NCBI RefSeq assembly: GCF_040744945.1
Contig: NZ_CP160453.1
Span: 1,302,001-1,366,000 of the forward strand
Direction of reading: 5' to 3'
DNA: 64,000 bases
Source of the DNA: Saccharothrix sp. HUAS TT1
GTDB taxonomy: Bacteria; Actinomycetota; Actinomycetes; Mycobacteriales; Pseudonocardiaceae
Position 1 is the first letter of the stretch. Every line of letters begins with the position of its first letter. The position numbers and the translations under genes were made by a program. This document shows, in pieces, positions 1 to 64,000 of this stretch. A model generated the notes under the pieces. That model did not search any database. It saw only the letters and a program-made list of their open reading frames with translations, and had not been told where the DNA came from.

Positions 1-1346
1 ACGGCTACCTGGTCTACGGCTACGGCGACAGCACCCTGCACCAGGGCTACCAGTCGGTGGTCGACGCCCTGGCCGAGGGGCTGGACGTCAGGACGGGCCA
101 CGTCGTCACCGGGGTCGACACCACCGCCGGGCCGGTGCGCGTCACCACCGACCGGGGCGACTTCGAGGCGGACAAGGTGCTGGTGACCGTGCCGCTCGGG
201 GTGCTCAAGGCCGACGTGGTGCGCTTCGAGCCCCCGCTGCCCGAGGCGAAGCGGTCGGCGATCGCCCGGCTGGGCTTCGGCACCCTCAACAAGATCGCCC
301 TGCACTACCGCGAGCCGTTCTGGCCGAGGGACCAGTACGTCTTCGGCTACCTGTGCCGCGACACGGACCGCTACCCGACGGTCGTCATCAGCATGTGGAA
401 GTCCCACGGCAAGCCGGTGCTGGTGATGCTGCTCGGCGCGTCGCTCGGCCGTGAGGCGGAGACCTGGTCCGACGAGGACGTCACCGCCTACGCGACCACC
501 GTCGTCAAGGACATCTTCGGCGCCGGCGCGCCCGAGCCCGAGCGCATCTCGCGCACCGCGTGGGCCGGCGACCCGTTCTCCTTCGGCTCCTACACCTGCA
601 TCGGCGTCGACGCGTCGGCCAAGGACATCGCCACGCTCGCCGAACCGGTCGGCGACCGGCTGTTCTTCGCCGGCGAGGGCACCAACCCCTACCACTGGGG
701 CTGCGTGCACAGCGCCTACGAGACCGGCCGCCGCGAAGCCGCGCGGATCAGCGGGGACTCCACCGTCTACACCCCGCCGAGCGCCGGCACGTCCCGCCGC
801 CGGTCGCGCGACAACGACCGGGTGCTGCGCTTCGCGCGGATGCGGATGACGCACATCGCCGAGCGCGAGCTGGCCGAGCGGGTTGCGTGCCTGCGGCAGG
901 GCGTCGACCCCCACGGCGTGCGGCTGTTCGCGTCGCTGGGCGACCCGGAGCTGGAAACGCTCGCCTCGATGTTCGACGAGATCCCCTTCGCGACGGGTGA
1001 CTCCCTCTGCCGGGAGGACGAGGCCGCGCACGGCGTGTTCCTCGTCGCGAGCGGTGAGGTGGAGGTGGACTTCGGCGGCATCTACGAACGCGCGGTGCTG
1101 GGCCGGGGCGCCCTGCTCGGCCACCACGACCTGTTCTTCAAGGCCCGCACCACGTCCGTCACGGCGCTCAGCGACGACGTCGTGGTGCTCTACCTGGACC
1201 ACTACCGGTACCAGAGCTTCCTGTACGCCTTCCCCGAGGTGCTGATGCTCATGATGTCGGACCTGGTCACGCGGTGGGAGCAACTGGAGAGCGCCCTCGG
1301 TTCGGCAACCCTGCCCACCGCCCGGAGGGACACGGGCGCGGCCTAG
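1..1346 (+). CDS. Flavin amine oxidase with C-terminal cyclic-nucleotide-binding domain (5' partial)
   Basis: The reading frame is open from base 3, so the N-terminal FAD-binding half lies outside the window. About 447 residues are visible. The first ~240 match the distal part of the flavin amine oxidase (MAO/LSD1-type) fold and end with the family's FAD-contacting signature FFAGEGTNPYHWG (about visible residue 220). A basic linker follows, then about 110 residues (nt ~930-1260) that look like a cNMP-binding domain, with alternating beta strands, HGVFLVASGEVEV and a GALLGHHDLFF stretch in the phosphate-cassette region. The oxidase part should oxidise an amine with FAD and O2. The C-terminal domain suggests allosteric or targeting control, which is inference. 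The fusion is unusual. No specific amine substrate can be named. The gene ends before a hairpin and two tRNA genes on the other strand. Confidence 0.82.
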   Translation, partial: GYLVYGYGDSTLHQGYQSVVDALAEGLDVRTGHVVTGVDTTAGPVRVTTDRGDFEADKVLVTVPLGVLKADVVRFEPPLPEAKRSAIARLGFGTLNKIALHYREPFWPRDQYVFGYLCRDTDRYPTVVISMWKSHGKPVLVMLLGASLGREAETWSDEDVTAYATTVVKDIFGAGAPEPERISRTAWAGDPFSFGSYTCIGVDASAKDIATLAEPVGDRLFFAGEGTNPYHWGCVHSAYETGRREAARISGDSTVYTPPSAGTSRRRSRDNDRVLRFARMRMTHIAERELAERVACLRQGVDPHGVRLFASLGDPELETLASMFDEIPFATGDSLCREDEAAHGVFLVASGEVEVDFGGIYERAVLGRGALLGHHDLFFKARTTSVTALSDDVVVLYLDHYRYQSFLYAFPEVLMLMMSDLVTRWEQLESALGSATLPTARRDTGAA

Positions 1347-1405
1347 TCGCTCAGGACGGCAGCCATTCGCCGGGCAACAACGACTCCACCAGACCGGCAC
1401 ACGCA

Positions 1406-1443
1406 ATCAGGGCCTCGTTCCATTCCTGGAAGGAGGCCCTGAT
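1406..1443. terminator. Stem-loop between amine oxidase and tRNA-Arg
   Basis: An 11-bp perfect inverted repeat (ATCAGGGCCTC / GAGGCCCTGAT) with a 16-nt loop lies between two convergent transcription units. There is no clear T-run, as is common for actinobacterial terminators. It could act in both directions. Confidence 0.6.
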
Positions 1444-1454
1444 CCGTACTGCCC

Positions 1455-1530
1455 TGGTGCGCTCGGCAGGATTCGAACCTGCAACCTTCTGATCCGTAGT
1501 CAGATGCTCTATCCGTTGAGCTACGAGCGC
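1455..1530 (-). tRNA. tRNA-Arg (anticodon ACG)
   Basis: The minus strand folds as a complete cloverleaf with acceptor stem GCGCTCG/CGAGCGC, anticodon loop reading CTACGGA (ACG), the T-loop GGTTCGAATCC, discriminator A and an encoded CCA. ACG is read with inosine at the wobble position and decodes CGN arginine codons. Confidence 0.95.
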
Positions 1531-1569
1531 ATCGTTCTTCAGTTGTCACCCGGCCGAGACCGGGTGTTG

Positions 1570-1659
1570 CGGAGGCTCCGGGATTTGAACCCGGGATGGG
1601 CGATAAACCCAAACCGCATTAGCAGTGCGGCGCCATAGACCAGACTAGGCGAAGCCTCC
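1570..1659 (-). tRNA. tRNA-Ser (anticodon GCT)
   Basis: A 90-nt class II tRNA on the minus strand with a long variable arm. Acceptor GGAGGCT pairs with AGCCTCC, the anticodon loop contains GCT, the T-arm contains GGGTTCAAATCCC and the discriminator is G. CCA is not encoded; the genome reads CAA. It decodes AGC/AGT serine codons. Confidence 0.95.
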
Positions 1660-1713
1660 CGGAGCCCTCGGCTACGACGCATAGATTACACATGCCCCCG
1701 CCGGTCAAGCAAA

Positions 1714-1775
1714 ACGCCCCCCTCCTAACTGCATCCGGCCTGGTCAAGGGGGGTGCAGTTGGGGCAGGGGGGCGT
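1714..1775 (-). terminator. Terminator of the acetoacetyl-CoA synthetase gene
   Basis: A long, slightly interrupted inverted repeat begins a few bases after the stop codon. Its outer stem is ACGCCCCCCT / AGGGGGGCGT and its inner stem pairs around CTAACTGCA / TGCAGTTGG. On the minus strand the stem is followed by TTTTGCTTG, so it resembles a classical intrinsic terminator. Confidence 0.7.
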
Positions 1776-1786
1776 CTTGAGGGGGG

Positions 1787-3784
1787 TCAGGAGGGCGAGA
1801 CGTGAGGTTCGTCTCGTGCCAGGTCGAGGAATGGCGTCAGGGCGGCCGGGTTGCGGAGGGCGTCCAGGCTGACGGCGCGCTCCGGCGGGGTGCCGGCCAG
1901 GATCTTCTTCACCGGCACCTCGCACTTCTTGCCGTTCAGGGTCCTGGGGATCTCCTGAACGGCCACGAAGCGGTTCGGCACGTGCCGCGGGGACAGGTTG
2001 GTCCTCAGCTCCGAGCGCAGGGTCGGTTCGAGGTCGGCCAGGGTGACGCCCTGGTCCAGGACCAGGAAGCACAGCAGCTCGCCGTCCGCCTGCCCCGCTC
2101 CGGACGTGTCGATGACGAGGGAGTCCGCGACGCCCTCCAATCCCTCGACCACGCGGTAGAACTCGCTGGTGCCCATCCGCACCCCGCCGCGGTTGAGGGT
2201 GGAGTCGCTCCGGCCGTAGATGACGGCCGAGCCGCGGTCCGTGAGGCGGATCCAGTCGCCGTGCCGCCAGACGCCCTCGAACGTGCTGAAGTACGCCTCA
2301 CGCAGCTTCGAGCCGTCCTCGTCACCCCAGAAGAACACCGGCATGGACGGCATCGGTTCGGTGATCACCAGTTCGCCCACCTGCTCGACCACCGGCTGCC
2401 CGTCCTCGGAGTACGCCGCGACGGCGGCGCCCAGGGCGCGGCACGACAGCTCGCCCAGCCAGACCGGCAGGTCGGGGGCCGCCCCGACGAACGCCGTGCA
2501 CAGGTCGGTCCCGCCGGACACCGAGGCGATCTGGACGCCCGCGCCGACCTCCGCCGCGATCCAGCGGAAGCCCTCGGGGGTCAGGGGCGCGCCGGTGGAC
2601 CCGACCACCCGCAACGCCGACAGGTCGTACCGGGCGGCCGGGTGGACGTCCTCCTTCAGGCACGACTGGATGTACGGCGCGGACGTGCCGAAGTAGGTCA
2701 CGCGGTGCTGCTCGGCCAGGTGCCACAGCACGTTCAGGTCGGGGTGGGCGGGGCTGCCGTCGAACAGCACGACGGTCGAGCCGACCAGCAGGCCGGAGAC
2801 GAGGAAGTTCCACATCATCCAGCCGGTGGTGGTGAACCAGAAGAACCGGTCGCCGGGGCCGAGGTCGCTGTGCAGCGCCAGCATCTTCAGGTGTTCGAGG
2901 ACGATCCCCCCGTGCCCCTGCACGATGCCCTTCGGCAGCCCCGTGGTGCCGGACGAGTAGAGCACCCACAGCGGGTGGTCGAACGGCACTGGTTCGAAGG
3001 CCAGGTCGGCGTCGGCGTGCTCGGCCAGCAGGGCGTCCCAGGTGACCGCTCCCGGCAGCGGGGTCCCGCCGACGTAGTCGATCATCACGGTGGCGCGCAG
3101 GGACGGGATGCGCGCCCTCAGCTCCTCCACCGCCGGCCGCACGTCGAACGCCCGGCCGTTGTACCGGTAGCCGTCGACGGTCACCAGCACGGTCGGCGCG
3201 ATCTGGGCGAACCGGTCCGCGACGGCCCGCGCGCCGAAGTCCGGCGAGCACGACGACCAGGTCGCGCCGAGCGACGCCGCCGCCAGGAACGCGATCAGCG
3301 CCTCCGGCGAGTTCGGCACGAGCGCCACCACGCGGTCACCGGGCCGCACGCCCAGCGCGGCGAAGCCGGCGCGCACGGCGGCCACCCGGCGGCGCAGCTC
3401 GCCGTAGGTCAGCTGGGACGCCAGCCCGTCCTCGCGGTGGAACACCACCGCCAGGTCGCCGTCCGCGCCCCTCAGCGCGTGCTCCGCGTAGTTCAGCGTG
3501 GCGCCGGGGAACCAGGACGCCCCCGGCATCACCGGGGCCTCCAGGACCCGCGTGGGCGCGCTGTGGAACACCACCCCGAAGAACTCGGCGACAGCGCCCC
3601 AGAACCCCTCCAGGTCGGACGTGGACCACTCCCACAGCGACGGGTAGTCGGGGAGGTCCAAACCCTTCGACGAGGCCAGCCAGGAGCGGAACGCGGCCAT
3701 CCGGCTGTCGCCGACCCGATCGGGGTCCGGGCGCCACAGGACTTCCGCCTCGCCGGCGGCGGTGCCGGCACGCATCTCGGTCAT
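1787..3784 (-). CDS. aacS: Acetoacetyl-CoA synthetase
   Basis: This 665-residue adenylate-forming enzyme is the usual length for acetoacetate-CoA ligase (EC 6.2.1.16), which activates acetoacetate to acetoacetyl-CoA through an acyl-AMP in the cytoplasm. The P-loop-like motif YSSGTTGLPKG is at residues 276-286, GWMMWN at 321-326, SVSGGTDLC at 421-429, HGDW at 508-511, GRSD at 524-527, and the C-terminal catalytic-lysine motif LNGKK at 616-620. The N-terminal domain with WEWS and GASWFPGATLNYAEH is typical of the AACS/ACS group. The ATG at 3784 is chosen because it lies just before the conserved N-terminus and has AGGA upstream. The frame stays open further upstream only through compositional bias. 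It is transcribed alone, after the EspG-like gene on the same strand. Confidence 0.93.
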   Translation of the reverse strand: MTEMRAGTAAGEAEVLWRPDPDRVGDSRMAAFRSWLASSKGLDLPDYPSLWEWSTSDLEGFWGAVAEFFGVVFHSAPTRVLEAPVMPGASWFPGATLNYAEHALRGADGDLAVVFHREDGLASQLTYGELRRRVAAVRAGFAALGVRPGDRVVALVPNSPEALIAFLAAASLGATWSSCSPDFGARAVADRFAQIAPTVLVTVDGYRYNGRAFDVRPAVEELRARIPSLRATVMIDYVGGTPLPGAVTWDALLAEHADADLAFEPVPFDHPLWVLYSSGTTGLPKGIVQGHGGIVLEHLKMLALHSDLGPGDRFFWFTTTGWMMWNFLVSGLLVGSTVVLFDGSPAHPDLNVLWHLAEQHRVTYFGTSAPYIQSCLKEDVHPAARYDLSALRVVGSTGAPLTPEGFRWIAAEVGAGVQIASVSGGTDLCTAFVGAAPDLPVWLGELSCRALGAAVAAYSEDGQPVVEQVGELVITEPMPSMPVFFWGDEDGSKLREAYFSTFEGVWRHGDWIRLTDRGSAVIYGRSDSTLNRGGVRMGTSEFYRVVEGLEGVADSLVIDTSGAGQADGELLCFLVLDQGVTLADLEPTLRSELRTNLSPRHVPNRFVAVQEIPRTLNGKKCEVPVKKILAGTPPERAVSLDALRNPAALTPFLDLARDEPHVSPS

Positions 3785-3843
3785 ACCTGAAGTTCCTAGC
3801 CGATCGGACGGCCGGTAACCACAGTCGGCAACCACACACCGGG

Positions 3844-4608
3844 TCAGTTCCGGGAGGCGTTCGCCACCAGTGCCTCGACCGCGGTGATCAGCCGCGGCGC
3901 GTCCGTGGGCGCCACCACGAGCCACCCGCCGTCCCGCCGGACCAGGTACCGGCCGTCGGCCGTGTCCAGCCACGACAGCACCTCGCCGGTGGGGTGCAGG
4001 TAGCCGGCCCGGTTGCGGGCGATCACGCCGACCTGGCCGCCGCCGCTGCGGGTGGTCACGGCGCGCATCAGGGTGTTGGCCTCCGGTTCGCGCAGGCCGA
4101 CGGCGCGCAGCGCGTCCAGGAACCCCTCGCTGCCGTCGTCCTCGCCCGCCCTGCCGGCGGCCAGGTAGTCGTCCCAGCGCACGTTCACCGACCGGCCGCT
4201 GCCGGGCGGCGCGGGCGGCAGGGTCTTGACCGTGGTGGCGGCCAGCGCGGTCGGCCGGAAGCCCGCGACCTGCACCTGGCCGCCCAGCCGGCCCGCGAAC
4301 GCGCCGTGCCACGCGGCGGTGGCCAGGCCGCGGGCCTGCTCGCCGCGCAGGGTGAAGAAGACCTCCAGGCCGACCTCGAACTCGGCCAGGCCGCGCAGCA
4401 GCCCGTACAGCTCCTCGTCCGGCCGCTGCACGGTGCCGAGACCGCGGGCCGCGAGGTCGCGGGACGCGGTCTCGACCAGCCGTGCGCGCTCCTGCTGGGT
4501 GTGGCCGAAGTGCCGGACGCCGAGCGGCACCGGGTTGGCGTCGCGGTGGACCGCCTGCCAGAGCAGGAAGAACTCCACTTCGCTCAGCCGGAAGACGCGT
4601 TCGGTCAC
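3844..4608 (-). CDS. EspG-family ESX secretion-associated chaperone
   Basis: A 254-residue protein of the size and N-terminal pattern of the EspG/ESAG family (LSEVEFFLLWQ, then a HFGHTQQERARL stretch). These cytosolic chaperones bind PE-PPE substrates of type VII secretion. Its GTG start overlaps the stop of the PPE-like gene by 3 bp in a GTGA arrangement, so the two are translationally coupled, which fits a chaperone made with its client. No ESX core component (EccB/C/D/E, MycP) is in the window. This is therefore an orphan effector set or an arm of an ESX locus elsewhere. Confidence 0.8.
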   Translation of the reverse strand: MTERVFRLSEVEFFLLWQAVHRDANPVPLGVRHFGHTQQERARLVETASRDLAARGLGTVQRPDEELYGLLRGLAEFEVGLEVFFTLRGEQARGLATAAWHGAFAGRLGGQVQVAGFRPTALAATTVKTLPPAPPGSGRSVNVRWDDYLAAGRAGEDDGSEGFLDALRAVGLREPEANTLMRAVTTRSGGGQVGVIARNRAGYLHPTGEVLSWLDTADGRYLVRRDGGWLVVAPTDAPRLITAVEALVANASRN

Positions 4609-5882
4609 AGGCCGATCACCGGGGGTGCTGCCTTGCGGTCGAGGCCGAAGACGTTGTCGTCGTCCTCCAGGTAGCCGGGGCGGTTGCGGTCCTTCTCACC
4701 ACCGCCACCACCGGCGACGGGCGGCGGCGCGGCGATCGGCGCTGCGCCGATCATGCCGGACTGCGGCGTCACCGACTTGGGCGCCTGGAACTGGCTGGTC
4801 ACGCTGCCCGGGTTGGCCGCGCCGCGGTCGCCGAGCGCGCCCGTGGCGGTGCCGGGACCGGCCACCGGACCACCACCACCACCACCACCGGCCGAGCCGA
4901 CCGGGGTGGGCATGACCGCGCGACCGCCGAACCCGCCGCCGCGCCCGCCCGCGAAACCGCCGCGGCCGAACTGGGCCGACGTGCCGCCGGGACGCTGGTT
5001 CGCCGCGGGGTTGGCCGCGCCGGCGGTGTTGTTGTTGTTGACCACGACCTGGTTGCCCGCGCCACCGGGGCCGTCGCCGACGGACGGGCTCGGCGTGATC
5101 ACCGGGGCCGGCGGTGGCGGCGGCGCGACCGGGTTGGTCGGCGGGCTGAACGACGGCACGGTCCGGTCGACCTCGTAGGAGTTCAGCTGGAACATCGCCA
5201 TGACCTCGGCGGCCTGCCGGTGCGTCGCGTCCGCGGCGACGACCGAGCCGACGGCGGGCGCGGCGATGGAGTCGATGCCGGTGAACGGGTTGTGCGGCCG
5301 GGTGGCCGGCAGCCGGGTGTTCGCCACCGAACCGACCTCCGGCGTCGGGGACAGCGTGCCGCTGTGGTCGACCGCGCGGTCCGCGATCAACGACGTGCGG
5401 GGCGTGGCGACGGGCGTCGGGGTGGCGACCGGGGACGCGACCGCGTCGGCGACCGGCGTGACGACCGGCGGCGCGGGCGCGGGCGGCGGCATCATCTCGC
5501 GCGCCGTCTGCACGTGCTGGATCTCGGTGGCGATGCAGGTGGCCACGTTCTCGGCGTGCTCGCTGGTGTTCAGCGCCCACTTCTCCACCGACTCCAGCGC
5601 GTTGCGGGCGCGTTCGGCCGAGTCGCCGGTCCACGCCTGGCTGGACTGGCTGATCGCCTTGGCCAGCAGCTCCTGCACCTCGGCCAGCGCCTTGCCGACG
5701 GTCGCCCAGTCGGCCTGGGCGCTGCCCGCGGCCTTGAGGTCGACGCCGGTGTTGACCATGTCCCACAGCTGCTGGTGGCTGTAGGTCATCCAGTCGACCT
5801 TCTGGCCGAGGTCGGTGGGCTTGTCGTTGCCCTGACCGCCGCCGTTGTTGCCCTTGTCGCCGTCGTGCTTGTTGTCGCCCAT
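4605..5882 (-). CDS. PPE-like type VII secretion substrate with Gly/Pro-rich tail
   Basis: 425 residues. After a short hydrophilic Gly/Asn leader, residues ~30-130 are helical with a MTYSHQQLWDMV helix and a WTGDSAERARNAL turn, the W-x-G hairpin signature of PPE/WXG100 proteins. The rest is low-complexity Pro, Ala and Gly, including a run of nine Gly encoded by CCACCACC-type repeats (about nt 4861-4890), and ends in a charged segment. No catalytic domain is visible in the tail. Family knowledge suggests secretion by an ESX machine with EspG help. The ATG overlaps the upstream stop as TGATG and the stop overlaps the espG-like start, making a compact three-gene operon. Confidence 0.75.
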   Translation of the reverse strand: MGDNKHDGDKGNNGGGQGNDKPTDLGQKVDWMTYSHQQLWDMVNTGVDLKAAGSAQADWATVGKALAEVQELLAKAISQSSQAWTGDSAERARNALESVEKWALNTSEHAENVATCIATEIQHVQTAREMMPPPAPAPPVVTPVADAVASPVATPTPVATPRTSLIADRAVDHSGTLSPTPEVGSVANTRLPATRPHNPFTGIDSIAAPAVGSVVAADATHRQAAEVMAMFQLNSYEVDRTVPSFSPPTNPVAPPPPPAPVITPSPSVGDGPGGAGNQVVVNNNNTAGAANPAANQRPGGTSAQFGRGGFAGGRGGGFGGRAVMPTPVGSAGGGGGGGPVAGPGTATGALGDRGAANPGSVTSQFQAPKSVTPQSGMIGAAPIAAPPPVAGGGGGEKDRNRPGYLEDDDNVFGLDRKAAPPVIGL

Positions 5883-6898
5883 CAGCCCTTGGCCTCCCCC
5901 GCGGCGCCGAAGGCGTCCGCCGCATCGTCATCGGCCCGTTCCAGGTTCCGCGCCGCGTCGCGGATGGTCTCCTCGACCTCGAAGAGGACCTGCATGAAGT
6001 CGCCGATCACGTAGACCGCCGACTCCTCGTTGCCCACGGCCACCTCGCGCAGCCGGCGGCTGATCGCGTCGCTGACCCAGTTGTTGCCGAACTTCAGCTC
6101 GACGTCGAGGTTGTTGACCGCGCGGCTGTGCACGTTGTCGACCAGGCTGCGCGCCTGGGCGATCAGCTTGACCAGGTCTTCGACGCCCTGCTTGTCCAGG
6201 TCGAGCTGGACGGACTGCTTGTCGACCGCGTCCAGCGCCGTGTTGGCCTTGTCCAGGTCGGTCTGCGCGGCCTTGGCGAAGCTCTCGGCGGGCACGGGCG
6301 TGGGCACGGGCGCGCCGGCGGTGGCGTCGGCGACCGCCGAGGCGGGCAGCGTCACGGTGGCGCCGCCGTCCGGGGCCGGGGCCGACGCCGGTGGCGGCGC
6401 GGTGGCCGGACCCGCGTTGGGGGCGGGCGGCGGCACGACGGCGGGGCCCGCGTCGACGGCGGGCGGCGGGACGGCTGGGGCCGCGTCAGCCGGTGACGGC
6501 GGAGCGGTGGGGCCCGCGGCAGCCGGTGGCGGTGGGACCGCGCCGGCGGGCAGGGTCACGGTGGGGCTCGGGTCGGCCGTCGGCGAAGCCGGTGCCGGTG
6601 CCGGTGCCGGTGCTGACGAAAGCGGCGGTGCCGACGAAAGCGGTGCCGACGAAAGCGGCGGCGCCGGTGCGAGCGGCGGTGACGCGGGCGGCGGCAGGGG
6701 GGAAGGCGGCATCGGCACCGGTGAAGGCGCGGCCATCGGGTCTACCTGGGCCGGTGAGGGCGGTGGAACCGCTGGGACCACCGGTGGATCGGCCGCGGCC
6801 GGGACCTCGGGCCGGCCCACCGCGGACGGCGTGAAACCCGGCGGGACCTGCACCGTGTGCGCAGCCGCCGAGAATGAGACCGTGTTCCCGTCGCTCAT
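5882..6898 (-). CDS. Pro/Ala-rich protein with C-terminal helical ESX-like domain
   Basis: First gene of the ESX-associated operon, 338 residues. The ATG at 6898 is preceded by AGGGGGT at good spacing. Residues ~20-210 are a Pro/Ala/Ser low-complexity region. The last ~125 residues form amphipathic helices with no W-x-G. Fold and size recall helical partners of PPE-like proteins, but I cannot name a family. The coding region contains short tandem repeats (nt 6587-6660) likely to vary in copy number. It couples to the PPE-like gene through a TGATG overlap. Confidence 0.65.
   Translation of the reverse strand: MSDGNTVSFSAAAHTVQVPPGFTPSAVGRPEVPAAADPPVVPAVPPPSPAQVDPMAAPSPVPMPPSPLPPPASPPLAPAPPLSSAPLSSAPPLSSAPAPAPAPASPTADPSPTVTLPAGAVPPPPAAAGPTAPPSPADAAPAVPPPAVDAGPAVVPPPAPNAGPATAPPPASAPAPDGGATVTLPASAVADATAGAPVPTPVPAESFAKAAQTDLDKANTALDAVDKQSVQLDLDKQGVEDLVKLIAQARSLVDNVHSRAVNNLDVELKFGNNWVSDAISRRLREVAVGNEESAVYVIGDFMQVLFEVEETIRDAARNLERADDDAADAFGAAGEAKG
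6587..6660. repeat. Intragenic minisatellite in the Pro-rich ESX protein
   Basis: Four copies of the hexamer GCCGGT are followed by three imperfect copies of a unit containing GACGAAAGCGG. On the coding (minus) strand they encode Pro/Ala and LSSAP repeats. The reading frame is preserved because the units are multiples of three. Confidence 0.8.
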
Positions 6899-7030
6899 CA
6901 CTACCCCCTGCACTGCGATTCGCCGCGGGCGCTCCGCGCGTTAGCCCGCGACGACCGAAATCAGGCGTTCCGGACGCCCTCTTTAGATGTACCGGGAAGC
7001 CCGTTCGGTTCCAAGCCTCCGAGCAGAGGC

Positions 7031-7708
7031 TTAGCGAAGATGTGAGTCGAACCAGTTCAACGCCCGCTGCCACGCCTCCGCGCCGGCGTCCGGCGTGCTG
7101 TCGAACCGGTGCCCGGTGTGCGAGAACCGGACCACGTCGGTGGCCACCGGCGCGGCCGCCGCGGCGTCGCGCAACTTCTCCACATCGCTGAACGGGATGT
7201 CGGTGTCGTCGTCGCCGTACAGGCCCAGCCACGGGCACGTCAGCTCCTCCGCGACCTCCACCAGCGACGGCAGCCCCGCGGCCAGCGGTTCCAGGATCCC
7301 GCCGCCCCCGACGGTCACCGCGGCGCCGATGGTGCGGCTTCCCGCAACCACCATCGCGACCGATCCGCCCAGGTCGAAGCCCATGACGCCCATCCGGTCC
7401 TGGCTCACGCCCCGCTGCCCCAACCACACGAACGCGACGTCGGTGTCGGCCAGCACGGCCTCGCCGGACAACCCGCTCACCATGGCCGGGGCCTCGTCGC
7501 CGGACACCTCGTCGTAGAGGTGCGGGGCGACGGCCAACCACCCCTCGGCGGCCAGTCCGCTCACCAGACCGCGCACGGTGTCGGTCACGCCGCGCGCCTC
7601 GTGCAGCACGACCAAGCCGCCGCGGACGGCGTTCTCCGGCTCGGCGACGGTCAACCGCAGTTCCCGGCCGTCGGTGAGGGAGATCGTCTCGGTGCGGGTA
7701 GGAGTCAT
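7031..7708 (-). CDS. Dienelactone hydrolase-family alpha/beta hydrolase with Asp nucleophile position
   Basis: 225 residues, matching the single-domain dienelactone hydrolase (DLH) family in length and order: LVVLHEARG oxyanion strand near residue 32, nucleophile elbow GFDLGG at 110-115, acidic segment GDDDTD near 165-170 and C-terminal SHTGHRF with the likely catalytic His at 200. The family normally has Cys (or Ser) in the elbow; here it is Asp112, as in haloalkane dehalogenases and epoxide hydrolases. Whether it is active, and on what, is open. It is monocistronic and divergent from the hisC-like gene. The ATG start at 7708 directly precedes the first beta strand. Confidence 0.8.
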   Translation of the reverse strand: MTPTRTETISLTDGRELRLTVAEPENAVRGGLVVLHEARGVTDTVRGLVSGLAAEGWLAVAPHLYDEVSGDEAPAMVSGLSGEAVLADTDVAFVWLGQRGVSQDRMGVMGFDLGGSVAMVVAGSRTIGAAVTVGGGGILEPLAAGLPSLVEVAEELTCPWLGLYGDDDTDIPFSDVEKLRDAAAAAPVATDVVRFSHTGHRFDSTPDAGAEAWQRALNWFDSHLR

Positions 7709-7829
7709 GGACCAACCCTTCCACGTGGGGGTGAACGGCAGTCAACGTGAGCATCCGTACGGCAGGTATGCCCCATCCGGGTCTTTCACCGGATAACGTC
7801 CAGCTCAGAACCCCGAAGGGAGCCCTTGG

Positions 7830-8897
7830 ATGACCGTGCGAACCCGAGCCGACCTCGTTGCCCTGCCCGGATACGTGCCCGGCAGGACCGTCCCCGGCGC
7901 GATCAAGCTGGCCAGCAACGAGGTGTCGGCCGGACCGCTGCCCAGCGTGGTCCGGGCGATCGCGGACGCGGCCACCGCCGTGAACCGCTACCCCGACACC
8001 GCCGCCACCGACCTCGTGGCGCGCCTGGGTGCCAAGCTCGGCGTGCCGGTCGAGCAGGTGGCCGTCGGCTGCGGCTCGGTGACGTTGTGCCAGCAGCTGG
8101 TGCAGGCGACCTGCACCGAGGCCGACGAGGTGGTGTTCCCGTGGCGCTCCTTCGAGGCGTACCCGATCGTCACCGCGGTCGTCGGCGCGGGCCAGGACCG
8201 GGTGCCGCTGACCCCCGGCCACGCGCTCGACCTGGACGCGATGGCCGCGGCGATCACGCCGAGGACGCGCCTGGTGTTCGTCTGCAACCCGAACAACCCG
8301 ACCGGGACGGCGTTGCGGCGGGCGGACGTCGAGCGGTTCATCGAGCGGGTGCCGTCCGACGTGCTCGTGGTGGTCGACGAGGCGTACAAGGAGTTCGTGG
8401 ACGACCCCGACGTGCCCGACGGCGTGGAGCTGGCGAAGGCGCAGTGGGCGGCGGGCCGGGACAACGTGGCCGTGCTGCGGACGTTCTCCAAGGCGTACGG
8501 CCTGGCCGGGCTGCGGGTCGGGTACGCGGTGGCGTCGCCCGCGGTGGCCGAGACGCTGCGCAAGGTCTACGTGCCGTTCAGCGTGAACGCCCTGGCGCAG
8601 GTGGCGGCGCTGGCGTCGCTGGACGCCGAGGCGGAGCTGATGGCGCGGTGCCGGGCGATCGTGGCGGAACGGGCGCGGGTGCGCGGCGAGCTGCTGGCGG
8701 CCGGGTTCGAGGTGCCCGAGTCGCAGGCGAACTTCGTGTGGCTGCCGCTGGGTGAGCGGACGGCGGCGTTCAACGAGCACTGCCTGGCGCACAAGGTGGT
8801 CGTGCGCGCGTTCGTCGGCGACGGCGCGCGCGTCACGATCGGCGAGCCGGAGGAGAACGACGCGTTCCTGGCCGCTGCCAGGTCGTTCAGCGGGTGA
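7830..8897 (+). CDS. hisC: Histidinol-phosphate / aromatic aminotransferase (HisC-type)
   Basis: 355 residues, the standard size of HisC fold-type I PLP enzymes, which move an amino group between glutamate and histidinol-phosphate or aromatic 2-oxo acids. Visible are the N-terminal KLASNE motif (residues 26-31), NPNNPTG (153-159), DEAY (183-186), the PLP lysine in [10 protein letters not shown] (Lys221) and LRVGY (228-232). It stands alone, away from any his operon, which often marks the aromatic aminotransferase (Pat) paralogue in actinobacteria, so the substrate is uncertain. The ATG has GAAGGGAG upstream. The 3' end overlaps the tauE-like gene tail-to-tail by 11 bp. Confidence 0.88.
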
Positions 8898-9642
8898 GCA
8901 GCTGAACGATGGCCACGACTCCCACCACGACGATCACCGCGCGCAACGCGGTGGGTGGGAGTCGGCGGCCGACCTTCGCGCCGATCTGGCCGCCGACGAC
9001 CGAGCCGATCGCCAGCAGCAGCACGGCCAGCCACGCCACGTCGGCGATGAAGATGAACAGCACGCCCGCGACCAGGTTCACGAACGCGGTCAGCACGTTC
9101 TTCAGGGCGTTCATCCGCTGGATGTGCTCGCTCATGAGCACGCCCATCAGGCCCATCACCAGCACGCCCTGGGCCGCGCCGAAGTAGCCGCCGTAGATGC
9201 CCGCGAGGAACACGCCGATCCACAGCGCGAGGCCGCCGTGCTCCTGCCGCTCCCGCTCGGCGAGCTTCTTGTTCAGCCACGGCTGGGCGATCACCAGCAC
9301 CAGCGCGATGGCGATCAGCACCGGCACGATCGCCGAGAACGCGTCCTCCGGCAGCACCACCAGCAGGATCGCGCCGCCCACGCCGCCGAGCATCGAGGCG
9401 GGCAGCAGCCGCTTCACCCTGGGCGCCTGGCCGGTCAGCTCGCGCCGGTAGCCGAACGCGCCGCTGAGCGAGCCGGGCACCAGGCCGAGGCTGTTGGACA
9501 CGTTGGCCACCACCGGCGGGTAGCCGACGGCCAGCAGCACCGGGAACGTCACCAGGGTGCCGGAGCCCACCACCGTGTTGATCCCACCGGCGAACACACC
9601 GGCCAGGACGACGATGACCGCTTCCAGCGTCGTCACGGCCAC
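8887..9642 (-). CDS. TauE/SafE-family membrane transporter
   Basis: 251 residues, nearly all hydrophobic, with about eight predicted membrane spans and the Gly-rich helix pairs typical of the sulfite exporter TauE/SafE (DUF81) family. Conserved-looking features are [19 protein letters not shown] near the N-terminus and [19 protein letters not shown] in the second half. Members move sulfite, sulfoacetate or other anions across the cytoplasmic membrane; the substrate here cannot be deduced. It converges on the hisC-like gene with overlapping 3' ends. Confidence 0.88.
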
Positions 9643-9753
9643 ACTCCCCGAGCTCGCAGTTGGTTAGCGACGCTAACACTGCGCCGGGCGGGCCGCGGTG
9701 TGGGACTCGCGACACCGCAGCCGGCCCGGTCCGGCGCGGCTCGACCGCGGTCG

Positions 9754-10656
9754 TCAGCCCAGGTTGTCGGTGTCGAACGTGTTGCAGCGCGCCGGGTCGC
9801 CGGTCTCGTAGCCGGTGGTGTACCACTTCTGCCGCTGCGCCGACGTGCCGTGGGTGAACTGGGTCGTGTCGACGTGGCCGCCGCCCAGCTCGCCCTGGAT
9901 GAAGTCGTCGCCGATGCGGGACGCCGCGTCCAGCGCCGCGTTCACGTCGTCCTGCGTCACCCCGGTGATCAGCGGCTGGCCGGACGCCGTCGGCACGGTC
10001 TGCGCGTGGTTGGCCCAGGCGCCCGCGTAGCAGTCGGCCTGCAGCTCCAGCCGCACCGAGTCCGACTTCGGCCCGGAGCCCTGGCCGACCCGGTCGGACG
10101 TGCCGAGCTGGTTCTGGATGTGGTGGCCGTACTCGTGCGCCAGGATGTACGCCTCGACGAACGGGCCGCCGGTGGCGCCGAACTTCTGCTGCATCTCCTG
10201 GAAGAAGCCCAGGTCGATGTACACCTCGGAGTCCGCCGGGCAGTAGAACGGCCCGACCGCGGACGTCGCGTTGCCGCACCGGGTCTGCACGCCGCCGGAG
10301 AAGAAGTTGGTCTGCGCGGCCTGGTAGGTGCGCCCCGACCGGGCGAACTGGTCGGTCCAGTACGCCTGGATCGAGTTGATGAACGCCACCGCGCGGCAGT
10401 CGGACTCCCGGTTGGCGTCCGCGCCGGTCCGGCACTTCTCCTTGATCGCCTCGGAGCCGACCTGCTGGTTCTGGCCGACGTCGCCGAACCCGGCGCCGGA
10501 CGGCAGCTGCCCGCCGCCGCCGAGCTGCGAGAGCACGAAGTAGATGATGAGGCCGACGATGCCGAGCCCACCGCCGCCCAGCGCTACCCGACCACCGACA
10601 CCGCGTTGGTCGGAGACCTGTGACGTGTCCAGCTCCGCGTTCTCGTTGAACTGCAC
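9754..10656 (-). CDS. YpfJ-type neutral zinc metallopeptidase
   Basis: 300 residues from the GTG at 10656, chosen because GGGAGGA precedes it and homologues begin with a short acidic leader like QFNENAELDTSQV. A single membrane anchor (about residues 32-52) is followed by a Gly-rich linker and the catalytic domain with HEYGH (HExxH, residues 174-178) and a downstream ELQADCYAG where the Glu is the likely third zinc ligand. This is the putative neutral zinc metallopeptidase family (YpfJ / KPN_02809-like), with the active site outside the cell. Substrate unknown. Confidence 0.88.
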   Translation of the reverse strand: MQFNENAELDTSQVSDQRGVGGRVALGGGGLGIVGLIIYFVLSQLGGGGQLPSGAGFGDVGQNQQVGSEAIKEKCRTGADANRESDCRAVAFINSIQAYWTDQFARSGRTYQAAQTNFFSGGVQTRCGNATSAVGPFYCPADSEVYIDLGFFQEMQQKFGATGGPFVEAYILAHEYGHHIQNQLGTSDRVGQGSGPKSDSVRLELQADCYAGAWANHAQTVPTASGQPLITGVTQDDVNAALDAASRIGDDFIQGELGGGHVDTTQFTHGTSAQRQKWYTTGYETGDPARCNTFDTDNLG

Positions 10657-11163
10657 CGCGCGTCCTCCCAGCAGCAGAAGCACCGGCCCCGGAAAAGCCC
10701 CGAGTGCGGGCCCGAACGTACAGGGCACCGCACCCGGGATTTCCCATGTGGAAGTGACGAAACCTGCGTGACGGGGTCGGCGTGGACCGCGGTCGGCGCC
10801 GACGGTGGAGACGGCGCCCTGACAACTACCGGGTCAACATCGTCAAGCGCGGCGATGGCGCCGGTGGCGCCGTGCGCTCGAAACCTCGTCGGAACCGCTC
10901 ACGTTCGCGATCGGGTCGGTCTCCTGACCGCTCCGCCCGCGGGGTTGCGGCTCGAACGCGATTCGTCACCGCGAGGACTTACCTGCACCGCACCACCTAC
11001 CCCTTCCGGGCGTGCCAGCGGCGGGTCGGCTCGGGTTCCGCCGGTGGCAGGTCCTGCATCGAGCATGCGCCTGATCGGCGCGGTGCACAACCGGAGCGGA
11101 AGCCCCTGAACTGGTGAAACGAAATTCATCCGGCTCGGTGGGACGTCCGCGGCGCGGATGAGC
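10657..11163. other. Intergenic region of about 500 bp, no supported gene
   Basis: No frame here has the GC third-position pattern or start/Shine-Dalgarno context of the neighbouring genes. Short open frames on both strands are Arg-rich or Pro-rich and look compositional. The half next to the metallopeptidase should hold its promoter. No riboswitch or tRNA fold was recognised. Confidence 0.5.
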
Positions 11164-11202
11164 GCGCTGTGAGCGGGCACCCGGGGCGCCCGCTCACAGC
11201 GC
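11164..11202 (-). terminator. Terminator of the 5'-nucleotidase gene
   Basis: A perfect 15-bp inverted repeat (GCGCTGTGAGCGGGC / GCCCGCTCACAGCGC) with a 9-nt loop lies 5 bp past the stop codon of the nucleotidase gene. No T-run follows. Confidence 0.8.
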
Positions 11203-11207
11203 TTCGA

Positions 11208-12938
11208 TCACGGGGTGGTGGTGATCCGGCCGAGGGCCGGCGGGACCGTGTTCGGGTTGGCCGTCAGGTAGGCCGTGAAGCCGTCCAGGTCGATGCCGCC
11301 ACCGGTGATCTCCGTGCCGCCGGTGAACGCGCTGAAGCCGTCACCGCCGCCCTGCAGGAAGCTGTTGATCGTGACGCGGTAGCTCGCGGCCGGGTCGAGC
11401 GGCACGCCGTTCAGCGCGATGGCCGAGACCTTCGAGCCGATCGGCGCGGACGCCGACCACGAGTAGGACAGGCCCTTGGACGGCTGCAGGACGATCTGCC
11501 GCTGCTGGCCGTTGACGACCTGCCACTGCTGCTCCAGCGCCGCCTTGAGCTGCGCGCCGGTCAACGTCACCGTCTGCAGGATGTTGCCGAACGGCTGCAC
11601 GGTGAACGCCTCGCCGTAGGTCACCACGCCGTCGCCCTCGCCCGCGGGCGAGGAGGCGTAGGTGAGGTCGGCGCGGACGCCGCCCGGGTTCATCAGCGCG
11701 AGCACCGCGCCGTTGCCGGTGGTGGCGGCGAGCTGCGAGTCGGCGATCAGGTTGCCCAGGGGGGACTCACCCGCCGGGTTCTGCGCCCGCGGGACGTCCT
11801 GCGCGATCGTGCCGATCTGGCGGTTGGCGATCGGGCCGGACTTCGACTTGGCCAGGTCGATGATCGCCTGGACCTCCGGGTCCGGGGTGACGTCCTTGGT
11901 CACCACGTGGTTGCGGGCGACCGTGGCGGAGCGGACGACCTCGCGGGTGCGCTTGTCGATCTTGAGGTCGACCACGGACAGCTCGCGGCCGAACGCCAGG
12001 CCCTCGATGAACGGGCGCGGGTTGCCCGCCGGGTCGGTGACCGTGCAGTTGTAGTGCTGGTGGCTGTGGCCGGAGAACACGGCGTCGATCTTCGGGCTGA
12101 CCTGCTCGGCGATCTTGCGGCCGGGACCGCCCTCGACCGTGCGGCAGTCGTCCGGGCCGCCGCCCGCGGTGTTGTCGCCCTGGTGGATCAGCAGCACGAT
12201 CGACTTCACGCCGAGCCAGTTCAGCAGGTCCGCGTACCGGTTGGCGGCCGCGATCTCGTCGCCGAACTTCAGCTCCTTGATGCCGTTCGGGTCGACCAGG
12301 ATCGGCACGTCCTTCAGCGGCATGCCGATGAAGCCGATCGGGACGCCGTCGCGGAACTCCACCCAGAACGGCGGCAGCGCGGGGAGGCCGTTGCGGGCCT
12401 TGGTGACGTTCGCGCCCAGGATCGGGAAGTCCGCGCCCCGGTAGGAGTCGCGGAACTGGCAGCCGTCGACCGGGTGGCAGCCGCCCTGCTGCACGCGCAG
12501 CAGCTCCTGGTAGCCCTCGTCGAACTCGTGGTTGCCCGCCGCCGTCGTGTCCATGCCGACGTGGTTGAGGACGTCGATCGTCGGCTCGTCGTGGAACAGG
12601 GCCGAGACGATCGGGGACGCGCCGATCAGGTCGCCCTGGCCGACGATCACCGAGTTGCGGGCCTGCGCCTGGAGGTTGCGGATGTGGGTGGCGTTGTAGG
12701 CGGCGCCGCCCGCTTCGACCTGCGTGCCGTCGGACAGCGTGACGCGGCCGGAGGAGCCCGTGGGGGGCTCGATGTTGCCGTGCAGGTCGTTGATGCCGAT
12801 CAGGCGGACGTCGACGGTGCGCGAGGGCTGCTTGTTGTCGGCCTGCGCGGGGTTCTGCACCAGCGTGACCGCCAGCGCTGCCGCCGCGGTCACCGCGAGC
12901 GCGGCGGAGCGCTGCGCGGTGCGTCTGAACGAGGTCAT
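11208..12938 (-). CDS. Secreted 5'-nucleotidase / UshA-like metallophosphatase
   Basis: 576 residues. An N-terminal Sec signal (FRRTAQRSAALAV, Ala-rich core, AQA cleavage about residue 33) leads to a calcineurin-like domain with GINDLHGN (48-55), GNHEFDEG (135-142) and GHSHQHYN (290-297), the di-metal ligands of the family. The C-terminal 5'-nucleotidase domain has the substrate loop QGGGDGFSAF (529-538). It should hydrolyse nucleotides or sugar nucleotides outside the cell to scavenge phosphate and nucleosides. It is monocistronic, divergent from marR, with a strong terminator behind it. No PHO box was recognised. Confidence 0.92.
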   Translation of the reverse strand: MTSFRRTAQRSAALAVTAAAALAVTLVQNPAQADNKQPSRTVDVRLIGINDLHGNIEPPTGSSGRVTLSDGTQVEAGGAAYNATHIRNLQAQARNSVIVGQGDLIGASPIVSALFHDEPTIDVLNHVGMDTTAAGNHEFDEGYQELLRVQQGGCHPVDGCQFRDSYRGADFPILGANVTKARNGLPALPPFWVEFRDGVPIGFIGMPLKDVPILVDPNGIKELKFGDEIAAANRYADLLNWLGVKSIVLLIHQGDNTAGGGPDDCRTVEGGPGRKIAEQVSPKIDAVFSGHSHQHYNCTVTDPAGNPRPFIEGLAFGRELSVVDLKIDKRTREVVRSATVARNHVVTKDVTPDPEVQAIIDLAKSKSGPIANRQIGTIAQDVPRAQNPAGESPLGNLIADSQLAATTGNGAVLALMNPGGVRADLTYASSPAGEGDGVVTYGEAFTVQPFGNILQTVTLTGAQLKAALEQQWQVVNGQQRQIVLQPSKGLSYSWSASAPIGSKVSAIALNGVPLDPAASYRVTINSFLQGGGDGFSAFTGGTEITGGGIDLDGFTAYLTANPNTVPPALGRITTTP

Positions 12939-13071
12939 GGGGTGGTTCCTCCCTGCGGCGCCCCGGTAGGAGGGCGCGGTACGGCGCAGGAGTTTGCCTT
13001 CCGGAGCTGTCCGGCACCAGACATGTTCGTGGATCGTCCGTTAACGGAGATGTGCGGCATAGCCTGGGGAG

Positions 13072-13542
13072 GTGACTGAGCACGAGCCGCGTTGGCTGGA
13101 CGATGGGGAGATGCGCGCCTGGCGCAACTACGTGGTCGGGGCGTCCATGCTCGCCGACCGCTTGCACCGCGAGCTGCAGGACGGGCACGGGGTGTCGCTC
13201 GCCGACTACGAGGTCCTCGTGCGGCTGTCCGAGCAGCGGGGGCGGCGGATGCGGATGTCGCAGCTGGCGGACGAGGTGGCGTCGTCGAAGAGCCGGGTGT
13301 CGCACCAGGTGGCGCGGATGGAGCGGGAGGGGCTGCTGCGGCGGCGTGAGTGCCCGGAGGACGGGCGCGGGGTGTTCGCGGAGCTGACCGACGAGGGGAT
13401 GGCGCTGCTGGAGGGCTCCGCGCCGACGCACGTCGAGGGGGTGCGGGAGCACATGGTCGACCTGCTGTCGCGGGAGGAGCAGGAGGTGGTGGCGCGGGTG
13501 TTCGAGCGGGTCATCACGCACCTGCGCGAGGTGGACGGGTAA
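13072..13542 (+). CDS. MarR-family transcriptional regulator
   Basis: 156 residues with the MarR winged-helix layout. Helix-turn-helix around residues 60-85 (MRMSQLADEVASSKSRVSHQVARMEREGLL) leads to the wing RRECPEDGRGVFAELTDEG. The GTG start has GGGGAGG immediately upstream. These dimeric regulators usually respond to small phenolic ligands. The divergent 5'-nucleotidase may be a target, but no clear palindrome was identified between them. It ends 18 bp before the tRNA-Ser gene. Confidence 0.9.
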   Translation: MTEHEPRWLDDGEMRAWRNYVVGASMLADRLHRELQDGHGVSLADYEVLVRLSEQRGRRMRMSQLADEVASSKSRVSHQVARMEREGLLRRRECPEDGRGVFAELTDEGMALLEGSAPTHVEGVREHMVDLLSREEQEVVARVFERVITHLREVDG

Positions 13543-13559
13543 CCTGCTCCGGCACACCG

Positions 13560-13644
13560 GGAAGCGTGGCAGAGCGGCCGAATGCACCCGCCTTGAAAGC
13601 GGGAGACGGGCAACCGTCCGGGGGTTCAAATCCCTCCGCTTCCG
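13560..13644 (+). tRNA. tRNA-Ser (anticodon TGA), integration site of the AICE
   Basis: An 85-nt class II tRNA with acceptor GGAAGCG/CGCTTCC, anticodon loop CTTGAAA (TGA at 13594-13596), a long variable arm and T-arm GGGTTCAAATCCC. CCA is not encoded. It decodes UCN serine codons. Its 3' 52 bases plus one flanking base are duplicated at 21324-21376, so it was the attachment site of an integrating element and was restored on insertion. Confidence 0.96.
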
Positions 13645-13645
13645 C
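13593..13645 (+). repeat. attL core (3' half of tRNA-Ser)
   Basis: 53 bp identical to 21324-21376 without a mismatch. It runs from the anticodon loop of the tRNA to one base past its discriminator, the usual crossover region of tyrosine-recombinase elements that use tRNA genes. Confidence 0.95.
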
Positions 13646-13654
13646 AGGTCGGAT

Positions 13655-13690
13655 GGGGTGTGACCCGGTTCTGACGCCGGGTCGCACCCC
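13655..13690. terminator. Stem-loop after tRNA-Ser
   Basis: Fourteen-base arms (GGGGTGTGACCCGG / CCGGGTCGCACCCC, one mismatch) flank an 8-nt loop, 10 bp after the tRNA. It probably ends the tRNA transcript. It belongs to the element side of attL. Confidence 0.65.
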
Positions 13691-13694
13691 CTCT

Positions 13695-13716
13695 GTGTAG
13701 CAACGGGTGTAGCAAC
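13695..13716 (+). repeat. Arm-type direct repeats near attL
   Basis: Two copies of GTGTAGCAAC with a 12-bp period, about 50 bp inside attL. The same pair occurs inside attR in the same orientation and spacing. Placement and form match integrase arm-binding sites. Confidence 0.65.
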
Positions 13717-13729
13717 GCCCTCAGCCGAG

Positions 13730-13811
13730 TTCGGCCGTGAGCTTCTTCAATAGCCTTGGCCACGTCCAGCGCCATCGGCTGACGCATCCGCTCTGCCCGC
13801 GTACCGCTCAT
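13730..13811 (-). pseudogene. Truncated replication initiator (5' stub)
   Basis: The ATG at 13811 overlaps the transfer-gene stop (TGATG). The first ~26 residues, with RMRQPMALDVAKAIEEAHG, match as I recall it the N-terminus of AICE RepSA-like replication initiators. The similarity stops at about 13734; the frame then reads through the arm repeats and the tRNA flank to a stop at 13626, giving a meaningless tail. The rest of rep, the excisionase and the integrase are missing, as if one deletion joined the rep 5' end to the sequence next to attL. Confidence 0.6.
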
Positions 13812-14330
13812 CACGCCGCCACCCCCTCAGCACCACTGAGCTTGATCGGGAACGGCCGCACATCGGCAGGCCGGAAGTAGTCCCGCAGCTTCCCCAGGTC
13901 CGCATCGGTCATGTGAAAGGCCCGAGCACGCTCCGGTTCCCGTTGCCCGTCCTGCTTGACCCACGCGACACCGGGCGTGTTCTCCGCGATCTCGTGAGCA
14001 GCCGCGCCACACTGCCGGACATCGTCACCAAGCACCATGTCCACCTGCTGTGGCTCATCCAGCCGCAGGGCGACGCGGGCGGTGAACAGGTGCAGGAAGG
14101 ACACGACCTCCTTGCGCGGGTCCTGACCAGGCCGACGACACCGGCACCAACATGACCACCGGGTACCGGACCACGACGAGCGCCAAGCGCACGACCCCGA
14201 CGACCGCCAGCCACACCAGGGCCACCAGTGCCGCGATCCACTTCGCCTTGCCCGGCACCAACACCCACCACGGCACCCGAGGCCGGACGCCCTCGAACGG
14301 AGCCGGGTCGACCCACTTGCCGCCGTTCAC
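13811..14330 (-). pseudogene. Transfer protein (FtsK/SpoIIIE-type TraSA) with internal deletion
   Basis: Two out-of-frame pieces of one gene. The 5' piece starts at GTG 14330 and encodes a short leader and a strongly hydrophobic double-span region (GKAKWIAALVALVWLAVVGV and beyond), as in the N-terminus of AICE transfer pumps. Near 14120 the frame breaks. From there GQDPRKEVVSFLHLF, ARVALRLDEPQQVDMVLGD and STPGV-like NTPGVAWVK match the last ~110 residues of FtsK-type Tra proteins, ending at 13811. The P-loop, Walker B and most of the motor are absent (a normal protein would have several hundred more residues), so transfer function is lost. Stop and rep start overlap as in intact AICEs. Confidence 0.8.
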
Positions 14331-14518
14331 CGCGCACGCCCCACCGGGGCGAAGATCAGCGGCAGCCAGCCCAAGCAGGCACAGCAAACGAGCTGGTTGG
14401 GCGCGTAGACCCCGAACCGCCCGCATGTCCCACAGGGGCGACCATTGGTCAGCTTCCACACTGACGGGGCAACCGCACGTCTTGACGCACGTCCCCCGAC
14501 CACAGATACCCTTGCCAT
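14327..14518 (-). CDS. Small Cys-rich AICE protein
   Basis: 63 residues from ATG 14518, with AAGGGA upstream. It has a CGTCGRFGVYAPNQLVCCAC segment, a probable zinc-knuckle (CxxC...CxxC-like), followed by a short hydrophobic stretch. Its stop overlaps the transfer-gene GTG as GTGA, so it belongs to the core operon. Function unknown. It sits just upstream of tra as small conserved proteins do in other AICEs. Confidence 0.6.
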   Translation of the reverse strand: MARVSVVGGRASRRAVAPSVWKLTNGRPCGTCGRFGVYAPNQLVCCACLGWLPLIFAPVGRAR

Positions 14519-14654
14519 GACCGAAATCCCTTGCGCTCGCAGAATGTGCAGGAGAAATCCGGTCGAGTGAGTCGCGGAGAAGCAGACCAAGGCCCGCCAA
14601 GACTTTAGGGCTGTTTCCCCGCGACTCACACCAACCGGCGAAGTGTCGAAACTG

Positions 14655-15530
14655 TCAGCTCGTCTTGCCCGCAACCGCAGAGGCGTTGTTGGCGAGGTGC
14701 AAGATCATGGCTTGCGACTCTTCCACGCTCAGCGTGTTGGAAAGAATCGACTCCATCGCACCCTGGTACGCGCCAACGCTGTCAGGGTCATCAAGAAGGA
14801 TGCTGTGGTACATCGCGTCGACGTGCACCACCGGCCGGTAGTCGTCCGACCGCATCAACGTGAACGGGTAGCGATCCCAATAGGGCCCAGCCATCAACCG
14901 AGGAAGCACCCGCAAGCCGATCCTGCCGGTGTTGGGCAGCGTGGCGAGATGACGCAACTGCTCAGCCGCCGTCCGCCGGTCCGTGCCCAAGCTGCGCAAG
15001 GTCATCTCACGCACCACGAACACGAACCTCGCCTCTCCCTTCAGTACCCGCTGCCGCTGCGCACGCGCCTGCGACCTCTGCTCGATCTCCTCCGGCGTGG
15101 CGAGCGGGTCACGTTGCAGGACCGCACGGGCGTATGCCGAGGTCTGCGCTAGTGCAGGCACCGCGACCGTCTCATAGGCGAACACCTCCCGCGCCGCCGC
15201 CTCGTGCCGCAGCAACACCGGCAACTCGTCCACCCCACCAGGCCCGTGACCGCTCCCGACGAACCAGTCGCGCGGGTCGGCGTGCAGGCTCATGACTCGG
15301 TCCACCGTGGCCTGGTCCGACCGGTAGAAGCCCAGTAGCCGAGCGATGTTGCCCGTGTCGGTGCCTCGCGTCCCGGCCTCCAGCTTCGACAGCCACCCGG
15401 CCGAGAGCCCAAGCACCTCCGCCATCTCATCGACGTCCGTACCGGACTGTTTTCGGGCCGATCGCAACTCGGCCCCCAATGCCCTGCTCTTCACGGTCGA
15501 ACCCGACCGCGCATACCGCCCGTGGCTCAT
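14655..15530 (-). CDS. XRE-family regulator with DUF5753 domain
   Basis: 291 residues. HTH_31-type DNA-binding domain at about residues 15-75 (LGAELRSARKQSGTDVDEMAEVLGLSAGWLSKLEAGTR), then a DUF5753 domain to the C-terminus. ATG 15530 has GGAGAAG upstream. In actinomycetes such proteins normally pair with a DUF397 partner (as at 57.4 kb), but none is encoded next to this one. It interrupts the expected core order, so it is probably later cargo or an element-specific regulator. Confidence 0.85.
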   Translation of the reverse strand: MSHGRYARSGSTVKSRALGAELRSARKQSGTDVDEMAEVLGLSAGWLSKLEAGTRGTDTGNIARLLGFYRSDQATVDRVMSLHADPRDWFVGSGHGPGGVDELPVLLRHEAAAREVFAYETVAVPALAQTSAYARAVLQRDPLATPEEIEQRSQARAQRQRVLKGEARFVFVVREMTLRSLGTDRRTAAEQLRHLATLPNTGRIGLRVLPRLMAGPYWDRYPFTLMRSDDYRPVVHVDAMYHSILLDDPDSVGAYQGAMESILSNTLSVEESQAMILHLANNASAVAGKTS

Positions 15531-15594
15531 ATCTTCTCCACACCAAAGAGACCCGTTCTAGCACGCACAAACACGCACCGATCCAGGTAGCGGA

Positions 15595-15837
15595 CTAAAT
15601 GATTTCGAACAAATCCTCAAACTTCAAAGGATGCAGCGCCTTCAAAGCTCCTGCAATGAATGCGGGTCCTGGCTGCAACTCACCTCGCCGGACCCGCACC
15701 ACCGTCGAACGGTGCAGGCGCATTCCTTTCGCAAGGGCATAGTCAGACCTGAACCCCGCCAGCGCCGTAGCCTTGTCGAAAAAGCCGAGGCGAAGCTTGA
15801 CGGTGTACCCGTCGCCAATCGCGGGACGCGTACTACC
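15595..15837 (-). pseudogene. Small HTH regulator lacking a normal start codon
   Basis: An 80-codon open stretch in the same frame as, and directly after, the stop of the upstream 92-residue gene. It ends with KALHPLKFEDLFEII. FRSDYALAKGMRLHRSTVVR followed by VRRGELQPGPAFIAGAL is the pattern of the small single-HTH regulators common in AICE core operons. No ATG, GTG or TTG precedes the conserved part; the only in-frame candidate is an ATT at 15819. Either the start codon has been lost by mutation, or translation uses a rare start or read-through. Confidence 0.55.
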
Positions 15838-16116
15838 TCACTCACACGCCGCTCCCACCACACCGACACGAGCGCGCTGGATCTCCGCCCGCCGCTCGAA
15901 CTCCACGGCAGCGACAGCACAGGCATGGCGAGCCCAGACCGGTACCGCAAGATCGCCACCCAGTACCCGCCACGCCTGCGCCACAGCGGAATAACCGACC
16001 GCCAACCGGAACAGCACCGCAGGTTCGTCCGAAGTGGACGCCAGCAACAGCGCAGTGACCTGCTCCGCGTACGCGAGGTTCCACCGGGCGACCGCCTCAC
16101 CAGACGGCCGCGCCAC
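15838..16116 (-). CDS. Hypothetical AICE core protein (92 residues)
   Basis: GTG at 16116 lies 2 bp after the stop of the 152-residue gene. The product is mainly two or three amphipathic helices (RWNLAYAEQVTALLLAS, AVGYSAVAQAWRVLGGD, CAVAAVEFERRAEIQ). No known domain recognised. Position and spacing indicate co-transcription with the AICE core genes. Confidence 0.6.
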   Translation of the reverse strand: MARPSGEAVARWNLAYAEQVTALLLASTSDEPAVLFRLAVGYSAVAQAWRVLGGDLAVPVWARHACAVAAVEFERRAEIQRARVGVVGAACE

Positions 16117-16117
16117 C

Positions 16118-16576
16118 TCAGGCCGCCTTCTGCTCACCCTGGGGCTTCTCCACCCGCTTGGGAGCAGCACCCGTCTGCGGCGACACGAGACCGGTAGCCC
16201 GGATCGCGAACCCCTGGTACTTGTACCGATCCCCCATCACCCGAGGCTCAACCGTCAGCCCCTCGAACGCCACCGGCCACACCTCGACACCGGGCATCAC
16301 CTCCACAGCCTGCGGCGGCACCGGCTGCACGTCAGCCAGGAGCGTCACTGTCACCGATGCGTCCCGCTCCTTCTCTGCGGACGGATCGGTCACCACGACC
16401 CTCCACTGACGCTTGCCCGTGCGCTCGTCCACCCGCTGCTTCGCCTGCCGACCGCGCCCCTTGTCCTCCACGCTCATGTACTCCATGTCCGGCGCGACCT
16501 CACCGACCATCAGCGCTCCCATCGGAAACACCTGGTCAAACGCCGCTTCGAACCGAGTCCCGTACGGAACCGCCAC
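16118..16576 (-). CDS. Hypothetical first gene of the AICE core operon (152 residues)
   Basis: GTG 16576 is preceded by GGAGG. The N-terminal half contains EYMSVEDKGRGRQAKQRVDERTGKR and beta-rich segments (WRVVVTDPS, SVTVTLLADVQPVP, VEVWPVAFEGLTVEPRV). The C-terminus is Lys/Glu-rich. Proteins of this kind lead the transfer/replication operon of many Streptomyces-type AICEs and plasmids, divergent from a GntR regulator as here. Biochemical role unknown. Confidence 0.7.
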   Translation of the reverse strand: MAVPYGTRFEAAFDQVFPMGALMVGEVAPDMEYMSVEDKGRGRQAKQRVDERTGKRQWRVVVTDPSAEKERDASVTVTLLADVQPVPPQAVEVMPGVEVWPVAFEGLTVEPRVMGDRYKYQGFAIRATGLVSPQTGAAPKRVEKPQGEQKAA

Positions 16577-16626
16577 CAGCCACCTCCGTCACCTTGCCAG
16601 CCCGCCTGTCTGAGCTAGACAACTTG

Positions 16627-16656
16627 ACAGTAAGACAGCTTGGCTAGCCAAGTCAA
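16627..16656 (-). promoter_or_regulatory. Promoter of the AICE core operon with palindromic operator in the spacer
   Basis: On the minus strand TTGACT (-35, 16656-16651) and TACTGT (-10, 16632-16627) are 18 bp apart. A perfect 14-bp palindrome CTTGGCTAGCCAAG (16639-16652) overlaps the -35 and fills most of the spacer. A half-site TAGCCAAG recurs at 16702-16709. This is the arrangement expected for repression by the divergent GntR (KorSA/Pra-type) protein. Confidence 0.6.
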
Positions 16657-16709
16657 GTAAGGGGCCTGTGTCAGCCGATCGAGCTAGCTCCCTAGGCGGT
16701 CTAGCCAAG

Positions 16710-16802
16710 TGCGAACATGCGCTGCGAACATTGTGCGAACACACCCAACGTTGGATGGACGCACCCAACGACCTTCACCCGTGACAGCAACCAAGCTGTC
16801 AC
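16710..16802 (+). promoter_or_regulatory. Repeat-rich control region upstream of gntR
   Basis: Three direct copies of TGCGAACA (16710, 16723, 16734), the motif ACCCAACG twice (about 16743 and 16763, the first inside AACGTT), and an inverted repeat GTGACAGC-N6-GCTGTCAC (16781-16802) ending 21 bp before the gntR start. The last is a plausible autoregulatory operator. The direct repeats resemble iterons or a second operator array. Confidence 0.5.
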
Positions 16803-16823
16803 GCAAGCAAGCTTGGGGCCCAC

Positions 16824-17666
16824 ATGGCACTTGATCCCGACGATCCACGACCGCCGTACATGCAGGTGGCCAACGCTCTGCGCGCCGCTATCCTGACCAA
16901 GGTCTTCAAGGCCGGAGACAAGCTCCCATCGCGCGCCGAACTGGCGAAGAAGTACGACGTAGCCCCGATGACCGTGCAGAACGCTCTACGCGAGCTACGC
17001 GACGAAGGCTTGATCGTCTCCCGACAGGGCAGCGGCGTCTTCGTCCGCGAGCGCACCGAACGGCCGGTCGGCCTGCGCCCCCACATCGAACGAGCCTTCG
17101 AGTCCGACCGCGTCACCATCGACTTCTCAGGCTTCTCCGGCGAGACCCTGCACGGCATCCTCCAAGAACCACTGGACAAGATCCGCATCGGCCGCCTCAC
17201 CCCCGAAGCGATCCACGTCCGCATCCTCGTCCCGGATCCCACCGTCCCGTGGTCAGTCCCCGTGACCGTCGAGGACCAGGCCGACAGCCCGGCCTTCCGC
17301 GCACGCGCCGCCGAGATCATGCGCCGCCACACCCTGGCCATCGTGGACAACGTCACCGAGCTGGGCGCCCTCGGCCTGGTCAAGGACGCCACCGCCGAAG
17401 TCCGCGTCCACCGAACCGCCCCACTGTTCAAGCTCTACCTGATCAACAACGACGAAGCCTTCTTCGGCTTCTACCCCGTCCGCGAACACGTCCTATCCCT
17501 AGACGGCCAACCCCAAGCCATCTACGACCTCATGGGCAAAGACGCCATCCTCTTCCACCACAGCACCACCGACGACGACACCAGCACCGGCAGCCAATAC
17601 GTCACTCAAGCCCGCACTTGGTTCAATAGCCTTTGGAACACCATTTCGACGGACTACCGACCATGA
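16824..17666 (+). CDS. GntR-family transcriptional regulator
   Basis: 280 residues. An N-terminal GntR winged helix (about 10-75) contains LPSRAELAKKYDVAPMTVQN and GLIVSRQGSGVFVRE. The C-terminal ~190 residues form a distinct effector domain not obviously of the UTRA or FadR type. Divergent from the AICE core operon, with palindromes in the shared promoter region, it is the likely repressor of transfer/replication genes. It also begins the plus-strand operon: its stop overlaps the HAD gene start as ATGA. GC-rich codon use matches the chromosome, unlike the two genes behind it. Confidence 0.88.
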   Translation: MALDPDDPRPPYMQVANALRAAILTKVFKAGDKLPSRAELAKKYDVAPMTVQNALRELRDEGLIVSRQGSGVFVRERTERPVGLRPHIERAFESDRVTIDFSGFSGETLHGILQEPLDKIRIGRLTPEAIHVRILVPDPTVPWSVPVTVEDQADSPAFRARAAEIMRRHTLAIVDNVTELGALGLVKDATAEVRVHRTAPLFKLYLINNDEAFFGFYPVREHVLSLDGQPQAIYDLMGKDAILFHHSTTDDDTSTGSQYVTQARTWFNSLWNTISTDYRP

Positions 17667-18379
17667 AGGAAATCATAGGCCGCGTAGATGACATCGACAT
17701 GCTGCAGCGCATACTGAATACTACTCGCGGATTTCTGTTTGACTTCGATGGGCCGATCTGCTCCATATTTGCAAATCTTTCAGCCTCTTACGTCGCCCAT
17801 CAACTCAGAAGTGTCTTGATGCGTTGCGGCCACAAAGTTCTACCTCAAGAAGTATCGACCAGTGATGACCCGTTCGATGTCCTTCGATATGCGCGACTAC
17901 TGGGCATGGAAGAATTTCATGAAGTGGAGCAAGCGCTAACCGAATGCGAAGTAGCCGCTAGCGAGACAGCGACGCCGACTGCCGGAGCTGAAAAGCTGAT
18001 CGAATCTCTCGCGGCTCGACATTTCGATTTGGCCATTGTTAGCAACAATAGCGCTGATGCGATCCGTTCCTACATGAACCGACACGGGCTAGTTAAAGCA
18101 TTTAAGTGCATTACGGGGCGCGAAGGCGGCCCAGAGAACTTGAAGCCCGCACCTACACCAATCCTCAAGGCAATGCACGATATCGGTCGGCTTCCACACA
18201 GTTGCTTACTCATCGGTGACTCTGCGTCGGATATGGTGGCTGCCAAAAAAGCGTCATCACTTGCTCTCGGTTACGCGAATAAGCCGCACAAAGCTCAAAC
18301 CCTATTTCAGGCAGGTGCCGATGCTGTGGTCACACAGCTCGAAAGTGTTCAGCGCGCACTAGACTCTTCCATTATTTGA
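17663..18379 (+). CDS. HAD-superfamily hydrolase (phosphoglycolate phosphatase-like)
   Basis: 238 residues from the ATG at 17663 (ATGA overlap with gntR). HAD motifs are complete: FDFDGPI with nucleophile Asp27 and Asp29, VSNNS (motif II), LKPAP with the motif III lysine, and GDSASDM (motif IV). An alpha-helical C1-type cap lies between motifs I and II. It should dephosphorylate a small phosphorylated metabolite in the cytoplasm; substrate unknown. GntR-HAD pairs are familiar in actinomycete genomes. Base composition is much AT-richer than the chromosome, and residue 182 uses the rare TTA leucine codon (18206-18208), so expression may depend on the bldA tRNA. These point to horizontal origin. 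Confidence 0.85.
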   Translation: MKEIIGRVDDIDMLQRILNTTRGFLFDFDGPICSIFANLSASYVAHQLRSVLMRCGHKVLPQEVSTSDDPFDVLRYARLLGMEEFHEVEQALTECEVAASETATPTAGAEKLIESLAARHFDLAIVSNNSADAIRSYMNRHGLVKAFKCITGREGGPENLKPAPTPILKAMHDIGRLPHSCLLIGDSASDMVAAKKASSLALGYANKPHKAQTLFQAGADAVVTQLESVQRALDSSII

Positions 18380-18392
18380 CTGTAGGAAAAAT

Positions 18393-20513
18393 ATGCTTGT
18401 TGACGTTTCGAAGCTATATTCCGATGAGCCGATCGTTGATCCTGTCGCGGACCAATTGCACCGCTCCAGTTTCGCCGTACGCGTAGCATCCGTTATAAAT
18501 GATATAGCTGAGCAAAGCGGAAGCGCGGTCATCGGAGTAGTTGGTCCATGGGGCAGTGGAAAAACATCTCTCGTAAACTTGATCAGTCATGAATTGAGAA
18601 GTGCAGAGGCAACTACCTGGAAGGTCTCCTGGTTCCGACCTTGGTTGTTCGTAGACACCGAATCGCTACTCAGAGAATTTTTTACCACCCTGTCTGACGA
18701 GCTACCGGGAAAGAGGCGTAGGCGAACTAGGATTTCCCTGGCACGCCATCTTCGCAATGTCTCACCAGCAGGTAAAGCCGTGCCTCTCACAGGGCTGGAC
18801 AAGGTGCTGGAAGCGCTATCGAACGCAATCCGCGGTAATGAGTCGATCGAACACACCGGAAAGGTAATCGAAGACCTGACCGGGAAATTTGAGTCGCGCC
18901 TTCTGGTGGTGATTGACGATGTTGATCGCCTTCAGCCTGACGAGCTACTTCTAGTACTCAAAATGGTCCGTGCCGTAGCGAAATTCCCGAACGTATACTA
19001 CGTTCTTTCTTACGACGAATCAACTCTGCTCGACGTTCTGTCCAGTACAGAGATTGCACGAAATAATGTTGCACGCGCACAAGCTTACCTGGAGAAAATC
19101 GTACAAGTCAGATTTGACTTGCCTTCACTGGATACTGGAATAATCAATAGATTTTTCCAGGCACATTTGGATCGTTCGCTAGTAAAGCATGCTCAAGTAC
19201 TTGACAATACAGAGCTTGCGAGATTGCGGACGTGTCTCGACTACCTCATGCGTGAGAAACTTACCACCCCGCGCAGTATCCGTAAGCTTTTCGGTCAAAT
19301 AGATGCAACATTCCCACCCCTCAGAGGCGAAGTTAACTACCTGGATCTATTGTTTCTGACTTATATGCGGGTCTTTGAAAGTCCGATCTACCATCTGCTT
19401 CCTCGTCACCGAGAAAAACTCGTTGATACTGGCGGGTTTTCGATGGACGGAAATGATCTGGCGAAAGAAAGGCAAGATTGGCTCAACCGCCTCAGTGAAG
19501 TAGCAGGAGAAGTTCGGGCAACTTCGATCCTAAAGTTTCTAGGGCAGATATTCTTGCCTATTAGGTCTATTGTCGAAAACATGCCCTACGGCAGTAGGTT
19601 CGTCGATGAACTTGTCGAGAAACAGCGTGTGGGCAGTTCCAGCTACTTCGATCGTTACTTTCACTTCAGTGTTCCGGATTCCGACGTTTCAGACGTAATG
19701 ACGATACGGGCCCTTTGTTCTATATTGGGGGGACGGGAACCCGTTTCAGAGGTTGAGGTTCTCAAGCGGCGTGCCATGGAGCATCCGAGAGAAGTACTTA
19801 TAAAGGTCGATGAAGTCGTGGATCGCGTCGACATTCAGACACTTGACGCATTGATCCGCTGGCTTGTTTCCATTTATATAAATGTCAAAGATGTTCCTAA
19901 GTTGTTCGGATCTCCGCATGATCTTATAGAAAGAATGGTGATTAGACTTTTGGATATGGCTCCAACTGTGCAAGTTCTTCGCTGTTTTAGTATTCTTACA
20001 CAGGGAGAGAACTTGCATCTTAGTGCAAGAATGGCCTGTCGAAATAGTAGAAGAGAAGACCGGAAAGACTGGCATCAGAGGTTCGTTGTGGAACTGGTGC
20101 CTAGACTATGGTCGGCAGTTGAAGCGGTTGCTATGCGTCCTATGAGTGAAGTCAGTGATGACGAGTTTCACTTCGTAACCTACTTGGCAGAACTGACGGA
20201 TGCCGTATCGGTGAAATCCTGGCTCCATCAAAAGATTGAGTCTGGACCATGGACAGTACTGGACGTTTTGACACTCATGGTCCCTTTGCGAACTTATTAT
20301 GGAGGAGTCGATAATGTATGGCGCGTTTCCGATGTTGATCCTGATCGGATTGACCGATTGATTGGAATTGAATACGCTAAGGACCACCTGCGGGACGAAT
20401 TGCGCGTTGATCAGCCTTCTCCGAGAACCATCGAAGACCAAGTAGGGACTCGCGAAAACCGCCAGGCTTACATATTGTCGTTCCTCAAAAATCACCATAC
20501 GCCTGCCGACTAG
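18393..20513 (+). CDS. KAP-family P-loop NTPase
   Basis: 706 residues, ATG 13 bp after the HAD stop, with AGGA upstream. Walker A GPWGSGKTS (residues 51-59) leads to the KAP-typical SWFRPWLF strand (79-86) and Walker B LLVVIDDVD (170-178) followed by RLQPDELL. The membrane spans that many KAP NTPases insert between the Walker motifs are not visible, so this form looks cytosolic. The C-terminal ~350 residues are helical with no recognised domain. KAP NTPases occur in phage-defence and conflict loci and on plasmids. A defence role is inference from family, AT-rich composition and placement on a tRNA-integrated element. Confidence 0.85.
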   Translation: MLVDVSKLYSDEPIVDPVADQLHRSSFAVRVASVINDIAEQSGSAVIGVVGPWGSGKTSLVNLISHELRSAEATTWKVSWFRPWLFVDTESLLREFFTTLSDELPGKRRRRTRISLARHLRNVSPAGKAVPLTGLDKVLEALSNAIRGNESIEHTGKVIEDLTGKFESRLLVVIDDVDRLQPDELLLVLKMVRAVAKFPNVYYVLSYDESTLLDVLSSTEIARNNVARAQAYLEKIVQVRFDLPSLDTGIINRFFQAHLDRSLVKHAQVLDNTELARLRTCLDYLMREKLTTPRSIRKLFGQIDATFPPLRGEVNYLDLLFLTYMRVFESPIYHLLPRHREKLVDTGGFSMDGNDLAKERQDWLNRLSEVAGEVRATSILKFLGQIFLPIRSIVENMPYGSRFVDELVEKQRVGSSSYFDRYFHFSVPDSDVSDVMTIRALCSILGGREPVSEVEVLKRRAMEHPREVLIKVDEVVDRVDIQTLDALIRWLVSIYINVKDVPKLFGSPHDLIERMVIRLLDMAPTVQVLRCFSILTQGENLHLSARMACRNSRREDRKDWHQRFVVELVPRLWSAVEAVAMRPMSEVSDDEFHFVTYLAELTDAVSVKSWLHQKIESGPWTVLDVLTLMVPLRTYYGGVDNVWRVSDVDPDRIDRLIGIEYAKDHLRDELRVDQPSPRTIEDQVGTRENRQAYILSFLKNHHTPAD

Positions 20514-20948
20514 TCAATCAATCAGTTCGTCTCATATGCGTTGCCGAAGTTAGCTCTATGGGATCAAGGCGCGCCGCCTACGGCGGCGCGCGGTGCCGTC
20601 CGGTGCACGTTGGCACCGACTCCCCGCATCGCGGCACGCCGGGCTCCCGCTTCGCTCCGCCCGTCGGCCGCGCGCGGAGTCGGTGCACGTGGTTGGGACG
20701 GCGGCGCGCTGATGGTGGGGAAGTGAGCCGCGGAGCTGCTTCCGGCCGCTGGGCTCCGTGACGATCGCGTGGTCGCACAGCCGACGTGGCTGGGCGCGGC
20801 GATCGACGCCCGCCGACGCTTCGCGCCTGCGGCCAGCGGTGGTGGCTGGTCGCTTGAGGGGGCGGTCTGTTGCCCGTTTGCTCCACTTGACGCGCGGGTT
20901 CAGTCGAACGGCTGGGCGCGATCGAGCTGGAGGGCTGGAGGGCTGGAC
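20514..20948. other. Non-coding stretch with inverted repeats between KAP gene and attR-side ORF
   Basis: The sequence returns abruptly to high GC. It contains a strong hairpin (20569-20591) and a wide inverted repeat CACCGACTCC (20614-20623) / GGAGTCGGTG (20676-20685), with GTGCACGT directly repeated beside each arm (20603-20610, 20683-20690). No convincing gene. It could hold the terminator of the KAP operon and a leftover structured region such as a single-strand origin. Confidence 0.45.
20569..20591. terminator. Terminator of the GntR-HAD-KAP operon
   Basis: A 10-bp perfect stem (GCGCGCCGCC / GGCGGCGCGC) with a 3-nt loop, 55 bp after the KAP stop codon. It is the first stable hairpin downstream. 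Confidence 0.6.
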
Positions 20949-21212
20949 ATGAGTGAGGCAGAAGACCTGAGGGCGTTGGCCGACGCAGCCGCCAGGAGGG
21001 ACGCGGCACAGCGGGCGTACACGGCGGTCGCAAGTGCGGCGCCGCTACGCCACGGAGAAGAGACTCCTGCACCGCATCCCGAGGCTCGTCGCGGGCTCAG
21101 CGCTCGCAACGAGGCACGCGCTCACTTCAGCCACGTGCGGGACCGGGTGCTGGCTCGCCGGGGAGGCTGGATGCCTTGCCGATGCTGCACGGGAGGTACC
21201 GGCCAGGTGTAG
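20949..21212 (+). CDS. Possible small helical protein near attR
   Basis: 87 residues from ATG 20949, with GGAGGG repeats upstream. The N-terminus SEAEDLRALADAAARRDAAQ and the tail HVRDRVLARRGG resemble small actinomycete HTH proteins, but the middle does not fit one, so this may be a decayed gene or a chance frame. The stop falls inside the arm repeats. Confidence 0.3.
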   Translation: MSEAEDLRALADAAARRDAAQRAYTAVASAAPLRHGEETPAPHPEARRGLSARNEARAHFSHVRDRVLARRGGWMPCRCCTGGTGQV

Positions 21213-21228
21213 CTACCGGTGTAGCAAC
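21207..21228 (+). repeat. Arm-type direct repeats near attR
   Basis: GTGTAGCTAC and GTGTAGCAAC with a 12-bp period, matching the pair beside attL with one substitution in the same orientation, about 95 bp inside attR. Likely integrase arm sites. Confidence 0.6.
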
Positions 21229-21323
21229 AGGGCTGGACTGGCATGAACCACGATGAACGGTCCTAGCCCCGTGAGCTGCGGGAACGGTGGAATCTGAACG
21301 GTCCTGGACGGGGAGGGCCGGCA

Positions 21324-21376
21324 TTGAAAGCGGGAGACGGGCAACCGTCCGGGGGTTCAAATCCCTCCGCTTCCGC
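21324..21376 (+). repeat. attR core (duplicate of the tRNA-Ser 3' half)
   Basis: 53 bp identical to 13593-13645. The 5' half of the tRNA is absent, so this copy is not a functional tRNA. It marks the right end of the element. Confidence 0.95.
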
Positions 21377-21379
21377 GAG

Positions 21380-21423
21380 CGCGAGGAGGGCGGTGGGTCC
21401 ACGGGAGCCACCGCCGCCTCGCG
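21380..21423. terminator. Stem-loop just outside attR
   Basis: Near-perfect 16-17-base arms (CGCGAGGAGGGCGGTGG / CCACCGCCGCCTCGCG) with an 11-nt loop. It lies directly after the coding end of the minus-strand membrane protein gene and probably terminates that operon. Before insertion it may have followed the tRNA. Confidence 0.65.
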
Positions 21424-21429
21424 GGAGGC

Positions 21430-22137
21430 TCACCCCCGGGTCTTCTCGACCGCACCGGTCGGGGTCTTTGCGGATTTCAGTTCGCCGCCGATGACGCGCA
21501 TGAGCGCTTCGAAGTTGGCGCCGCAGCGCTGGGCCGCCTGCCTCGCCTGGGCGGCGGTGGGGGAGTTGCCGATTTCCAGCACCGAGACGATGAACTTCCG
21601 GACGGGCTCCTCGACGGTGGGGTCCAGGAGGTGGCCGGTGCCGAGCATCTGGGCGGCGCGCAGTCGCAGGGCCTCCCGGGTCGCGGTGGTGGGACCGTTC
21701 CACTCCTCGGCTTCGGAGTTGGCGAGCGTGGCGGCGTCGCCCATGAGGGTGTTGGCCTGCTCGGCGAAGGCTTCCAGCCGCTTGACGGTGCGGGCCCGCT
21801 CCTCCTCCTGCCGCTTGACCTCGGCGTCCTGGCGCGCGCGCCGGTCCTGCGCGTTGGCGCTCAAGCGGGCTCCTGTGACGGCTCCGCCGAAGCCCAGGGC
21901 CGCGCCGAGGAGGGTGCCGAGGGGGACCAACAAGTCTTTGGGCGTGATGGAGCCGGAGGGGGTGGTCGCTGTCGGCACCACCACCTGGATCGGCACGGCG
22001 GGCGTCGGAGCGGCGCCGGTCGGGGTGGGGGCTGTCGTGCTCGTCGCTGCCGTGAAGGAGAACGCGACGGCGGCGAAGCCGCTCAGCGCGGCCACGGCCA
22101 GGCCGGTGAGTGCCGGACCGCCGAACGGGTCAGGCAT
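21430..22137 (-). CDS. Two-span membrane protein partnered with the STAND-like NTPase
   Basis: 235 residues. A hydrophobic segment (about 9-31), a Thr/Pro-rich loop, a second span with LLVPLGTLLGAALGFGGAV (about 69-87), then a charged coiled-coil segment (about 92-130) and a helical C-terminal domain. The family is not recognised. Its ATG lies inside the 3' end of the NTPase gene (8-bp overlap), so the two are made together. The topology suggests the coiled coil and C-terminus face the cytoplasm, where the NTPase is expected, but this is inference. Confidence 0.65.
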   Translation of the reverse strand: MPDPFGGPALTGLAVAALSGFAAVAFSFTAATSTTAPTPTGAAPTPAVPIQVVVPTATTPSGSITPKDLLVPLGTLLGAALGFGGAVTGARLSANAQDRRARQDAEVKRQEEERARTVKRLEAFAEQANTLMGDAATLANSEAEEWNGPTTATREALRLRAAQMLGTGHLLDPTVEEPVRKFIVSVLEIGNSPTAAQARQAAQRCGANFEALMRVIGGELKSAKTPTGAVEKTRG

Positions 22138-24064
22138 CGCCTTCCTCGAAGCTCTCCGCCAGGAGCTTGCGGAGGTCCGTGAAGTTCAGGTGCAGGTTCC
22201 ACTCCTGGATGTCCAGGTAGTCGCTTTCGAACGAGGACATCCGCGCCATGGTGAGGTCGAGGGTTTCCGGGAAGTCGCCGGGAGCGCTGAAGGACCTCGT
22301 CCTCACGCCGGCGTCGCGCAGGCTGTCCTCCGCCATCTTGACGGCCCTGTCGTCGTACGGGAAGCAGGCCAGGACGCAACCGTGCACCTTCGCCAGCGCC
22401 TCGGCCAGCCACGGCTCCCGGTGCTCCGCGTAGAGCCTGGACAGGTGCAGCGTGAGCCCGGCCAGCGAGAACGAGGCTTCACCTTCCTCCAGCACCTTGT
22501 TGCCGCGGAACTCGTCGGACAGCGCCGCTATCCGCAGGATCGCCGCCTCGACCTCGTCGCCCGCCAGGCTCGCGGTGATGGCGAACTCGTTGAGCGCGGT
22601 CCGCGAGTTCTTGTTCCAGTCCAGCCACTTCTTCTTCTGGAGCAGCAGCGGGGCCAGCGGGGTCCAGACGTCGATGACCGCCCGCCGGGCCTGGCCGTCG
22701 AGGCGGAGGCACTCGGACAGGGCCATGTGGTTCGCGAGGGCCTGCGGTCTCAGCTCGCACGCCCGGCGCGCCAGGGCGATGCCGAACAGGCGCGACCGGG
22801 GGCCGAGGCTTCGCGGGACCGCGGCCTTGTACAGCTCGCGGCCGATCCCGAAGACCTGGCCGGCCCCGTCCTTCAGGTTCCCGCCCCCGCCCAACCGCTC
22901 GATCACCTCGAGCAGGTGGAACCCCGCGGATTCGACCGCCAGGTCGCTCTCGTCCGACATGGCGATGCCGTAGACCGCCTCCGACACCATCGGGTGCCGG
23001 GGCCGCATGATGTCGTCGCCGTAGTTGGCGACGGCCTCCCGCCCCAGCCGGTTGGCCACCTTGCTGCGGAAGCTCGACTCCTCGACGTCGCAGAAGCCGG
23101 CGATCACGCTGCTGGGGATGCCGTCCAGCCCGGCGACGTCGACCAGGGACAGGACGATGACCACGTCCGCGAGCGTCATGTCGCCCGGGGTCACGTCCTG
23201 GGACAGGGACTCCAGCAGGTCGACGAGGTGGGCCCGCAGTTCTTCGGGCGTGTACCGGACGGCGAGCAGCCCGCCGAGCAGCGCCCCGGAACGGGAAGAG
23301 GCGTGAGCGCTCCGCTCGCTGAGCAGCTTGGCCGCGTCGCCGTCCGATAAGCCCTGGATGACGTCGGGCTCGACCGGTTCGAGAGCGCGCCAGCTCTGGA
23401 TTATCCGTCGGGCATCCGATTCGGACACCCGGCCGAAGGGGTGCTTGGTCGAGATCAGCGGCCCCTTGTTCTTCCACGCCTCGACGGGGTTGATCTTGAA
23501 GCCGAGTTCGCGGACCCGCCGGGTCCAGTCCGTGTCGCGACTCGCCAGCAGCAGTTGCAGGCCGCTGGACGCCGGGATGTGGTCGCCCTTGACCAGCTTG
23601 TGCAGCGATTCCAGCAGCAGCTGCGCGTGGTCCGAGACCAGGACGGCGCCCGGGCCGTGGTCCCTCGCCGCGTCCAGCACCTGCTGGGTGAGGACGGCGT
23701 CGTGCCGCTGCCGCCACAGGACCGTGCGCCCGTCGTCCCGGGCCAGCACGGCGGCGGCCTGGCGGAGGGCCGTCGACTTGCCCTCCCCGGTCGGCCCGAT
23801 CACCAGCTCGATGCCTGCCCGACCCTCCCTGATCCTCCGCCGGGTCCGGTCCAGCAGCGAATCGGTGATCTGGAGCCGCCGGAGGCGCGGGTGGACCACG
23901 GCCTCCCACTGCGGTTCGCCGCCGTTGAAGAAACCGGTCAGGTCCTTGTCGGGGGTGATGTCCGAGAAGTCGTCGGGGGTCATGACGACCCAGCCGTTGG
24001 GAGCGCCCGAAGCAGCGGGCGTTTTCATGATGCTCTCGACGCTCAGCCCCTGCTCGTTCAGCAT
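22130..24064 (-). CDS. STAND-like P-loop NTPase with helical C-terminus
   Basis: 644 residues from ATG 24064; a GTG two codons upstream is an alternative, and both have weak Shine-Dalgarno sequences. After ~85 residues comes Walker A GPTGEGKST (90-98), a Walker B-like VLVSDHAQ (141-148) and LLLASRDTDW (170-179), the sensor-like strand seen in STAND/AAA ATPases. A winged-helix-like middle and a long TPR-like helical C-terminal half follow. This is the plan of signal-sensing NTPases used in programmed responses and phage defence. The effector is not obvious; the overlapping membrane protein is the best candidate. The gene sits immediately beyond attR, so it may belong to an older insertion at the same tRNA. 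Confidence 0.7.
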   Translation of the reverse strand: MLNEQGLSVESIMKTPAASGAPNGWVVMTPDDFSDITPDKDLTGFFNGGEPQWEAVVHPRLRRLQITDSLLDRTRRRIREGRAGIELVIGPTGEGKSTALRQAAAVLARDDGRTVLWRQRHDAVLTQQVLDAARDHGPGAVLVSDHAQLLLESLHKLVKGDHIPASSGLQLLLASRDTDWTRRVRELGFKINPVEAWKNKGPLISTKHPFGRVSESDARRIIQSWRALEPVEPDVIQGLSDGDAAKLLSERSAHASSRSGALLGGLLAVRYTPEELRAHLVDLLESLSQDVTPGDMTLADVVIVLSLVDVAGLDGIPSSVIAGFCDVEESSFRSKVANRLGREAVANYGDDIMRPRHPMVSEAVYGIAMSDESDLAVESAGFHLLEVIERLGGGGNLKDGAGQVFGIGRELYKAAVPRSLGPRSRLFGIALARRACELRPQALANHMALSECLRLDGQARRAVIDVWTPLAPLLLQKKKWLDWNKNSRTALNEFAITASLAGDEVEAAILRIAALSDEFRGNKVLEEGEASFSLAGLTLHLSRLYAEHREPWLAEALAKVHGCVLACFPYDDRAVKMAEDSLRDAGVRTRSFSAPGDFPETLDLTMARMSSFESDYLDIQEWNLHLNFTDLRKLLAESFEEGDA

Positions 24065-24124
24065 CTTCACAGTGTAGGGACGTCCACGGCACGGCATGGC
24101 GGACGACGACCGGGTTCGCGACGC

Positions 24125-24164
24125 GGATCGGGGCGGCCCACCGCGTGGTGGGCCGCCCCGATCC
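24125..24164 (-). terminator. Terminator of the M28 peptidase gene
   Basis: A perfect 18-bp stem (GGATCGGGGCGGCCCACC and its complement) with a GCGT loop, 12 bp past the stop codon of the peptidase gene. It is among the strongest hairpins in the window and also separates this gene from the NTPase operon. Confidence 0.85.
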
Positions 24165-24176
24165 GGACCTCGTGCC

Positions 24177-25736
<1,560 letters not shown>

Positions 25737-25765
25737 TCACAAGTCACGCGGACGAGCGCAATCCG

Positions 25766-26413
25766 TCACTCGGTGGGTTCGCACCCAGTGAGCAGGGGCA
25801 AGCACCGCGTGACACCCTCCACCGCCAACTCCCACCCCGGCCGACGGAACGTGCCCGGCGTCACCACCAGCCGGGTCTGCTGGGCCGCCTCACCCCGCCG
25901 GACCTGCCGGAACGTGCCGTCCGGCAGGTAGCCGAGCTTGCGGCTGACGCCGTGCGACTCGGGGTTGTCGTCGAACGCGCTCGACCGCGCCAGCACCGCC
26001 CCGAGGTGGTCGAACGAGAACGCGAGCACGGCCGCCCGCATCTCCGTGCCGATGCCGCGCCCCTGGTGCCGCAGCCCGAGCCACGACCCGCTGGTGACCT
26101 CGCGCAGCACCGGGAAGCCGTCGGCGCCGAGCGACTGCACGCCGACCACCCGGCCGGCCAGCCGGACCAGGAAGTTCACCGTCCACCGCTGCGCGGTCAG
26201 CGCCGACCGCGCCTGCCAGTGGTGCTGGAGGGTGTTGACGCCGAGCCGGTCGCGCGGCGCGTCGGTCCACTCCACGCCGAACGGCATCCGGTCGGGCGGG
26301 TGGACGCCGTCGAGGGCCAGGTCGGCCAGCTCGGCCAGGCCCTCGTCGTCGTCCGGGCGCAGTTCGAGGCGCGGCGTCCGCAGCACCAGGTCCCGGAGCG
26401 GCCAGTGGTCCAT
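25766..26413 (-). CDS. GNAT-family N-acetyltransferase
   Basis: 215 residues of the RimJ/RimL-like GNAT group. The acetyl-CoA pyrophosphate loop is LRHQGRGIGTEMR (about residues 114-126), with SWLGL strand before it and AFDDNPESHGVSRKLGY, the C-terminal asparagine-bearing segment, after it. The acceptor is unknown. Divergent from the quinone oxidoreductase with about 55 bp between starts. Confidence 0.85.
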   Translation of the reverse strand: MDHWPLRDLVLRTPRLELRPDDDEGLAELADLALDGVHPPDRMPFGVEWTDAPRDRLGVNTLQHHWQARSALTAQRWTVNFLVRLAGRVVGVQSLGADGFPVLREVTSGSWLGLRHQGRGIGTEMRAAVLAFSFDHLGAVLARSSAFDDNPESHGVSRKLGYLPDGTFRQVRRGEAAQQTRLVVTPGTFRRPGWELAVEGVTRCLPLLTGCEPTE

Positions 26414-26469
26414 GCCCGTCGATGGTGGCGACCGCGCGGCCGTCGTGCGACCGGATTACCGTCGGGGCC

Positions 26470-27438
26470 ATGCGCGCGATCACCATTCGGGAACCCGGCG
26501 GACCGGACGTGCTGACGTGGACCGGGGTTCGGGATCCCGAACCGGGGCCGGGCGAGGTGCTGCTGGACGTGGCCGCGACCGCGGTGAACCGGGCGGACCT
26601 GCTCCAGCGCCAGGGCCACTACCCGCCGCCGAGGGGCACGTCGGAGGTGCCCGGCCTGGAGTGCTCGGGCACGGTCGCCGCGCTCGGCGAGGGCGTGACG
26701 GGGTGGGGCGTCGGCGACGAGGTGTGCGCGCTGCTCGCCGGCGGCGGTTACGCGGAGCGGGTCGTCGTCCCGGCCGCCCAGCTGCTGCCGGTGCCCGAGG
26801 GCGTCGACCTGGTGACGGCGGCGTCGCTGCCCGAGGTCGCGTGCACCGTGTGGTCGAACGTCGTGATGGTCGCGGGTCTCAAGAGCGGTGAGACGTTCCT
26901 CGTGCACGGCGGCGCGGGCGGCATCGGCACGCACGCCATCCAGGTCGCCAAGGCGCTCGGCGCGCGGGTCGCGGTCACCGCGGGTTCGGCCGACCGGCTC
27001 CGGCGGTGCGCCGAGCTGGGCGCGGACGTGCTGGTGGACTACCGCGAGCAGGACTTCGTGGCCGAGGTCGGCCGGGCCGACGTGGTGCTGGACAACATGG
27101 GCGGCGCCTACCTGGACCGCAACGTCGACGTGCTCGCGCCGGACGGCAGGCTGGTCGTGATCGGCATGCAGGGCGGGGTGAAGGGCGAGCTGAACATCGG
27201 CAAGCTGCTGTCCAAGCGGGCCACCGTGACGGCGACCGGGCTGCGGTTCCGGCCGGTGGACGGGCCCAGCGGCAAGGGCCGCATCGTCGCCGAGGTGCGC
27301 GAGCGGCTGTGGCCGCTGATCGCGTCCGGGCAGGTCAAGCCCATCGTGCACGACGTGCTGCCGATCGAGCGGGCCGCCGACGCCCACCGCGCGCTGGAGG
27401 GCGGCGGGGTGTTCGGCAAGGTCGTGCTCAAGGTCTGA
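26470..27438 (+). CDS. NAD(P)H-quinone oxidoreductase, PIG3/QOR family
   Basis: 322 residues from ATG 26470. A zinc-independent medium-chain dehydrogenase/reductase: N-terminal AITIREPGGPDVL, DLLQRQGHYPPP, the NADPH-binding FLVHGGAGGIGTHAIQVAK (about residues 140-158) and RATVTATGLRFRP. It should reduce quinones with NADPH. The mycobacterial homologue Rv3777 sits next to the same aminotransferase-bpa block, so synteny supports orthology. Confidence 0.9.
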   Translation: MRAITIREPGGPDVLTWTGVRDPEPGPGEVLLDVAATAVNRADLLQRQGHYPPPRGTSEVPGLECSGTVAALGEGVTGWGVGDEVCALLAGGGYAERVVVPAAQLLPVPEGVDLVTAASLPEVACTVWSNVVMVAGLKSGETFLVHGGAGGIGTHAIQVAKALGARVAVTAGSADRLRRCAELGADVLVDYREQDFVAEVGRADVVLDNMGGAYLDRNVDVLAPDGRLVVIGMQGGVKGELNIGKLLSKRATVTATGLRFRPVDGPSGKGRIVAEVRERLWPLIASGQVKPIVHDVLPIERAADAHRALEGGGVFGKVVLKV

Positions 27439-27459
27439 GCGCCACGTCGGGGCCGGGCG

Positions 27460-28110
27460 TCACGACGTCGGGTCCAACGCGGTCGCGGTGGCCAGGAAGG
27501 TGCGGGGCGTGGTGCGGAAGCGCAGCGCGAACTCCTCGGCCCACCGCACCAGCACGGTCTGCTCGCCGGGCCGCTCGGCGTCGTCCACCAGCACCGCCGC
27601 GCCCGGCGCGAGGACGCCGCGCAGCACCGGCAGCGCCGGGTACCGGGCGTCGGCCGGCAGCGGGCCGTCCACCAGCAGCAGGTCGACCAGGCCGAACCGC
27701 TCCACGTAGGCCGACACCTCGTCGTGCACGAGCTGCGGGTGGTACCACTGGGCGTTCCCGAGCGCGGCCGGGTGCGGGGTCAGCGGCGCGTGCACGACGC
27801 GCGCCACGTGGCCGAGCCCCTCCCGGCGCAGCTGGCTGGCCACGAACGCGGCCGTGCGCTCGTCGTGCTCGACCGACAGCAGGTGGCCGAAGCCGCGCCG
27901 GGCCAGCAGCCGGGCCAGCACCACCGACGACGCGCCGCACCCGCACTCCACCAGCACCGTCCGCGACCCGAGCAGCACCTCGTCGACCACGGCCGCCAGC
28001 GCGGCCGGGCGCAGCTCGTGCGCGGTGTTGGGCAGGTACTCCGACATCAGCGGGGCCAGGCGGTGCAGTGCGGCGAGGTCGGCGAGCTCCCGTGACAGCA
28101 GGTCGTCCAC
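27460..28110 (-). CDS. Class I SAM-dependent methyltransferase-like protein
   Basis: 216 residues from GTG 28110 (GGGGGG upstream, 14 bp after the aminotransferase stop). Residues ~55-200 show a Rossmann methyltransferase core with motif I LVECGCGASSVVLARLL, an acidic strand end LLSVEHDE and LLLVDGPLP, resembling the Methyltransf_24 group. Acceptor unknown. Co-transcribed with the class V aminotransferase homologue. Confidence 0.7.
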   Translation of the reverse strand: MDDLLSRELADLAALHRLAPLMSEYLPNTAHELRPAALAAVVDEVLLGSRTVLVECGCGASSVVLARLLARRGFGHLLSVEHDERTAAFVASQLRREGLGHVARVVHAPLTPHPAALGNAQWYHPQLVHDEVSAYVERFGLVDLLLVDGPLPADARYPALPVLRGVLAPGAAVLVDDAERPGEQTVLVRWAEEFALRFRTTPRTFLATATALDPTS

Positions 28111-28124
28111 CGAGCCCCCCGGTC

Positions 28125-29324
28125 TCACCCCAGCTCGGCGACCGCCCGCACGAGCTCGTCCACTTCCACCGCGTTCGTGTAGTGCGCCAGGCCGACGCGG
28201 ATCGCGCCGCCGACCTCGCCCACCCCCAGCACCGAGAACACCCCGTGCTGCCCCGAGTCGGCGAACGCGCACACGCCGCGCTCGGACAGGTGCTCGACGC
28301 CGTCGGTCGACTTCACGCCGGCCACCGTGAACGCCAGCGCGGGCACCCGGCGCATGGCGTCGCCGATCACCATGACGTGACGGAGCGATCGCAGTTCGTT
28401 GATGAGATTAGCCAGAAGTCCGGCCTGGTAGGCCTTCACCGAACCGAGCGAGGTGAGCACCCGCTCCCGGCGCGGGCCGACCGCGGCGTCGTCCAAACCG
28501 GCCAGGTACTCCACCGATGCCACCAGACCGGCCAGCAGCGGGTAGGCGTGCGGGCCCAGTTCGAGGCGTTCGGGACCCCGCGCGCCGGGCTCGACCGCGA
28601 CCGACGGCAGCAGGTCGAGCATCGACGGGTCGCGGAACACCAGCGCGCCGACCGGCGGGCCGCCCCAGTTGTTCGCCGACACGGCCACCACGTCGGCGTC
28701 CATGGAGGTGATGTCCAGCGGCACGAACGGCGCGGCCGACGAGGCGTCCACCACGACCAGCGCGTCCGTGCGGCGCGCGGCCTCGGCGATCTTGCGCAGG
28801 TCCGGCCGGGTGCCGACGGAGCCGGACGCGGCGGTCACCGCGACCAGCTTGCACTTGGGCGTGACCAGCTCGTCGTACTGCCACGCGGGCAGCTCGCAGG
28901 TCTCGATGTCGACCTCGGCCCACCGGACCACGCTGCCGGTGCGCTGCGCCGCCCGCTGCCACGGCGCGATGTTCGCCGGGTGGTCCAGCCGGGACACCAC
29001 GACCTCGTCGCCGAGGAACCAGCCCTCGGACAGCGCGTCGGCCAGCCGCTGGAGCAGCACCGCGGAGCTGGGGCCGAGCACGACGCCCGCCGGGTCGGCG
29101 CCGACCAGGTCGGCGACGGCCCGCCTGGCCGCGTCCACGATGGCCTCGGCGCGTTGCGAGGCGGGGAAGATGCCACCCGGCCCGGAGACGGGTGCGCGCA
29201 GCGCGGTGGAGACGGCCGTGGCCACCTGTTCGGGTACTTGCATCCCCGCCGGAGCGTCCAGGTGAACCCAGCCGTCGCCGAGCGCGGGGAACAGCCCACG
29301 GACCCGGGCGACGTCGAACGCCAT
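28125..29324 (-). CDS. Class V aminotransferase-fold protein lacking the PLP lysine
   Basis: 399 residues from ATG 29324. Fold-type I class V (cysteine-desulfurase-like) throughout, colinear with the Rv3778c type. The segment that should read S-A-x-K-W-x-G-P reads SANNWGGPPVGAL (residues 216-228), so the Schiff-base Lys is Asn219 (codon AAC). The VVDASS strand (191-196) keeps the PLP-nitrogen Asp193 but lacks the usual His/Gln next to it. It may therefore bind PLP without transaminase chemistry, or be a non-catalytic scaffold. It is divergent from bpa, as in mycobacteria. Confidence 0.82.
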   Translation of the reverse strand: MAFDVARVRGLFPALGDGWVHLDAPAGMQVPEQVATAVSTALRAPVSGPGGIFPASQRAEAIVDAARRAVADLVGADPAGVVLGPSSAVLLQRLADALSEGWFLGDEVVVSRLDHPANIAPWQRAAQRTGSVVRWAEVDIETCELPAWQYDELVTPKCKLVAVTAASGSVGTRPDLRKIAEAARRTDALVVVDASSAAPFVPLDITSMDADVVAVSANNWGGPPVGALVFRDPSMLDLLPSVAVEPGARGPERLELGPHAYPLLAGLVASVEYLAGLDDAAVGPRRERVLTSLGSVKAYQAGLLANLINELRSLRHVMVIGDAMRRVPALAFTVAGVKSTDGVEHLSERGVCAFADSGQHGVFSVLGVGEVGGAIRVGLAHYTNAVEVDELVRAVAELG

Positions 29325-29438
29325 GCCCCACACCGTACGGAGGACGTCGGCGCGCGCGACAGCCAGGGGCCGGCGGTTCACCACCCGATCCGCGACCCGG
29401 TTCGGCGCGGACCACCCGATCGGGCCAGGATGGGGGGC

Positions 29439-29987
29439 ATGAGCGAGGCACACCGAGGTGATCAGGTGGACGACGAGCGGCACGTGGTCGTGGTCGGCCC
29501 GGACGGCGCGCCGGTCGGCGCCGCGCGGGTGCCGGCGGGCGACGACCCCGGTCAGGACGTGACCGACCTGGTCGAGCAGCCGGCGAAGGTCATGCGGATC
29601 GGCACGATGATCAAGCAGTTGCTGGAGGAGGTGCGCGCGGCGCCCCTGGACGAGGCCAGCCGCAACCGGCTCAAGGAGATCCACAAGCGGTCGATCGACG
29701 AGCTGGAGGACGGCCTGGCGCCGGAGCTGCGCGACGAGCTGGAGCGGCTGTCGCTGCCGTTCACCGAGGAGGGCACCCCCTCGGACGCGGAGCTGCGGAT
29801 CGCCCAGGCGCAGCTGGTCGGCTGGCTGGAGGGCCTGTTCCACGGCATCCAGACGGCGTTGTTCGCCCAGCAGATGGCGGCCAGGGTCCAGCTGGAGCAG
29901 ATGCGCGGCCGGGCGCTGCCCGCCGGTTCGGGCGCGGCCGACGGCCCGGAGACCCCGCACATCAGGGGCACCGGCCAGTACCTGTGA
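29439..29987 (+). CDS. bpa: Bacterial proteasome activator Bpa
   Basis: 182 residues from ATG 29439 with a GGGGGG Shine-Dalgarno. A disordered acidic N-terminus is followed by the highly conserved four-helix core (KVMRIGTMIKQLLEEVRAAP, LPFTEEGTPSDAELRIAQAQ, GLFHGIQTALFAQQM) and the C-terminal GQYL, the HbYX-type tail that docks into the 20S proteasome alpha ring. Bpa (DUF2587, Rv3780 in M. tuberculosis) forms a dodecameric ring that opens the proteasome without ATP. The location, between the aminotransferase homologue and the galactan exporter, matches mycobacteria. Confidence 0.95.
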   Translation: MSEAHRGDQVDDERHVVVVGPDGAPVGAARVPAGDDPGQDVTDLVEQPAKVMRIGTMIKQLLEEVRAAPLDEASRNRLKEIHKRSIDELEDGLAPELRDELERLSLPFTEEGTPSDAELRIAQAQLVGWLEGLFHGIQTALFAQQMAARVQLEQMRGRALPAGSGAADGPETPHIRGTGQYL

Positions 29988-30164
29988 CGGTCGGTCGGGT
30001 CGCGCCGGGAGCCCCGCCGACCCGACCGACTACCGCGCGTGAGCACCCAACTACCAAAGGGTCACCTCGGGGCGACCGGAACGGCACCCCGACGCGCAGC
30101 GGTGACCGCACCGTGACAGCCCGGCGACAGGGTCACCACCCCGCCGCCGGTAGTCTCATCACTC

Positions 30165-31085
30165 GTGCAACCCACGAGTACGGTCGAGCGGCCAACCGCT
30201 CCCCTGGCGCCCAACTCGCGCACCTTCGCCCGAGCGTTCGGCGACGTGCGGGACGCGTGGCAACAGCGGGAGCTGTGGGGTCACCTCGGTTGGCAGGACA
30301 TCAAGCAGCGGTACCGCCGGTCGGTCATCGGCCCGCTGTGGATCACGATCTCCATGGGCACCACGGCCCTCGCGCTCGGCCTGCTGTACTCGCAGTTGTT
30401 CAACCAGGAGATCGCCACGTTCCTGCCGTACGTGACGGCCGGGTTCGTCATCTGGAACTTCATCCTGGGCGTGGTCACCGAGGGCACCCAGGTGTTCATC
30501 TCCAACGAGGGGCTGATCAAGCACCTGCCCTCCCCGATCACCGTGCACGTGCTGCGCATGGTGTGGCGCCAGGTGCTGTTCTTCGCGCACAACCTCGTGG
30601 TCTACCTGATCGTGCTGGCCATCTACTTCCCGACGCTCGCGGACGGGTACCGGATGGCGGGCGACACGACCGACCAGCCCGGCCTGTCGTGGACCATGCT
30701 CCTGGCCGTGCCCGCCTTCGCGCTGGTCGTGGTCAACTCGGTGTGGGTGGCGCTGCTGTTCGGCATCATCAGCACCCGGTTCCGGGACATCCCGCCGGTC
30801 ATCAACAGCTTCATCAACCTGGTGTTCTTCATGACGCCGATCGTCTGGCACGTCGGCGTGCTCAACAAGGTCACCGGCGGCGAGGGCGGCAGCAACGACT
30901 GGCGGGTGCTGATCGCCGAGCTGAACCCCATCTTCCACTTCGTGGAGATCGTCCGGGCGCCCCTGCTCGGGCACGCCCAGGACTGGCACCACTGGGTCGT
31001 CGTCGGCGCGTTCACCGTCGTGGGGTGGGCGCTGGCGCTGGTCGCCATGCGCAACTACCGTGCCCGCGTCTCCTACTGGGTCTGA
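30165..31085 (+). CDS. wzm: Galactan/polysaccharide ABC exporter permease (Wzm)
   Basis: 306 residues with an ABC-2 type membrane domain of about six spans, the cytoplasmic QDIKQRYRRSVIGPLWITI motif near residue 45 and FRDIPPVINSF near 205. With the ATPase encoded next it forms the Wzm-Wzt exporter that moves lipid-linked galactan across the membrane (Rv3783 homologue). The GTG start at 30165 has no clear Shine-Dalgarno and may be leaderless. First gene of wzm-wzt-glfT1. Confidence 0.9.
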   Translation: MQPTSTVERPTAPLAPNSRTFARAFGDVRDAWQQRELWGHLGWQDIKQRYRRSVIGPLWITISMGTTALALGLLYSQLFNQEIATFLPYVTAGFVIWNFILGVVTEGTQVFISNEGLIKHLPSPITVHVLRMVWRQVLFFAHNLVVYLIVLAIYFPTLADGYRMAGDTTDQPGLSWTMLLAVPAFALVVVNSVWVALLFGIISTRFRDIPPVINSFINLVFFMTPIVWHVGVLNKVTGGEGGSNDWRVLIAELNPIFHFVEIVRAPLLGHAQDWHHWVVVGAFTVVGWALALVAMRNYRARVSYWV

Positions 31086-31104
31086 GTGAGGCCGCAAACA
31101 CATC

Positions 31105-31920
31105 ATGGTCAGCATCGACGTCTGGAACGCCTCGGTCGACTTCCCGATCTTCGACGCCAAGTCGAGGTCGCTGAAGAAGCTCGCGCTGGGCAAGGTCGGC
31201 GGCAAGATCGGCTCCGAGGGCCGGGTGCCGATAATCGAAGCGCTGCACGACATCAACATCTCGCTGCAGCACGGTGACCGGGTCGGCCTCGTCGGCCACA
31301 ACGGCGCGGGCAAGTCCACGCTGCTGCGGCTGCTCGCGGGCATCTACGAGCCCACGCGGGGCAGCTCGCGCATCATCGGCAAGGTCGCGCCGGTGTTCGA
31401 CCTCGGCGTGGGCATGGACCCGGAGATCTCCGGGTACGAGAACATCATGATCCGCGGCCTCTTCCTCGGCATGGGCCGCAAGGAGATGGAGAAGCGGGTC
31501 GACGACATCGCCGAGTTCACCGAGCTGGGCGACTACCTGTCCATGCCGCTGCGCACCTACTCGACCGGTATGCGGGTGCGGCTGGCGCTGGGCGTGGTGA
31601 CCTCGATCGACCCGGAGATCCTGCTGCTGGACGAGGGCATCGGCGCGGTCGACGCGGCGTTCCTGGAGAAGGCGCGGGACCGGCTGAACGACCTGGTGAA
31701 GCGGTCGGGCATCCTGGTGTTCGCCTCGCACTCCGACGACTTCCTGGTGGAGCTGTGCAGCACGGCCATCTGGATGGACGAGGGTCAGGTCAAGATGCAC
31801 GGCTCGCTGCGCGACGTGGTCACCTCCTACAAGGGCCGTGACCCGTTCGAGCACCTGAGCGCGCAGACGCTGGAGCGGATCGGTCAGCCGAGGGTGCTGA
31901 GCGGGAACGGTGGCGAGTAG
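31105..31920 (+). CDS. wzt: Galactan/polysaccharide ABC exporter ATPase (Wzt)
   Basis: 271 residues. Walker A GHNGAGKST (64-72), signature YSTGMRVRLALG (152-163), Walker B EILLLDEG (171-178) and the H-loop ASHSDDF. The long N-terminal extension before Walker A is typical of polysaccharide exporters, and no C-terminal carbohydrate-binding domain is present, as in the Rv3781 type. ATG 19 bp after wzm. Energises export of lipid-linked galactan. Confidence 0.92.
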   Translation: MVSIDVWNASVDFPIFDAKSRSLKKLALGKVGGKIGSEGRVPIIEALHDINISLQHGDRVGLVGHNGAGKSTLLRLLAGIYEPTRGSSRIIGKVAPVFDLGVGMDPEISGYENIMIRGLFLGMGRKEMEKRVDDIAEFTELGDYLSMPLRTYSTGMRVRLALGVVTSIDPEILLLDEGIGAVDAAFLEKARDRLNDLVKRSGILVFASHSDDFLVELCSTAIWMDEGQVKMHGSLRDVVTSYKGRDPFEHLSAQTLERIGQPRVLSGNGGE

Positions 31921-32826
31921 GTGAGCTTGGTGAGCGCACTGCCGAAGGGCTCCGTGGTCGGGGTCGTGGTGACCCGGCACCGGCGCGAGCTGCTGGCCGA
32001 CTCGCTGAAGGTGCTGGCGTCGCAGACCCGGCCGCTGGACCACCTGGTGGTCGTGGACAACGGGCCGGACCAGCCGGTGGACGACCTGGTCGCGCAGTCC
32101 CCCATCCCCACCACCTACCTGGCCTCGCACCGCAACCTCGGTGGCGCGGGCGGGTTCGCGCTCGGGATGCTGCACGCCCTCTCGCTCGGCGCGGACTGGC
32201 TGTGGCTGGCCGACGACGACGGGCGGCCCGCGGACGAGACCGTGCTCGCCGTGCTGCTAGAGGAGGCCGAGCGGCGCGACCTGGCCGCGATCTCGCCGGT
32301 GGTGGCGAACATCGAGCGGCCGGAGAAGCTGGCGTTCCCGCTGCGGCGGGGGCTGACCTGGAAGCGCAACGCCGCCGAGCTGGGCTCCGACTTCCTGCCC
32401 GGCATCGCGTCGCTGTTCAACGGCGCGCTGTTCCGGGCGTCCACGGTCGACGTCATCGGCGTGCCGGACTACCGGCTGTTCTTCCGCGGCGACGAGGTGG
32501 AGATCCACCGCCGGCTGGTGCGCACCGGGCTGCCGTTCGGCACCTCGCTGCGGGTCACCTACCTGCACCCGGACGGCTCGGACGAGTTCAAGCCGATGCT
32601 CGGCGGGCGGTTCCACGCGCAGGACCCGGAGAACGCGGTCAAGCGGTACTACACCTACCGCAACCGCGGCTACCTGCTGTCCCAGCCGGGGATGCGCAAG
32701 CTGGGGCTGCTGGAGGCGTTCCGGTTCGGGCTGTACTTCATCGGCGTGCGCCGGGACCCGAAGGCGTTCGCGGAGTGGCTGAAGCTGGTCCGGCTCGGTC
32801 AGCGGGAGCGGTTCTTCCGCAAGTAG
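31921..32826 (+). CDS. glfT1: Galactofuranosyltransferase GlfT1
   Basis: 301 residues, GT2 fold, with GVVVTRHRREL at the N-terminus, the metal-binding ADDDGRP (97-103) and FRGDEVEIHRRL where the acidic pair sits in the acceptor/base region. GlfT1 (Rv3782) adds the first galactofuranose residues to the decaprenyl-PP-GlcNAc-Rha primer of arabinogalactan at the inner membrane face. The start is the GTG directly abutting the wzt stop; a second GTG at 31930 is possible. Tight coupling to the exporter supports the call. Confidence 0.9.
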   Translation: MSLVSALPKGSVVGVVVTRHRRELLADSLKVLASQTRPLDHLVVVDNGPDQPVDDLVAQSPIPTTYLASHRNLGGAGGFALGMLHALSLGADWLWLADDDGRPADETVLAVLLEEAERRDLAAISPVVANIERPEKLAFPLRRGLTWKRNAAELGSDFLPGIASLFNGALFRASTVDVIGVPDYRLFFRGDEVEIHRRLVRTGLPFGTSLRVTYLHPDGSDEFKPMLGGRFHAQDPENAVKRYYTYRNRGYLLSQPGMRKLGLLEAFRFGLYFIGVRRDPKAFAEWLKLVRLGQRERFFRK

Positions 32827-32908
32827 CCGCTCGCGTTCAGCTCCGCGCGGAATCGCTGATGGCGAACCCGTCTTGCCTGGTCAGACGGGCGCTGGTGGGC
32901 TGTGCGGC

Positions 32909-33121
32909 ATGACTTCTGAAGCGCGTAAGACCTCGCTGGTGCTGCACCTGGCGGCCAACCCGAACCCGATCTCGATCAAGGTGTCCGAGGAGACCGCCGC
33001 CGACCTCGGGTCGCGGTTGATCCAGGTCGTGCGCAACGGCCACACGCAAGCCGTGCAGACTGCGGACGGCAAGGAGTTCGTGGTCAACTTCAGCCACGTC
33101 GTGGCCGCGCACTTCGAGTGA
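32909..33121 (+). CDS. Small hypothetical protein (70 residues)
   Basis: ATG 32909. Three or four short beta strands and one helix (KVSEETAADLGSRLIQVVRNG, then GKEFVVNFSHVVAAHF). The final strand pattern recalls small actinobacterial DUF3107-like proteins but the match is not good enough to assign. It is wedged between glfT1 and the convergent glfT2, and has typical actinobacterial codon use. Confidence 0.6.
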   Translation: MTSEARKTSLVLHLAANPNPISIKVSEETAADLGSRLIQVVRNGHTQAVQTADGKEFVVNFSHVVAAHFE

Positions 33122-33172
33122 GCGGGCCGGGCGGTGCGCGCGTCGACCGCACGCACCGCCCGGCCCTCCGGC

Positions 33173-35095
33173 TCAGCTGTTCTCGAACACCTTGCGCCAC
33201 GACTCGACCGAGGTCAGCTCGGGCAGCGCGTCCCGGTAGACCTTCTTCAGCCGCGGCCACTCCTGGCCGAGGCGCCGGTAGTTGCGCACCACCCTGGCCA
33301 TGAGCTGGCGGAACTCCTTCGGGTCCCGCTTGCGGAACGCGACGCCGCTGCCGTCGGCGCTGGACACCGTCGCGCTGTCCAGGTTGCCGAGCAGGAACCA
33401 GCGGGCGCTGGTCGCGGGCACGTTGATCTGCGGCCGGTGCCCGGCCTCCTGCTGCGGCGCGCGCAGGTTGTGCAGCAGCGCCTTGGACGCCTTGGCGGCG
33501 GTCGCCGCGGTGCCCAGCGGCGGCTTGAGCATCGCCTCCGCGCGCACCATGTCGAACGTGGGCGGCGGGAACTCCCGGGCCGACTCCGACACCTGGGCGT
33601 CGCTGTAGGTCTTGCGCAGCTTCTGGATCTCCGGCAGCGCGGTGCGCAGCGACTCGAACAGCTTGTCCGGCCCGGCGATGAAGTCCTCGATCGCCTTCTG
33701 CTGCACCGCGACGGTCGAGTACTCCATCGACAGCAGGTGCCGCAGCGACAGCTTCAGCCCCTGCTTCACCAGGGTGGAGCGGATGTCGTACGGGCTGTGC
33801 AGCGCGGCCATCACCAGCCGGTTGCGGGTGTGGAAGTACGCCTGCCAGTCGGTGGCGTCGTTCTTGTCCGTCCACGGCATGTGCCACACGGCCGAGCCGG
33901 GCAGCGACACCGTCGGGTAGCCGTTCTCCAGGGCGCGCAGCGAGTACTCCGCGTCGTCCCACTTGATGAACAGCGGCAGCGGGTAGCCGGTGCGCTGCAC
34001 CACCTCGCGCGGGAACAGGCACATCCACCAGCCGTTGTAGGTGGAGTTGATGCGCAGGTGCAGTTCCTCGGTGTCGCGCAGCGACTCGGTGGCGAAGTCG
34101 TGGTCGGTGACCGCGCCGGGCGCGGCCCGCCAGAAGCAGCTCGCCAGGTCCACGACCTCGCCCATGCTGTGCAGCCGGGCGCGGGCCTGGAGGTTCAGCA
34201 TGTGGCTGCCGACGATGACCGGCTGCGCCGCCGCGCGGGCGAACGCGTTGGACCGCAGCACGGCGTCCGGCTCCAGCCGGATGTCGTCGTCCATCAGCAT
34301 GATCTGGTCGACGTCGGTGTGCTCGATCGCCTCGTACAGGCCGCGGGTGAAGCCGCCCGAGCCGCCCAGGTTCTCCTGCTCGATGACCTCCAGCTTGTCG
34401 CCGAGCAGGCGCACCGCCTCGGCGTAGCCCTCGGTGTCGCGCACCTTGACCGCGCCCTGGTCGGCGACGAACACCTTCTGCACGACGTCCAGCACGGCCC
34501 GGTCCTCGCCCAGCGCCCGCAGCGCGATGACCGCGTCCACCGGGCGCATGGTGGTCATGCCGATGGCCACCTTCTGCGCGGGCAGCGGCGAGTCGGTCGT
34601 CCAGGCGCCCTCGACCAGTTCCAGCGTGCTGTCGTCGGTGAAGACGTCGAACCAGATCCAGCCGCCGTCCTCGAACGGCTTGAGGCTGATCCGGAACTCC
34701 AGCGTGCTCGGCCCGCCCTCGGCGCGGACCGGCCTGCCGTCGAGGTGGATGCTGTCGCCGTTGGGCTTGGAGCGGTAGACGTCGATCCGGCCGGCGCCGC
34801 GCACGGACAGGCGGAGCACGACCTCCTCCACCACCGTCCACCGCTTCCAGTAGCTGGCCGGGAACGCGTTGAAGTACGAGGCGAACGACACCTTGGCCGA
34901 GGGCGGCACGGTCACCGCCCGGCGCGAGGACACGTGCGAGTGCACGCTGTCCGGCTCGTCCAGGTACAGCGGGCGGACGTCCAGCGGGTCCTCGTCACGC
35001 GGGAGGATCACCCGCTGGAGGACCTGCGCCGGTGCGAAACCGCCGCTGTGCTCAGTGGTCGGGGAGGCCGAATCGACGGCACTCTGCTCGGTCAC
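33173..35095 (-). CDS. glfT2: Galactofuranosyltransferase GlfT2
   Basis: 640 residues, the full length of the processive UDP-Galf transferase (Rv3808c). An N-terminal beta-sandwich domain precedes the GT-A domain with DDD motif LMDDDIRLEP (269-271), KWDDAEYSLR (378-387, catalytic Asp) and VWHMPW (metal-binding His405), then the C-terminal helical bundle. It elongates the galactan with alternating beta-1,5 and beta-1,6 Galf residues on the lipid carrier. It lies upstream of no other minus gene here, and glf follows the same strand orientation 140 bp upstream. Confidence 0.95.
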   Translation of the reverse strand: MTEQSAVDSASPTTEHSGGFAPAQVLQRVILPRDEDPLDVRPLYLDEPDSVHSHVSSRRAVTVPPSAKVSFASYFNAFPASYWKRWTVVEEVVLRLSVRGAGRIDVYRSKPNGDSIHLDGRPVRAEGGPSTLEFRISLKPFEDGGWIWFDVFTDDSTLELVEGAWTTDSPLPAQKVAIGMTTMRPVDAVIALRALGEDRAVLDVVQKVFVADQGAVKVRDTEGYAEAVRLLGDKLEVIEQENLGGSGGFTRGLYEAIEHTDVDQIMLMDDDIRLEPDAVLRSNAFARAAAQPVIVGSHMLNLQARARLHSMGEVVDLASCFWRAAPGAVTDHDFATESLRDTEELHLRINSTYNGWWMCLFPREVVQRTGYPLPLFIKWDDAEYSLRALENGYPTVSLPGSAVWHMPWTDKNDATDWQAYFHTRNRLVMAALHSPYDIRSTLVKQGLKLSLRHLLSMEYSTVAVQQKAIEDFIAGPDKLFESLRTALPEIQKLRKTYSDAQVSESAREFPPPTFDMVRAEAMLKPPLGTAATAAKASKALLHNLRAPQQEAGHRPQINVPATSARWFLLGNLDSATVSSADGSGVAFRKRDPKEFRQLMARVVRNYRRLGQEWPRLKKVYRDALPELTSVESWRKVFENS

Positions 35096-35235
35096 GGGTT
35101 TCCTCCGGCGAACCGCGCGGGGGCGGCGGTTCGAATCAGCTGTGGGCGAATCCGACCACCGGTCGAGGCGGCCACGGGTGGGATCGACGATACCGCGTCC
35201 CGCCGATCCCGCCCGCCGCCCGGTGACCGGGTTGA

Positions 35236-36471
<1,236 letters not shown>

Positions 36472-36672
36472 TCACCGGGACGGGCGGGCGGCACGCCGGT
36501 CCGCGCGACCTGGAGGCGGCGCGGGAACCCGCGTCCGTACACTGCGCGCTGAGGGCTTACCACATGTCACAGCGCCGTGCACCGCCACCTTCGCGCTGTC
36601 CGGTGTTCGAGCACGTCCGTCCACCGGTGGAATGCCTCCAAGCATCTCGACGACGGTGGGGCAGCAGGGGAC

Positions 36673-38733
36673 ATGAGTTGGTTCGAGGTGGTGCCGGCCG
36701 CGTTCGTCGCCGCGGCCTGGCTGGTCGGCCCGGGGGCGGCGCTGTCGTACGCGATCGGCCTGCGCGGCCTGTCGGCCTGGGGGATGGCGCCGACGCTGAG
36801 CATGCTCGTCGTGTCGTTCACCGCGGTGATCGCGGGCAAGCTGGGCGTGCGGTGGTCGGTGCTCGTGGTGCTGGTCGCCACCGCCGTGGTGGTCGCGCTG
36901 GCCGTGGTGGTGTCGCTGCTGCTGCGGCGGGTCGCGCCACCGCGCCGGACGGACCCGCCGCGGGTGCTGGCCGCCGCCGCGCTCGGCCTGCTGCCCGCGT
37001 TCGTGATCGGGTCTTACGTGCTGGTCAAGGGCGTCGGCCAGCCCGAGCAGCTGTCGCAGACCTATGACGCGGTCTTCCACTACAGCGCGCTCGCGTACAT
37101 CCTCGACTCCGGTGACGCCTCGTCGCTGACCATGGGCACGCTGGGCAACCCGGCCACCCCGCCCGCGTTCTACCCGGCGGGCTGGCACGGGCTGACCTCG
37201 CTGGTCGTGCTGAGCACCGGCGTGCCGATCACGGCGGCGGCCAACGTCGTCGCGGGCGTCATCTCGGTGCTGGTGTGGCCGCTGAGCTGCATGCTGCTGG
37301 TGCGCCAGCTCATCGGCCGGTCCACCGCCGCGATGGCGGTCACCGGCGCGGTCAGCGTCGCGTTCACCGCGTTCCCGTGGGGCCTGCTCGGCTTCGGCGT
37401 GCTGTGGCCGAACCTGCTCGGCCTCGGCCTCGCGCCCGCCGGCGTCGCCATGGTGCTCGCCGCCGTGTCGCTGGCCCGGGAGGACGTCATCGGCAGGCGC
37501 CGCGCCATGGCGCTGGCGCCGCTGGTGCTCATCGCCTGCGGCTTCTCCCACCCGAACGCCGTGTTCAGCTTCGTGGCGGTGGCGGTGTTCCCGATCGCCA
37601 CCAGCACCCTGCGGTGGGCGATCAGGCTGCGCCGCGCCGGGCGCACCGGCCGGGCGCTGGCCGGTGTCGGGACCGCCGTGCTCCTCTTCGCCGCCGCCTG
37701 GTGGTACGTGGCGAACGCGGCGGCCTTCGCCGACGTGCGCAGCCAGTACTGGGCGCCGTTCGAGACGCCGTCGCAGGCCATCGGCGAGGTGCTGCTCAGC
37801 GCGCCGAACGGCAAGCCCGCGCTGTGGGCGCTGTCCGTGGTGGCGGTCGTCGGCGCCGTGGTGGCGTGGCGGCTGCGGACCAGCCGGTGGCTGGTGGTCG
37901 CGTTCGCCGGCACCGCGTTCCTCTACCTGGTGACCGCCTCGCTCAACCGGCAGAGCACCCAGTTCATCACCGGCTACTGGTACAACGACTCGTACCGGCT
38001 GGCCGCGATGCTGCCGCTGACCACCGTGCCGCTGGCCGTGCTCGGCATCACCCGGCTGGCCGACCACCTGGGCGCGCTGCTGGCCAAGGTCCCCGCGCCC
38101 GCCGCGACCGTGCCGCCGGGGATGGTGGTGCCCGGGGCCGCGCAGCTCGAAGCCGCCGGTGTCGACCCGCGCCGGTCGCTGCTGCGCACGCCCACCGTGC
38201 TGAGCCTGGTGGTGCTGCTCGCGCTGGTGCCGCTGACCAGGTTCTTCTACGTCGGGCACAACGTGCGCACGGTGGCCGGGTCGTACGCGGTCGAGCCGGT
38301 GCCGAAGACCGGCACCATGGTCGACCCGGCCGAGCAGGCGTTCACGCCGAAGCTGCGGGACAAGCTGCCCGAGGGCGCCCTGGTGGCGAACAACCCGTGG
38401 GACGGCAGCGCCACCATGCTCGCCGAGGTGGGCCGCCGGTCGCTGTTCCCGCACGTCAACATCGCCTGGAGCGCCGACCAGAAGTACCTGGCGGACAACC
38501 TGGACGACGCCGGCCGCGACCCCGAGGTGTGCCGGGCGGCCGACCGGCTCGGCGTGGAGTACCTGCTCATGGCCAACCGCACGTTCTGGCCGTGGGACGC
38601 GCGCACCAAGCAGTACCCGGGCCTGCGCGTCTCGGCCGCGGACCCGGCGTTCGAACTGGTGGCCGAGCAGGGCTCGATCAAGCTGTACCGGTTGGCCGCG
38701 TGCGACGCCGGTGGCGTGGTGGCGTCCCGCTGA
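36673..38733 (+). CDS. Large polytopic membrane protein (DUF6541/Rv3779-like)
   Basis: 686 residues from ATG 36673 (CAGGGG upstream). About twelve to fourteen hydrophobic segments fill the first two thirds, with a large soluble loop bearing SQTYDAVFHYSALAYILDSG, an acidic extracytoplasmic pattern found in GT-C-like proteins, and a soluble C-terminal domain. It resembles the Ala/Leu-rich Rv3779 and DUF6541 group, which is linked to polyprenyl-sugar-dependent glycosylation of cell-wall lipids. The assignment to a GT-C role is inference. Confidence 0.7.
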   Translation: MSWFEVVPAAFVAAAWLVGPGAALSYAIGLRGLSAWGMAPTLSMLVVSFTAVIAGKLGVRWSVLVVLVATAVVVALAVVVSLLLRRVAPPRRTDPPRVLAAAALGLLPAFVIGSYVLVKGVGQPEQLSQTYDAVFHYSALAYILDSGDASSLTMGTLGNPATPPAFYPAGWHGLTSLVVLSTGVPITAAANVVAGVISVLVWPLSCMLLVRQLIGRSTAAMAVTGAVSVAFTAFPWGLLGFGVLWPNLLGLGLAPAGVAMVLAAVSLAREDVIGRRRAMALAPLVLIACGFSHPNAVFSFVAVAVFPIATSTLRWAIRLRRAGRTGRALAGVGTAVLLFAAAWWYVANAAAFADVRSQYWAPFETPSQAIGEVLLSAPNGKPALWALSVVAVVGAVVAWRLRTSRWLVVAFAGTAFLYLVTASLNRQSTQFITGYWYNDSYRLAAMLPLTTVPLAVLGITRLADHLGALLAKVPAPAATVPPGMVVPGAAQLEAAGVDPRRSLLRTPTVLSLVVLLALVPLTRFFYVGHNVRTVAGSYAVEPVPKTGTMVDPAEQAFTPKLRDKLPEGALVANNPWDGSATMLAEVGRRSLFPHVNIAWSADQKYLADNLDDAGRDPEVCRAADRLGVEYLLMANRTFWPWDARTKQYPGLRVSAADPAFELVAEQGSIKLYRLAACDAGGVVASR

Positions 38734-38782
38734 GAGCACCCGGTCGGTCGGCGGCCCGGCCCGTCCCCTTAACGTGTGCCGG

Positions 38783-40087
38783 GTGTCGACGTCGATGAGC
38801 CTCCGGCGGCTCTTCAGCCCACCCGTCCAGATGGCCGCGGGCCTCGGCGTGTTCGGCCTGGCCGGCTACCTGTTCGTGGCGCTCACGGGTCACACGCTGA
38901 GCACCGACCAGGCCAACCTCGCGGTGACCCTGTACTTCGTGGTCAACGTGATCGGGCCGGGCGTCTTCGCCGCGCTCGAACAGGTGACCAGCCGGGCCGC
39001 CAGCAGCGCCGTCGCCTCCGGGCAGGCCGTGCGGACCGTGGTCGGCCGGGTGTGCGCGTCGGGCGGCGGCCTGGTGGCCGTGGTCGTCGCGGCGCTCCTG
39101 CTGCTCGCCCCGTTCCTGGTGGACCGGACGCTGGGCGGCGACTGGGCGCTGTTCGCCGAGGTGCTGGCCACGCCGGTGCTGATCGCGGCGCTGAGCGTGG
39201 TGCGCGGCCTGCTCGCGGGCCTGCAGCGGTTCAGCGGCTACGCGATGACGCTCACCGTCGAGGGCGGCGTCCGGCTCGCGCTGTGCGGGCTGCTGGTCGT
39301 GCTCCAGGTGTCCGACGCCTGGCTGTTCGGGCTCGCCTACCTGGGCGGATCGGTGCTCGCGACGCTGGTCGGGCTCGTCTGGCTGCGCGGCGTGCGGTCC
39401 GCGCCGGACACCGCGACGGCCGCCGTGCCGCCGATGGGCAAGGGCCTGGCGGCGCTGGCCGTGGCCACCCTGCTGGCCCAGCTGCTGCCCAACCTGGCGC
39501 CGCTGGCGGTCAGCTCGCGGCTGCCGCTGGACAGCGTGGTGGCGCTGGCGTTCGGCCAGGCCGTGGTGGTCGCCCGCATCCCGCTGCTGCTGGTGTTCCC
39601 GATCCAGACCATGCTGCTGCCCAGCCTGACGGCGGCGGCCACGAAGGGCGACTACGGGTTCGTGGCGCGCCGGGTGAAGCTGGCGCTGGCCGTGCTCAGC
39701 GGGCTCGGCGTGGTGTACGCGGTGGGGTTCACGCTGCTCGGGCCGTGGTTGCTGCGCACGTTCATGGGGACCAGGGTCGACCCGGACACCGTGGTCACCG
39801 TGCTGCTGGCGGTCAGCACGGTCATCCTGATCGCCGCGTTCGCCGCGCAGCCCGCGCTGGTGGCGCTGCGCCGGGACAAGACCATCACGCTCGGCTGGGC
39901 GGTCGGGTCGGCGGTGACGCTGGCCATGGTGGCGCTGCCGGGCGACCCGCCGTTCATCGCGGCGCTGGCGCAGACGGTCGGCCCGTCGCTGACCCTGCTG
40001 GTGATGCTGCTCGGCCTGCGGTCCGCGCTGCGCCAGGCGTCGGCGCAGCGGGTCGAGGAGACCCCGCTGACCAGGGAGAACAGCTAG
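38783..40087 (+). CDS. Wzx/MurJ-like polysaccharide flippase
   Basis: 434 residues with about twelve spans and short polar loops. The layout fits MATE/MOP flippases that translocate lipid-linked oligosaccharides. The start is uncertain: GTG 38783 or ATG 38795, the latter with GGGTG upstream. It lies 49 bp behind the large membrane protein and is probably co-transcribed. It may flip a glycan made by the amino-sugar operon, distinct from the Wzm/Wzt-exported galactan. Confidence 0.78.
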   Translation: MSTSMSLRRLFSPPVQMAAGLGVFGLAGYLFVALTGHTLSTDQANLAVTLYFVVNVIGPGVFAALEQVTSRAASSAVASGQAVRTVVGRVCASGGGLVAVVVAALLLLAPFLVDRTLGGDWALFAEVLATPVLIAALSVVRGLLAGLQRFSGYAMTLTVEGGVRLALCGLLVVLQVSDAWLFGLAYLGGSVLATLVGLVWLRGVRSAPDTATAAVPPMGKGLAALAVATLLAQLLPNLAPLAVSSRLPLDSVVALAFGQAVVVARIPLLLVFPIQTMLLPSLTAAATKGDYGFVARRVKLALAVLSGLGVVYAVGFTLLGPWLLRTFMGTRVDPDTVVTVLLAVSTVILIAAFAAQPALVALRRDKTITLGWAVGSAVTLAMVALPGDPPFIAALAQTVGPSLTLLVMLLGLRSALRQASAQRVEETPLTRENS

Positions 40088-40145
40088 TCGACCGGGAAGT
40101 GCTGCGGACCGGGCGAGCGGCCCGGTCCGCGCCTCGCAACCGGGC

Positions 40146-41033
40146 TCAGACCCGGCGGATCGCCCGACCCGCCAGCGACTTGGCCAGCTTCAGGTCCCGC
40201 GCCACCGCGGCGTCCAGCGCCGACTTGGTGATGTGGCCCCGGCACAGCAGGTGCAGCCGCGCGGCGCGCGCCGCCTTGTGCCAGCCCGCCTTGGCCAGCT
40301 GCTCGGCCGCCGCCGCGTAGTAGCGCTGCTCCTCGTCGAACCGCCGCACGCCGTGCGCGCCGATCGAGGAGTGGCTGGACGCGTGCCTGCGGTACCGGAA
40401 CACCGGGGTCGGGTCCAGCGCCAGCGTGCCGCCGCCGATCAGCATGTCGATGGACCACGCCAGGTCCGCGATCGAGCCGAACTCGCCGAGCCGCTTGATC
40501 CTCGGCACGGCGTCGTTGCGGAACGCCATGGCGGGCACGTACAGCCAGTTGCCGTTCATCAGGCTCTGCGCGGCGGCCGGGCCGTCCAGCTCGCCCTCTT
40601 TCCACGCCGACCGGGCGGCCACCCGCTTGATCTTGTCGGCCAGGCTGTCGGTCGGCTTGCCCTCGCCGTCGACCACGATCACGCCGGGGTGCACCATCAC
40701 CGCGTTCGGGTGTCGCTCGAACGTGTCCAGCACCACCTCGACGTACCGGGGCTCCAGGGCGTCGTCCGCGCCCATCACCACCAGGTACTCCTCGCGGCCC
40801 AGCGTCATGCACCGGGACACGTTGGCGGTGGCGCCGAGGTTGCGCTCGTTGCGGGTGTACTCGATGCGCTCGTCACCCAGCGCGCGCACGTACTCCTCGG
40901 CCGTGGTGTCCGGGTACCGGTCGTCGGCGATGGTCAGCCGCCACCGGTCGCTGGTCTGCGCGCGGACGCTGTCGACCAGCTCGATCAGGAACCGCGGGTC
41001 GAGGTAGTAGGGGACGACGAAGTGGACGCTCAC
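40146..41033 (-). CDS. GT2-family glycosyltransferase
   Basis: 295 residues. N-terminal VHFVVPYYLDPRFL and TIADDRYPD, then VVMGADDALEP (DxD-like metal site, about residues 84-94) and NLGATANVSRC typical of GT2. The helical C-terminal third is hydrophilic. Donor and acceptor unknown. The GTG start overlaps the DUF2304 stop (GTGA). Confidence 0.85.
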   Translation of the reverse strand: MSVHFVVPYYLDPRFLIELVDSVRAQTSDRWRLTIADDRYPDTTAEEYVRALGDERIEYTRNERNLGATANVSRCMTLGREEYLVVMGADDALEPRYVEVVLDTFERHPNAVMVHPGVIVVDGEGKPTDSLADKIKRVAARSAWKEGELDGPAAAQSLMNGNWLYVPAMAFRNDAVPRIKRLGEFGSIADLAWSIDMLIGGGTLALDPTPVFRYRRHASSHSSIGAHGVRRFDEEQRYYAAAAEQLAKAGWHKAARAARLHLLCRGHITKSALDAAVARDLKLAKSLAGRAIRRV

Positions 41034-41398
41034 GGCTTCTCCGCGGACGCAGGGCTGTCACCGACAGCCACCGGGGGCTCGGCTTGGCGCAGGGCGATCG
41101 CACGGGCGAGCCGCGCGTACCGCAGCTCCAGCTCCTTGAACCGCAGGTAGGCGTTCAGGGTGGCGAAGGTGAAGACCACGACCAGCGCGTACAGCAGCAG
41201 GTCGGTGCCGCGGCCGACGCCGAGCCAACCCGCCACCACGGTCACGTCCTGGGGGCGCAGCACCGCGTAGACCCCGAACACCACGAAGAGCATGAACGCG
41301 AGCTTCACGCCCGCGGCCGACTTCGACGTGCCCCTCTTGCGCAGGAACAGCAGCAGGAGGGCGATCGAGAACAGGACCAGGATGTACTGGATCAGCAT
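41030..41398 (-). CDS. DUF2304 membrane protein
   Basis: 122 residues from ATG 41398. Three hydrophobic segments and the KELELRYARLARAIALRQAE amphipathic tail match the DUF2304 family, small membrane partners commonly encoded next to DPM1-like glycosyltransferases. It lies between two GT2 genes, 2 bp after one stop and overlapping the next start. Confidence 0.85.
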   Translation of the reverse strand: MLIQYILVLFSIALLLLFLRKRGTSKSAAGVKLAFMLFVVFGVYAVLRPQDVTVVAGWLGVGRGTDLLLYALVVVFTFATLNAYLRFKELELRYARLARAIALRQAEPPVAVGDSPASAEKP

Positions 41399-41400
41399 GA

Positions 41401-42093
41401 TCAGTGCGCCTTGCTCTTGAGCATGGTGTCGAACAGGATGTTCACACCGTTGATGAGCGACTGGCCCTTGGCCATCGAGTACTCGGTGTACAGGATCGTC
41501 ACCGGCTCCTCGACCACGCGCCACTTGCGGTGGTCGATCATCTCCACGATCTCCGACGCGTGGCCCATGCCGTTCAGCGTGATGTTCATCTGCTCGGCGA
41601 CCGTGCGGTTGAACACCCGCAGGCCGTTGTGCGCGTCGGTCAGCCCGAGCCTGCGCGTGCGGCGGCTGAGCATCACCACCGTCTTCAGCACCACCCGCTT
41701 GATCCACGGGATGTGCGCGGTCTCGCTGTCCACGTGGAACCGGGTGCCGACGACGATGTCGACCGGCTCCGAGCGCAGGCGCTCCAGCATCGCCAGCACG
41801 TCCTCGACGCGGTGCTGGCCGTCGGCGTCGAAGGTGACGAAGTACTCGGCGCCCGGCTGCTTGCGGGCGTACTCGACGCCCGTCTGGATGGCCGCGCCCT
41901 GGCCCAGGTTCACCGGGTGCTGCACGAGGTGCGCGCCACCGGCCCGGATGCCCGCCGCGGAGTCGTCCTTGCTGCCGTCGTCCACGCACACCACGTTCGG
42001 GAACGTCTGCCGCGCGTGCCTGACGACGTCCTCGATGACCTGTCCCTCGTTGTAGACCGGGACGACGAGCCACACTTCCGACCAGTCGGTCAC
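41401..42093 (-). CDS. DPM1-like polyprenyl-phosphate glycosyltransferase (GT2)
   Basis: 230 residues from GTG 42093 (GGAG upstream). VVPVYNEGQVIEDVV, CVDDGSKDDS and FDADGQHRVEDVL are the donor-site motifs of dolichol/polyprenol-phosphate sugar synthases. No C-terminal membrane anchor is present. The DUF2304 protein encoded 2 bp downstream may supply it. Likely makes a polyprenyl-phosphate-linked sugar donor. Divergent from the amino-sugar operon. Confidence 0.88.
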   Translation of the reverse strand: MTDWSEVWLVVPVYNEGQVIEDVVRHARQTFPNVVCVDDGSKDDSAAGIRAGGAHLVQHPVNLGQGAAIQTGVEYARKQPGAEYFVTFDADGQHRVEDVLAMLERLRSEPVDIVVGTRFHVDSETAHIPWIKRVVLKTVVMLSRRTRRLGLTDAHNGLRVFNRTVAEQMNITLNGMGHASEIVEMIDHRKWRVVEEPVTILYTEYSMAKGQSLINGVNILFDTMLKSKAH

Positions 42094-42263
42094 AAGAGGT
42101 CTCCAGTTACCGCAGCAGGGGGGTGGACGAGATGGCTCGGAGAGTACTGCAACGCCGGGCATCTACACTGCCTCGGGTACTCCCAGCCGCCGCACGGACA
42201 GGTGCCCGGCGTCTTCGCCGACCGCGGTCGTGCTGGTGATCCTCGAACTCGGGAAGGATTTCG

Positions 42264-43289
42264 ATGGTTGGTGTGGCCGTCATCGGCGCCGGTTACTGGG
42301 GCCCGAACCTGGTGCGCAACGTTCAGGCGACCCCTGAGCTACGCCTGGTCACGCTGTGCGACCTCGACGTCGAGCGCGCCCGCAGCGTCCTGGGCGGCTA
42401 CAGCACCGTGCGGGTGACGGCCTCCCTCGACGAGGTGCTGGCCGACCCCGAGGTCGAGGCGGTGGCGGTGGCCACCCCCGCGGCGACCCACCTCCGGGTC
42501 GCGCTCGCCGCGCTGGAAGCGGGCAAGCACGTGCTGGTGGAGAAGCCGCTGGCCTCGTCCTACGCCGACGGGCTGCGGCTGGTCACGGCCGCCGAGGAGC
42601 GCGGCCTGACGCTGATGCTCGACCACACGTTCTGCTACACGCCGGTGGTGCGCAGGCTGCGCGAGCTGGTGCGCGGCGGCGAGCTGGGCGACATCCAGTA
42701 CATCGACTCGGTGCGCATCAACCTCGGCCTGGTCCAGCCCGACATCGACGTGCTGTGGGACCTCGCGCCGCACGACCTGTCCATCCTGGACACGATCCTG
42801 CCCGAGGGCGTGCGCCCGGTGGCCGTGGCCGCGCACGGCTCGGACCCGGCGGGCGTCGGCCGCGCCTGCGTGGCGTACCTGTCGGTGCAGCTGTCCAACG
42901 GCTCCATCGCGCACGCCCACGTGAACTGGCTGTCCCCCACCAAGATCCGCACGATGATCGTCGGCGGCTCCAACCGCACGGCCGTGTGGAACGACCTCGA
43001 CCCGACGCAGCCGCTGGCCGTCTACGACCGCGGCATCGAGCGGCCCGACGACGAGAGCGTGCGCGTCTCCTACCGCATCGGCGACATGGTCGCGCCCGCC
43101 CTCCCCGGCGGCGAGGCGCTGCGCGGAGTAATGGCCGAGTTCGCCGCGTCGATCCTGGAGAAGCGGGCGCCGCTGACCGACGGGCGCTCGGGACTGCGGG
43201 TCCTGGCCCAGTTGGAGGCCGCGTCGGCCAGCCTTGCCGCCGGTGGCACGTTCGTGCCGCTGTCGGACGTGAACGGAGGAGTTCTCTGA
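42264..43289 (+). CDS. Gfo/Idh/MocA sugar oxidoreductase (WbpB-like)
   Basis: 341 residues. NAD-binding VGVAVIGAGYWGPNLVRN (2-19), the EKPLASSYADG segment with the family's Glu-Lys-Pro (about 94-104) and the catalytic region DLAPHDLSILD. Closest in pattern to 3-dehydrogenases of UDP-GlcNAcA (WbpB/WlbA), producing the 3-keto sugar used by a DegT aminotransferase. First gene of an overlapping six-gene operon. Substrate is inference from neighbours. Confidence 0.85.
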   Translation: MVGVAVIGAGYWGPNLVRNVQATPELRLVTLCDLDVERARSVLGGYSTVRVTASLDEVLADPEVEAVAVATPAATHLRVALAALEAGKHVLVEKPLASSYADGLRLVTAAEERGLTLMLDHTFCYTPVVRRLRELVRGGELGDIQYIDSVRINLGLVQPDIDVLWDLAPHDLSILDTILPEGVRPVAVAAHGSDPAGVGRACVAYLSVQLSNGSIAHAHVNWLSPTKIRTMIVGGSNRTAVWNDLDPTQPLAVYDRGIERPDDESVRVSYRIGDMVAPALPGGEALRGVMAEFAASILEKRAPLTDGRSGLRVLAQLEAASASLAAGGTFVPLSDVNGGVL

Positions 43290-44251
43290 TGGACCTGACC
43301 GACCAGCGGGCCGTGGTGACCGGCGGCGCGGGCACGATCGGCTCGCACGTGGTCGACCAGTTGTTGGCCGCGGGCGCGCGCGAGGTCGTCGTGATCGACG
43401 ACCTGAGCCGGGGCCGGGTGGAGAACCTGGCCACCGCCTTGGAGCAGGCGCCGGACAGGGTCAAGCTCGTCGAGGGCGACATCCGCGACATCCCGCTCGT
43501 CAAGTCGACGATCGCGGGCGCCGACCTGGTGTTCCACCTCGCCGCGCTGCGCATCACCCGCTGCGCCGCCGAGCCGCGCGTCGCGCTGGAGGTGCTGGTC
43601 GACGGCACCTTCAACATCGTCGAAGCCTCGGTCGAGGCGGGAGTGAAGAAGGTCATCGCGTCGTCCACGGCGTCGGTGTACGGGCTGGCCGAGGAGTTCC
43701 CGACCACGGAGCGCCACCACCCGTACAACAACGACACGTTCTACGGCGCGGCCAAGGCGTTCAACGAGGGCATGCTGCGCAGCTTCAAGGCGATGAGCGA
43801 CCTCGACTACGTGGCGCTGCGCTACTTCAACGTGTACGGCCCGCGGATGGACGCGCACGGCAAGTACACCGAGGTGCTGATCCGGTGGATGGAGAAGATC
43901 GAGGCCGGTGAGCCGCCGCTGATCCTGGGCGACGGCCAGCAGACCATGGACTTCGTGGACGTGCGCGACATCGCCCGCGCCAACATCCTGGCCGCGGAGG
44001 CCGACGTCACCGACACCGTCTACAACATCGCCACCGCCACCGAGACCTCGCTGCTGGAACTGGCCGAGGCGCTGCAGCGGGTGATGGGCTCCACGGTGCC
44101 GCTGGAGTTCGGCCCGGCCCGGTCGGTGAACTCCGTCACCCGCAGGCTGGCCGACATCTCCGCCGCCGAGCGCGACCTCGGCTGGAAGCCGACCATCTCG
44201 CTGGACGAGGGCCTGGCGGACCTGGTCACGTGGTGGAAGGCGCAGCGATGA
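43289..44251 (+). CDS. NAD-dependent nucleotide-sugar epimerase/dehydratase
   Basis: 320 residues. Rossmann motif TGGAGTIGSHVV (about 10-21), SSTASVYG and YGAAK (YxxxK catalytic pair) of the extended SDR family, closest in pattern to UDP-glucose/UDP-GlcNAc 4-epimerases. Overlaps the preceding stop as TGATG. May set the 4-position of the hexosamine before amination. Epimerase versus dehydratase cannot be decided by eye. Confidence 0.85.
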   Translation: MDLTDQRAVVTGGAGTIGSHVVDQLLAAGAREVVVIDDLSRGRVENLATALEQAPDRVKLVEGDIRDIPLVKSTIAGADLVFHLAALRITRCAAEPRVALEVLVDGTFNIVEASVEAGVKKVIASSTASVYGLAEEFPTTERHHPYNNDTFYGAAKAFNEGMLRSFKAMSDLDYVALRYFNVYGPRMDAHGKYTEVLIRWMEKIEAGEPPLILGDGQQTMDFVDVRDIARANILAAEADVTDTVYNIATATETSLLELAEALQRVMGSTVPLEFGPARSVNSVTRRLADISAAERDLGWKPTISLDEGLADLVTWWKAQR

Positions 44252-45381
44252 TCCCGGTGATCCGGCCGTTCCTCGGCGAGGAGGAGGCCCTGGCCGCGGC
44301 CGAGGTCGTCCGCTCCGGCTGGGTGGCGCAGGGACCGCGGGTCGCCGCGTTCGAGCAGGCGTTCGCCGAGTCGGCGGGCGCCGCGCACGGCGTCGCGGTG
44401 TCGAACTGCACCACCGGCCTGCACCTGTCGATGCACCTGCTCGGCGTCGGCCCCGGCGACGAGGTCGTGGTGCCGTCGTTCTCGTTCATCGCGACCGCGA
44501 ACGCGGTGAAGTACGTGGGCGCCACCCCGGTGTTCGCCGACGTCGACCCGCTGACCGGCAACGTCACGGCGGAGACCGTGGACGCGGTGGTCACGCCGCG
44601 CACGGCCGCCGTCATCGCGGTGCACCAGGGCGGCGTGCCGTTCGACGTGGACTCGGTGCAGGCGCTGTGCGACAAGCGCGGCATCGCGCTGGTGCACGAC
44701 TCGGCGTGCGCGGCGGGCTCGACCTACCGCGGCCGGCCGGTCAGCTCCGGCGCCGGGCTCGCCGCCTGGTCGTTCCACCCGCGCAAGCTGCTCACCACCG
44801 GTGAGGGCGGCATGGTCACCACCGAGAACGCCGAGTGGGCGGCCCGGCTGCGCAAGCTGCGCGAGCACGGCATGAGCATGTCCGCCGCGGACCGGCACGC
44901 GGCCGGCGGCGTGAAGCTGGAGGAGTACGAAGAGGTCGGCTTCAACTTCCGGATGACCGACATGCAGGCCGCGGTCGGCCTGATCCAGCTGCGCAAGCTG
45001 GCCGACGTGATCGCCAAGCGGCGCGAGCTGGCCGGGCGTTACCACAAGCTGCTGGGCGAGCTGGACGGCCTGCGCTGCGTCGGCGACCCGGACCACGGCA
45101 CGACCAACTACCAGTCGTTCTGGGTGGTGCTGCCGGACGACTTCGCCGGCGCCTCGGTGGACGTGCTGGCCGGTCTGGCCGAGCGGGGCGTGTCGGCCCG
45201 GCGGGGCATCATGGCCTCGCACCTGGAACCGGCCTACGCCGCCCAGCGCGACGTCGACCTGCCCGTCACCGAGCACCTGACCAGGCGCTCGGTGATCCTG
45301 CCGCTGTTCCACCAGATGACCGAGGCGGAGCAGGACACCGTGGTCGGCGCGCTGGGCGCGGTGCTCCGAGGGTCGAAGTGA
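44248..45381 (+). CDS. DegT/DnrJ/EryC1/StrS aminotransferase, first copy
   Basis: 377 residues from ATG 44248 (ATGA overlap). The PLP lysine lies in WSFHPRKLLTTGEGGM. NCTTGLHLSMHL and HDSACAAGS are also family motifs. These enzymes transfer an amino group from glutamate to a keto-sugar nucleotide. The next gene encodes a PglD/NeuD-type acetyltransferase, so the pair may make an N-acetylated 4-amino sugar as in PglE-PglD (inference). Confidence 0.9.
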   Translation: MIPVIRPFLGEEEALAAAEVVRSGWVAQGPRVAAFEQAFAESAGAAHGVAVSNCTTGLHLSMHLLGVGPGDEVVVPSFSFIATANAVKYVGATPVFADVDPLTGNVTAETVDAVVTPRTAAVIAVHQGGVPFDVDSVQALCDKRGIALVHDSACAAGSTYRGRPVSSGAGLAAWSFHPRKLLTTGEGGMVTTENAEWAARLRKLREHGMSMSAADRHAAGGVKLEEYEEVGFNFRMTDMQAAVGLIQLRKLADVIAKRRELAGRYHKLLGELDGLRCVGDPDHGTTNYQSFWVVLPDDFAGASVDVLAGLAERGVSARRGIMASHLEPAYAAQRDVDLPVTEHLTRRSVILPLFHQMTEAEQDTVVGALGAVLRGSK

Positions 45382-46100
45382 CCGCTGCGCCACTGCTGCT
45401 CGTCGGCGCGGGCGGACTGGCCAGGGAGGTGCTGGCCGCGGTCGCCGCGGTCAACGCCGTCAGCCCGCGCTGGTCCGTGCTCGGCCTGCTCGACGACAAC
45501 GAGGCGCGGCACGGCGAGCTGGTGGACGGCGTGCCCGTGCTCGGGCCGTCGGCCGCCGTCGCCGACCACCCGGACGCGCGGGTCGTGCTGTGCACGGCCA
45601 GCACCCGCAACCAGGCCAGCCGCCGGCAGATCGCCGCGCGGCTCGGCCTGCCCGCGGAGCGCTACGCCACCGTCGTGCACCCGATGGCCAGTGTCGCGCC
45701 CGGTGTCGAGATCGGCTCCGGCTCGGTGCTGCTCGCGTTCGTCGCGGTCACCGCGCCGCAGGTGATCGGGTCGCACGTGGTGGTCATGCCGCACGTGACC
45801 ATCACCCACGACGACTCCGTCGCCGATCACGTCACGTTCGCCGCCCGGGTCGCCCTGGCCGGTGGCGTGACCGTGGGCGAAGCCGCCTACCTGGGCAGCG
45901 GCGCGCTGGTCCGGGAGGGGCTCGCCATCGGCGCGGGCGCCCTGGTCGGCATGGGCGCCGTGGTGCTCTCCGACGTTCCGCCCTTCGAGGTGTGGGCGGG
46001 CACCCCCGCCCGGCGCCTGCGGGCGCTCGACCAGACCACGCCCGGTCAGACCAAGCCCAGCGAGACCAGCACCGCTGGTGAAGCGATCTCACGAGGATGA
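45378..46100 (+). CDS. PglD/NeuD-family sugar O/N-acetyltransferase
   Basis: 240 residues from GTG 45378 (GTGA overlap with the aminotransferase). N-terminal LLVGAGGLAREVLAAV is the sugar-nucleotide binding domain. Hexapeptide repeats of a left-handed beta-helix follow (GVEIGSGSVLLAFVAVTA through GALVGMGAVVLSDVP), with VMPHVTITHDD carrying the catalytic His. The short C-terminal Thr/Lys tail is not part of the fold. Confidence 0.9.
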   Translation: MTAAPLLLVGAGGLAREVLAAVAAVNAVSPRWSVLGLLDDNEARHGELVDGVPVLGPSAAVADHPDARVVLCTASTRNQASRRQIAARLGLPAERYATVVHPMASVAPGVEIGSGSVLLAFVAVTAPQVIGSHVVVMPHVTITHDDSVADHVTFAARVALAGGVTVGEAAYLGSGALVREGLAIGAGALVGMGAVVLSDVPPFEVWAGTPARRLRALDQTTPGQTKPSETSTAGEAISRG

Positions 46101-46104
46101 GCAG

Positions 46105-47220
46105 ATGACGATCCCGGCCCCCATCCCGCCCGTCGACCTGAAGTTCCAGCACGCCGAAGTGGCCGACGAGGTCGCCGAGGGCTGGGCCGCGGTGCTCGCC
46201 AGGACCGCGTTCGTCGGCGGTCCCGCCGTCGGCGAGTTCGAGCGCGCGTACGCCGAGTACAGCGACGTCGCGCACTGCGTCGGCGTCGCGAACGGCACCG
46301 ACGCGCTGGAGCTGGCGCTGCGCGCGGTCGGCGTCGGCGTCGGCGACGAGTGCGTGGTGCCGACGAACTCGTTCATCGCGACCGCCGAGGCCGTGGCCCG
46401 CACGGGCGCGACGCCGGTGTTCGTGGACTGCGACCCGGACACCTACCTGATCGACACCAAGGCGGCGCTGTCGGCGTTCACCGAGCGCACCAAGGCCGTG
46501 CTGCCGGTCCACCTCTACGGCCAGATGGCGCCGGTCGAGGAGCTGAAGGCGGCGTGCGACGAGCAGGGCGTGTTCCTGGTCGAGGACGCGGCCCAGTCGC
46601 AGGGCGCGCGGCGCAACGGCGCGGCGTCCGGCTCGCTCGGCCACCTCGCGGGCACCAGCTTCTACCCCGGCAAGAACCTCGGCGCCTACGGTGACGCGGG
46701 CGCGGTGACCACGCAGGACGAGGAGCTGGCCAACCGGGTCCGGCTGCTGAGCCAGCACGGCTCGCAGCAGAAGTACGTGCACAGCACGCTGGGCTTCAAC
46801 AGCAGGCTGGACACGCTGCAGGCCGTGGTGCTGCACGCCAAGCTGCGCCGGCTGGAGGCGTGGAACGGGCTGCGCGTCGCCGCCGCCGAGCACTACGCCG
46901 AGCTGCTGGCAGGCGTCGAGGGCGTGGTGGCGCCGAGGACGCTCGACGGCAACGACCACGTGTGGCACCTGTACGTGGTGCGGGTCGCCGAGCGCGACCG
47001 GGTGCTCAAGCACCTCCAGGACAACGGCGTCGGCGGCGCGATCCACTACCCCACGCCGATCCACCTGACCGCGCCGTTCGCCTCGGACGCGCACGGCGTC
47101 GGCTCGTTCCCGAACGCCGAGCGGGTCGCGGGCGAGATCCTGAGCCTGCCGATGTTCCCCGGCATCACCCGCGCCCAGCAGGAGCGGGTGGTCGAGGTGC
47201 TGGCCGAGGCCGTCCGTTGA
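46105..47220 (+). CDS. DegT/DnrJ/EryC1/StrS aminotransferase, second copy (WbpE-like)
   Basis: 371 residues from ATG 46105 (GAGGA upstream). PLP lysine in TSFYPGKNLGAYGDAG, plus VANGTDALELAL, EDAAQSQGA and QHGSQQKYVHSTLGFNSRLD. This pattern is close to WbpE/WlbC, which aminates UDP-3-keto-GlcNAcA. Together with the WbpB-like gene and the WbpD-like gene it makes a plausible route to a 2,3-diacetamido uronic acid. Four bp after the acetyltransferase. Confidence 0.9.
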   Translation: MTIPAPIPPVDLKFQHAEVADEVAEGWAAVLARTAFVGGPAVGEFERAYAEYSDVAHCVGVANGTDALELALRAVGVGVGDECVVPTNSFIATAEAVARTGATPVFVDCDPDTYLIDTKAALSAFTERTKAVLPVHLYGQMAPVEELKAACDEQGVFLVEDAAQSQGARRNGAASGSLGHLAGTSFYPGKNLGAYGDAGAVTTQDEELANRVRLLSQHGSQQKYVHSTLGFNSRLDTLQAVVLHAKLRRLEAWNGLRVAAAEHYAELLAGVEGVVAPRTLDGNDHVWHLYVVRVAERDRVLKHLQDNGVGGAIHYPTPIHLTAPFASDAHGVGSFPNAERVAGEILSLPMFPGITRAQQERVVEVLAEAVR

Positions 47221-47792
47221 GCGGGGTCTTCGTCCACCCGATGGGCCTGTGCGAGAGCGACACCGTCGGCGCGGGCACCCGCGTCTGGGCGTTCGCGCAC
47301 GTGCTCAAGGGCGCGAAGGTCGGCCGGGACTGCAACATCTGCGACGGCGCGTTCGTCGAGAACGAGGCCGTGCTCGGCGACAACGTCACGGTGAAGAACA
47401 ACGTCCTCGTGTACAACGGCGTCACGTGCGAGGACAACGTCTTCCTCGGGCCCAACGCGGTGTTCACCAACGACATGCGGCCGCGGGCGCACCAGAAGCT
47501 CGGCGGCGACCAGCTGCTGCCGACGCTGGTGCGCGAGGGCGCGACCCTGGGCGCGGGCGTGGTCGTCGTGTGCGGCACGACGATCGGCCGCAACGCGTTC
47601 GTCGGCGCGGGCTCGGTGGTCGCGCGGGACGTGCCCGCGCACGCGTTCGTGGTGGGCAACCCCGCCAGGCAGAAGGGCTGGGTGTGCCGCTGCGCGACCC
47701 GGCTGGACGACGACCTGCGCTGTCCCGCGTGCGGCGCCGAGCACGAGCCGGACGGCGCCGGGCTCGCGGCGAAGCCCGCGGTCACCGGTTAG
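47217..47792 (+). CDS. WbpD-like hexapeptide N-acetyltransferase
   Basis: 191 residues. The TTG at 47217 overlaps the aminotransferase stop (TTGA) and gives the family N-terminus FVHPMGLCESDTVGAGTRVW; the next ATG (47232) would delete the first coil. Left-handed beta-helix repeats with NVTVKNNVLVYNGVTCEDNV and FTNDMRPRA are diagnostic of UDP-2-acetamido-3-amino-glucuronate acetyltransferases. A C-terminal zinc ribbon (CRCATRLDDDLRCPACG) is also typical of some members. Last gene of the operon. Confidence 0.9.
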   Translation: MSGVFVHPMGLCESDTVGAGTRVWAFAHVLKGAKVGRDCNICDGAFVENEAVLGDNVTVKNNVLVYNGVTCEDNVFLGPNAVFTNDMRPRAHQKLGGDQLLPTLVREGATLGAGVVVVCGTTIGRNAFVGAGSVVARDVPAHAFVVGNPARQKGWVCRCATRLDDDLRCPACGAEHEPDGAGLAAKPAVTG

Positions 47793-47797
47793 GCGGC

Positions 47798-47822
47798 GTC
47801 GGGGGGACGTCCTCCCCCCGAC
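47798..47822. terminator. Terminator of the amino-sugar operon
   Basis: A 10-bp perfect stem (GTCGGGGGGA / TCCCCCCGAC) with a 5-nt loop, 6 bp past the last stop codon. Confidence 0.75.
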
Positions 47823-47880
47823 GTCCTCCCCCGGCGTGCTCCACCCCCACAGACCGCTCCCTCCACCCGGGATGGCACCC

Positions 47881-49365
47881 ATGTCCAGCCGTAGCCTCTG
47901 GCTCCTCGCCTTCGTCGGGTTCTGCCTGCTGCACGCGGGCTGGGCCCTGGCCGCACCGTACGACGGACCGCCGGACGAGCAGGCGCACGTGCACCGCGCC
48001 GCCGGCGTGATGAACGGCGAGATCGTGGCCAGGGAGGCGCCCCGGGGCGCCTACCAGGACGTGCCGCTGAGCCTGGACACCGGGCTGTGCTTCCCGCAGA
48101 AGGTGACCGTGGCGGCGGACTGCTCCCGGCAGCCGGGCGGTGACGAGGACACCGAGAAGACGGTCGGCACCACCGCCGGGCGCTACAACCCGGTCTACTA
48201 CCTGGTCACCGCGTGGCCGGTCGGCGTCTGGCCGAACTGGCACGGCATCGTCCTGTCCCGGCTGCTCAACGGCGCGGCCATGGCGGCGCTGCTGGCGTGC
48301 GCGGTGGTGGTGGCGGCCCGCTGGACCAGGCACCGGGCGATGGTCGCGGGCGTGGTGGTCGCGGCCACGCCGATGATCGCCCACCTCGGCGGCGCGGTGA
48401 ACCCGAACGGGGTGGAGATCGCGGCCGGCGTCTCGCTGTTCGCCGCGCTGGTGGCGGTCGTGCACGAGCAGCGGCAGGGCGTGAACCGGGCCGCCGTGGC
48501 GCTGGCCGGCGTGTCCGCGGCCGTCATGGTCACGCCGCGCTTCATCGGGATCATGTGGCTGTTCGTCATCCTCGGCGTGGTGCTCGTGCCCTCGTCCCGG
48601 GCACGGCTGCGCGAGCTGGTGAAGTCGCCCGCGGTGCGCGGGTGGTCGGCGCTGGTCGTGGTGGCCGCGGTCGCCTCGGTCGCCTGGACGCTGCTGATCG
48701 GCACCGCCGACCTGAGCGGCGCGGACCGCGGGTGGGCGGTCAAGGACGTCCTCCGCGCCGCGTTCCTGGACACGTGGCCGAACATGGCCAACCAGATGGT
48801 CGGCGTCATGGGCTGGGCCGAGACCCTGATGCCGCGGCTGGTCTACGTGGTGTGGTTCATGGCCGTCGGCCTGCTGCTGCTGGGCGGGTTCGCGTTCGGC
48901 GGCCGGGTGGACAAGTGGCGCACGCTCGTCCTGTTCCTCGGCACGGCCGTGCCGCTCACCGCGATGGAGCTGATCACGGTGAACACGACCGGCTGGTTCA
49001 ACCAGGGCCGCTACTACCTCACCGGCGCGGTGGCGATCCCGATGCTGGGCGCGCTGATCATGGGCAAGCACGTGCTCACCGGCCCTCAGACGCGCACGAT
49101 GACCAGGATGCTGGCCGTGCTGCTGCTGCCGGTCCAGCTGGTCTGCCTGGCCTACACGATGACCCGCTGGCAGTCCGGGCTGCAGAGCGTCAACCCGTTC
49201 AACGGCAGCTGGATGCCGCCCTACGGCCCGCTGCTGCCGCTGGTCGCCGCGACGCTCGGCGTCCTCGTGCTGCTGGTCATGTACTGGCGGGCGTCGCGGG
49301 TCGAGGTCGGGGCCGGGCCGGAGCGCGAGCAGGCGCCCCAGGAGCTGGCGACCACCGCCGCCTGA
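47881..49365 (+). CDS. DUF2142 polytopic membrane protein
   Basis: 494 residues from ATG 47881 (alternatives 47872 and 47836). The first span is followed by APYDGPPDEQAHVHRAAG, an acidic extracytoplasmic motif typical of DUF2142 and other GT-C-like proteins. About ten further spans follow. Probably a polyprenyl-phosphate-sugar-dependent glycosyltransferase for an exported polymer; not proven for the family. Confidence 0.8.
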   Translation: MSSRSLWLLAFVGFCLLHAGWALAAPYDGPPDEQAHVHRAAGVMNGEIVAREAPRGAYQDVPLSLDTGLCFPQKVTVAADCSRQPGGDEDTEKTVGTTAGRYNPVYYLVTAWPVGVWPNWHGIVLSRLLNGAAMAALLACAVVVAARWTRHRAMVAGVVVAATPMIAHLGGAVNPNGVEIAAGVSLFAALVAVVHEQRQGVNRAAVALAGVSAAVMVTPRFIGIMWLFVILGVVLVPSSRARLRELVKSPAVRGWSALVVVAAVASVAWTLLIGTADLSGADRGWAVKDVLRAAFLDTWPNMANQMVGVMGWAETLMPRLVYVVWFMAVGLLLLGGFAFGGRVDKWRTLVLFLGTAVPLTAMELITVNTTGWFNQGRYYLTGAVAIPMLGALIMGKHVLTGPQTRTMTRMLAVLLLPVQLVCLAYTMTRWQSGLQSVNPFNGSWMPPYGPLLPLVAATLGVLVLLVMYWRASRVEVGAGPEREQAPQELATTAA

Positions 49366-49377
49366 GCACCGCGAACG

Positions 49378-49419
49378 GACGCGGGCCGCCGACACCGGGT
49401 GGTGTCGACGGCCCGCGTC
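49378..49419. terminator. Bidirectional terminator
   Basis: Arms GACGCGGGCCG and CGGCCCGCGTC with an inner CGACACC/GGTGTCG stem and one mismatch, between the convergent DUF2142 and methyltransferase genes. Confidence 0.8.
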
Positions 49420-49451
49420 GGCGTTCTGGGCAGCGCTGGTTCTCGGCAGCG

Positions 49452-50531
49452 CTAGTTCTTGGCCTTGCGCAGCTGCTTGGCCGCGACCCGGCCCAGCTGG
49501 TGCAGCACGATGCCCATGTTCGGCTGCTGCACCGACAGCGGGTCGCGCAGCTCGCGCGCCAGCTGCTCCTTCTCGTGGGTCAGCGCGGCGATGGCCTCGT
49601 CGCGGCGCGCCAGCTCGGCCCGCAGCTCCTCGATCTCGTGCCGCTGGCCGCTGATGGCCTCGGCCATCCGGTCGGCGTTGTCGGCCGCCGCGACCGCCTC
49701 GTACTGCATCCGCAGCACGTGCGTGTACAGCGCGATGCGGTTGTTCTCCAGCTTCGCGAGCAGCTTGGACGACGTGAACGGCTTGAGGCCGTTGAACACC
49801 TTCGCCGCGCCGGGCGAGCCCTTGCGGGCCATCACGCCCATGCCGAACACCGCGGGCACGATGTCGAACAGCCAGTCGTCGCCCGCCTCGGCGAGCACGT
49901 CCTCGATCGCGGTGAGCACGCCGTTGCGCTCGCCGCCCGCCTCCTCGGCCACGGTGAACGAGCCGAGGCCGACGAAGCCGGCCGGGGTCAGCTCGTCGTG
50001 CCAGATCGTCGGGCCGTCGTCGGAGTGCGGGTGGCGCTGGTCGTCGGCCAGCAGCGACGGCTCGTAGTACAGGTCGCGGCGCGACCACGGCCACAGCACG
50101 TCGTGGAACGCGATCACCGCGTCCGGCGCGTTGCGGGTGATCCAGGACAGCTCGCCGTGCAGCACCGCGTAGTTGTGGTCGCCGTCGAGCACGTACAGGT
50201 CGGCGGGCGGCAGGTCGGCGAGCACCGCGGGCGCGGGCTTCTCGACCAGCTCCAGCTTCGGGTTCTTCGCCAGCGTCGCGCGCAGCTCGTCGCTCGGGTA
50301 CGGGTCCACGCAGTAGACCCGCTCCGCGCCGAGCTCGGTGTAGATCGAGCTGACCTGGCCGGACTCGACGCCGACCTCGACCACGGTCTTGATCGGCCGG
50401 TGCGCGAACACGACCGTGAACATCTCGCGGAACACCGACATCGAGTGCAGCAGCAGCGGCTGCTGCCGGGCGGCCCTGGCCTGGGCGTGCGGGTCCTGCC
50501 TGCTGCCCGTCATCTCCGCGTCGACGTTCAC
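49452..50531 (-). CDS. SAM-dependent methyltransferase with C-terminal coiled coil
   Basis: 359 residues. Rossmann methyltransferase: VVEVGVESGQVSSIY (motif I, about 50-64), VYCVDPYP, DLYVLDGDHNY and AFHDVLWPWSRRDL. After residue ~260 there is a long coiled coil (EELRAELARRDEAIAALTHE) and a basic tail. The GTG start overlaps the stop of the COG5610 gene (GTGA), so both are one operon. Likely modifies a glycan or its lipid carrier (inference from neighbours). Confidence 0.78.
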   Translation of the reverse strand: MNVDAEMTGSRQDPHAQARAARQQPLLLHSMSVFREMFTVVFAHRPIKTVVEVGVESGQVSSIYTELGAERVYCVDPYPSDELRATLAKNPKLELVEKPAPAVLADLPPADLYVLDGDHNYAVLHGELSWITRNAPDAVIAFHDVLWPWSRRDLYYEPSLLADDQRHPHSDDGPTIWHDELTPAGFVGLGSFTVAEEAGGERNGVLTAIEDVLAEAGDDWLFDIVPAVFGMGVMARKGSPGAAKVFNGLKPFTSSKLLAKLENNRIALYTHVLRMQYEAVAAADNADRMAEAISGQRHEIEELRAELARRDEAIAALTHEKEQLARELRDPLSVQQPNMGIVLHQLGRVAAKQLRKAKN

Positions 50532-53176
50532 GTGTTGCCTCCCAGCTTCCGGATGGCGATCCGGACCGCACCCGCGGCGACACCCGTGGCGCCGCGGGTC
50601 CTGTACTCCTGCCGCAGGCGGCCCGAGATCCGCGCGATCCTACGGGCCGGCGGCAGGTGGCCGGAGAGGTGGGACAGCGACTGCGGCAGCACGGCGAACG
50701 CCACGGTCACCTGGCCCGAGGACACCAGCCCGCCGGCGAGCTGCGCGATGGGCAGCACCAGGGCCGAGTGCGTGTTGTCGAACTCGACCACGTTGCCGCC
50801 CAGCCAGCGGCAGTCCCGGTAGGTCATGCCCGCGAAGTCGTCCGCGGTCTCCCAGCGGATCGGGTGCTCCAGGCGCCTGCCGTTCGCGATCACCCGCGCC
50901 TCGATCCAGTCGACCCGCACGATCGCGGGCCGGCCGGGCAGCGCCAGCGTCAGGTCGACCGTGTCGTGGTGCTCGAACGTGAGCCGCGCGAACGACAGGC
51001 CGTTGTGGTTGATCCGGACCCGCTTGTTGTCGGCCTCGTGCCACTCGTCGTCCACCGTGCGGTAGCGCAGCCAGGTGTCGAACCGCTCGCCCGCGGGCTC
51101 GAACGCGGCCCGGTCCACCGCGCCGGAGGCCAGCGCGCGGGCCGCCGCGCCGAGGCCGGTGTCGGACGCGGCCAGCAGCGCGGGCCAGAACGAGTCGCGC
51201 ATGGACAGGTCGTCCAGGTCGCCCGGCGACAGGTACGGCAGCGCGGTGCTCAGGTCCTCGGGAACGATCTTGGTGACGACGGTGGAGCCGAAGTTGTCCT
51301 CGTGCACCCAGTTGCCGAACACCGCCGCCTCGTCGGCCGTGGGCGCCTTCAGGGCGCTGACCGCGATGTTCGCCAGCCGCGCGATGGCCGCCGGCGAGTC
51401 GGTGAGGTCGGCCCACGCGCCGTCGGCGTGGTCCACGTACCGGTTCCAGGTGCTCTGGAACGCCAGCACGCCCTCCTGGGCGGCCAGCCGCTCCGCGTTC
51501 TGCGACGGCGACTCCGACACCCGGCCGAGCACCGGCGAGCCGTCCGCGTCGAAGCCGACGAGCGACCCGCACAGCGCGTTCACGCACTGCTCGATCACCT
51601 CGGGGCTGCGCACGAGCGTCGCGGCGATGTCCCGCGGGTGCCCGGCCTGCGCCAGGTAGCCCTCGCAGCGCAACCCGGCCAGGTAGGCGCGGGCGGTGCG
51701 GTCGTCGGTGGCCAGGTACAGGCCCGACGGGGTCAGGTCGACGCCGACGATCTCCAGCACCTTCGCCAGCTGGTACTGGATGGTGCCGCCCCAGCCGAGG
51801 TCGACCAGGGTCAGGTCGGGGCCCTTCAGCGCGCCCGCGTCGGTCAGCGACTTGATCAGCCGCTCGCGGGCCGCGGTGACGGTCACCTTGAGCCGGTTGC
51901 GCAGGTGCGGCGTCTCGGTCAGCGCGAGCGCGACCCGCTCGGCGATGCCGCCGTTGTCGATCACCGTGTTCAGCTCGGCGGCCAGGCTCGGCACGTCGCC
52001 CGCGCGCAGGTGCAGCACGGACAGCAGCTCGCGGACGCTGAGCCGGTAGCCGCGGCGGATGAACTCGTGCACCGAGTCGGTGTCGAAGTCGGTCAGCCCG
52101 GCCAGCGAGGTGACGTGCCGGGACAGCCAGACCGGCTTGGCCGTGACGTCCCAGCCGCGGGCCCGGGCGGCGTTGTTGACCAGGGCGGACAGCAGCTCGC
52201 CCTCGCGCATCGGGCACCACAGCACCTTGGTGCCGGCGTCGTGCGCCTTGCGGGCCACCCACTCGGCGAAGCCGGTCAGCACCGGGCCGAGCACCGCGAC
52301 GCCGTAGCGCCACGCGGTGTCCTGGCTCGCGACCTTGCGCGGCTTGGCCGACTGGAGCGCCTTGGCGCGCAGGCTGGTGAGGCCGAAGTCGCCCTGGGCG
52401 TCGTCCAGGTTCGGCGCGTACGCCGCGAACGGCTCCGGGGTGTCGTCCTCGCGCTCCAGCACCTCGGTGTACCAGTCGTCCAGCCGCACGTAGTGCACGG
52501 TCCGCACGCCCAGCTCGGACGGCGTCTCGTGGTCGGCGACGAGGTTGTCGCCGACGTGCACGACCTGCTCGGGGCTGCGGCCGAGGTCGCGCAGCACGAT
52601 CTCGAACAGGCCGTTGGCCTTGTCCAGGCCGTGCTGGTGCGAGCGGAACACCCGCACGTCCCGCATGGAGCCCAGCTCGGGGCGGTCCAGCAGGTGCGCC
52701 AGGTGCTCCTCGGTGAAGTAGGTGTCCGACACCAGCACCACCGGCACGTCGTGCTTGTGGGCCATCCGGATCAGCTCGGCGATGTCGAGGTCGACCACCA
52801 GGAACTCGCGCTCGACGTCGATCTCGGCCTTGACGAACTCCTCCAGCCGGGAGGGGTCGAACACCTTCGCGGGCATGGCCCGCCAGATGTCGAACAGCGA
52901 GACCTCGGTGCCCAGCGCGTCGCGCCCGCGCCGCGCCTTGTCCTCCGCGGTGATCCGCATCCGCCGGAAGGTGGCGTCGGTGACCCACCCGGGCGCCATC
53001 CCGGCCGCGCGCAGGCGGGCGCCGAGGATGCCGAACACGTCCGCGGGGCGGGGCACCCGGCGCCAGAGGACGGTGTCGAAGATGTCGAGGGACAGCACCG
53101 CGCACGACCGGTCCGCCAGCATCCGGTGGACGTCTTCGAGCAGTGGGTGACGACCCGTGTCCGCGACCTCAGTCAT
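50528..53176 (-). CDS. COG5610-type HAD-family protein, multidomain
   Basis: 882 residues from ATG 53176. Residues ~20-260 are a HAD domain: LSLDIFDTVLWRR (nucleophile Asp and Asp+2 Phe-Asp), VVLVSDTYF (motif II) and VVHVGDNLVADHE (motif IV). A ~350-residue helical domain and a C-terminal beta-rich domain (LTLALPGRPAIVRVDWIEAR) follow. Such COG5610 proteins are common in surface-polysaccharide clusters, but their substrate is not established. Coupled to the methyltransferase downstream. Confidence 0.75.
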   Translation of the reverse strand: MTEVADTGRHPLLEDVHRMLADRSCAVLSLDIFDTVLWRRVPRPADVFGILGARLRAAGMAPGWVTDATFRRMRITAEDKARRGRDALGTEVSLFDIWRAMPAKVFDPSRLEEFVKAEIDVEREFLVVDLDIAELIRMAHKHDVPVVLVSDTYFTEEHLAHLLDRPELGSMRDVRVFRSHQHGLDKANGLFEIVLRDLGRSPEQVVHVGDNLVADHETPSELGVRTVHYVRLDDWYTEVLEREDDTPEPFAAYAPNLDDAQGDFGLTSLRAKALQSAKPRKVASQDTAWRYGVAVLGPVLTGFAEWVARKAHDAGTKVLWCPMREGELLSALVNNAARARGWDVTAKPVWLSRHVTSLAGLTDFDTDSVHEFIRRGYRLSVRELLSVLHLRAGDVPSLAAELNTVIDNGGIAERVALALTETPHLRNRLKVTVTAARERLIKSLTDAGALKGPDLTLVDLGWGGTIQYQLAKVLEIVGVDLTPSGLYLATDDRTARAYLAGLRCEGYLAQAGHPRDIAATLVRSPEVIEQCVNALCGSLVGFDADGSPVLGRVSESPSQNAERLAAQEGVLAFQSTWNRYVDHADGAWADLTDSPAAIARLANIAVSALKAPTADEAAVFGNWVHEDNFGSTVVTKIVPEDLSTALPYLSPGDLDDLSMRDSFWPALLAASDTGLGAAARALASGAVDRAAFEPAGERFDTWLRYRTVDDEWHEADNKRVRINHNGLSFARLTFEHHDTVDLTLALPGRPAIVRVDWIEARVIANGRRLEHPIRWETADDFAGMTYRDCRWLGGNVVEFDNTHSALVLPIAQLAGGLVSSGQVTVAFAVLPQSLSHLSGHLPPARRIARISGRLRQEYRTRGATGVAAGAVRIAIRKLGGNT

Positions 53177-53264
53177 TAGTCTTCTTTCCCGCTCCGCGGC
53201 CGTGATGGCCGCATCACCATACCGGGGGACCCACTTCCGGGGTTCCCCTCTCGGACGTCTTGTC

Positions 53265-55104
<1,840 letters not shown>

Positions 55105-55152
55105 ACCCCCATCGTGCACTCCCCGGGGACGTTCTCGGCTAACGTCGCCGGG

Positions 55153-56028
55153 GTGCGCACTGGGATTGTGATCCTGCCCGAACACCGCTGGTGGATGGCT
55201 GAACACAAGTGGAAGGCCGCCGAGGAGTACGGCTTCCACCACGCCTGGACCTACGACCACATGGGCTGGCGGTCGCTGGTCGACGGGCCGTGGTTCGGGG
55301 CCGTTCCCACGCTGGCAGCAGCGGCTTCGGCGACCACCAAGATCCGGCTCGGCACGCTGGTCGCGTCGCCGAACTTCCGCCACCCGGTGCCGTTCGCCCG
55401 CGACCTGCTCGCCCTGGACGACGTCTCCGACGGCCGCTTCACGCTCGGTGTCGGCGCCGGCGGTATGGGATACGACACAGAGGTGATGGGCACCACTCCC
55501 CCGCGCAGCAGGCAGCGGCGGTTCGAGGAGTTCGTGGCCGCGCTGGACATGCTGCTGGCGCAGGAGCGCACCACGTTCGACGGCGAGTACTACCAGGTCA
55601 GGGACGCCCGCAGCGCGCCCGGCTGCGTGCAGCGGCCCAGGCTGCCGTTCGTGGTGGCGGCGAACGGGCCGAAGGCGATGGCGGTCGCGGCCCGGTACGG
55701 CACCGGCTGGGTCACCACCGGGCCGGAGACCGACGACGAGGCGGCCTGGTGGGAGGGCGTCGCCCGGATGACCGCGCGGTTCCGCGAGGTGCTGGAGGGC
55801 ATCGGCCGGGCCAAGGGGTCGATCGACTTCCACCTCAACGCCGACTCGTGCCCGGTGTACTCGCTGACCAGCGTCGAGCACTTCCGGGACGTGGCCGGCC
55901 GGGCGCGGGCGCTCGGGTTCACCGACCTGGTCGTGCACTGGCCGCGCGCCGACGGCGTGTACGCGGGCAGCGAGGCGGTGCTGGAGCAGGTGGCGGCCGA
56001 CGTGCTGCCGGAGTTGGTCGGCAGCTAG
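55153..56028 (+). CDS. LLM-class (F420-dependent-like) oxidoreductase
   Basis: 291 residues from GTG 55153. Bacterial luciferase-like TIM barrel: TGIVILPEHRW, WTYDHMGWRSL, LGTLVASPNFRHPVPFARDL and FTLGVGAGG. Members usually use F420 in actinobacteria, FMN in others. Substrate unknown. Followed after 10 bp by lhgO. Confidence 0.88.
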   Translation: MRTGIVILPEHRWWMAEHKWKAAEEYGFHHAWTYDHMGWRSLVDGPWFGAVPTLAAAASATTKIRLGTLVASPNFRHPVPFARDLLALDDVSDGRFTLGVGAGGMGYDTEVMGTTPPRSRQRRFEEFVAALDMLLAQERTTFDGEYYQVRDARSAPGCVQRPRLPFVVAANGPKAMAVAARYGTGWVTTGPETDDEAAWWEGVARMTARFREVLEGIGRAKGSIDFHLNADSCPVYSLTSVEHFRDVAGRARALGFTDLVVHWPRADGVYAGSEAVLEQVAADVLPELVGS

Positions 56029-56038
56029 CGTTCCCGCC

Positions 56039-57226
56039 GTGCGACGAGTTGTGGTGATCGGTGGCGGGATCGTGGGCCTGGCGACCGCGCGCGAGCTGGC
56101 GCGGCGCGGGCACGACGTGGTTGTGCTGGAGAAGGAGCCGCGCTGGGCGGCCCACCAGACCGGGCACAACAGCAACGTCGTGCACGCGGGGCTGTACTAC
56201 AAGCCGGGCTCGCTGAAGGCGCGGATGTCGGTGGCGGGCAACGCCTCGATCGTCGCCTACGCCAAGGACAACGGCGTGCCGGTGGAGGTGTGCGGCAAGC
56301 TCGTCGTCGCCACCTCGGCCGAGGAGGTGCCGCGCCTGGAGGCGCTGGCCGCGCGGGCCGAGGCGAACGGGGTGCCGGCGCGCCGGATCGGCGTGGACGA
56401 GGCCCGCGAGTACGAGCCCGAGGTCGCGACGGTGGCGGCGCTGCGGGTGGAGAGCACCGGCATCATCGACTTCCCGGCCGTGTGCGAGGCGCTGGTGCGC
56501 GACCTGGACGGCCACGACCTGCGGCTGGGCACGTCCGCGCTGGCGATCCGGCGGGCGTTGAGCGGCGGCGGGGTCGAGGTGGCCACCGAGGGCGGGGTGG
56601 TGCGGGCGGACGCGCTGGTGAACTGCGCGGGCCTGCACAGCGACCGGGTGGCGCGGCTGGCGGGCGTGGCGCCGTCGGCGACGATCGTGCCGTTCCGCGG
56701 GGAGTACTACGAGCTGCGGGACGACCGGCGGCACCTGGTGCGCGGGCTGATCTACCCGGTGCCGGACCCGGAGCTGCCGTTCCTCGGGGTGCACCTGACC
56801 CGGATGCTGGACGGGAGCGTGCACGCGGGGCCGAACGCCGTGCTCGCGCTGCGGCGCGAGGGGTACCGGTGGCGTGACTTCTCGGCGGCGGACGTGCTCG
56901 ACGTGGCCCGGTTCCCGGGCACGTGGCGGCTGGCGCGGCGGTTCGCCCGGACGGGGGCCGAGGAGGTGCTGCGGTCGCTGTCGCGCAAGCGGTTCGCGGC
57001 GAGCCTGGCGCGGCTGGTGCCCGCGATCCGGGAGGACGACCTGGTGAAGGCCGGGGCGGGCGTGCGGGCGCAGGCCATGCGGGCCGACGGCTCGCTGGTG
57101 GACGACTTCCTGATCGACACCGCGCCGCGGCAGGTGCACGTGCTCAACGCACCCTCACCCGCCGCGACGTCGGCGTTGGAGATCGGCCGGCACGTGGCCG
57201 GCGAGGTCGAGCTCAGCTGGACCTGA
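56039..57226 (+). CDS. lhgO: L-2-hydroxyglutarate oxidase
   Basis: 395 residues from GTG 56039. FAD-binding VVVIGGGIVGLATARELARRG, then VVLEKEP, the HQTGHNSNVVHAGLYY segment characteristic of the LhgO family, and C-terminal MRADGSLVDDF. It oxidises L-2-hydroxyglutarate to 2-oxoglutarate and passes electrons to the quinone pool. Its 3' end overlaps the convergent DUF397 gene by 14 bp. Confidence 0.9.
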   Translation: MRRVVVIGGGIVGLATARELARRGHDVVVLEKEPRWAAHQTGHNSNVVHAGLYYKPGSLKARMSVAGNASIVAYAKDNGVPVEVCGKLVVATSAEEVPRLEALAARAEANGVPARRIGVDEAREYEPEVATVAALRVESTGIIDFPAVCEALVRDLDGHDLRLGTSALAIRRALSGGGVEVATEGGVVRADALVNCAGLHSDRVARLAGVAPSATIVPFRGEYYELRDDRRHLVRGLIYPVPDPELPFLGVHLTRMLDGSVHAGPNAVLALRREGYRWRDFSAADVLDVARFPGTWRLARRFARTGAEEVLRSLSRKRFAASLARLVPAIREDDLVKAGAGVRAQAMRADGSLVDDFLIDTAPRQVHVLNAPSPAATSALEIGRHVAGEVELSWT

Positions 57227-57404
57227 GGACGTGCAGGAACGCGGTGAACGCGGTCCTGCTGAAGTCCAGCACGTCGCCGCCGGGGTTCTTGGTGTCCAAG
57301 ACCCCGGCCCGCTCCCCGACCGCCACCCCGACGCAGGCGTTGGCGGTGTTGCTGGCACTCGAAGTGACGAACACCCGTCCGTCACGGACCAGTCGCTTCT
57401 TCAT
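57213..57404 (-). CDS. DUF397 domain protein
   Basis: 63 residues from ATG 57404. The DUF397 pattern is clear: VFVTSSASNTANACVGVAV, an acidic/hydrophobic middle and LDFSRTAFTAFLHVL. ATGA overlap with the XRE/DUF5753 gene. In Streptomyces such pairs (WhiJ- and AbaA-like, or toxin-antitoxin-like) act together in developmental control. Confidence 0.9.
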   Translation of the reverse strand: MKKRLVRDGRVFVTSSASNTANACVGVAVGERAGVLDTKNPGGDVLDFSRTAFTAFLHVLRSS

Positions 57405-58246
57405 GATCCCCTCATCGCTCGGATGAACTCGACCGACTCGCCGGCCGGGAGTGCGCGGGCGGCGGTGTCGTCCCACACGGCGCGCAGTTTCGCGACGCCC
57501 TCTTCATCTTCCACCGAGTTGCCGCCGATCAGGTTCTCCACGTAGACCGATCCGAGGTCGTCGGCGAAGTCGAGGATGATCATGTTGCCGGAAAGCGCGC
57601 CGTAGGCGCCGATGCCGTTCGGGATGACCTGGATGGTGACGTTCGGCAACCGGGCCGCGTCGAGCAGGTGGTCCCACTGGGCCCGCATGACCCCCGGGCC
57701 ACCGATCTCCCGCCGCAGCGCCGCTTCGTCCACCAGCGCGTGCAGCGTGAGCGGGCGGGGTTGCCGGCGCAGCAGCTCCTGCCGGTTGCGGCGTTCCGGC
57801 GCGGCCCGCTCCTCCCAGTTCTCACCAGGCAGCAACACCTGGTTGCCGAGCGCCAAGGCCGCCGCGTAATCGGCGGTCTGGAGCATCCCGGGGATCAGCA
57901 CGACATCCACCGACCGCTCGGTGACGGCTTCCGCCTCGTCGCGGCGGAAGCGCAGGTAGCTCTTGGGCAGCAGGGCGGCGTGCTCGATGGGCGCGGCCTC
58001 GTCGTCGGCCACCTCCCAGAGCGCCAGGGCGCGGTCGCGCTCCTCGTCGCCCACCTTCATCACTGCGAGTATCGCGATGAAGGTCGCCCACCTCGGCCGG
58101 GCCTCGCCGGCGATCATGCGGTTCCAGGTCGAGCGCGAGGTGCGCACTTCCTTGATGACCTTGTCTGCCTTGATCCCGGATTGCGCGAGGTAGCCCTCCA
58201 TGAGGGCGCCGAGCTTCCGCTTGCCGCGCGTGGTGCCTACCGCCAT
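57401..58246 (-). CDS. XRE-family regulator with DUF5753 domain
   Basis: 281 residues. N-terminal HTH (LGALMEGYLAQSGIKADKVI, TSRSTWNRMIAGEARP) and DUF5753 C-terminal domain (LIPGMLQTADYAAAL, QVIPNGIGAYGALSGNMII). Forms a translationally coupled pair with the DUF397 gene. Divergent from the TPR protein at 58.3 kb, whose promoter it may control. Confidence 0.9.
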   Translation of the reverse strand: MAVGTTRGKRKLGALMEGYLAQSGIKADKVIKEVRTSRSTWNRMIAGEARPRWATFIAILAVMKVGDEERDRALALWEVADDEAAPIEHAALLPKSYLRFRRDEAEAVTERSVDVVLIPGMLQTADYAAALALGNQVLLPGENWEERAAPERRNRQELLRRQPRPLTLHALVDEAALRREIGGPGVMRAQWDHLLDAARLPNVTIQVIPNGIGAYGALSGNMIILDFADDLGSVYVENLIGGNSVEDEEGVAKLRAVWDDTAARALPAGESVEFIRAMRGS

Positions 58247-58341
58247 TCGATCACCTTAGCGACTCTCTGTAATCAAACCTAGTTCGGTTTCACCCAATTG
58301 GTAAACGCAGTTTCGCGTCACGCAAACGGTACTGTGTACCG

Positions 58342-59106
58342 ATGAACAGGGTGTTGAAGGGTGTGCGGACCTGCATGGCTCGGGGCGCGGTGGACGACGC
58401 GGCGACGTTGCTGCTCCACCTGTGGTCGGAGGAACCGGCCACGCCGGGGCTCCGCGAGACGAGCGTGGAACTGGCGGACCGGTTCCCGCTGTCCGAATCG
58501 GCGGCCGAGGTGCTGCGCTGCGCGACCGTGACCAGCGCCGAACGCGATTGGCTGCCGGCGGCCGTGGAGCTGGCCAAGCGGGAGGTGGGCGTCCGGCGGG
58601 CCCGGTGCCAGGCCGACCCGACGCCCGAGTCGCTGTCCGGGCACGTCGCCGCCCTGGACGTGCTGGCGAGCGTCCAACGCGCCCTCGGCGAGGAGGACAC
58701 CGCCGCCGCGTTCCTGGCCGAGGTGGTCGAGTGGCAGTACGACCACGGCGACCGGGCCGGGGTGGCGTGGGCGTTGCGGGAACTGGCGGTGCTCGCCATC
58801 GGGGCCGGCGACCTCGACCGGGCCGTCACCCGGCTCACCCGCGCCGCGTCGCTGTACCGCGAACAGCCCGACGACCCGGCCATGCGGTCGGCGTGCGGCG
58901 AGTGCCGGGTGCTGCTGGCGTGCGTCCGGTGGGCTCAGAACCGGCCGGCGGAGGCCCGGGAGCTGCTGGAAGCGGCGTTGGCCGAGTTCCGGGACGACGA
59001 CGCGGCGGTGGACGTGCTGCGCCTGCTGGAAGCACTCGACTCCGGCGACGACCTGCCGGAGTCGGTGCCCCTCGGTGGTGAGTTCGGGCAGCTCAGCTGG
59101 GTGTGA
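58342..59106 (+). CDS. TPR-like helical protein
   Basis: 254 residues, all alpha, with TPR-like repeats in the second half (AWALRELAVLAIGAGDLDRAV, ECRVLLACVRWAQNRPAEAR, ELLEAALAEFRDDDAAVDVL). No enzymatic motif. Located head-to-head with the XRE/DUF397 pair, it may be part of the same regulatory unit. Confidence 0.65.
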   Translation: MNRVLKGVRTCMARGAVDDAATLLLHLWSEEPATPGLRETSVELADRFPLSESAAEVLRCATVTSAERDWLPAAVELAKREVGVRRARCQADPTPESLSGHVAALDVLASVQRALGEEDTAAAFLAEVVEWQYDHGDRAGVAWALRELAVLAIGAGDLDRAVTRLTRAASLYREQPDDPAMRSACGECRVLLACVRWAQNRPAEARELLEAALAEFRDDDAAVDVLRLLEALDSGDDLPESVPLGGEFGQLSWV

Positions 59107-59213
59107 GCCACCGGAGACCCGTCGGGGTGAATCAGCGCGGCCGGGGCCGCGGCCGGGGGTGGCGGATCGGACGATGGTGGGGACCACCGCCCGTCCTCGC
59201 CCGGAGGCGTCCC

Positions 59214-59615
59214 ATGCTCGCTCGTTCACGTCGGCGCGTGCTGTCCGCGCTGGCCTTGACCTTCGCCCTGATGACCGGCGCCGGCGCCACCCCGGCGTCC
59301 GCGGCCGTGTACGACTTCTGCGCCGTGCCCGCCTGCGCGGACGCCCGGGGGGCGTTCGAGTACTGGGAGGGCGAGGGGCTGCCCGCGCGCCGCGTCACCA
59401 ACCACCTGCCGGGTGACCGGTGCTTCACCGGCGGCGGGACCTTCGGCAACCGGGAAGAGCAGTTGCCGGAGGAGGAGCACGGCGCCTACCGCGAGTTCGA
59501 CGTCTACGCCCGGCCCTGCGGGCAGGGCCGGGACGCGCACCGGATCGTGGTCCACCACGAGACCGGGGAGACCTGGTACACCGGCGACCACTACCGGAAC
59601 TTCTACCGCCTCTGA
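59214..59615 (+). CDS. Secreted guanyl-specific ribonuclease (N1/T1 family)
   Basis: 133 residues from ATG 59214 (GGAGG upstream). Signal peptide (RRVLSALALTFALMTGAGATPASA), then a small domain with four Cys and the microbial ribonuclease signature YREFDVYARP, RDAHRIVVHH and WYTGDHYRNF, where Glu, Arg and His form the active site. Mature protein about 100 residues, as in RNase Sa. No barstar-like gene is adjacent, as expected for an exported enzyme. Confidence 0.88.
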   Translation: MLARSRRRVLSALALTFALMTGAGATPASAAVYDFCAVPACADARGAFEYWEGEGLPARRVTNHLPGDRCFTGGGTFGNREEQLPEEEHGAYREFDVYARPCGQGRDAHRIVVHHETGETWYTGDHYRNFYRL

Positions 59616-59637
59616 ACGCCGCTCCCGGCCGCTGCTC

Positions 59638-60888
59638 CTAGCTGGGCTCGATGACGTCCATGCCCAGGAACGGCCGCAGCGCCTGCGGCACCACGACCGA
59701 GCCGTCCGCCTGCTGGTGGTTCTCCAGGATGGCGACGATCCAGCGGGTGGTGGCCAGCGTGCCGTTGAGCGTGGCGGCGATCTGCGGCTTGCCGTTCTCG
59801 TCGCGGTAGCGGACGTTCAGCCGGCGCGCCTGGAACGTGGTGCAGTTCGACGTCGAGGTCAGCTCCCGGTACGCCTGCTGGGTCGGGATCCACGCCTCGC
59901 AGTCGAACTTGCGCGCGGCCGACGTGCCGAGGTCGCCGGCGGCCGTGTCGATGACCCGGTACGGGACCTCGATCCTGGCCAGCATCTCCTCCTCGTACGC
60001 CAGCAGCGCGGCGTGCTCGGCCTCGGCGTCCTCCGGCTTGACGTAGGAGAACATCTCGACCTTGTTGAACTGGTGCACCCGGATGATGCCGCGGGTGTCC
60101 TTGCCGTACGAGCCGGCCTCGCGCCGGTAGCACGACGACCAGCCCGCGTACCGCTTCGGGCCGTCCAGGATCTCGTCGGCGTGGTAGCCCGCGAGCGGCA
60201 CCTCCGACGTGCCGACCAGGTACAGGTCGTCGGCTTCGAGCCGGTAGATCTCGCTCGCGTGCGCGCCGAGGAACCCGGTGCCCGCCATGATCTCCGGCCG
60301 GACCAGCGTCGGCGTGATCATCAGCTTGAACCCGGCCGCCGTGGCCTGGGCGACCGCCATGTTCAGCAGCGCCAGCTCCAGCTGCGCGCCCACGCCGGTC
60401 AGGAAGTAGAAGCGTGAGCCGGACACCTTCGCGCCGCGCTCCATGTCGATCGCGCCGAGCTTGAGGCCCAGGTCCAGGTGGTCCGCGGGCTCGAAGTCGA
60501 ACTCCCGCTTCTCGCCGACGTGCTTGAGCACGACGTAGTCGTCCTCGCCGCCCTCGGGCGCGTCGGGGTGGACCACGTTCGGCACGGCCCGGTGCAGCTC
60601 GGCCAGCTCGGCCTCGGTGGCGGACTGCTCGGCCTCGGCGGCCTTGACCTCGGCGGCCAGCTCCTTGCCCTTGGCCAGCAGCGCGTCGCGCTCCTCACCC
60701 CTGGCCCGGCCGACCTGCTTGCCGAACGCCTTCTGCTCGCCGCGCAGCGCGTCGGCCCGGGCGATGGCCGCCCGCCGGCGCTCGTCGGCGGACAGCAGCG
60801 CGTCGACCACGGTCTCGTCCTCGCCACGCGCGCGTTGCGACGCACGGACGGCTTCCGGGTTCTCGCGCACTGCCTTGAGGTCAATCAC
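59638..60888 (-). CDS. serS: Seryl-tRNA synthetase
   Basis: 416 residues from GTG 60888. N-terminal coiled coil that holds the long variable arm of tRNA-Ser ([14 protein letters not shown], then [18 protein letters not shown]), followed by class II motifs: [18 protein letters not shown] (motif 2), [11 protein letters not shown] and [16 protein letters not shown] (motif 3). It charges the serine tRNAs, two of which (GCT, TGA) are in this window. Single copy here, monocistronic. Confidence 0.97.
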
Positions 60889-61065
60889 ACGGGCAGCGTA
60901 GTACCCGACGGGAAACCCTTTCGAACGCCTTCTGCGGACCCCCGGCACAGCCGGGAACCGCACTGCGGTCGACCGCACAGGTCATGGGGAGGCCGACTCT
61001 GAGACTCTTCGCTTTCATTCCATTACTGTCAGTTTCCGGTAGCTCGCCGGCACTGGGAGGGCGGA

Positions 61066-61784
61066 GTGGCGTCGACAGCCGACGTGGCCGTCCGGGTCCG
61101 CGCCGCCGGAGCACTGGAAGGCGCACATCACCTGGAAACCGACGCGGCACAAGTCCTGTCCGCGTTCAACCAGGTGGCGGACGGGTGCAAGGGCTACCTG
61201 TGGCCGTTGCTCAACGAGGCCGTCAAAGCCGCTGAGCGCTACGCGGACCGCCTGGCGGTCGAGGGCGCGCCCCGACCGCTCCGGCTGCTCGGCCAGTCCC
61301 ACAACGACCCCCGACACAGCCGCAGCGGCCCTCGGTCCGCCGAACCGAGCCGGTCGCGCTACCGCGCGAGCAGGTGGAAGCCATACGTCGTACCCTGCCT
61401 CCGCCTGTCGTCATCGGGAGCGGGCAGAAGACCGCAGGTCGGTGGATCAACTCGGCGGACGGCACGACCGAGCCGGTCATGAGCGGGTTCGACCCGCGTT
61501 CGGCACTGGTGCAGAGCCGACTCGCGCGCATGGGACTGCCCACGGGCACCCGGCGATCCGGCGACGTGGAGATGAAAGTGGCCGCGCACATGGCTGCCAG
61601 TGGGATCACGCACGCCGAGGTGGTCATCAACAACACGCCGTGCCGCAACTTTCCCGACAGCTGCGACACCCTCATACCGATCCTGCTGCCGGAGGGGTCC
61701 ACGCTCACGATCCACGGGCAGTCCCCCAACGGCACCCGTTTTCAGAAGCGATACACCGGAGGAGCAGAACCGTGGTGGCGTTGA
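61066..61784 (+). pseudogene. Frameshifted SCP1.201/DddA-like deaminase toxin
   Basis: Two frames of one gene. GTG 61066 (GGGAGG upstream) opens a ~65-residue helical N-terminal domain (ETDAAQVLSAFNQVADG, LNEAVKAAERYADRL). Near the CCCC tract at 61270-61273 the homologous frame shifts by one base. The new frame has a Pro/Arg/Gln linker and a deaminase domain ending at 61784: RWINSADGTTEPVMSG, SGDVEMKVAAHM, VVINNTPCRNFPDSC and TLIPILLPEGSTLTIHG match the double-stranded-DNA cytidine deaminase fold of DddA/SCP1.201. The zinc cysteines and catalytic Glu are present; the usual first zinc ligand His is Asp. One extra C would restore one continuous gene. Confidence 0.75.
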
Positions 61785-62221
61785 TCGCGGCGTACGACCC
61801 CGAGGGCGAAGGACCGGAGGTGATCACCACGGCGGCCGAGTTGGACACCGTGCTGGACCGGGTGGCCGAGTGGGGGCACCGCGCCCTGGTCGAGCTCAGG
61901 CCGGCCGATCCGGCGGACGGGCTCACGCACCGGTACTCGCTGAGCGTCGGTCTGCACGGCGACGCGGACCAGGGGACCTTGATCTACTCCTCGTCCGACG
62001 GGATGTGGTTCAGCAAGGCCACGCCTGGTCCGGAGTGGGTCGAGGCCGAGCGGATCTTGTACTACTTCATGTCCTCGGACACCGAGTACCCGCCGGATTC
62101 GGAGATTCCGGCGGGTGTGGTGCGTCGGGCAGCGCACGAGTTCATGACCGCCGGTGGGCAGCTCCCGACCGGCCCTGACTGGCACACCCCACCCCCGTGG
62201 TACCCCACGCCGTTCCGGTAG
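61772..62221 (+). CDS. Imm1-type immunity protein for the deaminase
   Basis: 149 residues. GTG 61772 (GGAGGA 8 nt upstream) lies inside the deaminase 3' end, 13-bp overlap, so toxin and antidote are coupled. ITTAAELDTVLDRVAEWGHR at the N-terminus and YSLSVGLHGDADQGTLIYSS in the middle fit the Imm1 (DddI) family of deaminase immunity proteins. It should bind and block the deaminase in the cytoplasm. Intact, while the toxin frame is broken. Confidence 0.78.
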   Translation: MVALIAAYDPEGEGPEVITTAAELDTVLDRVAEWGHRALVELRPADPADGLTHRYSLSVGLHGDADQGTLIYSSSDGMWFSKATPGPEWVEAERILYYFMSSDTEYPPDSEIPAGVVRRAAHEFMTAGGQLPTGPDWHTPPPWYPTPFR

Positions 62222-62256
62222 CCGGCTTTGTCGGACCCCGCCGGCAGGATGCGCCC

Positions 62257-62856
62257 GTGGTTGAACGAGCGAACACTGGTCCCGACCTGCTCCCCGACGT
62301 CCTGGAGGAGGTCGAGGAGCACGCGCGCGGCGTGGTGCACGGTGGGTTCACGGCGTTGGACGACGCCGTGGAGGCCGTGACCGACTACTTCGAGGACGAG
62401 GGCCGGGTCACGCCCGAGGCGGCGCGAGCGGTGGTGGAGAGGGTGTGGCGGGAGCGGGTCGCGGAGCAGGACGGGTGGCCGGCGAGCACCGACGTGGACC
62501 GGTTGCTGGCCGTGTTCGACGCGCTCGGTGACGACGGGATCGTGGCGCGGGCCGACTTCACCTGCTGCCAGACCTGCGGGCACGCCGAGATCGGGGACGA
62601 GGTCGAGGGCGCGGCGCGGGGGTACGTGTTCTTCCACCGGCAGGACACCGAGGGCGCGGTGGACGGCGGCGGGGTGTACCTCGCCTTCGGCTCGTTCGGG
62701 GAGGCGGCCGACGCGGCGGCGGCCGACGTGGCCGTGGCGCGCGACGTCGTCACCGCGCTCACCGCGACCGGGCTGCCGGTGGAGTGGGACGGGTCGGTGC
62801 GCACCCGGATCAGGGTCGGGCCGATGGCCTGGCAGAAGCGCCTGCCGGTGGCCTGA
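62257..62856 (+). CDS. DUF6891-domain protein
   Basis: 199 residues from GTG 62257. Features are the paired cysteines TCCQTCGHAEI (about residues 103-113), GYVFFHRQDTEGAV and YLAFGSFGE, as in DUF6891 proteins. Function unknown; no export signal. Same strand as the immunity gene, 35 bp downstream. The sequence does not show whether it belongs to that locus. Confidence 0.75.
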   Translation: MVERANTGPDLLPDVLEEVEEHARGVVHGGFTALDDAVEAVTDYFEDEGRVTPEAARAVVERVWRERVAEQDGWPASTDVDRLLAVFDALGDDGIVARADFTCCQTCGHAEIGDEVEGAARGYVFFHRQDTEGAVDGGGVYLAFGSFGEAADAAAADVAVARDVVTALTATGLPVEWDGSVRTRIRVGPMAWQKRLPVA

Positions 62857-62864
62857 GCAGCGCA

Positions 62865-62898
62865 GAGGGGGTGCGTGCCGGTCGGCGCGCACCCCCTC
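62865..62898. terminator. Bidirectional terminator after the DUF6891 and DUF350 genes
   Basis: An 11-bp perfect stem (GAGGGGGTGCG / CGCACCCCCTC) with a 12-nt loop, between convergent genes. Confidence 0.8.
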
Positions 62899-62909
62899 CG
62901 CCACCGGGA

Positions 62910-63362
62910 CTACGAGATCGCGACGGCGACCACGAGGCCGAGCGCGAAGTGCGCCGCCGCCACCACGACGCTGGCCGGGGCGAACCGGTCGGACTCGATC
63001 AGCGAGCCGATGTCGAGCCTGGTCACCCACTCCAGCAGCCGGACCGCGAGCACCTGGACGATGATCCCGACGAAGCCGAAGATCAGGGCCGACAGCAGGC
63101 CCTCGGCCAGCTTGCCCCCCGAGCTGTAGATCGCCACGACGATGATCAGCGCCATGCTGACCAGGCCCGCCGCGGTCACGATGACCGCGTTCGGCGCGCC
63201 GCCGCGGACGAGCGCGCTCAGCTTGCCGGGGGTGGTCCAGTCGATGGCGTAGAAGCCGACGACCATCAGCACGAGGCCGACGATCGCGTAGAGCGCGATG
63301 GCGCCGACGCCTTGGCCGATGGCGCTGCCGAAACCGGCGTCCAACGCGAGTGGGGTGATCAC
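62910..63362 (-). CDS. DUF350 membrane protein
   Basis: 150 residues with four predicted spans, two pairs of about 22 residues each (IALYAIVGLVLMVVGFYAI, TAAGLVSMALIIVVAIYSS and two more), the DUF350 layout. GTG start at 63362. The family is often encoded with glutathionylspermidine synthase-like ATP-grasp proteins, as here, but its role is unknown. Confidence 0.85.
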   Translation of the reverse strand: MITPLALDAGFGSAIGQGVGAIALYAIVGLVLMVVGFYAIDWTTPGKLSALVRGGAPNAVIVTAAGLVSMALIIVVAIYSSGGKLAEGLLSALIFGFVGIIVQVLAVRLLEWVTRLDIGSLIESDRFAPASVVVAAAHFALGLVVAVAIS

Positions 63363-63453
63363 TGACCCTCCATGGTGTGCCTGTTGATCGGTTGTGCCGC
63401 CGGTGAAGGAGCCGGTGACGACGGGTGTGGTGCGCTTCCGGGGTTCGGGGAGG

Positions 63454-64000
63454 TCACTCGACGATCCTGTGCGGGACGAACGCCGCGCCGTCGTCGGTGA
63501 CCAGGCCGACGGTCTCGCGGATGCCGAGGCCCGCCGAGGCGTCGCCGACGACCCACGCGCCGAGCGCCGGCCGGTAGCCGTCGAACTCGGGCAGCGGGTC
63601 GAACAGCTGGTAGACGAAGCCCTCCTTGCCGTAGACCCCGCCGGTCTGGGTCTCGTAGCCGGGGGCGACGATCTGGATGTTCTGGCCCTCCCGGCCCAGC
63701 CGCGGCTTGCGCACGTACTCGGTGAGCAGGCCGGGGTCGTCCAGGAACGCGGGCAGCAGGTTCGGGTGGCCGGGGTACATCTCCCACAGCACGGCCAGCA
63801 GCGCCTTGTTGGACAGCAGCATCTTCCACAGCGGCTCGACCCACAGGGTGCCGGGCAGGCTCTCGACCGCGTAGCGGCCGAACTGCTCGTCCACCACCCA
63901 CTCCCACGGGTAGAGCTTCACGACCGTGCCCATCGGCGCGTCCTCGAGGTCGACGAACCGCTTGAGCAGCGAGTCCCAGCCGATCTCCTCGATGGCCAGG
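63454..64000 (-). CDS. Glutathionylspermidine synthase-like ATP-grasp protein (5' partial)
   Basis: The C-terminal ~181 residues are visible; the frame is open at the window end. KLYPWEWVVDEQFGRY, LWVEPLWKMLLSNKALLAVLW, YVRKPRLGREGQNIQIV and VGLVTDDGAAFVPHRIVE match the glutathionylspermidine synthase C-terminal ATP-grasp domain. Actinobacteria lack glutathione and trypanothione metabolism of this kind, so the homologue probably ligates another peptide or amine. Upstream partner of the DUF350 gene. Confidence 0.88.
   Translation of the reverse strand, partial: LAIEEIGWDSLLKRFVDLEDAPMGTVVKLYPWEWVVDEQFGRYAVESLPGTLWVEPLWKMLLSNKALLAVLWEMYPGHPNLLPAFLDDPGLLTEYVRKPRLGREGQNIQIVAPGYETQTGGVYGKEGFVYQLFDPLPEFDGYRPALGAWVVGDASAGLGIRETVGLVTDDGAAFVPHRIVE

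Follow-up and report, generated by a model that had tools for sequence, protein, structure and literature searches.

A decayed AICE in tRNA-Ser(TGA) of Saccharothrix sp. HUAS TT1 retains both attachment sites beside remnants of its mobility genes

The window analysed here is a stretch of 64,000 nucleotides from Saccharothrix sp. HUAS TT1 (contig NZ_CP160453.1, positions 1,302,001 to 1,366,000). We conclude that a 7.7-kb interval within it is best explained as a decayed actinomycete integrative and conjugative element (AICE) of the RepSA type, integrated in tRNA-Ser(TGA), and we assign this reading a probability of about 0.93. The interval is bounded by identical 53-bp direct repeats, with a pair of arm repeats at each end, and it contains remnants of modules that are whole in intact AICEs at the same tRNA gene in two related genomes, G024 and G009 (Table 1).

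An earlier note on this DNA had placed the left repeat copy inside the tRNA gene, and its coordinates were correct. The two core copies agree at 53 of 53 positions, and at 97% when extended to 59 bp; no exact match longer than 15 bp arose in 500 block shuffles. The left arm pair begins 50 bp past the last base of the core, as it does in G024 and G009, and the core-to-arm spacing is equal in all three elements at both ends, in agreement with the claim that attachment sites and arm repeats were both kept. The 22-bp arm pattern (at most one mismatch) occurs at 11 sites in 7 of the 25 genomes of the genus, all of them adjoining a copy of the attachment core, and the reversed pattern gave no site in the same 25 genomes.

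Table 1. Features of the decayed element, in window coordinates.
Feature	Position	Strand	Remarks
tRNA-Ser(TGA), integration target, whole	13560..13645	+	ARAGORN; Rfam tRNA
attL core, 53 bp	13593..13645	+	3' part of the tRNA gene
Left arm-repeat pair	13695-13716	+	GTGTAGCAAC N2 GTGTAGCAAC
Integrase gene 3' remnant, last 8 codons and stop	13721..13750	-	alignment to G012 and G009
repSA 5' remnant, first 20 codons	13752..13811	-	joined to integrase remnant
tra (FtsK-type) C-terminal remnant, ~104 residues	13811..14125	-	
tra deletion junction, ~930 bp lost	14129..14139	.	inside ACCAGGCCG
tra N-terminal remnant	14139..14600	-	other frame; start near 14600
XRE-family regulator with DUF5753	14655..15530	-	Pfam; 74% identity in G024
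Small HTH gene	15598..15810	-	homologue of 76-aa G024 gene (69%); usual start codon not seen
Small hypothetical gene	15838..16170	-	81% identity in G024
pra-position gene (SCO3933 position)	16118..16576	-	divergent from GntR; 89% identity in G024
GntR-type regulator, KorSA position	16824..17666	+	95% identity in G024
HAD hydrolase	17633..18379	+	overlaps GntR; DxD motif present
KAP P-loop NTPase, PifA family, cargo	18393..20513	+	GC3 0.48
Conserved non-coding hairpin region, ~170 bp	20538..20709	+	putative replication origin
Right arm-repeat pair	21207-21228	+	GTGTAGCTAC N2 GTGTAGCAAC
attR core, 53 bp	21324..21376	+	

The AICEs of G024 and G009 carry an integrase, RepSA, an FtsK-type Tra and the same repeats, and alignment with them showed the same attachment sites, arms and gene order. 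A third intact relative, in G012, seems to be split over two contigs and is here assumed to be one element; G012 also carries tandem elements at the same tRNA. Outside the deletions, the element is colinear with the intact relatives from tra rightwards, and only the HAD gene (42% identity) and the gene after it, KAP in the window, diverge strongly.

Comparison with these relatives resolved two deletions, both known from one assembly. The first removed ~3 kb (relative to G009 and G012), leaving the final eight codons of the integrase gene fused to codons 1-20 of rep. The integrase remnant reads ...KKLTAELG* and is identical to the tail of the G012 integrase. The rep fragment reported by the earlier note is therefore real but shorter than described, since after codon 20 the sequence runs into the integrase tail. 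The second deletion removed ~0.93 kb within tra at ~9 bp of microhomology, with loss of the reading frame, and the two remaining pieces do lie in different frames, as had been noted. Both deletions would be products of ordinary illegitimate recombination, the tra join falling in the ~9 bp of shared sequence. Where an intact AICE has a recombinase beside its attachment site, a RepSA, RepAM or Prim-Pol replication gene and an FtsK/SpoIIIE-type Tra, the interval thus holds only eight integrase codons, 20 RepSA codons and a tra gene without its middle; the ORF list for the interval contains no reading frame for RepAM or Prim-Pol.

Searches for recombinase signatures gave no match in the interval with PF00589 (17 matches in the genome), PF00239 (3 matches) or a cognate integrase query. 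More weight goes to the cognate query, because the PF00589 search overlooks one integrase of the source genome (element L032). The earlier statement that no recombinase frame lies inside accordingly holds for any integrase match, though not for the surviving integrase codons and stop, which leave a trace of the recombinase. The cognate query also found no cognate integrase elsewhere in the genome: cognate integrases are 86-91% identical to one another, and the best match in the source genome reaches 37-45%, in three pieces of one frame. That the two deletions immobilised the element, as previously proposed, fits junctions read against intact relatives, and the element would no longer be able to excise, replicate or transfer unaided.

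The integrated element probably still expresses a Kor-like regulator, the HAD hydrolase and a PifA-like NTPase. The GntR regulator matches the GntR HTH (3.5e-19) and gives no UTRA match in Pfam. VIA-align rows for this protein span the HTH only, and the part after it has no good Pfam match and a weak likeness to phospholipase-D (PLD) folds in Foldseek; hhalign gave a probability of <1% for a common origin of this effector domain with DUF5919 regulators. The pra-position gene, assigned after SCO3933 in PMC8584621, has no NCBIfam match and only Pfam matches below cut-off. Relatives of the HAD hydrolase (E 1e-10 or better) occur in 21 of the 25 genus genomes, some of them outside surveyed elements, a distribution that offers no support for a gene confined to AICEs.

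The KAP protein matches the PADLOC model of PifA, a phage-exclusion NTPase, at 6.6e-74 over residues 7-483 of 706; the likeness lies in the KAP NTPase, whereas the C-terminal third falls outside the match. The Walker A residues W53, G54, G56 and K57 are invariant across an alignment of 45 sequences that contains the query, and the profile match and this motif together place the protein in the PifA family. A full-length structure model was confident, with RdrA as the best PDB likeness, followed by Cdc6/ORC ATPases. Matches of any kind were found in 9 of 60 related genomes, the best at 27% over residues 9-529; a search of genome contigs gave one relative at 28%, in Cryobacterium gelidum, and the closest protein in a large database is 42% identical. 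This rarity and distance point to a foreign cargo gene. By analogy with PifA, the NTPase probably excludes phage.

The element points to a layout, shared within its family, in which a regulator, a phosphohydrolase, a variable cargo slot, the conserved hairpin region and attR follow one another. The hairpin region matched no Rfam family and no plasmid. Of 66 sites, 54 were long enough for RNAalifold; run on the 53 distinct copies, it gave a conserved long stem with almost no covariation, since the columns hardly vary. Within the region, GGATCAAGGC (reverse strand GCCTTGATCC) is near-invariant, and we take it to resemble a pC194-type nick site. Of the 38 intact elements, 32 have at least one phosphohydrolase gene, of the HAD, Nudix (alone or with HD) or inositol-phosphatase kind, no more than 6.5 kb from the hairpin region. 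Its presence in every element was rejected, as phmmer found none of the four kinds within 6.5 kb in the other six (L146, L160, L178, L179, L183, L031). Across the family, the HAD protein has a median identity of 47% amid flanking neighbours conserved at 87-91%, and many other elements carry Nudix or inositol-phosphatase genes at its position. The Pif protein of pSAM2 is a Nudix protein and gives conjugal immunity.

An alternative is that the relic has been domesticated under selection, with GntR-HAD and the PifA-like KAP protein shielding the host against both phage and sister AICEs. We consider this unlikely, though it keeps more weight than any other rival reading. The resemblance of KAP to PifA and the high variability of HAD between conserved neighbours are both in its favour. 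So is the cargo slot, which adjoins the hairpin region and at times holds defence systems: reduced elements carry type II CBASS (L180), PDC-M02 (L126), AbiU (L162) or a NACHT protein (L128) there. Defence cargo is not confined to reduced elements, however: among the intact ones, L157 carries Shedu and L165 a type I CBASS. Six scanned reduced elements have no or weak defence matches (L130, L166, L168, L171, L175, L181). With a strong match defined as PADLOC E 1e-50 or better, a line set after the results were known, defence cargo occurs in 4 of 12 reduced against 2 of 20 intact elements, which is not significant (Fisher p = 0.17); adding the NACHT protein, absent from the PADLOC list, gives 5 of 12 (p = 0.07). 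These 32 of the 62 assessable elements, including 12 of the 24 reduced ones, were picked for a slot gene and not at random. Weaker matches were left out on both sides: SoFic at 9.4e-23 (L149), a short-Ago-associated REase at 8.7e-26 (L142) and a TIR protein (L032).

The broken parts of the element also show almost no sign of having had time to decay. The dead C-terminal tra piece has dN/dS of 0.17-0.27 against four relatives, compared with 0.12-0.21 for intact pairs over the same columns, which would suggest at most a slight rise through relaxation; the N-terminal piece has 0.25-0.61, compared with 0.31-0.51. Dead tra hardly differs from living tra; the deletions thus seem to have occurred too recently for the surviving frames to reveal selection, and the survivor test was dropped as evidence for it. 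The earlier note had described the GntR-HAD-KAP block as intact, as if selected. The block is indeed intact, as are the XRE gene, a small gene and the pra-position gene, but selection finds no support in these values.

A bolder extension, which we regard as somewhat more doubtful still, would make HAD an exclusion-type factor with diversifying alleles; after loss of int, rep and tra, a regulator-HAD-cargo unit may persist as a cassette that confers immunity to phage and to sister AICEs. Under that extension the unit would still be movable by a helper, because attachment sites, arms and origin are kept.

It is improbable that the element is a maintained non-autonomous satellite in which loss of int, rep and tra was adaptive and which hijacks incoming sister AICEs, akin to phage satellites. 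All cis sites searched for are kept, and tandem accretion is observed in G012. Reduction also recurs: int, rep or tra is missing, singly or in combination, from 24 of 62 assessable sister elements, 17 of which still show a direct repeat. Two of the 24, L128 and L130, lie at another attachment site and have GntR, HAD and the pra-position gene intact, the last with coverage of 1.00 and 0.86, respectively. Yet the reduced elements vary in what they have lost, down to scraps, as random decay gives, and no conserved minimal form was found among the surveyed elements. The G016 element has a truncated left integrase that none of three sister integrase queries matched. Furthermore, the frame-lost tra pieces persist in the window, so the element is not streamlined.

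An assembly or sequencing artefact, with the deletions absent from the strain, is hardly credible: both junctions are clean joins of homologous coordinates in intact relatives, one at microhomology, in a genome of 2 contigs that is 99% complete and whose other three AICEs are whole.

The decayed AICE is potentially a cis-mobilizable relic. As sites for the cognate integrase are present, the element could be excised by an incoming AICE like those of G009 and G024, acting in trans or, once integrated in tandem, in cis. The source genome has three complete sister AICEs, and a resident sister could supply Rep (for instance L030, whose Rep is 92% identical to that of G024, or L031, at 66%) and perhaps Tra. 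A CIME (cis-mobilizable element) keeps attL and attR, has no recombination or transfer genes and is mobilised in cis by an element integrated in tandem with it. The element has both attachment sites and no such genes; for movement in cis, accretion at the same tRNA is what was seen, in G012. CIME as a name occurs in PMC4891641.

The element offers a clean and recent case of AICE mobility loss that can be set beside whole copies in the same tRNA gene, and the family layout makes AICEs, their remnants and defence cargo easier to find in this actinomycete family. Decay of this kind is already described in related bacteria. In Choufa et al. 2022 (PMC9513070), the decayed and defective AICEs (DAICEs) of Streptomyces likewise have direct repeats, a truncated integrase and cargo at a site occupied by a complete AICE in a related strain, and cis mobilisation by accretion is proposed for them. 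The present element lies in another genus and at another attachment site, and whereas a DAICE in their sense keeps traB, here tra is broken and int, rep and tra are all lost. The present description adds the exact joins, arm repeats and cargo slot. Frankia elements without a tra or rep gene were termed remnants or mobilizable integrating elements in Ghinet et al. 2011 (PMC3218068); they lack one of these two genes, unlike the present element, which lacks int, rep and tra. Similarly, the S. coelicolor AICE remnant with SCO3937 and the kor/pra pair SCO3932/SCO3933, as covered in PMC8584621, has divergent GntR and pra-position genes. SCO3932, however, has a UTRA domain, and that remnant keeps its serine integrase, in contrast to the element described here.

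Whole AICEs with a tyrosine integrase, RepSA and an FtsK/SpoIIIE-type Tra occupy tRNA-Ser(TGA) in two genomes of the genus, G024 (L105) and G009 (L106), and the Pfam matches of the three proteins in G024 were 1.2e-23, 7.1e-105 and 2.8e-8, respectively. In both, tra is followed by small genes, the pra-position gene, GntR, HAD, other cargo and the conserved 170-bp region, with arms and attR closing the element. G012 has a third copy, which appears to be divided between two contigs and stands in tandem with another element; the integrases of G024, G009 and G012 are 86-91% identical in pairs. Two tandem elements were seen in G012 at tRNA-Ser(TGA) (L107 3929-19900, oriented with the tRNA on the plus strand, and L108); on another contig, two core copies are separated by about 5 kb.

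In the window (C1:1302001-1366000 of an 8.7-Mb genome in two contigs), the last 53 bp of tRNA-Ser(TGA) were found again, exactly, at 21324-21376, versus a longest exact match of 15 bp in block shuffles. One pair of GTGTAGC(A/T)AC arms lies on the inner side of each repeat. The 22-bp arm pattern (at most 1 mismatch) occurred at 11 sites in 7 of 25 genus genomes, all adjoining an attachment core, while the backward-read control gave 0 sites in the 25 genomes. The window matched G024 DNA at 80% identity over 14141-17666 and 91% over 20542-21376, with no DNA alignment across the HAD-KAP stretch.

Alignment to the intact relatives at this tRNA bore out the claim of the earlier note that two deletions had struck the element. 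About 3 kb is missing between the integrase and rep remnants, as compared with G009 and G012, and about 930 bp of tra is missing at 14129-14139, where the frame is lost. The tra join lies inside ACCAGGCCG; G024 has this sequence on the C-terminal side, G009 on the N-terminal side. The note was also right about the rep stub, except for where it ends: 13752-13811 holds the first 20 rep codons. A trace of the integrase gene does survive, its end (KKLTAELG and stop, as in G012) lying at 13721-13750.

A cognate integrase query of the whole genome returned only pieces at 30-45% identity, and the end repeats of its three complete sister AICEs (L030, L031 and L032) differ from those of the window element. 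Thus the element would be immobile at present, yet appears to have kept the sites needed by a helper. The 170-bp regions of the sisters are 87-88% identical to the window copy, and Rep of L030 and L031 is 92% and 66% identical to that of G024.

The earlier note held that the GntR-HAD-KAP block had stayed intact, as if selected. Against G024, dN/dS was about 0.06 for GntR and about 0.14 for the pra-position gene. In the same comparison the C-terminal piece of tra gave 0.24 and the N-terminal piece 0.25. Across four relatives the C-terminal piece ranged over 0.17-0.27, with intact pairs at 0.12-0.21, and the N-terminal piece over 0.25-0.61, with intact pairs at 0.31-0.51. The rise in dead tra is at most slight, and in the C-terminal piece alone. 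Both deletions look young, so intact frames are so far no proof of selection.

A 301-bp query for the 170-bp region matched 25/25 genus genomes (2-10 matches each) and 128/200 family genomes. The region has a strong hairpin and is kept across the AICE family (53 distinct copies aligned); neither Rfam nor plasmids gave a match to it. Contig ends truncated 4 of the 66 sites studied. Counting int, rep and tra as present at a profile coverage of at least 0.75 in one frame, 38 of the 62 assessable elements had all three and 24 were without at least one, left-side losses being more readily seen because sites were found via a right-end marker. A direct repeat was visible in 17/24 reduced and 33/38 intact elements. 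In G016, a 3.7-kb element (L111 5024-8705) has a truncated integrase at the left and arms of the window element's family at the right, and is perhaps a hybrid. This class of decay is already known, as Choufa et al. 2022 (PMC9513070) describe it in Streptomyces. We conclude that the window element is real and well preserved but an ordinary case of AICE decay, and that the layout of its family holds more interest.

Features of the window and cargo-slot contents of related elements
Locus	Feature	Position	Strand	Match
Window	tRNA-Ser(TGA)	13560-13645		
Window	170-bp non-coding region	20538-20709		
Window	nSTAND_NTPase5 protein, 702 aa	22130-24238	minus	Pfam 1.1e-29
Window cargo	PifA-like KAP			6.6e-74
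L127 cargo	DUF4411 + IrrE-type protein			
L128 cargo	NACHT protein			
L174 cargo	HNH protein			
L170 cargo	Nudix- and HD-like genes			
L105 cargo	DUF5677			
L106, L130 cargo	unknowns			
L180 cargo (reduced, HAD fragment)	type II CBASS			
L126 cargo (reduced, HAD fragment)	PDC-M02			
Slots elsewhere	Shedu (L157); type I CBASS (L165); AbiU (L162, reduced); many unknowns			

Just right of attR, a stretch of 2.8 kb (21377-24187) is not matched in the flanking DNA of the aligned relatives; it contains the nSTAND_NTPase5 gene and a 235-aa ORF that overlaps this gene. In six genomes (G008, G010, G005, G018, G011 and G003), window 9.7-1.4 kb lies inverted to the right of the tRNA-Ser(TGA) core (comparison covering 1459-9715), a rearrangement within the genus.

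Full GntR and HAD occur together in ten elements; in an eleventh, L176, GntR is present but HAD is broken, and no surveyed element had full HAD without GntR. In the ten, the pra-position gene had a median pairwise identity of 87%, GntR one of 91% and the 170-bp region, as DNA, one of 88%, versus 47% (39-90%) for HAD; window GntR is 95% and 92% identical to that of G024 and G009, and HAD 42% and 43%. Judged from this divergence, HAD is swapped or diversifying. In the seven intact members, medians were 86% for rep, 79% for tra and 23% for int, so integrases are more variable still. The HAD-like contrast is absent from 18 Nudix-type elements (regulator 63%, Nudix 74%, HD 63%).

The gap from the end of the HAD match to the 170-bp region measures 23 nt in L137 and 38 nt in L154; in other elements it is filled by differing genes. 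L180 is a 5.6-kb remnant without int, rep and tra, whose CBASS (3192-7796) looks complete, with cyclase, E1-E2, HNH-SAVED and a 1TM protein. Strong PADLOC matches did not differ significantly between reduced (4/12) and intact (2/20) scanned elements (p = 0.17). The KAP model (mean pLDDT 88.8) was most like RdrA of RADAR in the PDB, then Cdc6/ORC, at low TM-scores of 0.2-0.36 by query. The GntR model has a clear HTH; its remainder is weakly phospholipase-D-fold-like (Foldseek, TM about 0.35), a likeness that a second comparison did not show.

Further elements carry DUF5919-domain regulators together with Nudix and HD or inositol-phosphatase genes, or else a Nudix of 141 aa. Of the 38 intact elements, 32 have at least one relative of the HAD, Nudix, HD or inositol-phosphatase kinds within 6.5 kb, and 6 have none. 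Among the matches listed for AICEs with defence systems in open-licence literature, one paper, PMC11706625, used the word AICE and none described the cargo slot; PMC8584621 and PMC4891641 give further background. According to PMC3218068, redundant transfer is blocked by Pif of pSAM2, a Nudix protein, and by analogy HAD may play a similar role.
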